Origin: Acholoe squamosa
Lineage: Eukaryota > Annelida > Polychaeta > Phyllodocida > Polynoidae
Direction: 5' to 3'
Length of the DNA: 64,000 nt
Assembly (NCBI GenBank): GCA_949317995.1
Contig: OX439045.1
Span: forward strand, 2,141,174-2,205,173
In this document: in pieces, positions 1 to 64,000 of the stretch
How the letters are laid out: each line of letters begins with the position of its first letter
How positions within the stretch are numbered: position 1 is the first letter of the stretch
Position numbers and translations under genes: made by a program
The notes under the pieces: generated by a model
Database searches by the model: none
What the model saw: only the letters and a program-made list of their open reading frames with translations
Told to the model about the DNA's origin: nothing

Positions 1-312
1 TTCAAGTCCTACTTTTCATGTCACTATAACTTGTCCCTTTTGTTGCTCACAAGTGGTCATTCAAGTATGGTGCTAAAAAAGGGGGATTTGAGTAGGTACC
101 TAGTTGGGAGAAGACCGTCAGTACTATAAACTATAAATAAACTATAGAGCATGTGACATGAGTAGGTACCTGGTAGTGCAGCTCTATCTATTTTAAACAA
201 GGCAGGTGACTTTTCAGACTTATGTGGTGAGTGCAAGTACTTAGGTGTGCAAGTGCACGACTTGTTTAGAAACGAGGGCACATACTCACAGCTCTTTTTA
301 CAATAGGAGCAA
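1..312. repeat. TIR MITE family M3, copy 1 (cut by window edge)
   Basis: This stretch is the reverse complement of 31493-31839 and 57264-57618. The family ends carry an inverted repeat resembling TTGCTCCTATTGTAAAA, seen here as its complement near 295-312. The other end lies outside the window. No coding capacity is seen. It is a non-autonomous element; the superfamily is unknown. Confidence 0.7.
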
Positions 313-548
313 CAGCCTACTGAATAAATAACGAACAGTGGTGTCCCTGTTAATTTGAGTAGTAATGATTGTGAATTAGAGACAGTTCAACCTGGTATTT
401 CCCTTTAGTTCTGACCTGTCAGAACTCAGCACGGCATTTCTAAAAGATGTTATGACTAGAACCTCCTAAAATGTAATGGGAAATCTCACTTTACTGACTT
501 CCTTTAGTAGTCACTCACTATTGCACTGATAAGACTGTCCTACACAAC

Positions 549-735
549 CCTATGTACATTATAATTACCACATTAAGTGTTGACCATATAGAGCAGTCGT
601 AGTGCACCACCCTATGTACATTATAAATACCACATTAAGTGTTGACCATATAGAGCAGTCGTAGTGCACCACCCTATGTACATTATAATTACCACATTAA
701 GTGTTGACCATATAGAGCAGTCGTAGTGCACCACC
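549..735. repeat. 62-bp tandem repeat, three units
   Basis: Three almost identical 62-bp units begin at 549, 611 and 673 with CCTATGTACATTATAA and end in GTAGTGCACCAC. The only difference I noticed is a T/A change near the start of the middle unit. The near identity suggests a recent local duplication. No gene is apparent here. Confidence 0.9.
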
Positions 736-1673
736 TAAGATATCCAATCACCAATCACCCATCTTGCGAAATGCCTTCATGAATCAACTTTGCAATACTT
801 AACATTATATATCCATTTGGGAGTGGAGATTGCGTGGTCAACACGTGGTCACTAATGTAACAGTGACAAACCAATACCTGAAGCTAGACACCTGGGAATA
901 AAGGCCGTCACTGCAAGGACATTTTCATAATATCTCTCCTCCACTATCATTCATCAAATCGGGAAGAAACCACAGTTTCGCTCCTTGCTAATAAACATTG
1001 TGAAAAATTGAAATTAGAGCGAATAAAAGAAAGATATAAAGGGAAGGAATGTTGGAGAGGGAAACACAGAGCTTCAAATAATGGAAATATGAAGGAGAGT
1101 AGGAAATATAACAAGGGCTTTAAATGACTATCATAGGAGTTGTCGCAGACCCTGCACTAAAAGTGAGAATCAATTCGTCTGTACTGCTTTTGAAATATAT
1201 TTTTCATAATCTATCTTTTGAAAAGCAGCGGCGGAATAGGAGCGTTCTCTCTACTACCGCCAAGTCCTTGAATAATAGAGGCCATGGGCCAGGTACATCA
1301 AGGTGAAAGTCGATTCCATATAGGATCACCTTACCACGTTTATTCATGACCTCTGCACTCAGATTAGACCTGCCCTCATTTTAGACCCCTGTGAAACCTG
1401 TCAGGAATTTCCAAAGATTAGCCGAATTTTTTTATATAAACAAATAATGCCGTACATGTCACATGGTGTCTGTTTTCTCATCTCATCTCATCATTATGAA
1501 ACTGCTGTTGATATATTGTACTTGAGGAATGGTCTTCCATAGATCAGCCACTGATAATATTCAAACTACATTGATTATCTAGGTTGAACTGTTGCTATCA
1601 TTTAGTGATATATAAAAGGAAGAAGAACTTAAATAAATGCAGTATCGTTTATGGGAGGTTTTCTTTTGGTGTC
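736..1673. other. No gene seen
   Basis: This AT-rich stretch lies downstream of the last exon of protease-homologue gene B. I see no splice-bounded coding segment, and the short reading frames here have no recognisable motif. Confidence 0.5.
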
Positions 1674-1679
1674 TTTATT
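1674..1679 (-). terminator. AATAAA polyadenylation signal of gene B
   Basis: On the minus strand AATAAA lies about 20 bases after the stop codon of the last exon of gene B. The paralogous gene A has the same signal at the same spacing (12383-12388) and similar surrounding bases, which supports it as the 3' end signal. Confidence 0.7.
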
Positions 1680-1699
1680 GATGTATAACTTAAGACGCA

Positions 1700-1858
1700 T
1701 TAAATACCAGACTTTTCCTTTATCCACTGCCTGAAGTACGACACCCGGGTGTAGACGGGGGGGAATTTTGTTGTACAAGTATCGTACTGCGAGGAGCTGA
1801 TACCAGACAGCTTTGGCTGACCATTCTTCAGAAACACGAAAGGGCCGCCATTGTCACC
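1700..1858 (-). pseudogene. Gene B exon 5 (C-terminal S1 protease-like exon)
   Basis: The acceptor CCTGGCAG precedes GGTGACAATGGC, read as GDNGGP: Asn replaces the catalytic Ser of GDSGGP. The exon encodes 52 residues ending in PVYTRVSYFRQWIKEKSGI and a stop. This is the usual C-terminal strand and helix of S1 proteases. The Cys after GGPLV in gene A is Phe here, so a disulfide would be lost. The exon starts in phase 0, as in gene A. Confidence 0.85.
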
Positions 1859-2034
1859 CTGCCAGGAAAGGACAATTATAAAACACAAATGTGAATAGAG
1901 AGATAGAGAAAAGCAGTGCACCCTCCAGGATTATCACACCCATTTTACTGCACTAATGATGTGATTTCAGCAAATTTCTGATTGCTAAATCTGGCTGTTA
2001 AGCACTTTTAAGCACAGTGAATGCAACTACTCTG

Positions 2035-2240
2035 CAAAAATGCTGTTTAGATTTTAAACATGTTTAGGTCTAAACATGTTTGAAATCTAAACATATACAT
2101 CAGTTAGGTGTATCATCGACTACACATTTAGGAAAAGAACACTTTTATTCTAAATACATAAGCATTTTTGCTAAACATGTTCAGATGTTTAGAGTTTAAA
2201 CAGTTGAATATTAGGTGTTTAGATTTAAACATCAATATGT
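2035..2240. repeat. TTTAGATC-rich MITE family M4, copy 1
   Basis: The segment begins CTGCAAAAATGCTGTTTAGAT and is full of AAACATGTTTA-type words. Related copies lie at about 8150-8357, 11625-11770 and 12090-12295; two of those end in the complementary ATCTAAACACCATTTTTGCAG. It lies in intron 4 of gene B. No coding capacity is seen. Confidence 0.6.
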
Positions 2241-2529
2241 TTAGATACTTGGATGTCAAATCCACACCAGGTAGCAGCACTACCTCTGAATGGACTATCT
2301 GTGCACAGTTATAATCAATTGTTGTGACAAATATCCCCAAACTCCTTCTTTATCATAGAGTCATTTCATTGAATGCTATGAAAATATAAACAACAATAGA
2401 AAATTAACTGAATTCAACTGACACCACCATCATTACCATAAAATAATCAATGAGCTCCATGACTTACACCTATGTCATGTTATTTTGTAAGGTATGAAAC
2501 TATGTCCTTCCAGCCAACCTTCAAACAAC

Positions 2530-5500
2530 CTCCAAGCTCCTTGAGAAGATAGTTAGAGACAGAATGGAAGCCTCCCAGAGAGCAAGGCAACATGTCCCAC
2601 CTGAGGAGCAGTATGGATTCCGAGCCCACTGGTCTGCCCAGCATGCTTCCTACACCATGTGGGATCTAATTATGCGACACAAGGGCAATGAAACAGTCGT
2701 TATTTTTCTCGACGTAGAGAAAGCCTTCGAAATGGTGAACCACACTGCTCTCCTTGCTTGCCTAGCTGAAACGGGAGTATCGGGTAAGATAATGAAGTAC
2801 ATGCGTGAGTATCTTGCAGACCGCTCATCCCGCGTCTCGCTCCAGGGAACGTACTCTTTTAATCACCCACTTGAGAATGGCGTTCCTCAAGGGGGAGTCC
2901 TATCCCCTCTCATCTTCAACTGCGTCATGGAGCAAATTCACAAGCTTCGCTTAGGGTAGAATGACCTTGAGTCGTCCAGGTACCTTGAGTCGGCCATTTT
3001 GCTTGGTATTGGGCACAAAATGAATGTGTTAATGAATATATCAGTGGATTCTAAGCTCTTTGCACTGGTGCTATATCGCAAGATATGCTATAAGCTATCT
3101 TAGCCTCTTTTGGAATATAAGTCCAGGACCTTCCAGGAGCTCTAGATGACACTAGAGTTTGTGAATTATTCTTGATTTTCCAGCAACAAAATGATAGATG
3201 AGTGATAATGTGATATTGACCAAGTAACAAAGTTAAACCTAACTAAAATTGGAAAAAAGCATTGCATTCATACTCTGTCAAACATCATTTAACTTGAAAT
3301 TATTCCTTTATAGTGTTCAGTACAAAAGTCAACAATCTGCTGTATAGAAGTTGACTCGTGGTATGACTGGCCCAAGGTGTCTTTGAGCAAAACATGTACC
3401 TTGAGTCAGCTACTATACAAGTACCTTGAGTCAGCCACTATTGCTTTGTGGTCCAAAATGAACTTAGTAGTGACCATTTCATTGGGTTCTAAGTTTTTTT
3501 ACACTGCTAGAATATGTTGAGCTGCAGCACCTGCGATCTTTCCATCTTTGGGAAAGTGAATCTAGCACTATCCATTATTTTTCAACAAAATCAACTATAT
3601 TCTACCAATTAGATAGAGAGGTCTTCTGATAGATTGCCAGCCACTTTGAAATGATGGACAGCTGATAAATGGGGATAAGTTTGCTATAATTTATGTTTAC
3701 CCAAGGAATGGTATTAATCAGAATTATAATTAGTAAAATCATTCCAGAAACATTTTGACCAAGATCACTCAGCCGGGAATAAATGTTTTCCTTGTTTTGC
3801 TTCAAAAGCACACTCTTTACTATGAATTAGTTGAGTCATTTTATGATGTGGCTGACTCAAGGTACCACAGTGACCGACTCATGGTACTGATGAAAGAAAA
3901 TTCACAGCTATTGAATGATGGGTGCTAAAAGAGCTCCATGACTATGGGTATGAAAGTTGTAACATTGCTGGATGGAAAGAGTAAGACATCTGGGTAATAT
4001 CTATATCCATTTTTAGATGACCCCTGCAAGTTTTCCTACTATAACAAAGATCCTAGACTAACTAGTATGTGGTAAGATGAACCAGGTGGACGACTCATGG
4101 TCACTTTACCCTACCCAAGGCTCGCATCTTGTCATATGCCGATGACATTGCCATCTTCGTATCCGACCGCTTGGACGTTCACCCGAATGCGCAAAAAACT
4201 CTCAACATGGTTCATGATGAGTGTCTCAAGTTGGGGCTCAAAATCTCGCCCGAAAAAACCATGGCCATCCCCTTCTTCAAAACCACCCTTGCCCGACCCC
4301 TCTACATGGGTTTTGACCATATACCGGTTTCTACCACCTACAAGTACCTTAGGGTCATCTTCGACTCCAAGCTCACGTTCAAACCCCAACTAGCCTATGT
4401 GGCTGACAGGATGCGCGCCCGTCTGAACATCATGAAGTCCATGGCTGGCCCAACATAAGGGGTCACCTTCGCCCACCTCCGGACTTTCTACAAACAAGCC
4501 ATACTGTCTCTCGTAGACTACTGCGCTCCCCTTCTGTACACAACCCTCAGTCGGGAGGAGACAGAAGTCGGCAGCAGCACTGTTCTTGCCTTTTCCACAC
4601 GCTTCGACGTACTCAACAAGATACAGAATGCAGCCATGCGCATCATAGCAGGAGCCCCCCTCAGGACCAAACTCACCTGCCTCCGGCAGGAGACAGAACT
4701 CCCACCCATCTCCCTTAGGGTCACAGAAACCCCTCTGAAATTCCTGAACACCTTTGCCTCCACCCTAGACAAAAGTCTTGCAAAGGCCATGGCCCATAAG
4801 CTTCAATCTTATACGGAACAGGTCCGCCCGCCACCCACAAAGCACCGCTGCTCTACAAAGACTACCTACTACATTAAGACCTTACACACGGCCGGCGGTA
4901 CCTTGTCAGCCCCTCCCCCACCTCATCCTCACCCCCCTGGTTACCTGGTACCAGCCTCTTTCAACACCCTGTCCCTTCCCTAAAAAGCAGAAACCTCCCC
5001 TCTCATTCTACGCCAATATGCCCTGGAAAACATCAACATGTTGAAAAAGGAGCACCCGAATGCCCTGCACATTTTTACCGATGGCAGTGTGAATCCTGTT
5101 ACTGGGGCTTCCACTGCAGCTGCGGTTCTCCCCGAGTCTGGCGATGAGGTTTCTTGCAAAACCCCCGAGTTCTCATCATCCCTCACCACTGAACTGACAG
5201 CCATTGAGCTTGCCCTGGAGGAGTGGGATCAGGATGTGGTGATCCACTCCGACTCCCTTGGGGCTGTCTCGTCCATCTCCAACCCTAGGCCTTCAACTCT
5301 CCATGTAATGAACATTCAAAGGCAATTCGAAGATCGCAAGAACCGGGGACTCCATACCACCTTCAGCTGGATACCGTCCCATATCTGCATTAAGGGAAAC
5401 GACGCTGCTGACATAGCAGCCAAGACTGCAGCATTACATGGAGGAAACAAGCCTGACAGAACCCCTCCACCCTCCAAAGATCAAGTATCAGCGATCATTG

Positions 5501-5922
5501 GCAGGAAAATTCAAAAACTCAATCTACTCTTGAACCACAAGGAATGCTTACAGCTGCATGATGGTGAAAGGTCCCAGTCCCTCACGTGGAATAACAGGGT
5601 CAGGGAAACCATCCCCCCTATCCCAACTCACCTCCCCCGGATAAACCAACACATAGCTGCCCGCTTCCGCACAGACTACAGAAGAGCTGTAGACTGTGGC
5701 GGTCGTAAGGCATGCACTTGTGGCGCGGCTCGCTTTTCTGCTGCCCATGCGCTCACCGACTGCTCCCTGATGGACTATTCATCCATCCACCACTTATTCG
5801 ATGAGGATACAGTGAACCTTCCCTGCACGGAGGCAGCCCTAGTCATTTTCAGTCGAGCAGCTTGTGAGGGGTATGACCCTCTGATACGCCTGTACCTAGA
5901 TAACCGTGACCTCCTCCTATAG
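2530..5922 (+). pseudogene. LINE ORF2: reverse transcriptase with C-terminal RNase H
   Basis: RT motif A is FLDVEKAFEMVNH (about 2708-2746), motif B GVPQGGVLSPLIFN (about 2881-2922) and motif C YADD (4135 on). A 1158-bp transposon lies between motifs B and C; removing it with one TA rejoins the frame exactly. Downstream is the thumb-like region (KIQNAAMRIIAGA), then RNase H with FTDGSV, the Glu of ELTAIELALEEW, HSDS and GNDAAD, which supply the D-E-D-D set. The same frame runs from 4129 to 5922 with two in-frame TAA codons (4456-4458 and 4981-4983). The tail has a Cys/His cluster (CGGRKACTCG). Such an enzyme would copy element RNA at the target site and degrade the hybrid RNA. This copy is inactive. 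Confidence 0.9.
2954..4111. mobile_element. 1158-bp TIR element flanked by TA, nested in the LINE RT
   Basis: The termini are GGGTAGAATGACCTTGAGTC and the complement of GGTCACTTTACCC, giving an imperfect inverted repeat of about 24 bp. TA is duplicated at 2952-2953 and 4112-4113. Inside each end the word ACCTTGAGTC(A/G)G recurs several times (near 2963, 2981, 3399, 3420, and inverted near 3848 and 3876), giving subterminal repeats. No long ORF is seen, so it is non-autonomous. TA duplication fits a Tc1/mariner-type or similar superfamily. It is younger than the LINE copy it interrupts. Confidence 0.85.
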
Positions 5923-6312
5923 AGGAGTGTTGCAAACAGGAGGCACACCCCCTACCCTCAGTTAGGACAACACCAGAATCATCCTTCTCACTGACACCTA
6001 AACACCTAATACCACCTGTCCCCCACCAGCCGAGATGCTCATACCACTCAAGCTGGTTAACCACAATACCCATCCCCCAAACCTACTATCTCCCCTAGAG
6101 TCTGGCTAAGATGCTCACCATATCACTTGGGCCAACCACACTCTTCTCTCCAAACACTCTCTGCATCACAAACAGGACTGACTAATGCCCAAGGAGTTAG
6201 TCCAATTCCGCTGTCTCTACCCCTATTCACACTATAACTGCCACACCCCAGTAACATGTCATAACCTCCTCCCGCATGCTTAACCACCCCAAAACCTTTG
6301 CTCTTCCAGAAG

Positions 6313-6951
6313 ATGCCACGACGCCTGATCCTCCTGACAGACAGCCAAGGAAGGGGCATCCCCAACTCGCAGTACCTGACCTGCACCTTCAAATCCAGAG
6401 GAAGAGCCCACTACATCCAGGAGCTAATCGACAGGCAGGACATCAGATCTCATGAAGACGTCGCCATTTGGATAGGTGGTAATGACGCACACCCTCGGGT
6501 AGGCCAGTTTAATTCTTCTGCTCTCAGAGAGCACTTCCGCCATGCAGTTCACTGCGTGCGCGGAACTCACCCGACGGCAAATGTCGTCCTTGTGGCAGCC
6601 ACAAAGAGAGGGGTAGAAGCAAAATCCCGCAACATCCAAGCTGTAAACACTATCATTAGAAACGTTGCCCTCGAGTTTAATGTCCCCTTTTCCAATGTGT
6701 ACCGCTCACTCGAGTGTAGATACGGTCACTGCTCCCAGTATTTAAAGGTAAATGAGGGGGTCCATCTGACCCTTAAGGCCAAGCTACAGGTGGTCGAATC
6801 AATTCAACACCAACCGGGAGTGTCAGTTGTACCCAAAAACCCAATTCCCTCCCCCCCCTTCGCCTCTGAGGGTGGCTGGACATGGACACATCCTATCCAT
6901 GTTCTACCCGGCCCCTCTCATCTGGGGCTACAGATGGTTCAGCACTGCTGA
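6313..6951 (+). pseudogene. SGNH/GDSL-hydrolase domain of the LINE accessory ORF
   Basis: I start at the ATG at 6313 (MPRRLILLTDSQGRG). Block I of the SGNH fold is LLTDSQGRG (Ser nucleophile in DS), block III is WIGGNDAHP (Gly-x-Asn-Asp), and block V is NEGVHLTLKAK, where the usual Asp three residues before the His reads Glu. Esterase domains of this fold are known from ORF1 of CR1-type LINEs and are thought to act on lipids or esters; here the domain lies downstream of RNase H. The frame runs past an eight-C run at 6851-6858, after which the sensible reading moves to the next frame and enters NADAR. The likely original product is one SGNH-NADAR protein of about 350 residues, broken here by one base. 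Confidence 0.75.
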
Positions 6952-7372
6952 ACATGCCTACCACTATGAGAAATGCATGAGGGTAGGGGAAATCGGCCAA
7001 GCCCGCGAAGTGCTTATGGCTACCACTCCCAGCCAAGCAAAATCCAAAGGTAAGATCCCGGATAGTCTGATGGACCTTCCCACAAGACGCCTGCTCCTAG
7101 AGGACATCCTTATGGAGCGATGGCGGAGCCAGCCCAGTTTCAGGAATGCTCTGCTGGAATCGGGCTCCAGACCAATCATACACACAGTGAAGGACGCCTT
7201 CTGGGGAGACATAGGTTGGGATGGCACTGGCTTCAATGTATATGGGAAGTCCCTGATGAAAAATGCGCCACATCCTCCCCAGACATTAGACCATACTCCC
7301 TTCAACTCCCCCCGAAAACACCCTACCCCCTCACCACCTCCTACTGAGATGATCACCATACCACTCGAGTAG
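6827..7372 (+). pseudogene. NADAR (YbiA-like) domain of the LINE accessory ORF
   Basis: After a Pro-rich linker the frame reads FYPAPLIWGYRWFSTAEHAY, with the F-x-T-x-E-H motif of NADAR/YbiA proteins. A Lys region (YEKCMRVGEIG) follows, then TTPSQAKSKGK, a helical stretch ending MERWRSQPSFRNALLESG, then VKDAFWGDIG and GTGFNVYGKSLM, which match the D-x-x-WG and G-x-N-x-x-G-K-x-LM signatures. Known NADAR proteins act on ADP-ribose linked to guanine, or on riboflavin-pathway phosphoribosyl intermediates. What it does for a retrotransposon is unknown; removing ADP-ribose from element RNA or cDNA is only a hypothesis. It ends at TAG 7370-7372. The frame differs from the SGNH part by one base at the C8 run. 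Confidence 0.8.
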
Positions 7373-7375
7373 GAC

Positions 7376-7940
7376 ACCCCCCCTCACTCCACCTTGATCC
7401 TCCCCTTCCACACCCTGGTCTCTCCCCCACCTAGGCCCCGGTGCCTATCACCATACCAATTATGGCCTGCCACGGCGCGGTGTACTGTATTGCACCGCCC
7501 ATGGACATGGGTGCCCGGCTGGTCTCACATACACCCCCCGCCCACTTCCACAAGGGGACCAGGCCTTGCACCCTTGACCAAACGCAGGCCAACATTTCGG
7601 TAAATTTCTCGTCTGTGCCCCCTAGGAGTGGATACGCCAGATAGCACTACGATGCACTGGGCTATTGTCCTGCTCCCTGGTTCGGTGACACAGGTAAGAT
7701 CACCCAATCACATGATACACCTTGTTCATACCATAACCAATATACTGTGCTTTTTCTTTTCTTCCTTTTTTTTTCTCTTTTGTTGTTGTTTTTTTTTTTT
7801 GTTTTTGATTTAATTTGTTTTTTGTTTTTTTGTTTTCTCACTCCCCCCTAGCTCCCTCTAGTGTACGGGTCCAGGTTTCACGCCACGGGACCTCTCACCC
7901 TCAACGTGTCCTTGAGGCACATAGGTGAGGTCTAATTCAA
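7376..7940 (+). other. LINE 3' non-coding region, C-rich then T-rich
   Basis: Downstream of the NADAR stop there is C-rich sequence to about 7700, a T-rich tract with T runs at about 7750-7840, and a short GC-rich end. I see no convincing coding frame. It is probably the element's 3' UTR. Confidence 0.5.
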
Positions 7941-8149
7941 AGTAAGTAAGCCAACCTGTTGTACTTCCTCAAGTCTCCTATTCCAATGCAGTGTGTACAT
8001 ATATGTGTATATAGCTGTGGCTGACACCTTGGGAGACTTTGCAATGTAAATACCTGCTGATGTCCTCCAGTAAATGAGAAAACAAACAAAAGATATTCCT
8101 TTATTTTTTTAATGGATACATGTCTGCAAAGCCTCACTTCCCACTAAAT

Positions 8150-8357
8150 CACTTAGACATCTAAACACAAAAATTCATAAACATCTAAATGCAAAATTTC
8201 ATTGATATCTAAACACAAATTTTGAACCTAAATACTTAGATTTCTCAACACTTGAGCTAAGCACATTGTTTGGCTAAACATGTTTAGGAAATTAATGTGA
8301 TTACAAAACATTGCAAGAATATGTTTAGAATTGTGATCTAAACACCATTTTTGCAGT
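8150..8357. repeat. MITE family M4, copy 2
   Basis: It is closely similar to 12090-12295, including TCAGCTAAGCACATTGTTTG-like sequence and the end ATCTAAACACCATTTTTGCAG. Sequence to its left (about 7970-8150) also matches about 11930-12085, so the two regions share a longer segment. It lies in intron 4 of gene B. Confidence 0.65.
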
Positions 8358-8491
8358 TTAAATATCAAAATGACATTAAGCAGTTTTGATTAATTTTTAG
8401 GTATCTTGAAGTTCAATAGGTTTGTTTTTTAAAAGATCCAAAATCATTGGTTATGATCATGATTATGTCATCTGGTTTACGAGGACTTAAC

Positions 8492-8652
8492 CACCACCAC
8501 AGTAGATACAGATATTTCGTTTTCGTCTCGGCCATCATTCTCAGTGCAGAAATGGCCTCCGTCAATGTGTGCCGAATATTCTTTACAATAGTCATTGCTG
8601 ATAACAGTAGCAGTGGCCTGATACAGGAGGAGTGGTTGGTGAAATGCTGAAT
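8492..8652 (-). pseudogene. Gene B exon 4
   Basis: The acceptor TTATACAG leads into a phase-1 exon with LYQATATVISNDYCKEY and GGHFCTEN, matching gene A exon 4 (LHEATVHPISNTHCSN and SHICTDTG). The end is ambiguous: the best phase-0 donor is GTTAAG at 8491, but the conserved Cys just before the donor in gene A (SPCW) is out of frame here (TGTGG), which suggests a small indel. Confidence 0.7.
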
Positions 8653-8912
8653 CTGTATAACATATAGACATCAACAGTAAAATACATACCCACTGGGCAC
8701 TGATTATGAACCAAATGAAAACGCTTTTCTGCCAAGTGGATAAGCAAATGTCCAAGACCATGGGATATATATTTTTGCATTGTACATATTACAAAATGTC
8801 TTATAGGCCTCACCAAAAAGATGCGAAAATATGGTAAAATTTTTTTTTCAAAACATCCTGTCTGGCTCTGTCAGCTGCAGCATGTCATGTGATGGCCATT
8901 GATCACATTTAC

Positions 8913-9603
8913 ATTTTATGTCATGGCTGATATGAACGTCACTATAGATTATTATGTCAAGGTGAATATCAATGCTCCATTGACAATGCACTAAACTTTA
9001 TTGCACCCCTGCATTAAATAACCAGCGCCAAATCCGCACGATGATGTCATAGGTCCACCGCGCATGCACAGCATTTTTGAAACGTAAACATTCAAAATGG
9101 CGGCGGTCAGGATTTCGCGAAGACAATGGTAAATCAGAGTTAATTATGGACTATATTGATGAAATATCGATTGATTTTCCACTCAAACACCTTGACATAA
9201 ATGTAAAGATGAACTCTGATTAGTTTGAGCCTCCTGTTTCTTCACTCGCAGGTCCTGCCCGCTCCGCACTCGGACTACCGGCCTCGTGCGGAACGGGCAG
9301 GACCCTCTCGTGAAGAAACTGTCGGCTCAAACTAATCATCGTTCACCTTTACCATTGTACTAGAACCGCCATATTCAATGGGGGGCATCGAATACAATGT
9401 ATCCATATTCAATGGTTAATTATCACGTGACTCATGTATGATAAAACAAGTTGATTTGTCTATTTAAAGACAAAATAACCTCCTAGGCCATGACATAAAT
9501 GTAAATGTTAACTTCCAAGGAATATTTTTGCATCGCGTTCCCCTCAGTGAGTCGATGCAAAAATATTCCGTGGTCATTGACATTTGCTTATTCCATTGAA
9601 TAC
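8913..9603. repeat. Bipartite foldback element M2 with a related element nested in it
   Basis: The outer element starts TTATGTCATGGCTGATA and ends GACATTTGCTTAT, like the copies at 14710-15044 and 18994-19262. After CACTATAGATTA it is interrupted by an inner element (about 8955-9355) of the same design: a left module bounded by TTATGTCAAGGTG and its complement CACCTTGACATAA (9180s), then a long hairpin whose arms contain TTAGTTTGAGCC and GGCTCAAACTAA. The outer element resumes at GTACTAGAACCGCC. No ORF. It lies in intron 3 of gene B. Confidence 0.75.
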
Positions 9604-9709
9604 GGCAGAGTTAGTCGCCAGAGCTGCATTCCTGCGTCATGGCAACCAATGGACATGATGCATTAATGCAGCAGCCTCGAGAGGGTACTGACATGGAATA
9701 TTGGCTTAC

Positions 9710-9871
9710 CACTAGTAATTCCCCATCCTGTGATATAACACTGAGAGGTGATATATAGTCCTGCATCACTCAGGTCAATGCTATTTATAGTAAAACTCAG
9801 CTCCAGAGGTGCTTCAAGACAGCGATGTCATTGAATTTGCGGAGGCCACAGCTGCTGTAATTGCCATGATG
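9710..9871 (-). pseudogene. Gene B exon 3 (frameshifted)
   Basis: The exon reads HGNYSSCGLRKFNDIAVLK, then shifts one base to continue APLELSFTINSIDLSDAG and CYITGWGITSG up to the donor GTAAGC at 9709. NDIAVL holds the Asp102 position. Comparison with gene A places the start near 9871, but no AG dinucleotide precedes it there, so the acceptor looks lost. The phase at the donor is 1, as in gene A. Confidence 0.8.
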
Positions 9872-9964
9872 TAATCAGAAGAAAAAGGGGTTTCTAGCAG
9901 AGATGATTTCCTGAAGACATTCAGTTTTTGTAATGTTTAAAACTACACTTAATTAAATTACAGT

Positions 9965-10930
9965 GAGTTGGCATGATGCACCAATGAGTCTCCCCAGCAC
10001 TTCATTGGTGCATCACATGAACAATGGGCTTGAAGTATTAATGCATCAGGGACCCTTAAAGAGCCGATTTTGAGGATGGTCTGTGGTTACACTCATAAGC
10101 TATCCATTTCAATTACTCTTTCAAAGCCTACTGACTGGAGAAATAATCCATAGGAACACTATAAATTCACCATAAGTTGTATGTATTGCCCAATCAATGT
10201 AATCTAACATATACTATGATACATACATAAACTATTTCCTGCACTGTTCAGACTGTGCCCTCTGTTCTGTCCAGACTCCCAAATCTGATCCCATATGGTG
10301 GACTGAAACGATATAAGAAAAACTACCTGATTTACAAGTACATCAGCCATGGTTTCCGAGGTTTTGCTTGACTGCTGCCGGAAGCAATGGCAATGGGTAA
10401 ACAGGGCCATAGTATAGTGACATAAAGTGTAACAACGCATAGAAAGTGATAGATAGAGGCACACGTGAGTGAGTGAGTAATAGAGGTTTAACACCATTTC
10501 GACAGCTAAGGTCATATTCATGGCGAGAACTACATTACACAATTTTACAGAGGTATGTGTCGGTGCCCGCACATAGCTGCACCACACACATCCGAGAGGA
10601 TAGGAAAGAAGAGATATAGACCCTTTTAAGTGGGCTAGGGAAGCCCATGATGCACAAGTGATTCTGCTTATGCCAAATGTGCATCATGAATCGATGTACC
10701 CCATGTTTAACCCTTTAAGAGTCGTTGATGCATTAATACATTATGCCCATGATGCACCAATGAAGTGTTTGCTTGATTGCTTGAAAGCACTTTATTAGAG
10801 CATCATGCCAACCCTCCAGGAGTTTATGTATCAACCTTTAAGGTCAGCATGATGCTCCCATAAATAATTGGCGGGCAGTCTTGCAAGCACTTCATTGGTG
10901 CATCATGATGACCAATGGGCATGATGCACT
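9965..10930. repeat. Several copies of a GCATGATGCACCAATGA-type short inverted repeat
   Basis: The words CATGATGCACCAATGA and CTTCATTGGTGCATCATG occur in both orientations near 9972, 10008, 10677, 10746 and 10890; related words are at about 9640, 57645 and 59850. They look like ends of small foldback elements in introns 1 and 2 of gene B and elsewhere. Exact boundaries are not clear. Confidence 0.5.
10227..10302 (-). pseudogene. Gene B exon 2 (in-frame stop)
   Basis: The 76-nt exon runs from acceptor TTTCAG to donor GTATGT, identical in length and splice sites to gene A exon 2. In the ancestral frame it reads PPYGIRFGSLDRTEGTV, then TGA where gene A has CGA (Arg). In the frame produced by the exon 1 deletion the exon stays open, but the sequence is not protease-like. 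Confidence 0.85.
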
Positions 10931-10981
10931 CCTGCATCAGCGGCCCCTAAAGAGTTTATTGGTAGAGACAAGATTGCTTAC

Positions 10982-11188
10982 TTCTGCACACAGCTTGCTG
11001 TAGTTACTGCCCATTCTGATCAGGGAGCATCCACACACAAGATTAAACTCTTTATAAATGGCACCTTGCCAAGGAGTGAATCGGATGTCAGCAATTTCAG
11101 TGACATCCTCCCCGGTGATGAAGGGTAAAACTGCTGCCGAGGAAGTCCCTACCAGCATGAGGAGCAGAAAGGGACAGATAGAACTCAT
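10982..11188 (-). pseudogene. Gene B exon 1 (signal peptide, 5-nt deletion)
   Basis: The ATG at 11188 starts a signal peptide MSSICPFLLLMLVGTSSAA followed by DIRFTPWQGAIYKEFN and CGCSLI, aligned with gene A. Five bases present in gene A just after CGCSLI are missing, so the WAVTAASC segment is out of frame. The donor GTAAGC at 10981 is conserved. Confidence 0.85.
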
Positions 11189-11308
11189 GGTGAACTAGTG
11201 TGGTTTGTTCCTGAGGAACAGGTCTATATAATAAGTTATATATGTGGTCGACGTGACATGTTTATCTTATTCATTAAAATAGCATATTGCAGTATACATA
11301 AGGACCAA

Positions 11309-11336
11309 TGTGTGGTGTACGTGGTATTCTTATCTA
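11309..11336 (-). promoter_or_regulatory. Promoter block shared with gene A, containing a GATA-type site
   Basis: On the minus strand, 121 bases upstream of the ATG, the sequence AGATAAGAATACCACGTA is followed by CACCACACAT. Gene A has the same words at 18151-18179, 63 bases before its ATG. AGATAAG is a consensus GATA-factor site. The surrounding bases are not conserved, so this looks like a retained cis element rather than simple homology. TATA-like sequences lie between it and the ATG (near 11220-11245). Confidence 0.5.
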
Positions 11337-11624
11337 ATAGGAAAACACCAGATTGCACAGTCCCAGACTAAATATATCAACAATAAAATAGTCTAATATC
11401 ACACTTTGTTCTATGTGACAACAATGTCTAGAGGAAGTGAACAGCTTATGGTGTTATCAAAATAGTACATCTCGATAACAAGAACACATAATAACAGATT
11501 ATCATATAATATCAATATAATTTCTTCACCGATGAAGGCAAGACTATGTAAATTAAAAGTCTGCATGTATGCAAGATTAATCTTTATATATTTCAGAGAA
11601 AGATCGTTCTGATTTTTTTCTCTC

Positions 11625-11770
11625 TAAACTGTAAAAACAGTGTTTAGGGATTAAACACTAGTGTTTAGAAGTTAAACACTTGGTTAAACACTTATTTGTC
11701 CCACTTTTCTCAACACTTCTTATGTGTTAAACGCGTTCAATTTTAAACACGTTTAACTAGGAAGTGTTTA
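11625..11770. repeat. MITE family M4-like sequence
   Basis: This has CTGTAAAAACAGTGTTTAGGG and many AAACACT / AGTGTTTA words in both orientations. It resembles the M4 copies but is more diverged. It lies between genes A and B. Confidence 0.45.
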
Positions 11771-12089
11771 ACCAACTCCAATTTGACCCCTCGGCTCACA
11801 ATCTTTTATGAAAAGAAAAAAGAGGCATTAAAGGTGTGTGTTGTTAACAAGAAAGAATGAAGTAAAAATGGAACTGTTAAACAGAACCATACCTGGGCCC
11901 ATACCTATTATACAGATGACAAATGATATAAAAGAGACTATTTGTCTCTTGTACTTTCTCGTTCTGATGCAGCGTGTAATACCTGTACACGTATATAGCT
12001 GTGGCTGTAAATGAGAAAACAAACAAAATATATCTCTTTTTTTTAATGCATTCATGTCTGCAAACCTTAACTCTCCATCAAATCATTTA

Positions 12090-12295
12090 AACATCTACAC
12101 ACAAAATTTCATAAACACTAAAATTCCTAGATATCTAAACACAATGTTTTAACCTAAACACCTACATTTCTAAACACTTCAGCTAAGCACATTGTTTGGC
12201 TAGACATGTTTAGGAAATTAATGTGATTACAAAAAACGTTGCAATAATATGTTTAGAATTGTGTTTTGGATCTAAACACCATTTTTGCAGTGCTT
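12090..12295. repeat. MITE family M4, copy 3
   Basis: It is closely similar to 8150-8357 and ends ATCTAAACACCATTTTTGCAG. It lies just downstream of the gene A polyadenylation signal. Confidence 0.65.
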
Positions 12296-12382
12296 ATGAG
12301 TCCAACTTTACATATTTTTATTAGAGGCCTCAGAAAAAGAAATACAAAAGACTATTTGGAAAGGTCCAGGTTTCCTGGTATC

Positions 12383-12388
12383 TTTATT
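12383..12388 (-). terminator. AATAAA polyadenylation signal of gene A
   Basis: AATAAA on the minus strand, 21 bases downstream of the gene A stop codon, in the context CATCAATAAAGATACCAGG. The context at gene B is similar (CATCAATAAAGACACCAAA). Confidence 0.75.
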
Positions 12389-12408
12389 GATGCATCATTT
12401 GACATATG

Positions 12409-12570
12409 TTAAACACCAGTTTTCTCCTTAATCCACTGCCTGAAGTATGACACACGAGTGTAGACTGGGTAGTAGTAGTGGGAGGAACAGGTCTCGTCCT
12501 GCCAGGAACTGATGCCATACAGCTTTGGCTGACCAAGATCCAAGCAAACCAAGGGGCCGCCTGTGTCACC
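12409..12570 (-). pseudogene. Gene A exon 5 (GDTGGP, C-terminus)
   Basis: The acceptor CTTCCGACAG precedes GGTGACACAGGC, read GDTGGPLVC: Thr stands where the catalytic Ser should be. The 53 residues end PVYTRVSYFRQWIKEKTGV with a stop. Phase 0, so residue 192 is Trp from exon 4 (CW, then GDTGG). The reading frame is fully open. Confidence 0.9.
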
Positions 12571-12599
12571 CTGTCGGAAGATAACATTCATGAAACACA

Positions 12600-13300
12600 G
12601 ACTCAGGGGAAGACACTAGCCTTTTGAGCCATGGGCCACCCGGGCCTGCACCTTCAGAAATTCACGGGCCCACATCTAAATCTGCGGGCCCAGCACATGT
12701 ATTCACATTAGAGGAAAAGGTAATTCTAAGTATTTGTAATTAATATATATCATGATTTGAATAGAATGCCTGAATTCTTAACCATTTTCTCTTTCCAACG
12801 ATATATAACATGACTATATTGACCTGTGTATCAATTTGTAAAAACTGCCTTCAGCCACATCTGTGGGCCACCTGGGCCCATAGGAAGATATTTTTTTAAA
12901 TAACTGTCGGCCCGGACCAAGAATTACGGGCCATTCGCTCCCGGGCCAGCGCTAGTGTCTACCCCTGCAGACTGTAAAAGGAATAGCTGTTATCATCATT
13001 ATTATTTATTGAACGAGCTTGTCCCTAATGGACGTTTTTTTTCCACCAGCCATGTGGTGAGAAAACAATATGCTCACAGTATCATATTTCCATATGTCAA
13101 TGACAATCTGTTGTCACATTGTCCATGAGTAAAACGTCACACAGTGGGGTTATTCATCCATGTTAATATAACAAAGCCAGCGCCCAAGACAATAAAGTTA
13201 AATGATTTACAATACTAAACCAGATGTTAACATACCAAAGTATGTATCCTCTACAGCCACACTTAAACATTTAGTTTATAGGTTACTTATAAAATCAAGC
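12600..13300. other. Intron 4 of gene A with GGGCCC-rich repeat
   Basis: Between exons 5 and 4 of gene A, 12610-12960 holds a segment rich in GGGCC words in both orientations (GGGCCACCCGGGCC near 12640 and its relatives near 12860-12950), with the look of an old inverted-repeat element. I see no coding sequence. Confidence 0.45.
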
Positions 13301-13786
13301 TCTCTTGAATCTAGCAGGGTTCCTCCTGAAACTGAACTATGAACTACTATAATGCAAGGGTGCAGTTTAGTTATTACAAGAAGCTCCATGTGGCATCATG
13401 GTGGAGTCTCTGTGAAAATAATGATATCTCTGGCAACTTTGGGACAATGAAGTCTATCAGCTGGACCTCCTTAAAGATCTCAGCAATACTAGTCTGGTTG
13501 ACTCAGGATGTAAGGTGTATAATGGGGGAGGGGGATATCTGCTGTTTGCACAACTTCACATTAATCTCCAAGACTAGGACTTCTGTCCTTTCAGAACTGT
13601 TTTAATTGCATTGATGTGATCACTACTTGCTAAGATATGAGGCAAAATCAAAATGTGACATGTTTCAGTCTCCACTATTTTTTTTATGGAATCTTTATCG
13701 AATGTTCAGGTTGTGGCTGGGAGGGATAAGATACATTTCTCTCTGCCTATCCCACAAATTTCCATTAGTATTAATTATTGTTTTAC

Positions 13787-13932
13787 CCAGCATGGAGATG
13801 GTGAGGAATATCCAGTATCAGTGCAGATATGACTTTCATCAATCTCTGGCCAGGAACCATTACTACAATGCGTATTGGAGATAGGGTGAACAGTAGCCTC
13901 ATGTAGCTGCCATGGGGGGAAGTCGTCATATT
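13787..13932 (-). pseudogene. Gene A exon 4
   Basis: The acceptor TTTTACACAG opens a phase-1 exon of 146 nt that reads EYDDFPPWQLHEATV, HPISNTHCSNGSWPE, and ESHICTDTGYSSPSPCW up to the donor GTAAAA at 13786. Its Cys residues fit positions 168, 182 and 191 of the fold. The S1-pocket position 189 reads Ser. Confidence 0.85.
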
Positions 13933-13981
13933 CTGTGTAAAAGAAGCATTATATAATTAGTTAAGTCACAATAACACAGAC

Positions 13982-14062
13982 ATATATGTGGATCAACACG
14001 GTAAAAGGTATGTCCGTGAGGGGGTGCGCAGCTGTACCTTTTACCGTGTTGATCCACATATA
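13982..14062. repeat. 80-bp perfect-hairpin MITE M1, copy 1
   Basis: Arms are ATATGTGGATCAACACGGTA and its complement, extending through AAAGGTA, with a short GC-rich loop. It lies in intron 3 of gene A. The other copies are at 28302, 32382 and 49927. Confidence 0.85.
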
Positions 14063-14579
14063 TCAGGCCCTAAATAGGACCAGCACAAAATTAGATTTAT
14101 TTTTGATTTTTTTGCCCCAGTAAATTCTTAGGCTATCTATAAAAAAAAAAAAACAGGTGATTTTTTTAATGTGGAATTAATGTGGATACTTAACTATAGA
14201 TCTTTAAATAGTTAACAAAAGAAACAATAGATGTGTTCTGAGCATAAAAGGGTGTGTTGACAGAACTGAAAGACCATGACATAAGTTCTTATCGATCCAC
14301 CCATAGCAGACCAGATAGATGAGAATGTGAGTCAGGGAGTTAAAATTCATACATGTTTTCAACTTTACAAGGTATTAGTAAATAGAATTTAACAATTAAC
14401 AATGTAAATCCACAGCATGCTATCCACTATTTTGAATATTTACTTGCACCCAAAACATGGCTGAAAAGGCAATTGATTGGGAGTGTCGATCGTGAATATT
14501 AATTGGACAGGGGGAGTGGTAATTGGCTGGGCAAAGCTATCTCTACGGGCTGTACATAGAAATTAGCATAAGTACTTAC

Positions 14580-15095
14580 CACGCGTTAATCCCCAACCTG
14601 TAAAGAAGTACTTCTGACAGTTTTCTCCTCCATCACTCAGTTTGATGTTAGATATACTGAAGCTAAATTGTCCAAGACCTCGGTCAAACTTTAACACAGC
14701 GATGTCATTTTATGTCATGGCTGATACGACCGTCACTATAGATTAGTACTAGAACCGCCGTATTCAATGGGGGGCATTGAATACAATGTGTCTGTATTCA
14801 ATGGGTGTCCGCCATCTTGGATTTTGAACAGATCTGAGCTGTTTTTCTTTATTTAAAGGCAAAATGACCCCCTAGGCCATGACATAAATGCAAATGTCCA
14901 TTCCAGGGAATAAATTTGCATCGTATTCACCTCGGTGAGGCCTGTCCGCATTCAACTCTGCCTATAAGGCATCGTTGAATACGGACAGCCTCACCTCGGT
15001 GAATACGATGCAAATTTATTCCCTGGTCATGGACATTTGCTTATGTATCTGTAGTAGTACTCCTTCGAACCCCCGGATATGGTGAAATTCTCGTG
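14580..15095 (-). pseudogene. Gene A exon 3, split by a foldback element
   Basis: The acceptor TAATCACAG at 15096 opens HENFTISGGSKEYYYRY (15095-15045). After the inserted element (15044-14710) the frame resumes NDIAVLKFDRGLG, ISNIKLSDGGENC and FFTGWGLTRG to the donor GTAAGT at 14579. The two halves total 181 nt, which is exactly what keeps the phase between exons 2 and 4. NDIAVL carries the Asp102 equivalent and TGWG is a family signature. Confidence 0.85.
14710..15044. mobile_element. Bipartite foldback element M2 inside gene A exon 3
   Basis: The left module runs from TTATGTCATGG to its complement CCATGACATAA (about 14879-14889). The right module is a long hairpin: arms carry AAATTTGCATCGTATTC and CACCTCGGTGA in both orientations, and it ends TGGACATTTGCTTAT at 15044. 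Sister copies are at 8913-9603, 18994-19262 and about 62813-63232. No clear target-site duplication longer than one or two bases is visible. No ORF. Confidence 0.8.
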
Positions 15096-15327
15096 CTGTG
15101 ATTAGATAAGAATTCAAAACGACCTACATTCATCAATGAAATATATTTTTACCATATTGGCCTCTATGAGGGTAGGGTGCTCATTGATTTCAATCAGGCT
15201 TTACCTTATTCAAGACTTTAGTCACAGTGGATTTTCAAATTTCAATACCATTGTACACCAGTACTAATTCAAAATGGGCATCTATTCAAATACTCGGTCA
15301 ACATGGCGATGTCAGTATACAATTGTT

Positions 15328-15910
15328 AAGCATGTCGTTGGGAAAAGTTTAGCATGTCATTAGGACAAGTGTAGCATGTCATTGGGACAAGTTTAGCATG
15401 TCGTTGGGACAGGTTTAGCATGTCATTGGGACAAGTTTACTGTGTCGTTAGGACAAGTTTACGATGCCATTGGGACAAGTTTACCGTGTCATTGGGACAA
15501 GTTTACCATGTTGTTGGGACAAGTTTACCATGTCGTTGGGACAAGTTTACCATGTCGTTGGGACAAGTTTACCATGTCGTTGGGACAAGTTTACCATGTC
15601 ATTGGGACAAGTTAAGCATGTCATTGGGAAAAGTTTAGCATGTCATTAGGACAAGTGTAGCATGTCATTGGGACAAGTTTAGCATGTCGTTGGGACAAGT
15701 TTAGCATGTCATTGGGACAAGTTTAGCATGTCGTTGGGACAAGTTTAGCATGTCATTGGGACAAGTTTACCGTGTCGTTAGGACAAGTTTACCATGCCGT
15801 TGGGACAAGTTTACCATGTCATTGCGACAAGTCTAGGATGTCATGGGACAAGTTTAGGATGTCATTGGGACATGTTTAGGATGTCATTGGAACAAGATTA
15901 GGATGTCATT
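15328..15910. repeat. 22-bp minisatellite, about 26 units
   Basis: Units of the form GTTGGGACAAGTTTACCATG plus TC repeat with period 22 (ACAAG at 15541, 15563 and 15585). Variants alternate TTTAGCATG and TTTACCATG. It lies in intron 2 of gene A. The reading frames across it (LGQVYHVVGTSLPC-like) are products of the repeat, not a gene. Confidence 0.9.
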
Positions 15911-16139
15911 GGATATTGACCACCGTAGAGTTTTAGGCGGTGGCAGGTTTCCTGTGAAGAGTAACTGACCCCTCAAGTTACCAAGAGTCACTGTGATTAT
16001 GCTGTCAACATCTGACACTGCTTGAATCAGTACACCCGCATGGCAAAAAAAATGGTTTATTTTGCGACGTTTGCAAACCTTTTTATTTGGTTCTGGTAGA
16101 AAATGTTTAAAAAACACATTTTTATAATGTTACTAGTGG

Positions 16140-16440
16140 CTTCGCCACTAGTTCGTGGGGTGAGCCCTTTTCATTGCTAACTGTGGACTTTTTTCACGGC
16201 AAACTGTGGGCCCTTTTCACAGCAAACTGCGGGCCCTTTTCATGGCAAACTGTGGACCCTTTCATCGCAAACTGTGGGCCCTTTTCACGACAAACTGTGT
16301 GCCTTTTTCACTGCAAACTGTGGACCCTTCTCACTGCAAACTGTTGTTGACAGTTCCATCAACTTAGTGACGTTGCATAGAGATATGACGTTGCTTAGTG
16401 ATGTGACGGTGCCTAGTGAAATGACGTTGCTTAGTGACAT
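16140..16440. repeat. Two short imperfect tandem arrays
   Basis: 16185-16340 repeats a unit of about 25 bp like GCAAACTGTGGGCCCTTTTC six to seven times. 16370-16440 repeats ATGACGTTGCTTAGTG about four times. Both lie in intron 2 of gene A. Non-coding. Confidence 0.7.
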
Positions 16441-16699
16441 GGTCCCGCCATCCTTGACCTTTGACCTCTAACTTAGATACAGCCATACCACAGGATCGCC
16501 GATTGAGAAGTTTCCATTGATTTATCTTACCTATTTGAAGGTGTTTCAAGATTATACATAACATGGGTCAGTACATAGGTATTTATTCTATATTTCAGAC
16601 ACATTTATTCAGGATCCTTCATTATGTAGGGGCTCGTAGATCATGATATAGTGTGAGTGTCTCCCTCGAGAGGGCGTTTCGAGCCTTCACTACATTACT

Positions 16700-17180
16700 T
16701 TTTTCTAAGGCCTAATTATTGGTAAAAATAATAGTAGATTTTCGTACAGCTTTTGGTTCCCTGTTGCCAAGTACTCTCTCTGAGAGTATATGTATTTTTT
16801 TGCATTTTCCTTTAAATGCTATCAAATTTGGCAAATGTGCTCTATAGTAAAATAGATATAATAGAATAGGCCCTAAAAATATTTAAAATGTTAACAATGA
16901 AGAGAAAAAGCGAGTTAACTTAAAAAAAAACAACGTTTTAAACGTTTTTTTTCCAACCCATTTTTAACCAAATGAAAATGTTTGCTTTTTCAACAAATTT
17001 TTAACCAAATAAAAACGTTTTTGATTTATGTTCCCTTTAAGTTTTAACCTGAAATAAAAAAAAAAACGTTTATAAGAACTTAAAAAAAACGTTTATTTTG
17101 AGTACATGTTTTGACCCTATTTTTTAAGTTATGAAAAAATGTTTGGCAAACATAGGAACCAAATAAAAACGTTTTTTTAC
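16700..17180. other. Poly-A/T-rich intron sequence with AAAAACGTTT words
   Basis: Within intron 2 of gene A, words such as AAATAAAAACGTTT recur near 16933, 17004, 17066 and 17165. This looks like simple-sequence expansion. No coding segment is seen. Confidence 0.5.
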
Positions 17181-17273
17181 CAAGTGGGCAGCATCTCTAG
17201 CTTTAGCTAGCTATCGACAGGTAGATATTGCGATAGATACAATGGGATAAATATATATATAGATAATACATAC

Positions 17274-17349
17274 ATATATGATCTCCTGCACTTCTCGGCC
17301 TGTGCCTTCAGTTCTATCCAGACTACCAAATTTAACATTATACGGTGGA
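17274..17349 (-). pseudogene. Gene A exon 2
   Basis: The 76-nt exon lies between TTTTCAG and the donor GTATGT. It completes the split codon from exon 1 and reads PPYNVKFGSLDRTEG and TGREVQEIIY, the strand before the exon that carries Asp102. It is open, unlike the gene B copy. Confidence 0.85.
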
Positions 17350-17876
17350 CTGAAAACAAGTTTGATTTAAGTAAAGACTTAGAAGCTGGTAGAAAAGAAC
17401 TGTGTCACCATATTACTTGAGGTACACTTTATTTTCTACTCACCATTCACCCTTAGGGTCAGTGTTAAGGGGATATGATTTGATTGGGACATTTGATGAG
17501 ATCAGATTTGGAACATCTGCCAGGTTGGATATTTGGAAATACATAGCAGATGTTCCCAATCCTACCAGTAGGCCAAACCAGTATGCCCCTCTGTGGTTGG
17601 CTTTTATATTTGGCAAGTTATGGTTTCCACAAAATTAATTGGCATGGGACATGGGTCAAACAAAATGTAAAATTACAAAATTACTTTGTAAACACAATTG
17701 CAAAGCCTAAAAAGGTAACATGGTACAGATGTCTGATGCTTTTCAATGAAAGGGAGTTATGATATTAGCAAGAGCATGAATTCTACATAGACACATAGAT
17801 CTACGAACAATGTCAGCAAAGAAAGTGCAAGATGTAAAAAATTTAAGAGTTGATTAGTAGAGACAAGATTGCTTAC

Positions 17877-18088
17877 TTCTGCACACAGCTTGCTGCGGTG
17901 ACTGCCCATTCCTTGCTGATCAGGGAACAACCACACACAAAGTTGAACCCTTCATAAACAGCCCCTTGCCATGGTCTGTAACGGATATCAGCAACTTCAC
18001 TGACATAACTACCATGGATGAAGGATTCTTCTGCTGCTAAGGTGATCCCTACCAATGTAAGGAGCAGGAAGGCACAGATAGAACTCAT
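17877..18088 (-). pseudogene. Gene A exon 1 (signal peptide to TAASC)
   Basis: From the ATG at 18088 the exon gives a signal peptide MSSICAFLLLTLVGITLAA, a short propeptide-like region without IVGG, then RYRPWQGAVYEGFN, CGCSLISKEWAVTAASC and VQK. The His57 position (residue 67) is Ser. The exon ends in phase 2 before GTAAGC at 17876. Confidence 0.9.
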
Positions 18089-18150
18089 GGTGCGTGAGTG
18101 TGGATTCTGTGAATTCTGATCTTGAAATACAGGCGTATGTATAATGAGCC

Positions 18151-18179
18151 ATGTGTGGTATACGTGGTATTCTTATCTT
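18151..18179 (-). promoter_or_regulatory. Gene A promoter block with GATA-type site
   Basis: The minus-strand AAGATAAGAATACCACGTA continues TACCACACAT and matches 11309-11336 in gene B. AGATAAG is a GATA-factor consensus. A TATA-like TTATACAT lies downstream at about 18136-18145, about 50 bases before the ATG. The function is inferred only from conservation between the paralogues. Confidence 0.5.
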
Positions 18180-18199
18180 ATATGTGAAAATAGCATATT

Positions 18200-18990
18200 G
18201 CATGGCCCCAGGCGAAAAAAATAAAATCAACGAACAACTAAACTGATATCAGTCCTCGGTCTATGTGTCTAGCCTGATTATGAGATTTAAAGGCCTGTTT
18301 AAGCCCCATGGTTTCAAATAAGCTGCAATCTCAGTTTGTGCCAGTGTTATAGTGGTGTTGAAATCAGCTTTACAGTGGTAGCCCACCTCAATGGTCTTAC
18401 AATAGAGTACTTCTCATTCTGGAATACAGCTGTACCTGCCGTACGTATAAAACCAATGACCCGATGTGGATCCTACTGTACCTATGACAGGGGTATTTAT
18501 AGCCTATTTACAATTGTGGTTGAGGCTGTAGGCACTGAAAACTCTACTGCAATGGCCCATTTAAGTGCCACCACACTGACTCGAGACCGGCGCTTATTTG
18601 AGACCATGGTGCTCAACCGGGCCACTACAGTATCTCAAATAAGTGCCTCACATATGAGCCTAGGGGATACTGTGGGATTGCAATTTATTGAGTGTCCGAG
18701 CGCTTTAATGGGACACTACGGTAAGAGCTAATGAAGAGCTAATGAAGACATGTGTTTACGTTCACTCTAAACAATATCTGTTGAATCTACTACATTCAAT
18801 CTATTGACCACTTCTGTGTAATTTGCTCTTTCGAATGCAGCCCAGGTCAGATAGACATTGGCGCCTGGCTTCCAATACACCCTATCAGTCAGGTCGTGCC
18901 CTCATAAACACACTTTAGTATGTGTAGGCAATCGACCCTGTCTGACCCCAACAGCAGCAGGATACAAATGCAGAATAAAAGGTCCACATG
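18200..18990. other. No gene seen; local inverted repeat
   Basis: Upstream of gene A. It includes a short inverted repeat CTTATTTGAGA / TCTCAAATAAG (about 18591-18645). The 131-residue plus-strand open frame at 18336-18731 has no recognisable motif or splice context, and I do not call it a gene. Confidence 0.4.
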
Positions 18991-18993
18991 AAT

Positions 18994-19262
18994 GACTTTT
19001 TTTATGCCATGGCTGATAAGACCGTCACTATAGATTAGTACTAGAACCACCGTATTCAATGGGGACATTGAATACAATGTGTCCGTATTCAATAGGTGTC
19101 CGCCATCTTGGATTTTGAACAGATCTGAGCTGGTTTTTTCTTTATTTGGAAGCAAAATAACCCCTTAGGCCATGACATAAATGCAAATGTCCACTTCCAT
19201 GGGATTTTTTACATCGTATTCCGATGTAAAAATATCTCATGGTCATGGACATTTGCTTATTT
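18994..19262. repeat. Bipartite foldback element M2, copy 3
   Basis: It starts TTATGCCATGGCTGATAAG, has the CACTATAGATTAGTACTAG core, an internal CCATGACATAAATGCAAATG, and a shortened hairpin ending GGACATTTGCTTAT. No ORF. Confidence 0.75.
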
Positions 19263-19613
19263 ATTCAATGGCTCAGGACTTAAACCCTTGCATATATATG
19301 ACAAGTTCACTGTGAAAAATAACTTTTAAATCTACCAAGGATCCTCATAACACTGAACAGTGAACCACCATAGTTGTATTGCTTTGAACAAGTGTAGAGT
19401 TTAGAAGAAGCCCCAGGTGGCAGTAATATGGTACAAGGAATCTCTTTGAAAATAATGACAGATCTCTAGTAACATTTTTGGACAATTTCAAAGACATTTT
19501 TTACAGTGTACTAGACAGAATTCTATCTTGGTGAATCTGTGTTAGGCTCATCTCTGCAATGGAACTGGCTTTTAGCTTAGCTCTCCATTTCTTAGCGCTT
19601 ATTAAGACTGAAA

Positions 19614-19730
19614 TATATAATGATTAGACATGAACTCGTTGGCTTCAGGGGGTGATAGAAGCATGAGCCGGAGGTGCATGCTATTATTGAACCCATGAAG
19701 CCTACGAGTTCAAGCCTAATCATTACATAT
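19614..19730. repeat. Foldback element of about 117 bp
   Basis: Arms ATAATGATTAGACATGAACT and its complement (AGTTCAAGCCTAATCATTA) continue through CGTTGGCTTCAGGG / CATGAAGCCTACG. The loop is about 40 bases. It is a small palindromic MITE; no relative was noticed elsewhere in the window. Confidence 0.75.
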
Positions 19731-19735
19731 TGCAT

Positions 19736-22300
19736 GTATAACATGGTTTCCACAATTAATTCTAAGTATTTACCTTTAAAATTGATAGAATCCATTGTTT
19801 TCTGTTACAAGCAGACGAGAAGGCCCTCCACCATCTTGGTTTCATGTTGATATGAGGAGTCAGCTAGTTCAGTCACCTAACACCAGGCTGCGCCACTTTC
19901 ACGGGCGTAAGCTTACTCACAGTGGGAACATACAGAAGGGGTAGTAGTAGCATTGCTTTATACAGGTTTGCTATGGTTCCTCTTCTGTTAAGTTAATGCC
20001 CGTGGGGTTCTTGGGTTCTCATATCGCCAGATATCAGAACTCATATTATCCATTTTAGGAACTGAAATCAGTGCCTAAACTTGATAACCATGTTACATGT
20101 CTTTATAGAGAGCTCAATGATACATTTTGTAACACAGTAGAAATGAAATATGAACAGACAGTACACGTGAAAGATTTATCCATTAACAACCCCTTCCATC
20201 ATAATTTCATTTACTTCCTGGACTGAGAAATAAAATAGCCTCAGGTTAAAACATCACATAAATGCCAGAAGCTGTTATTTCTGCTGAATTAGATAGGCTG
20301 ATTAAATGGGAGATGGAAATGGCAACTTCAACTTAAAACATAATACGATTCCAATTGGTTTCAGATTCATTAATTGCTCTTTAATGATTCAATGAATTGT
20401 CCATTGACATAAATGGGAAAAGAAAGCACACCAACAACTGAGTTTCATTATCACTTGTCATTGAGGCTACGGAGGCCAAGCCTTTGTCCTTCATTGGTTG
20501 AGGCACATCTATGGATTTTAGATGTGTTTTGCTAATGTTATATGATAATATAAGACAGTGGATAATATCTAGTTCATTTTCTGGAAGTATACAACCATTT
20601 CCCTATTTTTGTCTGATAAATTTAAACAACCATAAAAGAAAGTGTAAACAAATTCGGACAGAACATAACATGAATAAGAGAACAAAATGGTTTGAAAAAG
20701 GTAAGGGAAAAAGAGACACCTTTTTTTGTGGGCTGCCAGTGTTGCAATATGGAGCCTCTTAAGATCACAGTTGCTGTGTGTAGTTGGTATGTGATATGAT
20801 TAAATCTACATGTACATGTCAGACCCTCAGTAGATGTAGCTTCAAAGGTCCACCCCTATCACATTACCCAACAAATTGTCGTGAGTCCTCGTCAACCTGT
20901 GTGAAGTGGCTCACACATGTCGCTAGATGGAACACGACGTCGTTATAGCACAAGATCACCAGGAATAGCAATTGCTATGCCAAGCAAGTCTAACACACAG
21001 TGGCGAAAGATGACGGAATGAGTTATCACTCAAAAAGGAGTCACCATTGATGACCAATCATGGCGGCAGATGACGACAATTTGCTGGGTACTGAGTCACT
21101 CCACCCAATATAATCAGATTTCGAGAAAAGGGTGAGAGCGCCTTTTCTGTGTCTTATTTCTGAGCCATTTTCAGGGACCCATAATTCCGAAACTATGATG
21201 AAATGTGGGTATCTATCCTTTTGAGCCTGTTCTTCTCTTTATTGTCAAGAGGGGAGATTCAACAGTATGATAATCAGGTTCTGTAAAACCCCAAAAATGA
21301 TCCTGGGTGAAAAATGACCCAGGGTGAAAAATGACCCTGCTCTGTCTGCTATGGAAAAAGCAATTTTAATTTGCTTTTTGGGGCCATCTTTCTTTATCTA
21401 TCCATCATAAAACCATCATATATGAAAAGAGGAGGATTGATAATGGTAGTCTAGAATACCAAACTACTTTTTAGCCATCTTATTTTGCATTCTGTTTTAA
21501 TTATTGCAGTGGGTATGAGGGAAAATAGCTCTCTAGGCTGACAATAATGCAAATGATAAGTTTGTATCACATTTGAGATTGATCAATCATACATCACTAG
21601 AAAGACCAATATGTATCCTAGTTAAATCTAAAATAACTTTTGGATATGAACTATAGCAGTTGAGAAAACACAATTTGAAACTTAATCTGCTGCCCATTCA
21701 TAACTGAAGGTCAGTATAGGGGGGAGGCCACTTATCTAGGTCAACTGATAAGGCAGAGAGAGGGGGAAGGGGAGTGGTGGGGGAGAGGGTCATAAATGAC
21801 TCTGGGTCAAAAATGACCCAGGGTCAAAAATGACTCTGGGGTGAAAATTCTTCAAGTAGGGTAAGTGGGGGGATGGTGGGGGGCAGGGTCAAAAATGACT
21901 CCGGGTCAAAAATCACCCAGGGTCATTTCTATACTTTAGCTTAGACCTGATAATCAATATTGGATTTTCCACACTATTGTGCTATGGATGAGGAAAAAAA
22001 CTCAATTTGGCTTGAGCTCAAAGAGCAATTTATGTTGATTCTGTATTAATACCACTGATAAAAATGACTTCCAGCTGGGATATCTTTGTCTATATATAAT
22101 TGTTGATAAGGTTTTGGAATCATCATGGGGAAGTATGATTTGTGGCTGAAATGTGGCAGGCTAAATATGGCCCAGATCTAAAATTAGCACTTTATGACCC
22201 CTGGTAATGGCCTGTGGGATAGGTAACTGCAACTAACAACAAAATCTAAACTGCATACTATTGAGCTTAGATATTTTGCACAGCTCCATTAGTGATATGT
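19736..22300. other. No gene seen; GGTCAAAAATGACCC words
   Basis: At 21296-21335 and 21790-21930 there are repeated words such as GGGTGAAAAATGACCC and GGGTCAAAAATGACCC, partly palindromic. The rest is AT-rich with no convincing exon. Confidence 0.45.
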
Positions 22301-22306
22301 ACCTAA

Positions 22307-22972
22307 ATGTATGGAGAAGGGCAATTATCCCTAGGAGACCTGAGCATTTCCGGAAACCTACAAGCCACGGAACAAGGAGCGTCTGACAATGACACCCCTC
22401 CTGGACAGGGCTTTGACGGGAACTCCATTTTGCTTATTACGCAAGCCACTGACACACCCATCCTACAACCAACTATCCAACAGGTCTGCAGCTTCCTAGC
22501 TAGACTAGCAAAGGACTAGAGTGCCTACACCGCACTAAACGCTGCTTGCTGCGCCTTGTCTGCAATATTAGGAAACGTCCAGGGACATCCAGTGGGCCAG
22601 CACCCCTATGTCAAGCTGCTGCTAAAAGGGGCTTATGAGATGAGTGCTCCAGCCCCTAGGTACCAAGAATTCTGGGGTGTTATGAGGGTACTGGACCTCC
22701 CTCAAACCTGGGACAATGCTACTATCGCCCTCAGGGAACTCTCTATGAAGCTGGCTACTTTGCTCCTACTAGTTACATCACAAAGGGGCCATACCATAGT
22801 CAGCCTTTCCATTAAAGACCTAAAAATGGGCGACAATGTAGTCTTCAAGGTGACAACACTCTTAAACTCTAACAGGTTGGGGGATCCCCTCAACACAATC
22901 GTCTTAAGGAAGTTTGACAATTTTTTTGTACAACTCTATTTGAATTCCCTTAGTTACTGCTCCATCAGATAA
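22307..22972 (+). pseudogene. Tyrosine recombinase fragment, DIRS-like element
   Basis: One frame runs from 22307 to 22972 with a single TAG at 22517-22519. The product has FLARLAKD, stop, SAYTALNAACCALSAI, GQHPYVKLLLKGAYEM, RYQEFWGVMRVLDL, LRELSMKLATLLLLVTSQRG and LSIKDL. This matches the N-terminal core-binding domain and the first catalytic Arg (TSQRG, usual TGQR) of the tyrosine recombinases found in DIRS-type retroelements and related animal elements. The His-x-x-Arg and Tyr boxes are missing, so it is truncated as well as interrupted. It is followed directly by a dispersed repeat. Assignment to DIRS rather than Crypton is a judgement from the sequence pattern. Confidence 0.7.
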
Positions 22973-22974
22973 CA

Positions 22975-25060
22975 CTGACACGTTCTGTTTATATAAATTC
23001 CTGATGCTGCATTGTCATTGGCCATAGTATTATCTATTGATATGGGTTTTTGGAGGCTGATTTGGCTTTTAACAGTCGAGCCTGATGGTAAAGGTCACTA
23101 CAACGTATTTAGATAAAAAATTATGTTAAGAGGGAATTTATGTTATAACAAACAATATGCTTGGTCCCAAATCATTACAAACTCTTCTATATCAAAATAA
23201 GTATTTGCTTCATAATTAGGAAATGATTTTGACATGGAAAAATATTTTCCAAAATCATTATATGAAAAAGCCCTTGGAGTGGTGGAAATCAGAGGGGGGC
23301 AGTGACAGAGCTTCTACCCTGCCTCCCTTGTAACCTGAATGGCCAGGAAGTGGGGAAGTGGGGTAGGAATTAAAGCAGAAGTTGAGGTCACTCAATGGGG
23401 TTGGAAAGGACTGTAAATCTGGGAATAAACCTGAGATCAATTAGTCCCCATGGTCACCAAGAAGGTGTCATCGCTCTGCCCTGTGCAATTGGTGATTGGA
23501 GTAAGGGATGAGGAAGAATTTAATCGACTGTTGCTTTATGATCTAGTATTAATCACCACTGACTCTGCTGATATTGGTATTTGGAGTAACCAAAAAAGGG
23601 ATTTCATTGGAATTGCTCATTTTTCTCATTGAGAAGGAGAATGCTGAAAGTGATAGCTGCTAACCGTGCCCTGCCTTTTAAGATCGGAATGGTAGTTTCC
23701 ATTGCAATTGAATGGAACAGCTTCCGTCGTCGTATAACTACCAGGAAAAGGAAGACATATTCTCACATAATATGGGACTCAAAACTCAAGGTGCAATATT
23801 TATCTAGATATTAGGTATTATAACTGAAAATGTGTGTTGATTTAAATGCTATAAGCACCCTCTCTGTGACACATATGATGCTTCCTAATTGAAATGAGCC
23901 CTAAACATTAGTTCTAAAATTCAATGTCAATTACCTTTAGGCAGTATAAATGAAAAAGAAACACAGGACCCTCCAGTACACTACCTCCCCAAAACATTGT
24001 ACCAGAAAAAGATCCATTTTTAATTTAATTTCCAGATTTGGATGGCCAACTTTTGACCATTGTCCTATTCAATGTCCTACTGCGTTGGCAATAAATAACG
24101 CTATGTAAAGCAAAAGTGGCTGCAAACCTGGGAGTAGTTTTCAGTGGGCAGTTGTAATGGTAATTTTGATTGGCTTAGAGTGTGTCTTGTACGGTTACTT
24201 ATCTGAGGGGTTGTTGCATTGTCTTGCATTTTCCTCCTGAAGCAGTCCTTGTTATCAGTTTATATCTTTGACACAAAGAGTCACTTATAAACCTTCTTCA
24301 CTCACCATGCCTTTTGACATTCATGTTGTTATGTTAAACTTGTCTTTCATATGTCATCAATGATTACAATCCCCTTACCTTACTGATCAGAGATCTAGGC
24401 ATAGTAATTAATGAATGAGGGATGTTAATGCTAATGCCACAAACACTGAACTTAGGTTTTTCTCTTACAAAGCATCACCAGTTCATTACTACTGATGTAA
24501 ATGAGGAAACTATAGACCTATCCGGAGGGTGTTGCGAAAGGACAGGAAACCAATTCTGTCGGAGGTGCTATTCCCAAATGAGAACTGACTACCCTCAGGC
24601 AATGACTTCTCCCCTGTTTTGCAGCAAGGTAATAGGTTATAGAATTGATTCTCAAGTTTTCATGAATTGGGGAATGCTTCCCAGTGTGACTTACACTAAG
24701 AGGATTGATTCTGAGTGTATGGTGAGAAGTTAGTTCTGAGCAGCGGAACAGCCAGGAACTGCAAGGTGAGTTACGACAGTGAGAATTTGATTCTGATTCT
24801 TTTCGCAAAAGCCTCCAGAACTAAGAAGCCTCAGATTTCTGTCTGTGTCGTAATTGGTAATTGAAGTAAGAGATCGGGAGGGGTTAGTTTGGCATTAGTG
24901 CCAGGGGCATTAGTGCTCATCAGGAGTGGAATACTGAAAGCGATAGCTGATAATCTTTCAAATCATAATGATACTCTCTATTGCATTTAAATGAATTGGC
25001 TTTCTCATCCTTAGTAAATGCCAGAAAGATCCGAAACTAGTCAGCGGTGACCACTTTAGG
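22975..25060. repeat. Dispersed repeat R1, diverged copies
   Basis: Segments at 22975-23810 and 24780-25020 share words with 27100-27600, for example ATTGGAGTAAGGGATGAGG, ATCAATTAGTCCCCATG and the phrase around ATGGGTTTTTGGAGGCTG. They also resemble the R1 parts of the large repeat units at 37-52 kb. No gene seen. Confidence 0.5.
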
Positions 25061-25179
25061 TCCTCAAGTTGACAATACCTAAAACTACAACTCTAGGTAG
25101 TCAAAATGATGACTTCAAGTCGTCATCCTGACGACCTGACGACCTAAAGTAGTCACCGTTAACTAGTTTCAGATCTTCC
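25024..25179. repeat. 156-bp MITE with TIRs of about 45 bp
   Basis: The ends GAAAGATCCGAAACTAGTCA and the complement of TTAACTAGTTTCAGATCTTC are inverted copies that continue through CGGTGACCACTTTAGGTC. No ORF. Only one copy noticed. Confidence 0.75.
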
Positions 25180-25452
25180 ATGTTTTCAGTGCGCTGTAAA
25201 TCTCTGCACTGTTGAATCTACCATAGGTTGACAAGGAAGATTTATGAATCTTTAGTCCATAAGAAATTCATTTCCCTTAATCACACATCAAAATGCTGAT
25301 GACCTTAAACTTAGTAGTATCATGCAGTTAAATGAGAGACCATCCAATGTTACCAGTTGTACCTGATGGGAGAATGGAGGTACAAGACTGGTCATAGCGA
25401 TATGTAATCTGACAGACACACCACAATCGGATGTGATCTTATTAATTCTCAC

Positions 25453-25601
25453 TGAGGACATTCCTGTTCCATTACTGATAGTGGGAAGGTCAGATTGTAA
25501 ACAGATTGGAATGTGACCAGGTTGGATCCGCACAGTTCTAGCAGTCTGTACCTCATATTTATTCCTCTGTACCAGGTAAGGGGCAGTGAAATGGTGAAGT
25601 T
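25453..25601 (-). CDS. Possible internal exon of an unrecognised gene
   Basis: On the minus strand, between CCTAATTCAG and the donor GTGAGA, 149 nt read NFTISLPLTWYRGIN, MRYRLLELCGSN and LTFPLSVMEQECPQ. The frame is open, the splice sites fit and the composition looks coding. I do not recognise the family. It could belong with the exons at 28121-28793, but no phase link was established. A chance open frame cannot be excluded. Confidence 0.3.
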
Positions 25602-26654
25602 CTGAATTAGGCGTTGATGAGTCTGCACACAATGCAGAATGTACCGCATTAAATACCTACATGACACGTACTGGGAAAAGGGGTCTTAAAACCCCCTACA
25701 CAAAGCCCTCTTTTCGCAGATCGTGTCACGTATTATGTTTTTAGGAGGACCCGATTCTTTAGCATGCAGGGTTTACTCCAGAATCTCCACAAATTCCATT
25801 GGTGAATTTGGAACCAAATATTCTGGGTCAATCCACAGAAAGTGGGCACTTGTCCATGGTAGAGGGTCATTTTTGAAAACTCAGAATTAGATCGTGAAAG
25901 TTAATTTTATTTATACCCCTATATCTTGGCTATTTGGAAAGGTTCATTCAAGTCACTAACTCCCAATCGGAACCTTTGATAGTATTTGTACTGGATGAAG
26001 AAATGTGAAAATACTTGAAGATGTATTGCATAGTCATGCCTGCAAGTAGACCATAAGCTTCTGTACCAGAAAAACCCTTATGAGGACCCTAATCCAGGTG
26101 GGAAATAAGATTGAGGTGTTTTAGTAGGCATACCAGTGTACTTTTTTTTATCATGCCCATTACATCAACTTTATTTGGTTACAAGAATGAACAGGGGAAA
26201 AAGAATGCCAACCAGAGCACCTCCAAACCACATGAAAATGTTAGATAGGACCCCCCACTAAGGAAGAGATAAAATTATATCAGTCTGTTGCTGCTTGGCT
26301 TGATGGTATAGAGTCTGGAGTGAGGAGGAAATTGAAAAGAGGGCATTTTTTGGCAATTTTTCAACTTTGGGCCACTATGTATCTAAAGAAATAGCAGGCT
26401 GACATACATAAATTTGCCCTTCTTTTGAAGCCCGACATGTTTTCTTTCAAATGAAACAAGCATTAACAAAAATGGTTAAATACCTTTTATTCTACAACCA
26501 CCTGTATCCAAAAAAAGACAAAAAAAGACCCAGGTGCCCACTTTCGGTGGTCTGACCCTTCTTGTCTTCATACTAACAGATGCAAGCTTCCAAATATCAA
26601 TAATAACTATGGCGGTTTTGGGTAGACCAGGTACTCAGAGCAGCATTGTGTAAC

Positions 26655-26993
26655 CAGTTAACGTTATCAAGTTAAAAATGCAGGACGTTAGACTGTTAAT
26701 GTTATTAAATTAAAAATGCAGGACATTGGAGTGTTAACATTATTAAGTTAAAAGTGCAGGATATTAGAGTGTTTACGTTATTAAGCTAAAAGTGCAGGAT
26801 ATTAGAGTGTTAACGTTATTAAGTTAAAAGTGCAGGACATTGGATTGTTAACGTTATTAAATTAAAAAGTGCAGGATATTAGACTGTTAATGTTATCAAA
26901 TTAAAAGTGCAGGATATTAGACTGTTAACATTATTAAATTAAAAAGTGCAGCATATTAGAGTGTTAACGTTATTAAATTAGAAAGTGCAGGCC
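26655..26993. repeat. 38-bp minisatellite, about nine units
   Basis: The unit is like AGTGCAGGATATTAGAGTGT followed by TAACGTTATTAAGTTAAA, repeated with small changes and one- or two-base length shifts. Non-coding. Confidence 0.85.
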
Positions 26994-26999
26994 ACCTGG

Positions 27000-28120
27000 G
27001 TGAACCCAACTGCCCCATTCTGATGAGGTTGGCCTCTATGCCCTATTCTGCTCGCCCATCATGACACAGAGGTGCCAGATGTATCTGCCTTTGTTTGTGT
27101 TCTTTCAGTTACTGCTTCTTTAGATAACACTGCCACAGTCTGTCCTTATAGATAACTGCCAGTGTGTTGTGATTGACCACAGGCTTGTCTATTTAAATGG
27201 GTTTTGGGGGCTGTGTCAGTTTCTAAAAGTTGTTTCCAAAGGGAAAGGTCACTATAGTTTTCCTATTTTTAGAGCCAACCTTATTTTAAGGGAATTTCTG
27301 TTATAACAATCAAGGAAATGGTTTAACCGGAAAAAAAGTATATTCCCCCTACCCATAGTATGAAAAGACCCATGGGGTGGTAAACAGGTTCAGAACTAAC
27401 GTGTTTCTTAGTACACATAGAGGACACAGGCTAACTGTGAATCTGTGAATGCCCCTGAGATCAATTAGTCCCCATGAGAACTAAGAAGCTGTCATCCTTC
27501 TAATGAGGTGCAATAAGTAATTGGAGTAAGGGATGAGGGAGGATTTAATAGAAGTTCTGTTCTAGTAAATTGCCTGAGCCAAGGGGGGCACTTATATGTC
27601 TAAGGGTCAGTCCACTCAAAGGTGCCGCCTAGGTCATTTTTTTTTTTATGCAGGGGGCTGTAGAATAAAAAGTACACCAATCCAGCTAGGCAGAATCCCC
27701 ATCTCATGGACATAATCCCTAGTATATTGGGGGAGCACTTGAGATTTACTTGAAAGTTGCAAAAAGTGATGTATTGGGCTAGATACAAAATATTGGGCTA
27801 AATAAAATACTATTTGCTTGTGTGGAATCCTAGATGTGTTTTTTTTTTCAAAATGTAAATTATAATTATCAATCAAATAAATACTTTAACAAAACCAGAG
27901 AAGAAGGAAAATACTACATATTTATATGATTATGTTCATACCACAAAGTTGTTTTTTTTTTCTGAAATCAAAGTAGGTCTTTATGGAGGCAATCATTCCC
28001 AATTTTCACATTGGGAATGGTCAGAAACAGTCTGGCATGCTAAAAAGTTGTTATTTCCTGATGGCTCCTCATAGTTTCAAAAGTTGTTCCAGATTGGCCC
28101 ATTGCTTATCCAGTAGAACA
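27000..28120. repeat. Dispersed repeat R1 copy and unannotated sequence
   Basis: 27060-27600 is a diverged R1 copy (CAGTTACTGCTTCTTTAGAT, CAATTAGTCCCCATGAG). 27600-28120 is AT-rich with no motif seen. Confidence 0.45.
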
Positions 28121-28793
28121 CTAATTAGGTAGCTTTTTGCTTATTTCTCTCCAAGCCAATTTGGTGGAGTTTGGTAACTCATTGATGATAAAAGTCGCCT
28201 TATTCTGCATAGACTTCGACTTCAGAGATACAGAGGTTATGGGTTTGTAGTGTGTAGATGAGGAGGTAGCGTCATGTGACTGTCCTTTCACACTGTACAT
28301 AATAATGTGGATCAACATGGTAAAAGGTACGCCCGGGAGGGGGTGCGCGGGCATACCTTTTACCATGTTGATCCACATATATTGTTTCAAACTGCACCCT
28401 AGTGACAGGACGGGAGACACACAGGGAGTAACCAGAAGTCAGGGGATTAAATGTGTCAGCATTATATGTGTCTCCTACCTGGATGTGGTACTCTACTGTT
28501 ACTGTAAAAAAAAAAAATGTTATTAGCTGTTTAGGCTATCTGTTTAAGTTTGATTTTTTTATTTCCAAGTGTGAGCCAATGTTATAACATGGCTTAGCAA
28601 GCTTACAGTCTTTTCATCATAGATGCTGGATGATGGCTCTGGATATATCTGTAGAAGGATATGGCAGGCTGAGGGTCTCTCTATTCTATTTCTATGACCT
28701 TACATTTTAATTGGAGTATAGATACTTCGAAGGGCATTTTCTCATGAGGGTTGTAATAAAGGGTCATGGTGCCAGTGTTTACACAGTGTTGAC
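28121..28793 (-). pseudogene. Two exons of an unrecognised gene, second one hit by a hairpin MITE
   Basis: Exon X1 (28793-28704) follows CTTTCTTTTAG and reads QHCVNTGTMTLYYNP, HEKMPFEVSILQLK, ending in phase 1 at GTAAGG. Exon X2 starts at 28501 after TTTTTTACAG, completes the codon as Leu and reads TVEYHIQVGDTYNAD, FNPLTSGYSLCVSR and PVTRVQFET. The 80-bp hairpin (28382-28302) then breaks the frame. Beyond it the frame YSVKGQSHDATSSST, HYKPITSVSLKSK, QNKATFIINELPN and KLAWREIS runs to a TAG at 28123. The frame change fits an insert of 79 or 82 bases. The two exons agree in phase. I do not recognise the family; no upstream exons were found. Confidence 0.45.
28302..28382. repeat. 80-bp hairpin MITE M1, copy 2
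   Basis: Arms ATGTGGATCAACATGGTAAA and complement, loop GCCCGGGAGGGGGTGCGCGG. It sits inside an exon-like segment on the minus strand. Confidence 0.85.
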
Positions 28794-28799
28794 CTAAAA

Positions 28800-30400
28800 G
28801 AAAGATGTACACTAAACTTTACTTTTTAAATATCTTAAGCTATGAGTTACTGAAACGTCAAGTGAAGAATACCTACATTCAAAACCAATGGAAGGAGTGA
28901 GGACTACCATGGTGACTGACAGTGGCTCGTTAAGATCTACAATTTATTTATGCCGTAGGTTTTCATGAAGTGTGCTGAAATGTTAAGTTTACGAAGTCAT
29001 TTGTCAAGTATTTTGTTTGGGTTTTGTGCATCACTTGTTGTAAAGTTTCAAATTTGAATGATAGTTATAAATCATTTTGATATATTGGCCAGCCCCGAGG
29101 TAGGTAGCATAGCTTTGGGAGTATAAATTGGTATTTCAGAAATTTTATGACAAGTGAATTGAAGCACATCAGTGAATCTTCTTTAAAAAAATGTTTCTGT
29201 TGCAAAATCATAAGATTTTAAGGAATGCAGCCATAACTTGATAGTTACAGTTCACACTTACCATTCTTATCCTAGCCTTACAATGGTGAGCTATCAACAT
29301 AATAAGAACTCCTTAGATGGCCAATAGGATTCTAACAAAACTTAGAATTTTATAAGTCTAGCCTTAGATTTTGCTGAAGTCATTATAAAAGGTTGAGTTA
29401 TATTAGATGCTGCCATGTACATGAGGAGTATATTTTTCAGGAAGATCTTACTAGGCATCTACTTCTTGGTCGTTGTCATATATAATCTCTGAGGCGAAAT
29501 TTAAATGACTTTATTTCAGTATGACAACTCTGTATTGTCAGTATTGAGATTACTGAATTACTGGTAACAATAGCTGCAGTAGGGCAATACCAATGATCAC
29601 CAACCCTAGTCTCAGAACTGCAGACCTTAGTGACAGATTGTAGCCATTATACCCATGGAGACCAAATAACAACAGGCAATAGACAAGGCAAATAACATCT
29701 CAACATTTCTAAAGTACAGCTTGAATTAAATATAATCTAACTGTTCTAGGAAAGAGACAGTCTCCCTAGAAACAAAGAGGAAGTAATTATCAGGGCGTGA
29801 TCACATGTTGCCATATAGATAAATGTTTGATAATGCTATATTACTTGATTCCATCACGTGTGTTAAACGCTTCCTAGCCACTCCATTCCTCCACCTCTAT
29901 ACACACGCCTGTCTCATTGAGATCAGACGGCCAGTAATTGTAAGTCGATATTTACTGCATAGTAAAAACGGGTTTACCAGTGTTGCTGGTAGCTACTCCA
30001 GACCTCTAACATAAGGAAAGATGAACATGCCAGGTAGGAGAAAAGCAAACAAGGCTGTATGTACAAAAGTCAAAGTTAAAACGATTGTTTTCCAATTTCA
30101 TTAATATTTTAAAGCACTCAAATATGATGAAACTCCCTTTAATGTGACTCATCAATCAATCTTAACTGTATCTAAGAGTTATGTAAAAAGAAAATGTGCT
30201 TGCTCTCGTCAGAGAGTGCATGGCAACAGGACGAAAATCCATTGACAAAGATCGGCCATTATTTGAGCTGCAAGCGGTGCAATAAATAACTTATCCCTGG
30301 GATTACTGGCATCAGATACCACAGCATACCGTGGTAGATACTCCCTCTGTAATCCCTTCTGAATTATGATTGCAAAATGTAGACAAATAATCGAGTACAC
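28800..30400. other. No gene supported
   Basis: AT-rich. A hydrophobic minus-strand stretch near 29560-29680 (LGLVIIGIALLQLLLPVIQ then stop) resembles a GPI-type tail, but no upstream exon in phase was found. Confidence 0.35.
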
Positions 30401-30404
30401 GATC

Positions 30405-30760
30405 AGTACACACACCTCGGTGCCCCACAGCCATTGGTTTGGTTTGGACGCGAAAAAAAAGGTTCACCCTTACCGGGACTTGTCCTGCCTACCTCTACAA
30501 GCTGAGCTAGACCACCGGGCCACACACCTCAGTGCCCGGCAGCCTTTGGTTTGTTCTGAACCTGTCCCGCAGTCGTCACAGACAGCTACGGCGAAAAAAA
30601 ATATACGCCCAGACCGGGACTCGTCCCGCCTACCTCTACAAGCTAACCAAGCAAACACACACCGTTTCTCGTCAGTCCCTGTGGTGCAATGCATAGGGAG
30701 TTGGATTTGGGATGATGCAGGTTCGACCCCTACCCTGGCAATGAACATTTTGTTGGTTTT
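30405..30760. repeat. tRNA-derived SINE cluster
   Basis: On the minus strand two adjacent units contain the A-box-like TAGCTCAGCTTGTAGAG and TTAGCTTGTAGAGGTAGGC with GGCGGGACGAGTCCCGGT. On the plus strand, 30675-30755 contains GTCCCTGTGGTGCAATGCAT and GGTTCGACCCC, which resemble A and B boxes of an Arg-type tRNA. None folds well enough to be called a tRNA gene. Confidence 0.55.
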
Positions 30761-30785
30761 AACATGTAACATATGATGTGTATGA

Positions 30786-30831
30786 CATGTAAGGAGGCAT
30801 GTTATCCATGGATAACATGCCTCCTTACATG
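30786..30831. repeat. Perfect 46-bp palindrome with no loop
   Basis: Each half reads CATGTAAGGAGGCATGTTAT plus CCA, and the halves meet at CCATGG. All 46 bases pair with themselves. It lies directly after the SINE cluster. Confidence 0.95.
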
Positions 30832-31492
30832 AATAACACTGCCATCAGGGGCTTCAATATGCAAAGATCACAGCTTCACGGCAAAACATTAACGTCACTG
30901 TTCAATTTCATAAGAATCCCTGGTTATTTCAACAGTTATTTCTTAGAGTGGACAATTTAGTCAGCAATTTGGTAAAGGGGTGTGTCAGCACATTTCTCAA
31001 GCTTATCAAGGCTAATAGAGTGTAAACATGCATAGAGCTATAGATTAATTTGCTCATGGAAAATTCATGATTTTTGATTTATTGCCTGTCTATTTTAATC
31101 TTGATGGAACTAGATATGAATATTGCAACTTTCCCCCTTTGCGGGACATGAGTGATTTGACAGATGTGTGCATTTGGTTTGTGGCCCAAAGTAGTTCAAA
31201 TTATTTTGTGCCCAAACAAACAATGAAACACAGACATCTCTTTTGCAGCCTGTGGCGTAGATATGCCAGTTTGCTTTTTATCTGATAATGAACATACAAA
31301 CTTTGATCAAACATAGTGCCCTACAACTCTTCTGTATGATTAACACTATACACGGTAGTAGGGTAGAAAGGAGCTGAAGTCAGGAACAGTATATATATTA
31401 TTTTCAGTTTTTTTTATGTAATTTAATAGTTTGGGAGGCTATTGCACTAAGTAGGTATGCTCTCACATAAGTAGATAATTGCCTGTAGGGTT
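30832..31492. other. No gene seen
   Basis: AT-rich. The 72-residue open frame at 31067-31285 has no recognisable motif or splice context. Confidence 0.35.
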
Positions 31493-31839
31493 TTGCTCCT
31501 ATTGTAAAATGAGCTGTGAGTATGTGCCCTCTTTTCTAAACAAGTTGTGCACTGCTTCACCTAAGTACTTGCACTCACCACATTAGTCTGAAAAGTCACC
31601 TGCCTTGTTTGAAATAGAGAGAGCTGCACTACCAGGTTCCTACTCATGGCACATGCTCTATAGTTTATTATACTGACTGACTTCTCCCAACGAGGTACCT
31701 ACTCAAATCCCCCTTTTTTAGCACCGTACTTGAAGGACCACTTGTGAGCAACAAAAGGGACAAGTTATAGCTACATGAAAAGAAAGGACTGGAAATGAGG
31801 GCATTTTTAGCCAGCTCTTCCTTTTACTATAGGAGCAGC
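31493..31839. repeat. TIR MITE family M3, copy 2
   Basis: The left end TTGCTCCTATTGTAAAATGA and right end CTTTTACTATAGGAGCAGCA are inverted copies. The interior matches 1-312 (inverted) and 57264-57618. Confidence 0.75.
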
Positions 31840-34000
31840 ACCCTCCTGCTTCATCTGTCAACTTGTAGTCACCACATTAGACTGAAAAGCCACCCGCCTT
31901 GTTTACAAATGGTGTCTATTGCACAAACAGGTATCTTACTGTCTCCTTTTAGTGCTCTTGTGATCAGGCAAGGCACTACTTAAGAAAGAACTCGCTTTTT
32001 CCCCTATGTGCAGCAACCCCCTGGCTGCCTGCTGTATGTATATTAATATCTATAAACATATATACTCGTTAACCCGTAGCATAAACATTCCTATCTATGT
32101 TTGTTTATTGGTCTATACTTTTTTGCATACAAAGGAATTTGGTGCAAAGCAAACATTGCTATGAACATATATAGAGACTATAATAGAATCACATTATACA
32201 GACAATGTCCCATCAAATATACCTAAGTTACATATAGACATGTAGTCATTTATTCATATATGGCTTTTATGCCTGGTATCTTTGGGACCAGAGGGTCCCA
32301 CAGCCATTTTGTTGAAAACATTCTCAATAGATTCATGCACATAATGTTTACCTAGTACTTGTACATGAAGCCTTGAAGGAAATATGTGGATCAACACGGT
32401 AAAAGGTACGCCCACGAGGGGGTGCGTAGGCATACCTTTTACCGTGTTGATCCACATATCATGATGACCTTTTGCTGTTATAGATATGAGGCCTGGGCCC
32501 ACATGTTCTACTACTATATTGGTTTAATCTGAAATTGCCATTTACTTTTGCATTTTATCGCGATATCAAGTTATGTGAGGTAGAGCAACACAAACCTATA
32601 GCCATGTATTTTGGAAATTATATTGGCCTGACAGTTAGCATGACCCATTTCCAAATATCAAAGTGGTAAAACCTAACTGAAAAGTTTCATATATGCATGT
32701 GCAGCCAGAATCAATATAGCTAATGGAGTCAGAGTGACTTGGATGAACTTTGACCCTGGCGTCCATTACCCTGATCCCCCTTGAACACTATGCGCATCCC
32801 GAGAGTATATCAGGCTCCAAATTATACATCATTATACAGGCTGTACTAATGTAGCGCTCATCAAAGCCCTGCGATTCCGCCATAAACCATCTGCTCATTT
32901 CTATTAGGCCCTACACACAATTTCAGAGGGATAGGAAACTATTTTTATTAGGGGTCCCAGGGGCCTATATGGGGGGCCCACTATAATTTTATCATTTTGA
33001 TATAAACTTGGGCAAAGGTTTACGAGTGTGGAGTATGAATAACATGAATCTCATGGGCAGTCTATTTGCCATATTGCACAGCACTCCTAGGATCATCGCA
33101 CAGAGATCATACAGGACCGTACAGGACCATAGGGAGGGGAAGTCACATCATGTGCGGGTGGATTCTGAGCTCAGCATATTATCACCCGCAGGCTTGAAGG
33201 ATAGGGGAATATTTTAGGCCTAGCATAACTTATTTAAGAATGAGAGTTGAGCCTTAAAATCTTATATATGGTTTGCCTCTAGGTCAATTCAAATATCGGT
33301 CATTTTAGTTCCAAATCAGAAATTTTTTTACGACATAGTTTATCACGAGACTTAGGCTCCCTAAACAGGATCGTACAATGCACATGGCCCCTCAGTATAT
33401 CATGATATTTTACATTCTGCATGATGCATGATACATATGCATTTATCCATCATTCCTACACCCTAACTGGGTGAAGGTTACTAAGAGGCATTGACTTTTC
33501 CTTCAGATACTTGAGTCAAAAACCAATTTTCCTCAGCTCTTTCATATTGCATCGCCTAGTGAATATACATATCAGACATATCAAAGTTCAGAATTCTACT
33601 TCGAATATCGATTCCAGTCTCCTTCTTCATTCCCTTCTTCATTGTGGTTCAGCCCCATTCAATAAAGTCTACAACCCATAGGACACAGCGTGCATTCCGA
33701 ATTGGACTAAAATCCTATTGACCCAGAGCAGATCCCTAGATCTCATTGGTGAATAATGTATACCACTAGGTCTGTATAAGACCCTTCAACATCTCAAAAG
33801 AATATTGGACTTAGCAGGATTAATTATTAGCCAATGAGATAATCCCAACTCTTCACTGTGGCCCTCTCAGGGGCCGGCTGGTACCCATCTTATAGGTGTT
33901 ATCAGTAGAACTCCCTGGTGACAAGCTCCAGCAATGGCCACGCCCATGAGCCAACCTGCTACCTCGGAATAAAGTATGTCACAGCCATGTCCAAAGGTCT
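31840..34000. other. No gene seen apart from one hairpin MITE
   Basis: AT-rich sequence with the M1 hairpin at 32382-32459. No splice-bounded coding segment was found on either strand. Confidence 0.4.
32382..32459. repeat. 80-bp hairpin MITE M1, copy 3
   Basis: Arms ATATGTGGATCAACACGGTA and complement; the loop CCCACGAGGGGGTGCGTAGG differs from the other copies. It stands alone in non-coding DNA. Confidence 0.85.
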
Positions 34001-34019
34001 ATATCCTAAATAATTATAC

Positions 34020-37000
34020 ATCATCGATACACCAAACAAGCACACTTACAACCTGATTGTGGGATTACACGTACAGGCTACAAAGGGCTCTCTGTGTCAA
34101 CACTGACCAAGGAGCCAATTCGTCATAGCTTAACGTACCAATACTGGATCGTGTTTCAATAGTTTCCACGACAGGTTCAGCCAGCTATGACTGGAGATGG
34201 GTCAAATCTTAGCAGGTGATCTTAGGATTTTGGCCTTGGTGACTAAATAGCTGGCTACATTACTGGGTGATCGTACTGCCTGCTGGCTAAATAGCCACCA
34301 CAGCAGTAACTCAATAAGGGATCCTGGTATGACAACCCTCCATGTGAATAATTAGTGGGTAGCCTTAGCTGCTGCCCTCTGCACTCCTTTGCTCAAATGT
34401 ACCCAATATGGGCTCTTTACACTAATACCTATAACCCAGTGGCCAGTGCCTTTGGCTCTGGGATGGCAGGATTTTTTTTTCAAAAGAATAAAATATCATT
34501 GGAAAAGTGTGGTGTTTCACCTAAGAATTGAGCATTACAGCCACACATGGGCCAACTATGTAGTTACTAGTGTGCAGTGGTGTAGAAAGAGCACTAGGCC
34601 TTACAAAGCTGTCATGCCTGTCATACCCAACCCTCACCCACCATGGCTTTCTAATAAAATTACAAAGGATATCACACCTAGCTGACACCTCAGCCCTACT
34701 ATTAAGAAAGAATAACAGAGCGTACATTGTTTTAGATACAATTAGGTCATTTGATATAGATCTATCATATGTGATTTGAAAGGGAATTATCTAGAACAAT
34801 TATACATCATTTGGGCTGGGAGGGTCTCGGTTGTCTTCCTAAAACCCCCTAAAACTGGCCCCACCAGGCCCCTGTTCAAGGCCCGGCCCCTATTGATTTG
34901 ACAGCCCTCCTACCCCAGCCCCTATTCAAGGGAGGCTGCTATTCAAGGCCCGGCTCCTATATGAGACATTATGGTAGTTACTGCAGCCCTATGCTCATTT
35001 GAACACAGGAGTGCATACTAGACCATGAAGAAGGTATGCCTGGTCACTATGTAGCCAATAGTGACCCCTTTGACTGGGTGCTATGACTTCATAGTGGTGT
35101 GTATTGAGCCAGTAGTTGAATAAATAGTAGCTGCTATTTTGAGGCCTCTACTGGAGCTCACTATGTAGTCACTGGTATGGAGTCATTTCTTACACCTCCC
35201 CCTACGATTTGAGGGTGTCTAGTCGTGGAAACTATTGAAACACGATCCAGTGGTCTAATTCACTTTGCAACCTTTTCCAAATTAGTTGCACTGTTCCCAA
35301 TGAGGGGAACAGCTTTTGGTGTCAAAGACATGGGGAAAAAAGATCATTCTAATCAATATAATTTGATTATCATTTTAGATATCCAATAAAGATACCAATA
35401 TCAATCAAGATGAGGGCTGTGAAGCATTATTAAAACTTGGACTTGGAATGGATTATTTCATGATTTGAATACTAATATTCCAAATATGACATCTAGAAAG
35501 TGGTATTCCTTTCTAGAAACGTAATTAATCTTCTTGGTTTACTCTATCCAAATGTTATTCATGATTTGAGATTTGATTACTTAAGTACAAGCCATGGATG
35601 CCTCATTGAGGCAATGGTTAGGGGTCTGAATTAAACATCCTGTGCTTTGCAATAAGGGTGAAACGACCAGGACTTTGCAAAAATGTTTCCTCTGTAAAAC
35701 AACATACCATAAAATACCCCCTCCCTATTTTAAATCAAATTTCCGGGTGTGGTTTTGACTAGTATCCAATCACATTTCCTGTAGAAGCAAGGACCAGTCA
35801 ATATCTTTGTTTTGTAAAGGGAAGAACAAGGCTTGTGCCTTAACTGCAGCCTGCAGTTGGTAGCTGTAAGGGAACACCTTTATTGGCTTAGTGTGAATCT
35901 AGTTTATAACTACTGCGGTATTTTGTATATAAGACAAACCCTACATATAAGAAGCACCCTAAATTAAGCTGTTTCTACATGTTTGATTGATTGATTTATA
36001 GAAATACATTACCTTAGGACAGGTGTTGTTTTAAATGGAGGTGTACCAGGGGTTCATCTTCTGAATCGCACCCTACAATATTGCGATATTCAGTAGTTTC
36101 TTGTATTTTGGAGTAGTCCTTATTGTTGGACTGTTTCTTTGAAATTAAGAAAATATTGAGGTGCCGCAGGTATTATATCGCTGGTTATGAAATCGAAATT
36201 ATTGACTGCTTCAGAGTTCATTACCATTAGGGTACCAAATGAAGCAAATCTCTGTATGTGTGGGAGGCAAGGGGGAGGGGTTACAGTCAATGGGGATACA
36301 ATTTGCCTCCACTATCTAGCGGTGAAGCTACTAGTTATTATACAAATAGGATGAAATCCTAACATTTTCAAACAATTCAAACATTTGTAACAAACCCTTG
36401 TATTTAGCCTAGTAGCCTTCATTTGCGTGTTATATGTTCTCCGCGGGACTGCCTAAAGAGAACAGGAGCAGATTCAAGCCCTGTGGTGCCCTCTGGTGGT
36501 TGTCAGAGAGAACTAACCTGAACACTATACCCCCCACAATGCCTATTGGGTTAGAACCAAACTTTGGTCCTCCCACGAGGTAGTTAATACGATTTGTGGT
36601 AACCTGGTTTTCTGTGGGTTTTTTTTCAGGGTCATGTAAAAATACACCCAGTAAGGTAGATATCCACTTTACAATTAACTTATCGAGTGTTTTCAAAGCT
36701 TTTGTCCCCCTTATTGTATTTCTTTCCTGATACAAACATGGGACTCTCCAAGACTGCCAATAGAGAGCAGGGTGAGGTTCAGAACCTGTGGCACCCCCTG
36801 GTGGTTGTCAGAGAACTGACCTGAACCCTATACCCCCCTTGAACATGATGCTTATTGGGTTAGAACCCAACTTTAGCCATCCCATGAAGTAGATCTATAA
36901 TACAATTTGTGGTGACCTGGTTTTCTGGGTTCTTGTCAGGGGCATGTAACAAAATACACCCAGTAGGTACATTCCTCCTTTAGAATTAACTTAGTGGGTG

Positions 37001-40000
37001 TTTTGAAAGCTTGTGTTCCTGCTTTGTCCTTTATTTCTTTTTTGAAAGAAGTATGCCTCAAAGGCATTTCTCATGATGATACGACTGGCGGCCCATTGTG
37101 ACACTGAGATCCAGGGTGTATTGTCTTTTGTTTTTGCTCCCTCAGTCACCACTGCACTAGAAAATGTTGATATTATTAACAGAGTCTGCCCTTTGATGAC
37201 TAGCAATGCAGTTTGATTCCTAATGGGAATGTCTAGACTCTGGAAAATAAATCTCAAATATACCAAGAATTCTTGTAAAATTGAAAAGTTAATACCTTAA
37301 TTAAAATGAAGTGAAAAGGTGTTTGTTTCTACAATAGTATCCTATATTGCACCACAGCAAAGCCCTTTGGTATAGGGATACTGTGTAAACATTAGCAAAA
37401 CCTTGCAAGATCTAAAATTGTCAGACACCTCTTTTACAGTGTATTGATATGGGTATGGGGGCTGTGTCAGGTTATGAAGCCACTGCTAATACTATAAGGC
37501 GGAGACATGTACATGCTACCATGCTGTTTTCTGATTGGCTGATCAGCCCTGACGAATGCCCATGCCCATGTCTCATGATTTACATTCTAAATATACATCA
37601 TCAATTCACCTAATGAGGGAATTTGTGATCTAATTGTAATACAGTTGATAAGAAAGTTTTTCCCTCATGGGCTAGTTGTTCTGCTGGCCCGGATTAATTT
37701 TGGCAGGGCTGAGTACCTCAAGATGTCAGGGAAGAAAATGATGAAAAACAAAAATTACCTCACTATCTATGGCACTCCATTCTGGTTGTGTTGATATTAT
37801 ATTGCTGATCTGCGTGCCCATTGCAACATCCTGACACGGAGATCCGAGATGTTTTCACCTTTATTTGGTGCCACTCTCAAAGTCTGCCACTAAATGACTG
37901 GTAATGCAGCAGTCTATACAAAAAGTTCAGATCAGAAAACCTCCTCCTACCCCTGAGGATGAAGGAAATAGGACTTCCTCTGCTATACAACCTACAAATA
38001 AAGCACCCTTGCAAGATCCAAAATTGTCAGTCATATGTTTACAATGTCTTGATATGGGTATGGAGCCTATTTCAGGTTACCACCTCTAAGGGTGAGACAA
38101 GTATATGCTACTATATACTACGTCTCTTTATAATACGATTACACATAATCAGTGATAATGCCAATTATTGGGCTGTTTTCTAATTGGCCTTGAATGATTC
38201 AAACTTAAAAGAAACTCTTGGAAACATCTTGGTACAGTGTAGAGCACGCCCGTGCCCATGTCCCATGGTCTATTGCCTAAATATACATCTTCTCTTCACC
38301 TAATGAGGACACTTGTAACCTGATTGTGGGATTGCAGGTGTTAAAGAATTTCCCATGTCCACACTGGTCAAGGGGCAATTTCACCACAGCTTCAAGTGCC
38401 GCATTCTGTAATGCTCTAATTTACTGCTCCAATTCACTTTTCCAAATCAATTGCAATAACGTTCCAATTTCGATTAGTTTAATTGTATTTTTCTTTAAAA
38501 TATCGAATGAAGATATCAATATTAATCAAAATGAGAGTATTGAGGCATTCAAATTTGGAACAGATGTATCATTATTTTATTTGAATTCTTGTATTTTAAA
38601 AATGAAAACTAGAAATTGCTGTTCCTTTCGAGACCATCTCACATGCAGTGAGATCCCTACTACTTCTACTCCTTCACTACTTCTTTAATAGGTAATGTAT
38701 TTCTATGGCTGACTGTCCAAATGGCTTTCTACACGCAGAATGATTATTTAACTCCAAAGCATGCTGAAAAGCATTGATTAGTGTATTACAATCTATGGAT
38801 GTCAATTTGTTTCAATGATTGGGAATTCAGATTACAAATCCTGCCCTATAGCACTTAGGATGACTCAGAATTTGCAGTAAGTTTCCTCTCAAAAACAACA
38901 TACAATGAAATATCTTACTCCCTTTTTTTAATCAAATTTCCTGATCTGCTTTCTTGCATTCTCGTCATGGACCGAAGGTGTTCTTATTGTTAGTTAGTAT
39001 TAAAAATGAATCACGGTGCCTCTTACCTCACTTGAATATTATTTAGTTTACAAAGAGTGTAAGAATTCCTATCATCCTCTAACAATTCATTTGTATCAAG
39101 CAGCCATTGTAATTCATCCTATATAGCAGCCTTCGTTTCCATGTTACATGTTCTCCCCAGGACTGCTTAAAAAGAACAAGACGAGATTTAGGTCATGTGG
39201 TGTCCCCCCGTGGTTGTCAGAGAGAACGTACTTGAACACTATATCCCCTATAGACACAATGCTTATTGCGTTAGAACCAAACCTTAACCCTCCGCTGTGT
39301 ATAATACAATTTGTGGTACCTTGGCTTTCTGTCCTTTTTTTGTCAATATATCCAGTAGGCTGCAACCCACTTACTGGGTGTTTTCAAAGTGTATGTTTGT
39401 TATGTTGTGTTTTTTTTTAAATATTGCCTGTAGGGATGTGCTGTCTATCTTCCCATAGATTTGGTCACCATCATCCCACCTCCCCATTAGACTAGTGTCC
39501 GGGCATAACGCCACAAGGGTAATCTCACTTTGGTGTGGATACAACCCGCGAGACCTCTCAACCATGAGTATCTGCCGTAAGGAAGGCACGAGGTGAGATA
39601 AAATTGGAGCAGCAGCACATCAACAAAAGGACTACCGCTCTCAGTAATGGGGATGGTAGGACCCTTGAACTGCCGGCCCGATAGGTACCTTTCCCAATTC
39701 TCACCTGATTATTTCTGTCCTGACAGAAAAAATCAGGTGAGAAAAAAAGCTATCGGCGACGCTTTCCAATGCCTTTCCTGTGCCTTTCAAATTTTTTGTT
39801 AGCTCCTCCACTGAAGCCGATTCTTGGCCGATAGTATGGGAATATACCCGATGGTACGGGAATTTCACCTGATTGTGGCCCGATGCTCAAATTTGTCGCC
39901 GATGCATCGGAAACGCATTGCTGATGCACTATCGGCCAATAATCGGTTTTGGTGGAATACCCCTAATAGAATGTTCATCTCATAATGTAATTTCATCGAT

Positions 40001-41372
40001 TATCATCATAACTATGTGCAGTAAAATGATTGTAGCATGTGAAAAGTAAGGTATCATCCATATATTGACATAACTATACCAGAAGTATGTAACCTGTGAT
40101 TTGTCAATAAAATTATTTCAAAACCTAAAAAAAACCTTTCCACCTACAAATGTATTTTGTTGATCTTGAGGTCTTTACTTACTTGACTATACTCCCATCA
40201 GGATGATATATTTTTGATGGACGTGTTTGTTAGTGTAAAATGATCATTGTAGATAGAAATGGCCTCTGTCCAGTGTGAGTCTATTGCGCTCTATTCTGGT
40301 TGTGTTGGTATTATAGCCTATCTTGTGTCCATCTGCCTGCCCATTACGTTACCCTGACACAGAGGTTCCAGACGTATTCACCTTTATTTGTGTTTACTCA
40401 GTCACTGCTGCATAAGGCATTGTTGTTGCCACTCCAACAGTCTGCCCCTAGATGACTGACATTGCTGTGTGATTACCAATGGGACTGTCTACACCCTGAG
40501 AAATAACCCTCAAATCTACCAGGAACCTTTGTAAAATTGACAAGTTAATCACCTTGATTAAGATATGATGAGAAGATGTTTTTTTCCCCAATCCTGTCCC
40601 ATATTACACCACAGCAAAGCCCTTTGGTATAAGGATACTGCGTGAACATTAGCAAAACCTTGCAAGATCTACTAAAATTGTCAGACACCTCTTTTTCGGT
40701 CTATTGATATGGTTATAGGGGCTATGTCAGGTTATGAAGCCACTGCTAATACTATAAAGCAGAGACATCTACATGCTACCATGCTGATTGGCTGATCAGC
40801 CCTAAAAAATGGCCATGTCTCATGGTTTAATTTCTAAATTTACATCATCAATTCACCTAATGAGGGCATTTGTAATCTAATTTTTGGATTACAAGTTACA
40901 AAGGGCTCTCTGTGTCCACACTGGTTAAGTGGCAAATTTATCACAGGTAGTAGTCGTACTACAGTTGTCTAACTCACTTTGTCAATTACTTGCATCTTTT
41001 CTCAATCAATTGCAATGGCCTTCCCAGTGAGGAGAGGAGCTATGGGTGTCAAAGACAAGGTGAAGAAAAAGGTCAAATTTGATTAATTCAATTATATTGT
41101 GATTCCTGTGTTTTGTACTATGGTTGAAAGGACGGAGACTTACAAAAAGGTTCCTATGCAAAACAACATACCATAAAATACCTCCCTCCCCATTTTAAAT
41201 CAAATTTCCGGATCTGGGTTTGAGTAGTGTCCAATCCCATTTCCTGTGAGGACAAGGACCAATTAATGTCTTTGTTTTGCAAAGGAAAAATGGCTGCCAA
41301 CCTTACTGCAGTCAGCAGTTGGGAGAAGTAAGGTAAACTGTGATTGACTTTGAGTGAATTTAGTTTATAATC
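34020..41372. repeat. Diverged direct repeats of a roughly 2.7-kb unit
   Basis: Shared anchors recur in one orientation. AAAACAACATACCATAAAATA is near 35697, 38895 (variant) and 41165. A block like CTGTGGTGCCCTCTGGTGGTTGTC starts near 36430, 36740 and 39150. The phrase AAAGCCCTTTGGTATA is near 37360 and 40615. TTGTAACCTGATTGTGGGAT is near 34050, 38310 and as a variant at 40870. Spacing between comparable anchors is about 2.3-3.2 kb. The array continues at 49790-51770 beyond the Penelope-like insertion. No gene is seen in it. It may be old copies of one large non-autonomous element or a local segmental duplication. Confidence 0.6.
39650..39960. repeat. Foldback-rich insert in the repeat array
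   Basis: It contains the hairpin TCTCACCTGATT / AATCAGGTGAGA (39698-39742) and repeated words CCGATGGTACGGGAATTTCA and ATCGGCC in both orientations. It is absent from the sister units, so it looks inserted. Confidence 0.5.
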
Positions 41373-42155
41373 AAAGTGGAACGGTGTGTGACTGTCCCCT
41401 CTGGAGCGCTACCACAAAGTGTCAGAATTTGACTTTGCATCCTCTGATGCTCACCATGACAACTCAGGCTGCTAGCCAATAGGGAAGCAGTTTCCTGATC
41501 TTGATTACCCATGATGCCTCACTGGTGTGATTCACTCTCCCCACGGATGTTAAGATTCCATGTGGAGATGTGTTGTACTCTCCAAGCAGAGTTTAGGTGA
41601 GGGGCTAGATGGGTTTGTGGATAGAGCAGACAAAGAGTGGTCCAAAAGTGGATTGATTTATGTGGTTTCAAACTGAATGTCTCATCAGGCGCGAGTGTGA
41701 GCATTTAATTATAAATAAATTCATAAGATTAAATGTTCAAAAGTTTTGATTTCCAAGATATTCTGTGAGAGCACAGTATCTAGGATATCATGATTGTCTG
41801 TTCTATAAAATAGGTTAAGATTAATGTCAAGGTAGAGTCACATTGGTTAGATGTTGGTGGCATGAATTTAATGGAAATTAAAAATTATCCATAAAAAAAC
41901 CCCAGGTGATTATTCACTGGGGGGTGTATAGCAAACTACCTGGGGGTGAGTGCCGGGTAGTGTCCTATAAGGCAGCACTTATCGTGGCCAGGGAAACAAA
42001 TTACATGCCGTGACTAAACAGTGGATTAAGCGGTGGTAGGACAATGTCCATATGGGTGTTAGTGCCATATAATTCCCTTATACAGTTGCGGGCCTAACTA
42101 GTGTATTCTGTCTTTTTAACGGATAAATCATGTGTCAGGCTGGCTCTGTAATAGA
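41373..42155 (-). other. Penelope-like element 3' region, repeated at 47606-48388
   Basis: It follows the ORF2 stop. It contains an open frame of 61 codons (41704-41519, starting MLTLAPDETFSLKP) present in both copies, which may be chance or a remnant. The TLAPDETFSLKP stretch coincides with CTGATGAG and GAAAC words of the hammerhead-ribozyme type. Confidence 0.5.
41665..41688 (-). ncRNA. Possible hammerhead-ribozyme core in the Penelope-like element
   Basis: On the minus strand CTGATGAG is followed after 11 bases by GAAAC, the two conserved blocks of a hammerhead core. It is duplicated at 47898-47921. Penelope-like elements are known to carry hammerhead motifs. Against it, stem II is very short here and I could not find convincing stems I and III or a cleavage triplet in place. 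Confidence 0.25.
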
Positions 42156-44642
42156 TTAGTCTAGTAGATTAAGCCCTTTTGGTGTGATGCTACTTAGGCG
42201 GTGCATCCACCTCCTTTCTTCTTGATTCCTCTCAGCATCCCCCTCTGGTGTTTTGGGGGGATGTTTGATGAAACTGAGGACACTGATAGAGACTCCTTTT
42301 TCCCATAGGAGAGGTTTGTCGGCCGGACAGCTATTAAAATGTCTTGCGACTGTGGTGTCCTCGGCCTTGTCTATGTCATTCATATGACGACCAAGCCTAT
42401 CCAGGAGTCTTCTCTCAGTTTGGCCTACATATTGGATGCCACATCCTTTGCATGTAATTGCATAAATGATGTTGGCACTCTGACAATTTACATTATAGAG
42501 GGTTCTGAATTTTCTGCCAGTGGTTTTGGAAGAAGTGATGTAGCCTGTCTTATTAATTTTAGGGCAGTACTGGCAGGTGTATATCCGATTACATGGAAAT
42601 TGCAGAACATGAGGCCTTTTCTTTTTAGGGTCTCTGCTCGTAGAAGCTCGGACCAGTTCATCTTTGAGAGATTTATTTCTCCTCTTGCCAAAAATAAGTT
42701 TTGTATCATGATATACCCTGGTGACCTTTGATTTTAGCATAAGGTCCCAGTTTTGTCGTACAATGTCCTCTAACGGAGGATTTGCGGGATTGTGTGTCAG
42801 GATACAGTAGAATGCCTTGGTTTTATCTTGGGGTTTTTCTTTGATTTGTAGTAGCTTAGATCTGTCTTGGGACTCTGCTCTGACCAAGGCATTGAAAATT
42901 AGGTTTTTTGGGTAACCACATCTTAGGAAATGAGTGCAGAGCATTAGGGAGTTACGTCTGAATTCCGACACAGTGGAACAGATCCTTCTTACCCTAAGGA
43001 ACTGTGAGTATGGGATGCCTAACAAGGTGTGTCGGGGATGTTCAGAAGAGAACAGTAAATAGTTGTGGCTGTCAGTGGGTTTGCAGTATAGGGTAGTTTG
43101 TATGTGCCCTAAGCTATTGGCCATGACTTTAATGTCTAGGAAATTGATCTCTCTGAGCGAGTGTTCTAAAGTAAATTTGATGGTTTTGTGACAGCCATTG
43201 AGATGGTCAACAAATTTGAGTAGTGATTCCTCGCCATGGGTCCAGATGAGGAAAATGTCGTCAATGTAATGCTTCCAGAAGAGAGGCTGTTGGCGATAAG
43301 TGTATACATTATTCTCTTCGAAGCTTCCCATGAATATATTGGCATAAGACGGGGCCAACCTTGTGCCCATGGCTGTGCCACTGACTTGTAGGAAGTGTTT
43401 ATTGTCAAACTCAAAATTGTTGCATGTAAGCACAAGCTTTAGTAGTTTGCAAATGGAGTAATTGGTTGGGTTTTCATTTGGATGTCTATTGGTGGATAAA
43501 CATTTTCTTACTGCCTCAATCCCCTCTAAGGTGGGGATGTTCGTGTAGAGGCTGGTTACATCCAAAGTGGCTAGAATAGCATTTTTAGGTAATTTGAGAT
43601 CTTTGATCTTGTTAAGGAAGTCAGTACTGTCTCTCAAATATGACTTTAGTTGGCCTACCAAGGGTTGCAAGAAATGGTCCACTAATTGGGAAATACATTC
43701 TGTAGGGCAGCCATTGGCAGAGACTATGGGTCTACCAGGTGGAGGAATTGTGTTTTTATGAATCTTGGGTAAAAGGTATAGTTTGGCTGTACGTGGGTTA
43801 GGGACTATTAAGTAGTCGCCCACTTGGTGGCTGATTTCACCAAAATTGTACATTTCAGAGACTGCTTGGGTGACTAGGGCATTGTGGAAGGGGGTTAGGT
43901 CAGTTTCTTGCAACCTGGCATTTAATTGACGGAGTCCCTCCTTGATGTAGTCGGCCTTATTTTGGATGACTACTGCTGACCCTTTGTCTGCCTTTTTGAT
44001 TATTATCTCTTTATTTAGACTGAGACTTACTTTGGCTTCCCTTTCCGCAGGTGTTATGTTGGATCTGTGGTATGGGGTAATTAACTCTTCATCCAGTTGG
44101 GCTAAGTTGAGAAAGCACATATGTTCTACTATAGGGGGGCCGATAGGTTTCCATAGAGATGGATTTTTGAATTTCCTGTTAAAGAAGGGGGGTTGTATAT
44201 GGCTTAGGTTTGGAGCATCAACATTAGGGTCAATGTTTTCAAATTTGGAAATGGCTAATTCCCTCTTGATACTAAGATGAAACTTAGCAAGGTCTTCAAA
44301 TAGCATACCGGGGTCTGGCGGTGGAGGGGTGCAGACGAAGGTGAGACCCTTTTGTAATAGACTAAACTCACCATCGGTGAGCTGATGGTCTGAAAGATTC
44401 ACAACACCTGAAAAACTTTTAAGAGCTTTATTGTTGGTGCTGGAAATATTTGAGTTGTCATTTACATTTTGGTGATGAAACAAAGGTGGTAAGTAGTCGA
44501 TACATAGGATTGCGAATGAGATTACAAAATCCGTATCGAGAAACAGTTCATCAGTCCAGTCCTTTATAGTTTTTTCTAAAAATTGGTATTGACAATTGGT
44601 TGCATGGTCAACATAAGGTGTCTTTGAGAAACAATCTAGCAT
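42156..44642 (-). CDS. Penelope-like ORF2: reverse transcriptase with GIY-YIG endonuclease
   Basis: I chose the ATG at 44642 because it overlaps the ORF1 stop as ATGCTAG; the frame is open further back to 44828, but those 62 codons overlap ORF1 and show nothing conserved. From this start the protein has 828 residues. Counted from the upstream limit of the frame, conserved blocks are KKADKGSAVVIQ (278-289), YLLPKIHK (351-358), GRPIVSANG (365-373), RT motif A TLDVTSLYTNIP (421-432), motif B QVSGTAMGTRLAPS (481-494), motif C YIDD (521-524), Cys residues 746, 752, 755 and 782, and a GIY-YIG-type nuclease with IIYAITC (787-793) and IQYVGQTERRLLDR (798-811), with a later Glu in the helix around 870. 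It would nick DNA and copy element RNA. No stop or frameshift is seen, so it may be active. Confidence 0.92.
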   Translation of the reverse strand: MLDCFSKTPYVDHATNCQYQFLEKTIKDWTDELFLDTDFVISFAILCIDYLPPLFHHQNVNDNSNISSTNNKALKSFSGVVNLSDHQLTDGEFSLLQKGLTFVCTPPPPDPGMLFEDLAKFHLSIKRELAISKFENIDPNVDAPNLSHIQPPFFNRKFKNPSLWKPIGPPIVEHMCFLNLAQLDEELITPYHRSNITPAEREAKVSLSLNKEIIIKKADKGSAVVIQNKADYIKEGLRQLNARLQETDLTPFHNALVTQAVSEMYNFGEISHQVGDYLIVPNPRTAKLYLLPKIHKNTIPPPGRPIVSANGCPTECISQLVDHFLQPLVGQLKSYLRDSTDFLNKIKDLKLPKNAILATLDVTSLYTNIPTLEGIEAVRKCLSTNRHPNENPTNYSICKLLKLVLTCNNFEFDNKHFLQVSGTAMGTRLAPSYANIFMGSFEENNVYTYRQQPLFWKHYIDDIFLIWTHGEESLLKFVDHLNGCHKTIKFTLEHSLREINFLDIKVMANSLGHIQTTLYCKPTDSHNYLLFSSEHPRHTLLGIPYSQFLRVRRICSTVSEFRRNSLMLCTHFLRCGYPKNLIFNALVRAESQDRSKLLQIKEKPQDKTKAFYCILTHNPANPPLEDIVRQNWDLMLKSKVTRVYHDTKLIFGKRRNKSLKDELVRASTSRDPKKKRPHVLQFPCNRIYTCQYCPKINKTGYITSSKTTGRKFRTLYNVNCQSANIIYAITCKGCGIQYVGQTERRLLDRLGRHMNDIDKAEDTTVARHFNSCPADKPLLWEKGVSISVLSFIKHPPKTPEGDAERNQEERRWMHRLSSITPKGLNLLD

Positions 44643-47512
44643 TTCTGCAGCATCTGGCGAAGTTGGGCCAGCTCTGATTGGGTCAAGTTGGGACTGCTGG
44701 TTGTTTGGTTGCGTGGGGTGTTCCTGTTGTTGCCTCTTCCCCGTGCTTGATTGGTTGATTGGGGAGATTGGTCTGAGGAACGTGGGTTGCGAGGGCGAGT
44801 GGGTGTTTGAGTGCGGCGGTTCCCACATTGCCGTCTTGTCACTCGTACTCTGGGTGGGCGATTCCAGGCAGTGGCAAAAACCTGCCCAGTGGCAGTGTTG
44901 TTACGGGGTGGGGTGGTTTCCAATTGTATCAAGGGTGAGACCTGATTGGCGGAAGTAAGGTCTCTGTTTGGAATGTTCATTTGTACCACTCCACTGTAGG
45001 AGGGTATGGGTTGGCCTGTAGCTTGCACGTTGCTAGGAGCGTTGGTGGAGTTAGTTTGTGTAGTGGGAGTGGTTGTGCTTGAGTAGCCCGGGCGTAGATC
45101 TACTGGGATGCCAATCCACAGGGCATCTTCAGGTGAGGCTTTTAGGGCCTTGGACTCTTCACCGAGTTTCTGATTGAGGTCAGCGCTCTCTCTCTCGACC
45201 AAATGGCGTGCAAGTTGGTTTGCAGAATTGAGATCATAGTAGCCAGGTTGTCCAAGGGGAATGGTTTGGTTTGCGTAGGCATTGGCTACTGCCTGCCAAT
45301 AATAGTCACTGCTTGACCTCAGGGCACTAGAGCGGTCATCTAGAATAGATGCCATGGTATTTAGGGTCGAAGTGGCCTGCTGTCTGCGAAGGGTGACTAG
45401 CCTAAGTGCTCCTTCGATGGTGGTGATTAGGCCGGTGGGAGGGAGGACTCCTCCAGTCCATTGAAGGAACCTACCAGCACGTGCCATGTGGCGGAAAAAG
45501 TCAGCTCTGATCCGGGAGAAGGCAGAGCGCTGATAGATTGACCTATATAGCCTCCAGTGGTCTAAAGCCTCTGGTAGGATTGATGTGTAATAGGCTTGTT
45601 TAGTACCAGTATTCTCCAGGTTGATGGGTATGTGATGGGCTGGAGTTATTGTGTCCCGAATGGGGGTGTCTAACTGGGTATTGGTAGCTCCTGAGGGTGG
45701 GGTAGACATAGGTGCGGAGCTGGGGTTCAGAGGATTACTGAGGGCAGCTATATCAATTTTAGTATTTGAGAGTGCTGCAGCCAAGGATTTAAGGTCCAGT
45801 GAGCCGATTTCTGGGTTAGTGGCTGATTGATCAATGATCCGCTGAAGAATGACAGCCTGCTGGGCTGAATTGAGTTCTGGAAATTTGGCAGTGTTGTTGT
45901 TAGTGTCTGCCTGTGGCACGAAAGTGGGGTTGGAGAAAGTGGGTCCCGTGGGAGTGGGGGCACTAGAGGTGTCGGCAGATGATGTTGCCACAACAGTAGG
46001 TGAAGATCTCCTCCTAAAGAAGGAAATAATGGGGGCTGTTCCATGGAGAGTGGTTGTACGGTGTTGCGGCAGAGTGGGCTCTAGGTCGGGCCTGTGAGAA
46101 GGACCAGCAACAGGAGAAGCTGGGGTCACTGTCAATGCTGGGGCCGTAGTCACCGTGGTGGTGGTGTCCATGTTTTCCTGAAAAGTGACAGATCGAGCAT
46201 TAATGAGGTCAAAATTTTCATTTGTGCTAAATGTGACCTTAAGGGGCACTCTTTCAGGGCGTTGGGGTGAGTCAAAGTGAGGTATGACTACTGGGGTGTT
46301 GTTGGGTACCAACTTTAATTGTTTGGGCGGCGGCAGCATGGTTGGGACAGGGGCAAGATTCTGGACAATGCTGTATGTGTGAGTGGAAGTGGTGTTAGTG
46401 GTTCCTGTACTCATGGGCTTTAGAAAGCTCAGTAGGTTGCTCGGGGTGCTGTTAGTAGTTTGTGAAGTATCTACAAGTGTGGGGCGAGCTGTGGTGGTCA
46501 CTGCAGTAGTAAAAGTTGAGTAGTAAGTCACAAAAGTTTCCAAGGTGTCGTGGACAGTTGTCTTAGGAACAGTTTGTGGTACTACAGGTGGCAAATTAGG
46601 CTGTAAGGGGTTAAAGTATGGCCGTGACTGCAGTGAGCCGGTTGTTATCCGGTCAGCAGTGGCGGGAAATCTGTTAGTGTCTAAAGTAGGTCGGGGAATC
46701 CCACCATGTTGAGGGGAATCCATGATCATGTGTACTGGAATTGGCGTTCCCAGAGGTCGGGTCACATTTGGATTCCATGGCAAAAGGACATTGTTAGTGG
46801 AAGTAGCCCTTATGTTTGGCCGATTTTGGACAACAACTGTCGATGTGAGACAGGTAGGTGTTAAGTTGTCAACATTTATTGGATGTGTAAAGGTACCTGC
46901 CTCTGTGTTTGTGTCATGCCACCAAATGGGGTCGGTAGCACGGCTTCTGCTAACGTTTTGGTAGTTGGTGGCGTTAGTGTCCTCCCAGAATGTGCGCTCT
47001 AAGTTGCGTACTGGATTCTGTGGGGAATATGAATTATTTTTATTATTGTCATTTGTCAATGAAGGAACAATGAAAGCATCGGTAGTTGTGGGACTGGGAT
47101 TATTTGATGCGAGGGCCCAGCTTCGGCTTCGTGTCACTCGCTGAGAGGGGGTGTGGTCAGATGGGGCCGTTGCTAGGTTACGCGCTTCATTGTTGTTAAC
47201 AACTTCCGGGTTGTCCGGTGTCAAGTTTGTGTTTTCGATCGGCGAAGGGCCTCTCGATGGCGTGAAATAACTTAATAAAGAAGCTTGTCTGGAATTTGAT
47301 AAACTCACCTCCTTATTGGGGTCTTCTTGAGCTATATCAATGCCCATAGCGTGACATAACTGGGTTAGAGTGCCTGAGTCAGCTGTTTGAGTGTTGCTAC
47401 CATCAGGCTGACTGGAGTTGTCAGTTATGGCAGAGGGTTGCGTATCTTCTAAGTTTGGGGCGTGGCGTTGTGATAAATCACCCTCCGATGCAGTTTGTCT
47501 ATTAGCAGACAT
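44636..47512 (-). CDS. Penelope-like ORF1, gag-like protein of 958 residues
   Basis: The frame starts at an ATG in good context (TGCACCATGT), about 93 bases inside the complete copy, and ends at the TAG at 44638-44636. Much of the protein is Ser/Thr/Pro/Asn-rich and probably disordered. A region in the third quarter (EALDHWRLYRSIYQRSAF to LARHLVERESADLNQKLG) looks helical and folded. The C-terminus is Arg/Gln/Asn-rich (TRPRNPRSSDQ, ARGRGNNRNTPRN) and could bind RNA. Residues 76-83 (QASLLSYF) match the PCNA-interacting PIP-box pattern; TAPIISFFRRR (492-502) is a weaker match. Its role is probably packaging of element RNA, inferred by analogy with other retroelement ORF1 proteins. I do not recognise a named domain. 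Confidence 0.75.
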   Translation of the reverse strand: MSANRQTASEGDLSQRHAPNLEDTQPSAITDNSSQPDGSNTQTADSGTLTQLCHAMGIDIAQEDPNKEVSLSNSRQASLLSYFTPSRGPSPIENTNLTPDNPEVVNNNEARNLATAPSDHTPSQRVTRSRSWALASNNPSPTTTDAFIVPSLTNDNNKNNSYSPQNPVRNLERTFWEDTNATNYQNVSRSRATDPIWWHDTNTEAGTFTHPINVDNLTPTCLTSTVVVQNRPNIRATSTNNVLLPWNPNVTRPLGTPIPVHMIMDSPQHGGIPRPTLDTNRFPATADRITTGSLQSRPYFNPLQPNLPPVVPQTVPKTTVHDTLETFVTYYSTFTTAVTTTARPTLVDTSQTTNSTPSNLLSFLKPMSTGTTNTTSTHTYSIVQNLAPVPTMLPPPKQLKLVPNNTPVVIPHFDSPQRPERVPLKVTFSTNENFDLINARSVTFQENMDTTTTVTTAPALTVTPASPVAGPSHRPDLEPTLPQHRTTTLHGTAPIISFFRRRSSPTVVATSSADTSSAPTPTGPTFSNPTFVPQADTNNNTAKFPELNSAQQAVILQRIIDQSATNPEIGSLDLKSLAAALSNTKIDIAALSNPLNPSSAPMSTPPSGATNTQLDTPIRDTITPAHHIPINLENTGTKQAYYTSILPEALDHWRLYRSIYQRSAFSRIRADFFRHMARAGRFLQWTGGVLPPTGLITTIEGALRLVTLRRQQATSTLNTMASILDDRSSALRSSSDYYWQAVANAYANQTIPLGQPGYYDLNSANQLARHLVERESADLNQKLGEESKALKASPEDALWIGIPVDLRPGYSSTTTPTTQTNSTNAPSNVQATGQPIPSYSGVVQMNIPNRDLTSANQVSPLIQLETTPPRNNTATGQVFATAWNRPPRVRVTRRQCGNRRTQTPTRPRNPRSSDQSPQSTNQARGRGNNRNTPRNQTTSSPNLTQSELAQLRQMLQKC
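47264..47287 (-). other. PIP-box-like motif in ORF1
   Basis: The codons read Q-A-S-L-L-S-Y-F, fitting Q-x-x-(I/L/M)-x-x-(F/Y)-(F/Y). The motif lies in a disordered-looking, Ser/Pro-rich segment, as functional PIP boxes often do. A second, degenerate version (T-A-P-I-I-S-F-F then RRR) lies at 46039-46016. Confidence 0.45.
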
Positions 47513-47605
47513 GGTGCAGGTTGATAAGTAATGGTTGGGGTGATGAATGAGGAAAGTAGGGCGGGTGGGGAAATGTCAGGGAAGGGTTTTCTTTGCTAAA
47601 TAGCT

Positions 47606-49780
47606 AAAGTGGAACGGTGTGTGACTGTCCCCTCTGGAGCGCTACCACAAAGTGTCAGAATTTGACTTTGCATCCTCTGATGCTCACCATGACAACTCAG
47701 GCTGCTAGCCAATAGGGAAGCAGTTTCCTGATCTTGATTACCCATGATGCCTCACTGGTGTGATTCACTCTCCCCACGGATGTTAAGATTCCATGTGGAG
47801 ATGTGTTGTACTCTCCAAGCAGAGTTTAGGTGAGGGGCTAGATGGGTTTGTGGATAGAGCAGACAAAGAGTGGTCCAAAAGTGGATTGATTTATGTGGTT
47901 TCAAACTGAATGTCTCATCAGGCGCGAGTGTGAGCATTTAATTATAAATAAATTCATAAGATTAAATGTTCAAAAGTTTTGATTTCCAAGATATTCTGTG
48001 AGAGCACAGTATCTAGGATATCATGATTGTCTGTTCTATAAAATAGGTTAAGATTAATGTCAAGGTAGAGTCACATTGGTTAGATGTTGGTGGCATGAAT
48101 TTAATGGAAATTAAAAATTATCCATAAAAAAACCCCAGGTGATTATTCACTGGGGGGTGTATAGCAAACTACCTGGGGGTGAGTGCCGGGTAGTGTCCTA
48201 TAAGGCAGCACTTATCGTGGCCAGGGAAACAAATTACATGCCGTGACTAAACAGTGGATTAAGCGGTGGTAGGACAATGTCCATATGGGTGTTAGTGCCA
48301 TATAATTCCCTTATACAGTTGCGGGCCTAACTAGTGTATTCTGTCTTTTTAACGGATAAATCATGTGTCAGGCTGGCTCTGTAATAGATTAGTCTAGTAG
48401 ATTAAGCCCTTTTGGTGTGATGCTACTTAGGCGGTGCATCCACCTCCTTTCTTCTTGATTCCTCTCAGCATCCCCCTCTGGTGTTTTGGGGGGATGTTTG
48501 ATGAAACTGAGGACACTGATAGAGACTCCTTTTTCCCATAGGAGAGGTTTGTCGGCCGGACAGCTATTAAAATGTCTTGCGACTGTGGTGTCCTCGGCCT
48601 TGTCTATGTCATTCATATGACGACCAAGCCTATCCAGGAGTCTTCTCTCAGTTTGGCCTACATATTGGATGCCACATCCTTTGCATGTAATTGCATAAAT
48701 GATGTTGGCACTCTGACAATTTACATTATAGAGGGTTCTGAATTTTCTGCCAGTGGTTTTGGAAGAAGTGATGTAGCCTGTCTTATTAATTTTAGGGCAG
48801 TACTGGCAGGTGTATATCCGATTACATGGAAATTGCAGAACATGAGGCCTTTTCTTTTTAGGGTCTCTGCTCGTAGAAGCTCGGACCAGTTCATCTTTGA
48901 GAGATTTATTTCTCCTCTTGCCAAAAATAAGTTTTGTATCATGATATACCCTGGTGACCTTTGATTTTAGCATAAGGTCCCAGTTTTGTCGTACAATGTC
49001 CTCTAACGGAGGATTTGCGGGATTGTGTGTCAGGATACAGTAGAATGCCTTGGTTTTATCTTGGGGTTTTTCTTTGATTTGTAGTAGCTTAGATCTGTCT
49101 TGGGACTCTGCTCTGACCAAGGCATTGAAAATTAGGTTTTTTGGGTAACCACATCTTAGGAAATGAGTGCAGAGCATTAGGGAGTTACGTCTGAATTCCG
49201 ACACAGTGGAACAGATCCTTCTTACCCTAAGGAACTGTGAGTATGGGATGCCTAACAAGGTGTGTCGGGGATGTTCAGAAGAGAACAGTAAATAGTTGTG
49301 GCTGTCAGTGGGTTTGCAGTATAGGGTAGTTTGTATGTGCCCTAAGCTATTGGCCATGACTTTAATGTCTAGGAAATTGATCTCTCTGAGCGAGTGTTCT
49401 AAAGTAAATTTGATGGTTTTGTGACAGCCATTGAGATGGTCAACAAATTTGAGTAGTGATTCCTCGCCATGGGTCCAGATGAGGAAAATGTCGTCAATGT
49501 AATGCTTCCAGAAGAGAGGCTGTTGGCGATAAGTGTATACATTATTCTCTTCGAAGCTTCCCATGAATATATTGGCATAAGACGGGGCCAACCTTGTGCC
49601 CATGGCTGTGCCACTGACTTGTAGGAAGTGTTTATTGTCAAACTCAAAATTGTTGCATGTAAGCACAAGCTTTAGTAGTTTGCAAATGGAGTAATTGGTT
49701 GGGTTTTCATTTGGATGTCTATTGGTGGATAAACATTTTCTTACTGCCTCAATCCCCTCTAAGGTGGGGATGTTCGTGTA
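47606..49780 (-). repeat. Upstream truncated copy of the Penelope-like element
   Basis: It starts inside the RT frame (TNIPTLEGIEAV) and runs through the GIY-YIG domain and 3' region to abut the 5' end of the complete copy. A frame continues out of the element to 49849, which gives an apparent 486-residue ORF whose first residues are flanking DNA. It corresponds base for base in offset to 41373-43547. It may supply the promoter for the complete copy. Confidence 0.9.
48389..49780 (-). pseudogene. 5'-truncated RT plus GIY-YIG ORF of the upstream copy
   Basis: It encodes the C-terminal half of ORF2 from just after RT motif A to the stop, including motif B, YIDD and the GIY-YIG domain, without internal stops. 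Lacking motif A, it cannot be an active RT. Confidence 0.85.
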
Positions 49781-49926
49781 TCCATAAAAAAAATCAAGGG
49801 AAAAACTGTCAAATCTACCAGGGAACCCCGAAAGTATGGTGGTAGACAAATGAGCAAGACATCTCTGTGAAAATAATGATGTATCTCTGGAAACATCGGG
49901 ACAAGGATTCCACCGTTATTTTAACA

Positions 49927-50007
49927 ATAATGTGAATCAACATTGTAAAAGGTAAGCCCGTGCACGCCCCTGCAGGGGTACCTTTTACAGTGTTGATCCA
50001 CATATAT
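49927..50007. repeat. 80-bp hairpin MITE M1, copy 4
   Basis: Arms ATGTGAATCAACATTGTAAA and a near-complement, with a diverged loop rich in GC. It lies about 150 bp beyond the end of the Penelope-like element. Confidence 0.8.
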
Positions 50008-50410
50008 GTTCATTACGGTAAAGTAGAGTAAAGCACGCTATTTAAGGCACGCCCTGCATAAAGAAAGCTGCATAATTCTGGCTGCTTCTATAAGATGCAC
50101 GAGGGGTTCATTCCACATATACGCCACACCTTATACATGGGCCAGTTTTCCCCTGGAGTTTTCCTTTTTGTATCTTTGACATAAAGGTCCTATCTTCTTT
50201 CTTTGATGCCTTCCTTGAATATGAATCTAGTTAACAAATAGGATGAATACCTATCATTCTCAAACAATTCAAACATTTGTAACAAGCAGCCATTGCAATT
50301 TATCCTAGAATCCCTCATTTCCATGTTCTCTCCAGGAATGCCAACTTTTTGGAAGTCACAGTGAACTGACCTGAACCCTATATCCCCCATAGACATGATG
50401 CTGATTGCAT

Positions 50411-51120
50411 TTTTTTTTTTTTTTTTAAACAATTTAAACTTTTATGGTATCGAACAGCGGTCATACCCTGTTCGGGGTATTGGTACCTAGGGGGCCTCCC
50501 ACCTGTGTGACCCAGTGCCCTACCTATCACTCTCCTTTCACCTGCACTCCACTCACCTGCACAGGCAGGCCCAGACATTCCAGTTCAGTTCAGCTCTGTT
50601 TTCTTTCTGTTTTCTCATCATGGGAGTGACTTGTGACTCCTGCGAGGTACAATACCATGGGAATTCTAGACTGTGTCCGGTTTGTAAACATCCCAACCCC
50701 AAATGGGACCCACAGAACCAGTTATTGGACCAAAAGAGCCATGGAGGACCACCGGCTGCAGTGGAGTCACCCAGTCATGGCCACCCGGTGGCCGCTCAGG
50801 ATGCCGGGGTTCCCGGGCAGGACGCCGTGGCCACGGAGGAGCCGTAAAATTTGTCCATTATGTCAGATGTAGATAACACAAGGTTTTCCTTGTATAAGCA
50901 GGTCAATGTTCTAACATAGGTAGTTAAATATAGATTCATACATTTGTATATCAAAGATAGACTTATATGAGGAGAAATAGTGGCTTGATGGCTAACAAGT
51001 TAATGACTGGCCATCATCCGAAGGATGTTGTCGTGGCCAAGCCATAAAAAAGAATACATATACCATTCATATGATTCTAGGTAAGATGGTACGTTATAGG
51101 TTATTATGAACATCAGCATT
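50411..51120. mobile_element. Insert with poly-T end and a small zinc-ribbon ORF
   Basis: Sister repeat units continue directly from ATTGCAT (50410) to ATAACCAAACTTTAG (51121), so about 710 bp are extra here. The left end is a run of about 16 T, so the element may be a minus-strand retroposon with a poly-A tail. The right part has a stem GGCCATCATCC / GGATGTTGTCGTGGCC (about 51010-51040), then AAGCCATAAAAAAG. The inner GC-rich part contains the 75-codon ORF at 50620. Confidence 0.55.
50620..50847 (+). CDS. Small zinc-ribbon-like protein, 75 residues
   Basis: The ATG at 50620 follows a pyrimidine-rich leader. Residues 5-8 (CDSC) and 19-22 (CPVC) form two Cys-x-x-Cys knuckles with YHGNSRL between them, the pattern of a zinc ribbon. 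The rest is low-complexity, rich in Gly, Pro, Ala and His. The GC content is clearly above its surroundings. It lies within an insert, so it may be the N-terminal part of a mobile-element protein rather than a host gene. No upstream or downstream exon is apparent. Confidence 0.4.
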   Translation: MGVTCDSCEVQYHGNSRLCPVCKHPNPKWDPQNQLLDQKSHGGPPAAVESPSHGHPVAAQDAGVPGQDAVATEEP

Positions 51121-51779
51121 ATTCTTTTCTTTATAACCAAACTTTAGCTCTCCCAGGAGGTACATAATACAATTTGTGGTAACCTGGTTTTCCTTGTTTT
51201 TGTCATAGGTCATGTAACAAGAAACACCCAGCAGGGTACGTTCCTCCTTTAGAACCAACTTAGTGGGAAGTTTTCAAAGCATGTTTTTGTCTTGTTCTGT
51301 ATTTTCTTTGAGTTTCTAATACAATATTCTTTGCCTTCTTAATCATTTTGTCAACATTGCCATTTCATGGTATTCCCTTCAGAATGAATTAGTCTGGATG
51401 GACCTGTTATACGTGTGATAGTGCAAAATGATCATTGTATAGAGAAAGATTTCCTCCGTCCAGTAGTGTGAACCCAGAGAGCTCTATTCTGGTTGTGTTG
51501 GTATCATAGCCTATCCTGTGTCAATCTGACAGCCCATTACGACTCCCTGACACAGAGGTCCCCGGTGTACTTGCCTTTATTTGTGCTCACTCAGTCACCG
51601 CTGCTTTAGAAAACATTGATGTTATTACTACAGTCTGGCCATAGATGACTGACAATGCTCTGTAATTACCAATGAGACTGTGTACACTCTGAGAAAAAAA
51701 AACATTCAAATCTACCAGGAATCATCATAAAATTTACCTGTTGACCACCATAATTGTTATGGGCATCTTGTACAAGTAA

Positions 51780-53850
51780 TGATCTTATTTGCACAAGATA
51801 TTTTAGAACAAGGGAAAAGGTAAATTTAGGACATTGGAAATCTATTTGTGTTTTATTCAATTAAAGACGAAAATTGAGAAACGGGACCCCACCAGAAATT
51901 TTGGAAACAGGACAGGATAAAATTTCAGAAACAGGATATTTAGTCAGATTCTGGAAACGGCTTTGTTTGGAACAGCATCAAACCTACGTGTGAAGAAACC
52001 TGTCGTGTTAACACTTTACTATATATCTCTGTATTGTGTCCCCTCTGCCATCATACTGTCCAGCAACACATCCACTTTTGAGGCCCTCACAAAGGCTGAA
52101 TACACCCAGAGGCAGAAATACATAGACGGAGGACTGTCCTGCCTTTCTACACTGACAAGTGACCACCTGAGTAAGATCAAGTGTAATATCATGTATATAC
52201 CTGTATCAGAAGGTGCCATACTATATGGAATAAGTGGAAGAATTCCTTCTTTCTGTGGGGCTTTAAAAAAAACTTTCCCAAAGAAAGGTTTTCTTCTCTT
52301 TCCCCTCTCCCTTTCTGTATGTCTATCTGTCTGTCTGTCGAGCTGTCAACATTGACCATGTGGGTTCTGTATAATACTTTCTTCTTATTTCATACTTTAT
52401 ACAAGAACAAAAACCATTAATGGAAGTGGTTCTAGTCCATATGTTGTTGTTTTTTTTGTGTGTTTTTACTGGAAACCATGTTTACCTTTTTTGCAAGTAG
52501 TGTAGGTATCATTAAAGGGATACTCATGTTTTCCATTTCCATTTGATCCTGTCTCACCACAACCTTAGCTGCCTGTTTCAGTCAAGGCGGCAGGGGATTT
52601 CAAACATTGTAACTGTCTGATGTGTTCAGTTCTCAACATTTGATTGAATACTTTAAAGGAGGCAGGGCCTGCACTTTATGAATTATGAGGAGAAGGACCT
52701 AGACACCCCCTCAAGGTTGATGGTGTTTTGAACCTGTTTGAATCTCATGAGACAGATAATCTAGAAATCATACATGTTTTGATAGATGAGGAAACAGAAC
52801 AGAATTAGGCCTTACAATAACATGTTTAGAATGTCATCGAACCGACCAATGATAATGCAGATATGAATGTTGTATATGGTGTATAAACCCGCGCAATAAA
52901 AGTATCATGTTCTACGTTGGATAGAAACTTGTATGGGGTTCCTACATGATATAGACCCCCTCCTGCATGGGGAGTCTATATGCTGTAGAAGCCCCATACA
53001 GCATAGAAAAAGAATCCATTTCTTTAAAAAAAAAACACACCCAGTAGTCACTTATCTACATTTATATACATTTGGGTCTATTCATGTGGCAGTTTGTGTC
53101 ATGAGCAGCACCTATGTATTTATTTCACCTGTACTGCATATAAATGAACAAATCGTCATGGCACTTCGCAAAACGACGACAGCATCTACTGAAACAAGCA
53201 TTGACGTTATGAGGAATAGGTCACAAGGTGACTATTGATTTGTTTATTTCACAGTTATATTCTATTTGATCTTGTTAGAATATCATTGATAGAATTCTCC
53301 TCAGAGAAACTGGCAAGGAATTGCGAATCTATAACATAGCTCACTGAAGTCCTAGCAAATGCAGTATAATATGATTAAGTAAAAATGATTTTATAGTTCC
53401 TAATATTTTGAGGAGTTGTCCAAGTAAATCAATTGCAAACAAATTTGTGTCTTTTATTAATCAAATTTTAACAGCAAATCACCGTATATTTATAAATATA
53501 TGTATATCTGACTAGAATTGGGTACAGTAAATAGTACTGGGAATCTGATTACATCTGCAATGCAGTCAACTTCCGAATATTTTCCCTTCATTCATTTCTA
53601 TCCACTTGTGGTGGTCGAGAGTCATTATCGATGGACTGTTTATAAATACTGTTCTGATGAGCTCTCACTCATACCTGACTACTGAGTACTGGGAATCGTG
53701 TGTAATGTCACGACCTGGTCTTTGTTTGTAGTGAAATTGCCAAACATTTGGCCTCGCAATTTGAGAGGAAAAAAGTTAAATCTACCTAGAGACCTCATGA
53801 AATTGAAAAGTCAGTTGTAATGCAATGATTCATTATACTTTTAAGAATAG
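51780..53850. other. No gene supported
   Basis: The plus-strand open frame at 51963-52355 contains ACACATCCACTTTTGAGGCC-type sequence that recurs in a diverged form at about 58310-58450, so it is probably a dispersed repeat. 52930-52990 has a short inverted repeat (TATAGACCCCCT / GGGGAGTCTATA). Nothing else is recognisable. Confidence 0.4.
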
Positions 53851-53852
53851 AG

Positions 53853-54602
53853 CCCAGGAGCTTAATTCAAAACATCCTGGGATCCCAACCCTAGTGATCT
53901 TAGTGTAGGCACATATCATAAGACCTGGCTACCCTATGTAATGCAGTGGTTGCAGGCCTGTCCAGAATAGCTAGTCCTGGGATCACTTCACTATTCCATT
54001 TCCACCACTAAAATCACTGTGTTCTTAGTGAATGAAATGCATAGTGGTTTCACCTGAGTACAAGAGCACTTACAGGGAACACTTCTGATCGAAAGAGTGA
54101 ATAGCCTGCTGCATACATAAAGAGGGGAGGGAGGACGTTTGCTGAGTGTCCTTGAGGGCTCTTAGGGCTACTCATGCGTTAAGTGCACTGTAAGGTAATT
54201 CTTCCCTTCTCTCTCTTTGTCCTGGGGGGAGGGCACAATGCTTCTAATAGGCAAGCATAAATCATACATTCATGGGAACACCTCTTGAATACTGTACGGG
54301 GGTCAACTGCACCCTGTGCTCTTTTGTTAGCCCATATGGGGACGGGGAACGATGGTGTAAGCACTCTTGTGAAGAAGAGTGACTCCACAGCTATTCCTTT
54401 ATTTTGGGACTCTTACCCCTGTGCCTAGTCAGTTCTTCTTGGAATAGTGTAGGAGGGCTGAGGCTAAGATCGATGCGATCTTAGTGCTGGCTAGGATATG
54501 TGAACCCAGTCAACTCTTAAGATCGCTTAATAGGATAAGGCTGATTTATTCCTAAGATCGCTGGGGTCGTGATCCCAGGATGTCTTGAATTAAGCTCATG
54601 GG
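53853..54602. mobile_element. 750-bp element with long TIRs (M5)
   Basis: The left end CCCAGGAGCTTAATTCAAAA and the right end, read in complement CCCATGAGCTTAATTCAAGA, continue as inverted copies through CATCCTGGGATC and GCGATCTTAG. No ORF of note. It lies just downstream of the Ly6-like last exon and probably within its 3' UTR or flank. Confidence 0.75.
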
Positions 54603-54677
54603 CACCTGCCAGTAAAATAAATGTTGAAATCGTTGTCCCAGAATTGCTGTTGAACCGTTCACTTGACAGCTGAATTT

Positions 54678-54857
54678 TTACAGGGTTGCGGAAAATACAA
54701 GTATGATTGACGCTGTGGTGAGGATGACACTGTATGATATCATCCTACCAGAGTTATAGCCGGGTTCCGTAAAGCAGCTGATGGTGCCGGTCTTATTGCT
54801 GACCTCTATGCACTGACTGGAACAGGAGCGGACGACTACATCCAATACTTTAGTTTT
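54678..54857 (-). CDS. Ly6-like gene, last exon with GPI signal
   Basis: It encodes 59 residues and the stop, beginning KTKVLDVVVRS. Residues about 30-37 (TEPGYNSG) would hold the GPI attachment site, followed by about 19 hydrophobic residues. Confidence 0.7.
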   Translation of the reverse strand, partial: KTKVLDVVVRSCSSQCIEVSNKTGTISCFTEPGYNSGRMISYSVILTTASIILVFSATL

Positions 54858-56224
54858 CTGTGATGTAGAATGTACAAGGCTGAGTCTTATACAAGTGTAG
54901 GGGGCAGCTCTGGCTGTAAGTCCATGGCGGTAGGCCATCTGCCCTGTTCTGGTTGCACCAGCCCTCAGGGGCTCGTCAGCCGGTATAAGCTGCCCCCCTT
55001 GTGTATTATACCGATCCAGATGTAGGTGGAAGGTAGAGAATGTCAGACGGGAAAGTAGCTCAGCGGTAGAGCTTCCGCCTGCAGGTTGGAGGGTCCCGGG
55101 TTCGACTCCCGGTTTCTCCAGGAAGTTTTCCGCCGACCTCTACACTGGTGGAGAAACCGAGTTGGTCCTGCCCTGCAAGGGGGGACTAGGAGAACTCGGT
55201 ACCTGGGCTGGTGTGACATGAATGACAATTCAATTTGCTAGTGCTGGGAGGAGACTTGGTGGTTGGGCACAACTTAGTACTAGTCCCGGGTATCTGGTAC
55301 CTATAGGGTACTGAACCCTATATTGAATCTGGTAGGGAGGAGTGTAGGGGCCAGCTCTGTCGTAAGGCCAGCAGCCCCGTTTCTGGAGATCCCAGCCCCC
55401 AGGGGCTGGCATCCGGTGGTAGCTCCCCCCTATGTGTGTGTCATACCAATCCAGGTGTAGGTGCCTGGAACGGTATAATACAGATACGCTTCGACCCTGG
55501 CAGTACTGTGTACTGGTAGGTCAACTGGGAAGTCAGGAGTGCCTCACACTGCTTGATAAAGCCCAACCGATCTGGTTGGGAGGAATGCTTGGTGCTGGTT
55601 GGCCATGGTTGAAGCTGGTTGGGAGGAGTGTAGGGGCCAGCTCTGGCTGTAAGTCCATGGCGGTAGGCCATCTGCCCTGTTCCGGTTGCACCAGCCCTCA
55701 GGGGCTGGTCAGCCGGTATAAGCTGCCCCCCTTGTGTATTATACCGATCCAGATGTAGGTGGAAGGTAGAGAATGTTAGACGGGGAAGTAGCTCAGCGGT
55801 AGAGCTTCCGCCTGCAGGTTGGAGGGTCCCGGGTTCGACTCCCGGTTTCTCCAGGACGTTTTCCGCCGACCTCTACACAAGTGATGCAAAGTAGAAAATC
55901 TGTTTCTGACGGGTTTCTGACCAGCTGCTATATCTAGCTGAAGGATGATTCTATCAAAAACAGGAATCCTCTGGGGCCCTATGAGGGATATTTGATAGTT
56001 TTTTTTCTGTCGTTGTCTCATGGAATTCTGCTGTTACCTGCACCTGGTCAGAAACCTCCTCGGTCAGTAACCAGTCAGAAACATTTACACTCAGACTTGC
56101 ATCTGAGTGGTAGGACATAGCCACAAAATAGGAACAAGCAAAGATTCATTGTCACCTGAGTGATTACTTTGGTAGTGAATGAATGTATACATAATCTGAG
56201 ACTGAGATTTGGAGATTTGTACCA

Positions 56225-56270
<46 letters not shown>

Positions 56271-56847
56271 TTATCGCAATATCATGAATAGTACAAGGAA
56301 GGCTAATCTTCCGGATTATGATATAGACACAGCATGGCTGAAAACCTAAAGGGGACCACAAATGGACTGTTTCAGCCTTCTGACTGGATCGGTAGTCAAG
56401 GAGGACCTCTGTGTTCGGAGACGCTGAACTGATCGAGTCAAAATGGATCAAACATGTTTAATATGCTCTGATCCAATCAGATGTCTCAGATGAGTGAGAC
56501 CGGCTGTTTGTGGTCCCCTTAAGGGTTATAAATATTAATGAGTTATGATGTACATCAGGAGTTCTCAGCAAGGACATGTCAGCCATGTTGTTTTGGTTCT
56601 TCATACTCATATATCCTGGTGAGATTGGGGGGGTTTGAAAAACCTAAAATTTATTTTTTTTCCTTTTCCAATGATGTTTCCAAAATTAAAATGAGAACGG
56701 TTAATTGTTTAACAATCCTTACCTTGCAGGTATTTGAACGCGTTGAACATTGAGTGATGGTCCGGACAGAGGTTAAGAATGGGTCATTACAGATTGTATC
56801 AATCTCCCCATTACACTGGTAGCAACTCATCACATTATCAGGTTGCC
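54678..56847 (-). CDS. Ly6/uPAR-like GPI-anchored protein, two C-terminal exons
   Basis: Exon 56847-56723 follows CATCATGCAG and reads GQPDNVMSCYQCNGEID, TICNDPFLTSV and TQCSTRSNTCK up to the donor GTAAGG, phase 0. The last exon 54857-54678 follows CTACATCACAG and reads KTKVLDVVVRSCSSQC, IEVSNKTGTISCF and TEPGYNSG, then a hydrophobic tail SYSVILTTASIILVFSATL and stop. CYQC near the start, spaced Cys residues and a C-terminal hydrophobic segment after small residues are typical of three-finger Ly6/uPAR proteins held at the outer membrane by GPI. The final Cys pattern (ISCF, no CCxxxxCN) is unusual. The signal-peptide exon, expected to end in phase 1, was not found upstream. The intron holds tRNA-like repeats. 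Confidence 0.7.
54890..55140. repeat. tRNA-Cys-containing repeat, copy 1
   Basis: The unit begins about GTAGGGGGCAGCTCTGGCTG, contains CCAGCCCTCAGGGGCT, and leads into a tRNA-like segment. Copies lie at 55325-55460 (without tRNA) and 55628-55880. Confidence 0.8.
55049..55120 (+). tRNA. tRNA-Cys(GCA)-like segment of a SINE, copy 1
   Basis: 72 nt with A box TAGCTCAGCGGTAGAG, anticodon loop CTGCAGG (GCA), variable loop GGGTC, T arm CCGGGTTCGACTCCCGG and 3' end TTTCTCCA. The acceptor stem has one mismatch (A-C) and the anticodon stem is imperfect. Being embedded in a repeat, it is more likely a tRNA-derived SINE head than a working tRNA gene. Confidence 0.5.
55325..55460. repeat. tRNA-Cys-containing repeat, copy 2 (tRNA part absent)
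   Basis: It shares GTGTAGGGGCCAGCTCTG, CCCCCAGGGGCTGG and TCATACCAATCCAGGTGTAG with the other copies, then ends before the tRNA-like part. Confidence 0.7.
55628..55880. repeat. tRNA-Cys-containing repeat, copy 3
   Basis: Nearly identical to copy 1 over about 230 bases, 733 bp away, including the tRNA-like segment and the following GTTTTCCGCCGACCTCTACA. Confidence 0.85.
55782..55853 (+). tRNA. tRNA-Cys(GCA)-like segment of a SINE, copy 2
   Basis: Same as the segment at 55049 except for the 5' end GGGGAAG, which pairs fully with TTTCTCC if G-T pairs are allowed. The anticodon stem still has a C-T mismatch at its inner end. No oligo-T terminator follows directly. Confidence 0.5.
56226..56269. 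repeat. (TA)n microsatellite
   Basis: About 20 uninterrupted TA dinucleotides, in the intron of the Ly6-like gene. Confidence 0.95.
56723..56847 (-). CDS. Ly6-like gene, internal exon
   Basis: 125 nt, entering in phase 1 and leaving in phase 0. It holds five Cys residues, including the CYQC that opens the three-finger domain. Confidence 0.7.
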
Positions 56848-57263
56848 CTGCATGATGTGAAAGAAAAACAAAATACAATTGGAAATAGAAAAAAAGTGAA
56901 TAATCAGAACCCTGAAATAATCAAAGGGTAAATCTAGTTTACCATGAGTGACATCTCAAAATTAATTAAACCCATTCTTGAGATGATTAAAATTGAAAAT
57001 TTAACATAAATGAAGTTGTGGCGAGATGAACAGTAATAAATAATCCTGCTAAGTTGCAGTGCACCAGCCTCCAGAACCCATAAGGAACTGTCGTTAAGGG
57101 AGTCTGACTTTGGCCAGACTTTATGAGTAATACAGAACCACTGCAGGCTACCATTGCTGAGGCCGATGTTAAATAATGACCATAACAGCTCACACTGACA
57201 GCTGTAGTACATTAACTGCCTCTACGTCTAACTGCCATTCAGGACTATTTGCACTGAAGTGTG

Positions 57264-57618
57264 TTGCTACTATGGTAAAAAGAGCTGTCAGTAGGTACCA
57301 TCTTTTCAAAAGAAGTCATTCTCTGCTTCACCGCTCAACTTGCACTCACCAAATTAGTCTAAAACATCACCTGCCTTGTTTAAAATAGAGAGAGCTGCAC
57401 TACCAGGTACCTACTCATGTCACACACTCTATAGTATACTAAACTGACTGACTTCTCCCAACTAGGTACCTACTCAAACCCCCCCCCCCCTTTTTTTTAG
57501 CACCATACCTGAATGACCACTTGTGAGCAACAAGAGGGACAAGTTATAGCTACATGGAAAGAAAGGACTGGAAACGAGGGCACTTTTAGCCAGCTCTTCC
57601 TTTTACAATAGGAGCAAC
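57264..57618. repeat. TIR MITE family M3, copy 3
   Basis: It starts TTGCTACTATGGTAAAAAGA and ends CCTTTTACAATAGGAGCAAC. The interior matches 31493-31839, including the CTACCAGGTACCTACTCATG phrase. Confidence 0.75.
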
Positions 57619-57619
57619 A

Positions 57620-59840
57620 CCCTCCAGAAACAGTTTTCTTTAACCCGTGCATCATTCCCATTGGTCAGCCAACAGAGTCGCCAGCACTTTTTTGGTGCAT
57701 CATGTTGATTTTCCAGTGATCCTAGGATTTCCCCATAGAATTCCACCTCCTACCCCCTGAATTATCCCCTATGGGTATCTCCCATCACCTGGAATCCCCC
57801 CTCCCCGCAGTTCCACCCCAATGGTTTTACCACAGTGATCCCGAACCTAGCCCCAACCTGTGACTATCCCAATCCTTAACGTGACAAACCAGTGTATATA
57901 TAAGAATGTCCTCGCCTATAAGGCGCACCATTATCTATCATACATTTAATTTTGGCTGTCAAGTAAAATGGCTGGTACTCTCAGCCAGTTTAAAGCAGGC
58001 AGTAGTAATAGCTTAGGGTGATGTAAGGCTGAATCTGATTGGCCTATACCGGAACTCTCTGTTACCTTGCATCAACCTAAAAGGTTTCCTTTTTACCTTA
58101 CCACCGAATTATCATCCTGTGGTTGCAGAGTAAAGAAAGTTGAAATTATTTACCTAAAGAACCTACAACTGACAGACCACGAAAACACAGGTGCAAATAA
58201 AAGGCATTATCTAATTAAATGGTCAATCACTCACTCAAGATTACTTTTAAAAGCCTTTGTTGCAGGTTTACTGTTCTCTAAACCTCCTGGATGAACTCAG
58301 ACCTAGTGTCCCTTCCTGCTACCTGTTCCATCAAACTAACCAGTAACACTTCCCCCTTTGCAGCCTTCACAAAGGCTAGATGTTACAGTGTTATACATAG
58401 ATCGATGGGTGCCTTGCCTTTCTATGCCACGAAGTAGGTACCTCAGCATCACCCTATCTACCTGTTTCAGATAAGCCTGAATTTATAAGGTAAGGCACAC
58501 ATGGTATTCCTTGCATATACTGCATATAGATTTGCCACCCAGAAGCAGCATCAGCTACCATTCCACCACAAGCCTTACCAGGTGCAATGGTGTAGAGATA
58601 TCCGTTATCAAATCAGTTAGAACTCTTAAGTAGATGACCTTCGAATCGTGGCTAGAATCACATTTCTATGTTATCAGGTTAATAAATCACCCTCTTGGGG
58701 AATCAGGCAGGGTCATGTATAGAGCCACAACATGGAGAGATTCCTGTTGGAGATCACGGATACAGCCAGTGGAAAGTAACGCAGAATTTTACAGCTGACA
58801 GCGTGAATCAGAGCTTTTAGTCGGTAATTGTGACTGATTATGATTTATAACTGTCTTTTTACATTTGGAATGAGTTTCATCTATAGAGGTTTTGTGGTGA
58901 GAAAGCCTTAATTTCATGTTTTGGTGAAGGAAGCATTGGTTGGGGATTTTGTCATAAATCATGTATGAAGACAGTCCAAACATAAAACCTGACACTATCC
59001 TTTAAGATTTAAACTTGCTTACTCTTAACTTTTCTTCATAATCAATGTCTATTTCATTTGAAAGTGGCATGGTGAAAAGTTTAAAATGGTCTCCCAATTT
59101 GAAATGTTTTCAAAACTTACCCTTGAACCGTCCTTTAACATGGCTTTTACAGCAAACATTTCTAGCCTTCACTGAATTCTCAAGCTGAATACAGTAAGTC
59201 GATTTTTGAGGTGTCAGCTGGCTTCTTCTTTTATTTCAACTAGTAAAAAAAATGAGGAACTTGTGATATCCAGTGTCTCTTAAATTTTTAATTAGAATTC
59301 AGAAAATATATGTTGAAATGATATTCTCACAGGGTCATATATTAGATATTATTTTACCTAAAACAAAGTTATTTCTTTTAAACAATTAGCATAGTCCTTA
59401 TACATTTCTGACTACTTTCAACAAATGTACAAAGTTCAGCACTGGTTCTCTGGCAGCCTAACAATTCTTATGCAGCAGACCCTTTTAGAACAAATTGAAT
59501 TGGCTGAGAGGGCGATAGTTGTGTAGACAGGACAGTGAAAGGGCAGTCTGCTGTAGGAGATTGTTGGACATGCCCTTATTGAATCTATAGACCCCTATCT
59601 CAGTCTGAGTTAGCTCCATCCTCATGGGCCAGCTCCTCTTACCTTGTTTATACCATTCAAGGGCTCAAATATTTTTGTTGCATCTGACACATGGTCCACA
59701 ATAGAGTGTGGGCAATTAATTTTTGGTAGTATGTCTAAACCAGAGATTGAGAATGAAACGTGAATGTAGTCTAACTGAGTACTTGCTTACTGGTAACAAA
59801 ATGTGGTCTCTAAGTAATAACCTTTAAAACACTTATAGTG
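57620..59840. other. No gene seen
   Basis: It contains a short GTGCATCATG-type repeat near 57650-57710, a diverged relative of 52030-52210 at about 58310-58450, and at 59445-59650 a repeat that recurs at 61085-61310 (TAGACAGGACAGTG, TTGGACATGCC, ATTGAATCTATA). No supported exon. Confidence 0.4.
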
Positions 59841-59965
59841 CATTTCCACATCACGCCCATTGGTTGTCATGCTGCAGGAATGCACCCAGGACAAATAGGT
59901 CTCCATGGTTACGATTCAGGCACTGCGCAGACTATACTAGGGGCCTTGCACTTACAGAGGTCCAG

Positions 59966-60158
59966 TATGATGCAAAGGTTCATCATGATGCAAAGGTTCA
60001 TCATGATGCAAAGGTTCGGCATGATGCAAAGGTTCGGCATGATGCAAAGGTTCGGCATGATGCAAAGGTTCTGCATGATGCAAAGGTTCAGCATGATGCA
60101 AAGGTTCAGCATGATGCAAAGGTTCGGCATGATGCAAAGGTTCAGCATGATGCAAAAG
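59966..60158. repeat. 18-bp minisatellite, about ten units
   Basis: The unit is ATGATGCAAAGGTTCGGC with a few substitutions (TCA, TCT for TCG). Because 18 is a multiple of three and the unit has no stop in several frames, it stays open in at least two frames on each strand (MMQRFG-like and HDAKVR-like plus-strand products). These are artefacts of the repeat unless shown to be expressed. Confidence 0.9.
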
Positions 60159-60164
60159 TGAAGT

Positions 60165-62430
60165 GGGGGTTAGCAGACTCATCAACACTTCTTTAGATAC
60201 ATATTATGATGGACAAATGGATCAACATTCCCTAAAATTAGTGTGTGGGCACTGACTTGTAGTATTCATGACCTGCCGATCTTTAAACCACAACCCGAAA
60301 TCCTAAAAGTTATACTTCTTATCATAAATAGCCTGTAAGCTGCGGCTTATACACTGGGTATTACAATAGGGAGCAGCTGGCACCCAGTGGTACAGTTAAC
60401 CTAAGGGATAGATAGATAAAGAAGGGACAAGCTTCTGAAAGCAGTGAGAAGCTGGCACCCAGGTGGTCACTGTGCACTTTAGAAGGTAACTGTTGTTTTG
60501 CAACAATGTCATTGTGTGGGAGCATATGGTTATCACAATCCATATTATAGGCCTATTGTACTGTAATAGATATGGGGGTAAATCGGAGGTCATAACTGCT
60601 AGATATCCTGGGAGTTTGGATAGTAACCACGATGCTTATCAAGTCTCCAGGGTACCTCTGTGATGGATGTAGAGCGGACTGAGATGCACCCTTCTATGCT
60701 GCTTTTTCCCAGACTAGTCACTAACCAATGTGCCATGAATGGAGGAGGTAGATGATCACTGGTGGTGGTGGTTGGGTGGGGGGGGGGGGTACGAACCCTA
60801 CCCTATCCTATAAAATAGACTGTATAGGGATGTACGATGGGGTATTTCTTTAACCTTCTCAAGTGTAGTCAAACTTAAAAGATGTTTAGACCATTCCTTT
60901 TTTTATGTGGTCTAACAAATCTTAATTTTAATGTGTGAGATAAAAATCTTAATTTCAAAAAAGAAATTCTGTTCAAATATTTTAAACTAATCCCATAACA
61001 AGCAGGTTGGATAATGAAACATTAAACACTAAGAGTATGATATATTCCTTAGCGATTTCAGTATGTCTCATATGGGACTGGAAACAAACCCACACTGATT
61101 TCCGGCAGCAGAACAACCCTTATGAAACAGTCCCTATTGAGGACAGAGAGAATTGGCTTAGGGCGGGTTAGTTACATAGACAGGACAGTGGAAGAGCTGG
61201 TTTGCTAGACAAAGGGAGGGGCAGAGTTGGACATGCCTTGATTGAATCTATAAACCTGCACCTCAGTCTGATTGAGCCCTATACACAAGGGTTAGCTCCT
61301 CTTACAGAACCTAACCCTTCAAAGGCTCTATGATACCTGAAAGACGGTGCAGCTTCTGCCAAATGATGCTTCAATGGAAAATGGTTAAGAACTGAGAAGA
61401 AGAATATGTCCTGAGTGTAGCTATTGTAGTTCATCTCACAGCTGTAGCTAATATGCCAATTACGTCATGTATCCCCACTACTACACATGATAAAAAGTGG
61501 AAACTAGATGAAGTCATGAATTTGTTACACTTAGCAATCTTTTGTTACAGTTAGCAGTTGGATGGTCGACTGCTTAGTGTTATTATAACAGGTAGCAGTT
61601 TTGTTACACTTAGCAGTTCTACACAGGTCCTCTTTAGTAATAAGTTACAGGGACCTATATAGACCACATACTAAGAAATACCATAAAACCTGTCAAGGAT
61701 TGATAGATGACAGTGTCCTGATTGCTGATATTTCTGATGAAAGCAATGATGAACCATGAATTACCTTGCATCATTTCAATCTGTAGCTAGTTGCAATTGG
61801 CTTGGCTCAGCTTCATGTTTCTCATGGTCAAATATGTGTTTGTCCTATAATATCACTTCTTATGTGGATGGAGTCTGTGAGTGTGTAGTGTACTAAAATT
61901 CAAACTGAAAACCTAGGGCTAACATTGCTTAGTCTACCTCCAACCTTCATTAATCCTTTCCCGAATGTTCCCTGTAGCTTTTCTGAATGAGGTCATGTTG
62001 AAATTTTGTAAATAATCTTGTAAATAATAATGTGTTTTAATCTATATTTTTATTACTGATGTGGAACTTTCTCCAAATTGCATTATTTTGCAAATTTTCA
62101 CATGAATTACCAAGTACTTTCATCAGGGTACAAGCTATACTTTGATACTTTTTTTGTGTTTTGTATTTTTCTAGTATTAATTTCCAAGTACAACATATAT
62201 TACATATATGTTTATTAGGACTGCCTTGTTCGTGTCTATAAACAGTCAGTGTAATTGAGACCAAAACACTCACCACACTGAGTGAGTTGTATACTTGGTG
62301 ATACATTGAACAACAACTCAAAATTTTATCTTTTCTCTCATCTCGATGTGCATCATTTCATCTTTATGTAACAAGTCCGATCAATCAGGATGGGACTGTC
62401 ATGTCTTTATATACACAAAATCACAAGTGA
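60165..62430. other. No gene seen
   Basis: It includes the second copy of a dispersed repeat at 61085-61310 (first copy 59445-59650) and repeats of AGTTTTGTTACACTTAGCAG-like words near 61520-61620. No supported coding segment. Confidence 0.4.
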
Positions 62431-62433
62431 ACC

Positions 62434-62736
62434 TGAGCCTGATTTTTTTGGTCGTAATATTATCACCTCCTTTGCATAGTGGAGCAATCAATAAACATGT
62501 TTAAAAAAAAAAACATCAAGGAGAAATTATGTTTGCTATTAGTTAGATAGCTATCGAGATCCAGTCTGAGTATCCAATAAGCTTCAAGACCTGAATCAGT
62601 ATCAAGTGATCGACCATGTCAAAAGCCTTTCTTAAACTGAGCCTAACTTTTTTTGGTCGCAATATAATCACCTCCTTTGCATAGTGGAGCAATCAATAAA
62701 CATGTTTGAAAAAAAAAACATCAAGGAGAAATGATG
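62434..62736. repeat. 98-bp direct repeats flanking a LINE RT fragment
   Basis: The segments 62434-62531 and 62639-62736 are nearly identical (GCATAGTGGAGCAATCAATA, AACATCAAGGAGAAAT). They enclose about 107 bp that encode part of an RT on the minus strand. Confidence 0.85.
62541..62638 (-). pseudogene. LINE reverse transcriptase remnant (motif A)
   Basis: On the minus strand it reads LRKAFDMVDHLILIQVLKLI then GYSDWISIAI, the classic motif A context of LINE RTs (KAFDxVDHxxLLxKLxxxG). Only about 30 codons remain. It differs from the RT at 2.5 kb. Confidence 0.75.
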
Positions 62737-62812
62737 TCCCATGTCCTAAATCCCTCTGTTTCTGGGGTGAGTTGTCAGTTTAGTTCCTAACACTTTCCAA
62801 ATGAAGACCTTG

Positions 62813-63232
62813 CAATGTTTATGTAATTGCAGATATGATCATTACTATAGATTAGAACTACTCATGACGTATTCAATGGGGGGATGAAATACAATATATG
62901 CATATTCAATGCCGCCATTTTGAAAATTGAACAGAGCTAGCTAAACACTATTGTTTTCGGATTCAGGGGCATTTCTCAGTATCAGGTAAGCTTATAAGAA
63001 CATGTATGGTACAAAACGAATTGAAATAGTTAAAAAGTATTGTATTATCAATCATTTGATGTGTATATAAGGAGAAACGCCATCTTTAAAAAAAAATCCG
63101 AAACTAAGCATGCTGGGCACCAACGGCTAACTCTGTACAAAATTCAAGATGGCGGATGTAAACATGACACAGCGAAGTTCACCTTGGTGAATACAATGCA
63201 GAAATATCCCATGGCCATTAACATTTGCTTAT
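62813..63232. repeat. Bipartite foldback element M2, diverged copy 4
   Basis: It shows TTTATGTAATTGCAGATATGA, CACTATAG-like ACTATAGATTAGAACTA, ATTCAATGGGGGGATGAAAT and the end TTAACATTTGCTTAT, matching the other M2 copies. The hairpin module is reduced. Confidence 0.6.
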
Positions 63233-63248
63233 CTACCTATAACAATAC

Positions 63249-63344
63249 ATAGAGAGAACTAAACAACCATGGTGTATGAGGTGGCCGATCCACCACAAGG
63301 GGTGGATCAGCCACCGAGGACACCAGGGGAGTTTAGTTCTCTAT
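63249..63344. repeat. 96-bp foldback element
   Basis: Arms ATAGAGAGAACTAAAC and GTTTAGTTCTCTAT, with a second inner stem GTGGCCGATCCACC / GGTGGATCAGCCAC. Confidence 0.8.
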
Positions 63345-63349
63345 TTATT

Positions 63350-64000
63350 TTATGCTTTTAAAAGGTTTAATTGAATGGAAATGAACAAAATCCGTTACCA
63401 TATAGTTCCCGATACGAGTGGCGGTCCGCCATTTTGAATGTTTACATGCACCCAGAACGAGGCTGCAGTACCGGATCAGCCGCAGTAGTAGATCAGCACA
63501 CGTTACGCCACTTGGGGTGTGGCGATTGGCCCCGCAATGCTATCTCTATGCATAAAATAAATCCTAAAGGCCTGCATTCCCATTCACAGCAGGACTAGTT
63601 CCAGATCCTGTGGTGCCCCCTGTAAGAGTGAACTGACCTGAACCCAATATCCCCATAGACTATACCTTACCCCTCCCAGGAGGTAGATGATAACATTTTG
63701 GGGTAGCCTGGTTTTTTTTAGTTTAAATCTTTTTTGTTTGTTTGAAGAGATCTTTAATGTCTAGTCACAAATTGAGAAGTAAGTGGTAAAATCTGACAAT
63801 AAATGTGATGAACTCAGGTGTTTCGGTAGTACAAAGTCATTGATTACACATAGGATATGGAGAATATGAATCTACATGATGATACGAAGCATACATTAAA
63901 ATAAGAAACAATATACAAATATACAGAACAGAAATTTACAAAATACAATGGGTATGAGTTCAAATATTTTGAAAGGTTTCCCATCAAAAACAGCTACAAT
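63350..64000. other. No gene seen; short relative of the 2.7-kb unit
   Basis: 63590-63720 resembles the block starting near 36430 and 39150 (CTGTGGTGCCCCCTG, GAACTGACCTGAACCCAATA, CCCAGGAGGTAGATGATA). The remainder is AT-rich. Confidence 0.45.

What the first reader, a model, noticed from the sequence alone, without database searches (positions are those of the whole stretch)
5038..7372. Non-LTR retrotransposon with RNase H followed by an SGNH-hydrolase/NADAR accessory protein
Seen in the sequence: RT and RNase H, then on the same strand after 390 bases a frame with SGNH blocks (LLTDSQGRG, GGND, EGVH) leading into NADAR signatures (TAEHAY, FWGD, GFNVYGKSLM). Known: esterase domains occur in ORF1 of some LINEs, and NADAR proteins act on ADP-ribosylated guanine or related N-glycosides. 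The combination placed 3' of RNase H is, as far as I know, not a standard LINE architecture. Inference: the element may carry an ADP-ribose eraser that protects its RNA or cDNA from host ADP-ribosylation, or uses it in RNA processing.
Basis: partly seen in the sequence, partly recalled or inferred. Interest (0 to 1): 0.85.

Follow-up and report, generated by a model that had tools for sequence, protein, structure and literature searches.

The report
Retrotransposon carrying an ADP-ribose-removing enzyme gene
A worn-out copy of a jumping gene carries, behind its copying enzymes, reading frames for an esterase-like protein and for an enzyme domain of a kind that strips ADP-ribose off nucleic acids, perhaps to protect its own RNA or DNA; each part is known from other jumping genes, but this arrangement looks new.

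Summary
Real, with corrections. The window holds a decayed, 5'-truncated copy of a non-LTR retrotransposon: RT (2498-2953 and 4114 on, split by a DNA transposon at 2954-4111) and RNase H (ORF end 5922). After 390 bases, same strand, come an SGNH-like frame (6313-6951) and a NADAR frame (domain 6893-7261). They are not one frame. NADAR is secure (PF08719 42.6 bits, cut-off 35.1; model pLDDT 85.8; best PDB match a NADAR with ADP-ribose) and keeps E28, K35, D109 and W112, but this copy departs at 5 of 12 nearly invariant columns. SGNH is weaker (30.9 bits, cut-off 32.9).

No host genome or eukaryote collection was available, so collinearity in other copies is untested. For one element: composition, a tail-like sequence (8070-8093) downstream of NADAR, and a repeated, covarying RNA hairpin found in this window only on the two sides of the SGNH-NADAR frames. 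Against: no target-site duplication found; one copy.

NADAR in LINE ORF1 (oyster Tx1) and Gypsy, and GDSL/SGNH ORFs in CR1, rotifer LTR elements and Athena, are in print. The RT-RNaseH then SGNH-NADAR order appears to be a new variant. Likely role: removing ADP-ribose from element nucleic acid (inferred).

The parts
2498..2953 (+). RT, 5' part (homology from about 2519); element 5'-truncated here
   Evidence: PF00078 72.9 bits, residues 8-148 of the frame; GC rises from 34% to 49% at about 2500
2954..4111 (.). later insertion: non-autonomous DNA transposon with terminal inverted repeats, flanked by TA, splitting RT
   Evidence: TIR alignment; TA on both sides and the RT frame is the same on both sides; AT-rich
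4114..5922 (+). rest of ORF2: RT 3' part and RNase H domain (5059-5433); one frame with in-frame stops at 4456 and 4981
   Evidence: PF00078 29.8 bits, PF00075 52.4 bits; stops; RNase H residues in TDGS, TELTA, HSDS, PSHI, GNDAAD (motif roles recalled); weak sequence match to HIV RNase H in the PDB, E 0.00063
6023..6063 (+). RNA hairpin U1 in the spacer
6099..6142 (+). RNA hairpin U2 in the spacer
6313..6951 (+). SGNH-like frame: candidate S11, G30, N57, E148, H151
   Evidence: PF13472 E 4.9e-7, 30.9 bits, below the cut-off of 32.9; residue positions
6770..7372 (+). NADAR frame; domain 6893-7261
   Evidence: PF08719 42.6 bits; phrog_1017 60 bits; TIGR02464 36.7 bits, below its cut-off of 73.7; model and fold match; sequence-only match to YbiA in the PDB weak, E 0.019
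7337..7380 (+). RNA hairpin U1' (overlaps the end of the NADAR frame)
7432..7474 (+). RNA hairpin U2' (weakest of the four; breaks several pairs of the common register)
7475..8069 (+). 3' untranslated region, with a T-rich tract at about 7745-7840
8070..8093 (+). probable 3' tail of the element; the exact end is uncertain (8093, or as far as 8357)
   Evidence: similarity to a second locus at 12007-12291 runs through the tail and 264 bases of flank

Best explanation
A single 5'-truncated, decayed copy of an RNase H-bearing non-LTR retrotransposon whose 3' part held an extra gene (ORF3) for an SGNH-like esterase domain and a NADAR domain. Shown: order, strand, domains, NADAR fold and four active-site residues, and hairpins on both sides of ORF3. 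Inferred: that it is one element; that the domains were made as one protein or as two overlapping frames; that NADAR hydrolyses ADP-ribose from guanine (or a related N-glycoside) on the element's RNA or cDNA, undoing host ADP-ribosylation; that the SGNH-like domain acts on acyl groups or membranes; and that the hairpins are element signals (translation of the downstream frame, or RT/ORF3 binding).
For: Domains on one strand in one block of 49-58% GC (250-base windows 2501-3000 and 4251-7750; the window over the insertion edge, 4001-4250, has 46%), against 28-45% in the windows of 1-2500 and 8001-10000. Third-position GC 0.55-0.68 in the RT and RNase H pieces, 0.57 in SGNH, 0.62 in NADAR, 0.46 in an unrelated Penelope-like ORF of this window. 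A tail-like sequence lies at 8070-8093, downstream of NADAR, and recurs at a second locus; LINE copies are made from their 3' end (established knowledge), so a 5'-truncated copy ending there most simply contained NADAR. Spacer 6000-6139 aligns with 7316-7473 (101 of 163 columns identical; 4 of 500 spacer shuffles and 0 of 1000 UTR shuffles reach the score). The repeated unit is a hairpin with 4 of 8 pairs changed on both sides (3 of 500 shuffles reach this; slid registers give 0-1). A covariance model finds its four training units and nothing else in 64 kb at E below 0.6. NADAR: E28 in 121 of 121 relatives, K35 104/113, D109 110/119, W112 119/122, G121 117/117, N123 116/117, G126 116/116, all kept here. 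E28 and K35 have the 7-residue spacing of E88 and K95 of E. coli C7 NADAR; K95 is essential for efficient hydrolysis there (PMC11543638, passages).
Against: One copy only. No target-site duplication: between 2380-2560 and 8060-8140 the best ungapped repeats are three 7-mers; an end at 8357 was not tested. No 5' end, endonuclease or ORF1. The lack of long A runs in the spacer (longest 4) does not discriminate, since the tail region also has at most 4. SGNH and NADAR are in different frames. SGNH is below Pfam's cut-off, and its candidate acid is Glu, not Asp. NADAR departs at 5 of the 12 nearly invariant columns of A3 (W70 is Leu, M77 Leu, K84 Arg, R133 Ala, one Glu column gapped); the Trp is, by recall, one that YbiA needs. 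In C7 NADAR the E88A change had only a minor effect in vitro, though E88Q was inactive. The hairpin statistics rest on four units (the weakest breaks several pairs), on a structure drawn from those same units, and on shuffles that ignore relatedness. The function is carried over from relatives of 21-32% identity. The Penelope-like ORF has third-position C 0.31, the same as the first RT piece, so composition is a weak argument.
Confidence: 0.6

Rival explanations
1. Two elements side by side: the SGNH-NADAR stretch is the ORF1 remnant of another LINE (for example a Tx1-type element, whose ORF1 NADAR domains are reported from oyster), inserted in or rearranged next to the end of an RNase H LINE.
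For: NADAR in ORF1 of C. gigas Tx1 LINEs (PMC12477816, passages); LINE esterases are described in ORF1 (PMC3905857, passages); no TSD of the whole was found.
Against: A LINE remnant with ORF1 but no ORF2 and yet a 3' tail needs an extra deletion. No boundary was recognised in the spacer by eye, though the A-run count does not discriminate. Hairpins of one family lie on both sides. GC is continuous.
Confidence: 0.23
2. Tandem or rearranged copies of one family: RT-RNaseH plus 3' UTR of one copy, then ORF1 (SGNH-NADAR) plus 3' UTR of a second copy that lost ORF2. SGNH-NADAR would then be ORF1, and the repeated hairpins two copies of one 3' UTR.
For: Explains the duplicated hairpin pair.
Against: The repeat is 101 of 163 columns identical and does not continue past 6139/7473 (rest of spacer against rest of UTR: score 21, reached by 348 of 500 shuffles). 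Copies that far apart by neutral decay should not still carry mostly open frames (inference).
Confidence: 0.1
3. A processed (retrotransposed) copy of a host SGNH-NADAR gene landed in the LINE 3' UTR.
For: NADAR proteins occur in many invertebrates (PMC11125620, passages); the stretch has no introns.
Against: No poly(A) was seen after NADAR and no short duplication flanks it (longest exact repeat between 5923-6312 and 7262-7760 is 10 bases, and that is hairpin core). The flanking repeat is long and diverged.
Confidence: 0.05

Closest known systems
Tx1 LINEs of Crassostrea gigas with a NADAR (YbiA-like) ORF1, and Ectocarpus Gypsy elements with NADAR at the N-terminus of Pol (PMC12477816, passages)
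   Same: A retrotransposon carries a NADAR domain; RNA processing was suggested as its role.
   Different: There NADAR is in ORF1 or at the start of Pol; here it is 3' of RT-RNaseH with an SGNH-like frame. Tx1 belongs to the L1 group without RNase H (recalled).
Esterase (SGNH) ORF1 of CR1/L2/RTEX LINEs, e.g. zebrafish ZfL2-1 (PMC3905857, passages; clades also in PMC5408684, passages)
   Same: SGNH-type motifs; spacing Ser to His 140 here, 139 in ZfL2-1; acid and His three apart in both.
   Different: ORF1 position there, 3' ORF here; Asp there, Glu here. The only PDB sequence match at E up to 1 was a repeat match to tau (E 0.00073), taken as spurious.
GDSL ORF3 of bdelloid Vesta LTR elements and Athena/Terminon elements (PMC5408684, passages)
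   Same: A GDSL/SGNH gene placed downstream of pol, shared between unrelated retroelements.
   Different: LTR and Penelope-like elements; no NADAR in the text (0 occurrences).
NADAR in polyproteins of invertebrate positive-strand RNA viruses (PMC9503650, passages; BFVD hits)
   Same: Same fold beside an RNA-copying polymerase; proposed to counter host ADP-ribosylation.
   Different: RNA viruses, not retroelements. The best BFVD match (30% identity, 1184-residue entry) has no name in the tool's tables.

Membership tests
Non-LTR retrotransposon with RNase H | RT domain | tested here: met
   PF00078 in both pieces
Non-LTR retrotransposon with RNase H | RNase H C-terminal to RT in one ORF | tested here: met
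   PF00075; one frame 4114-5922 with two stops
Non-LTR retrotransposon with RNase H | no LTRs | tested here: met
   blastn of 2301-8300 against the window (E up to 1e-3) shows no pair of direct repeats on the two sides of the element
Non-LTR retrotransposon with RNase H | endonuclease and ORF1 upstream | tested here: inconclusive
   copy truncated at about 2519
Non-LTR retrotransposon with RNase H | target-site duplication | tested here: inconclusive
   only 7-mers between the flanks tested; uncertain 3' end (8093 or 8357) and age may hide one
Non-LTR retrotransposon with RNase H | clade by RT tree | not testable with these tools
   no reference LINE RT set
NADAR superfamily | profile above curated cut-off | tested here: met
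   PF08719 42.6 against 35.1
NADAR superfamily | YbiA fold | tested here: met
   8bau E 9.8e-5, 2b3w E 2.1e-4; model pLDDT 85.8, built on an alignment of NADARs
NADAR superfamily | conserved Glu and Lys of the active site; Asp and Trp of the DxxW motif | tested here: met
   E28, K35, D109, W112
NADAR superfamily | near-invariant Trp of the W70 column | tested here: not met
   Leu here; not strictly defining, since the phage NADAR P0001 has Phe there
NADAR superfamily | charged catalytic residue in the last strand | tested here: inconclusive
   in-frame residues after LM depart from the family
YbiA riboflavin-intermediate N-glycosidase (TIGR02464) | equivalog cut-off | tested here: not met
   36.7 against 73.7 bits
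SGNH hydrolase | profile above curated cut-off | tested here: not met
   30.9 against 32.9 bits, E 4.9e-7; hence called SGNH-like
SGNH hydrolase | S, G, N, H residues in order | tested here: met
   S11, G30, N57, H151; G30 is a candidate by position only
SGNH hydrolase | Asp of the triad three before His | tested here: not met
   Glu148 stands there
SGNH hydrolase | fold | tested here: inconclusive
   single-sequence model failed, pLDDT 34.5
CR1/L2 esterase ORF1 or Tx1 NADAR ORF1 | located 5' of ORF2 | tested here: not met
   frames lie 3' of RNase H

The most novel reading that the evidence does not exclude
A lineage of RNase H LINEs acquired a two-enzyme third gene (SGNH-like plus NADAR) downstream of RNase H, bracketed by the element's own duplicated, covarying RNA hairpins. 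It would be a transposon-borne counter-defence that removes ADP-ribose from guanine in the element's RNA or cDNA, possibly exchanged with invertebrate RNA viruses that carry NADAR beside their polymerase.
Probability: 0.3. Interest if true: 0.75.

Novelty: new variant of a known kind. Interest (0 to 1): 0.5.

Why it matters
Guanine ADP-ribosylating enzymes exist in butterflies and shellfish (pierisins, CARP-1; PMC11543638, passages), NADARs hydrolyse guanine-linked ADP-ribose in vitro, and the role of animal NADARs is unclear (PMC11125620, passages). A NADAR kept by a retrotransposon next to its copying enzymes would suggest that ADP-ribosylation of nucleic acid acts against transposons, which could be tested directly. 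The hairpins that bracket the gene give a handle for finding full-length relatives.

Tried and rejected
Other copies: no genome is held. Viral-contig scans with the RNase H ORF, the NADAR frame and the SGNH frame gave 14, 3 and 3 pattern matches but no relative. A degenerate RNase H motif gave 0 matches in viral contigs and 0 in genome contigs; that it fits the window's own letters was checked by eye only. tblastn of six ORF pieces against the window found only themselves and weak matches, best E 0.025 over 40 columns. These collections are viral or prokaryotic, so the misses say little about animals.

Bacterial SGNH-NADAR fusions: none seen. All 123 loci gave a NADAR ORF, and no ORF in them matched the SGNH frame at E up to 1. 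The SGNH query is itself divergent, so this is a weak negative.

SGNH structure: single-sequence model useless. SGNH against phages: 7 records at E 0.04-0.09, taken as noise. SGNH against PDB: one match, tau, E 0.00073, taken as spurious. SGNH in NCBIfam: nothing at E up to 1; in PHROGs: a head-decoration family at E 0.0097 and a tail-fibre family at 0.32. NADAR against PDB by sequence: YbiA at E 0.019 only, plus two unrelated chains. Rfam: only two tRNA matches in the window, nothing at E up to 1 in 5900-8200.

Idea that the second tail at 12007 reflects duplication of the protease gene: dropped, because the segment sits at different places relative to the exons. Idea that the element sits inside a MITE with ends at 2031 and 8357: left open, since only the end motif is clearly shared.

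Literature: searches (listings: 20 of 104, 20 of 8451, 15 of 15, 15 of 19, 0 of 0, 15 of 42, 12 of 27, 15 of 179, 8 of 23 papers). Passages read in PMC12477816, PMC5408684, PMC9503650, PMC11543638, PMC11125620, PMC9303266, PMC7998251, PMC3905857, PMC6338049; no paper was read whole. In those listings and passages I saw no report of SGNH with NADAR in a LINE, or of NADAR 3' of RNase H. This is not exhaustive, and Repbase was not available.


Full report
What is there. The window looks eukaryotic: by eye it has trypsin-like exons, and it holds a Penelope-like ORF with RT and weak GIY-YIG, and two tRNA-Cys-like sequences. No genome is held for it. On the + strand from about 2498 to 8093 lies a retrotransposon copy. 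RT homology starts at about 2519 (PF00078, 72.9 bits), stops at 2953, and resumes at 4114 (29.8 bits) after a 1158-bp AT-rich insertion that has terminal inverted repeats and a TA on each side; the RT frame is the same on both sides. From 4114 to 5922 ORF2 stays in one frame with in-frame stops at 4456 and 4981, and holds RNase H at 5059-5433 (52.4 bits). The copy has no 5' end, so endonuclease and ORF1 cannot be judged.

The SGNH and NADAR frames. After 390 bases, 6313-6951 gives an SGNH-like protein (PF13472 E 4.9e-7, 30.9 bits against a cut-off of 32.9). Candidate residues S11, G30, N57, E148 and H151 have spacings near those of the zebrafish ZfL2-1 esterase (S143, G165, N195, D279, H282; PMC3905857, passages), but the acid is Glu. 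The overlapping frame 6770-7372 gives NADAR (PF08719 42.6 bits against 35.1; phrog_1017 60 bits). The switch lies between 6771 and 6893, probably at the C8 run 6851-6858 in a Pro-rich linker. It may be decay, an assembly error, a programmed shift, or two genes; one copy cannot tell. After the LM motif the in-frame residues leave the family pattern.

NADAR quality. I fetched 80 prokaryote and 43 viral-contig relatives. Of 30 columns in which one residue holds at least 70% of the rows with a letter (at least 60 of 123), the window carries the common residue in 22 (my count from the table). One departure is N11 (M here; N in 93 of 95 rows). Kept are E28 (121/121), K35 (104/113), D109 (110/119), W112 (119/122), G121, N123 and G126. 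E and K stand 7 apart, as E88 and K95 of E. coli C7 NADAR; there K95 is essential for efficient hydrolysis, while E88A had a minor effect and E88Q was inactive in vitro (PMC11543638, passages). D and W stand 3 apart, as D343 and W346 tested in worm SNA-3 (PMC9303266, passages). In the 50-row alignment A3 the window departs at 5 of 12 nearly invariant columns: W70 is Leu, M77 Leu, K84 Arg, R133 Ala, and one Glu column is gapped. The Trp is, by recall, one of the residues YbiA needs, so this copy may be inactive whatever the family does. A model built on those 50 rows (49 of the 80 genome loci plus the window) has mean pLDDT 85.8. Foldseek's only PDB matches at E up to 0.001 are Phytophthora NADAR with ADP-ribose (9.8e-5) and E. 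coli YbiA (2.1e-4). In BFVD 26 of 95 matches reach E 0.001: 18 are called NADAR (phages and giant viruses), one 'swarming motility protein', one an RNA-virus polymerase (Ingleside virus), and six have no name (which lists 50 of the 95). It is not a YbiA equivalog by NCBIfam (36.7 against 73.7 bits).

One element or two? For one: GC of 49-58% from 2501 to 7750 outside the insertion and its edge window, against 28-45% around it; third-position GC in SGNH and NADAR (0.57, 0.62) within the range of RT and RNase H (0.55-0.68), with one unrelated ORF at 0.46; a tail-like TAAATGAGAAAACAAACAAAA downstream of NADAR. Decay is broadly comparable: two stops and one insertion in ORF2, one frame change and probably a second in about 1.06 kb of ORF3. 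Then an unexpected finding: spacer 6000-6139 aligns with 7316-7473 (score 45; 101 of 163 columns identical, 28 gap columns; 4 of 500 spacer shuffles and 0 of 1000 UTR shuffles reach it; three coding stretches of the element score 24-30). The similarity does not extend further (348 of 500 shuffles reach the score of the remainder). The repeated core GAGATGCTCACCATACCACTC sits in a hairpin. Over the four units 78.1% of cells pair and 4 of 8 pairs change on both sides (3 of 500 shuffles; slid registers 0-1). A covariance model trained on them finds only those four clearly in 64 kb; the next best match has E 0.6. Caveats: four units, the structure was drawn from these same units, the shuffles ignore relatedness, and the weakest unit breaks several pairs. 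Against one element: no target-site duplication (an end at 8357 not tested), one copy, and an uncertain 3' end, since a second locus at 12007-12291 shares both the tail and 264 bases beyond it.

Mechanism. Most likely: a polycistronic LINE RNA gives ORF2 and a 3' ORF3. NADAR would remove ADP-ribose from guanine, or a related N-glycoside, in the element's RNA or cDNA. NADARs from several sources do this on model substrates (PMC11543638, PMC11125620, passages), and guanine-modifying enzymes occur in butterflies and shellfish. The SGNH-like domain may serve membrane or acyl chemistry, as proposed for LINE esterases (PMC3905857). The hairpins may help translation of the downstream frame or bind RT or ORF3. 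The application of all this to the present element is inference. Alternatives for NADAR: clearing small ADP-ribose derivatives, or RNA processing as suggested for Ectocarpus and oyster elements (PMC12477816).

Comparison and novelty. NADAR in retrotransposons is in print: oyster Tx1 ORF1 and Ectocarpus Gypsy (PMC12477816). GDSL/SGNH genes downstream of pol are in print for rotifer LTR and Athena elements (PMC5408684), and SGNH in ORF1 for CR1, L2 and RTEX. New here, as far as the searches listed under Tried and rejected show, is RT-RNaseH followed by SGNH-like and NADAR frames, bracketed by covarying hairpins. I rate it a new variant of a known kind, interest 0.5: solid anatomy, single dead copy, untested collinearity.

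Noticed in passing
2954-4111: A 1158-bp non-autonomous DNA transposon with matching inverted ends (ending in TGAGTCGTCCA inward) and a TA on each side, inserted in RT.
   Followed up: partly
8070-8357 and 12007-12291: Retrotransposon tail plus 264 bases of flank shared by two loci (83% identity); the common end motif also occurs inverted at 2031-2053. Origin unclear: 3' transduction, nested MITE, or a longer 3' UTR.
   Followed up: partly
1660-1900, 8520-8680, 12370-12610 (minus strand): Exons resembling trypsin-like proteases by eye; the GDSGG motif reads GDNGG and GDTGG in two of them, so the catalytic Ser appears lost (motif recalled; no family search was completed).
   Followed up: partly
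42156-47575 and 48389-49915 (minus strand): Penelope-like element with RT and weak GIY-YIG (21 bits, cut-off 22.6) and an overlapping 979-aa frame with no Pfam match; a second partial copy lies at 48389-49915.
   Followed up: no
55049-55120 and 55782-55853: Two tRNA-Cys-like sequences (Rfam 46.7 and 52.3 bits), each opposite a near-identical 'EKPGVEPGTLQPAGGSSTAELL' frame, perhaps tRNA-derived SINEs.
   Followed up: no
59828-60196: A + strand frame with a tandem six-residue repeat (HDAKV plus H, R, L or Q).
   Followed up: no
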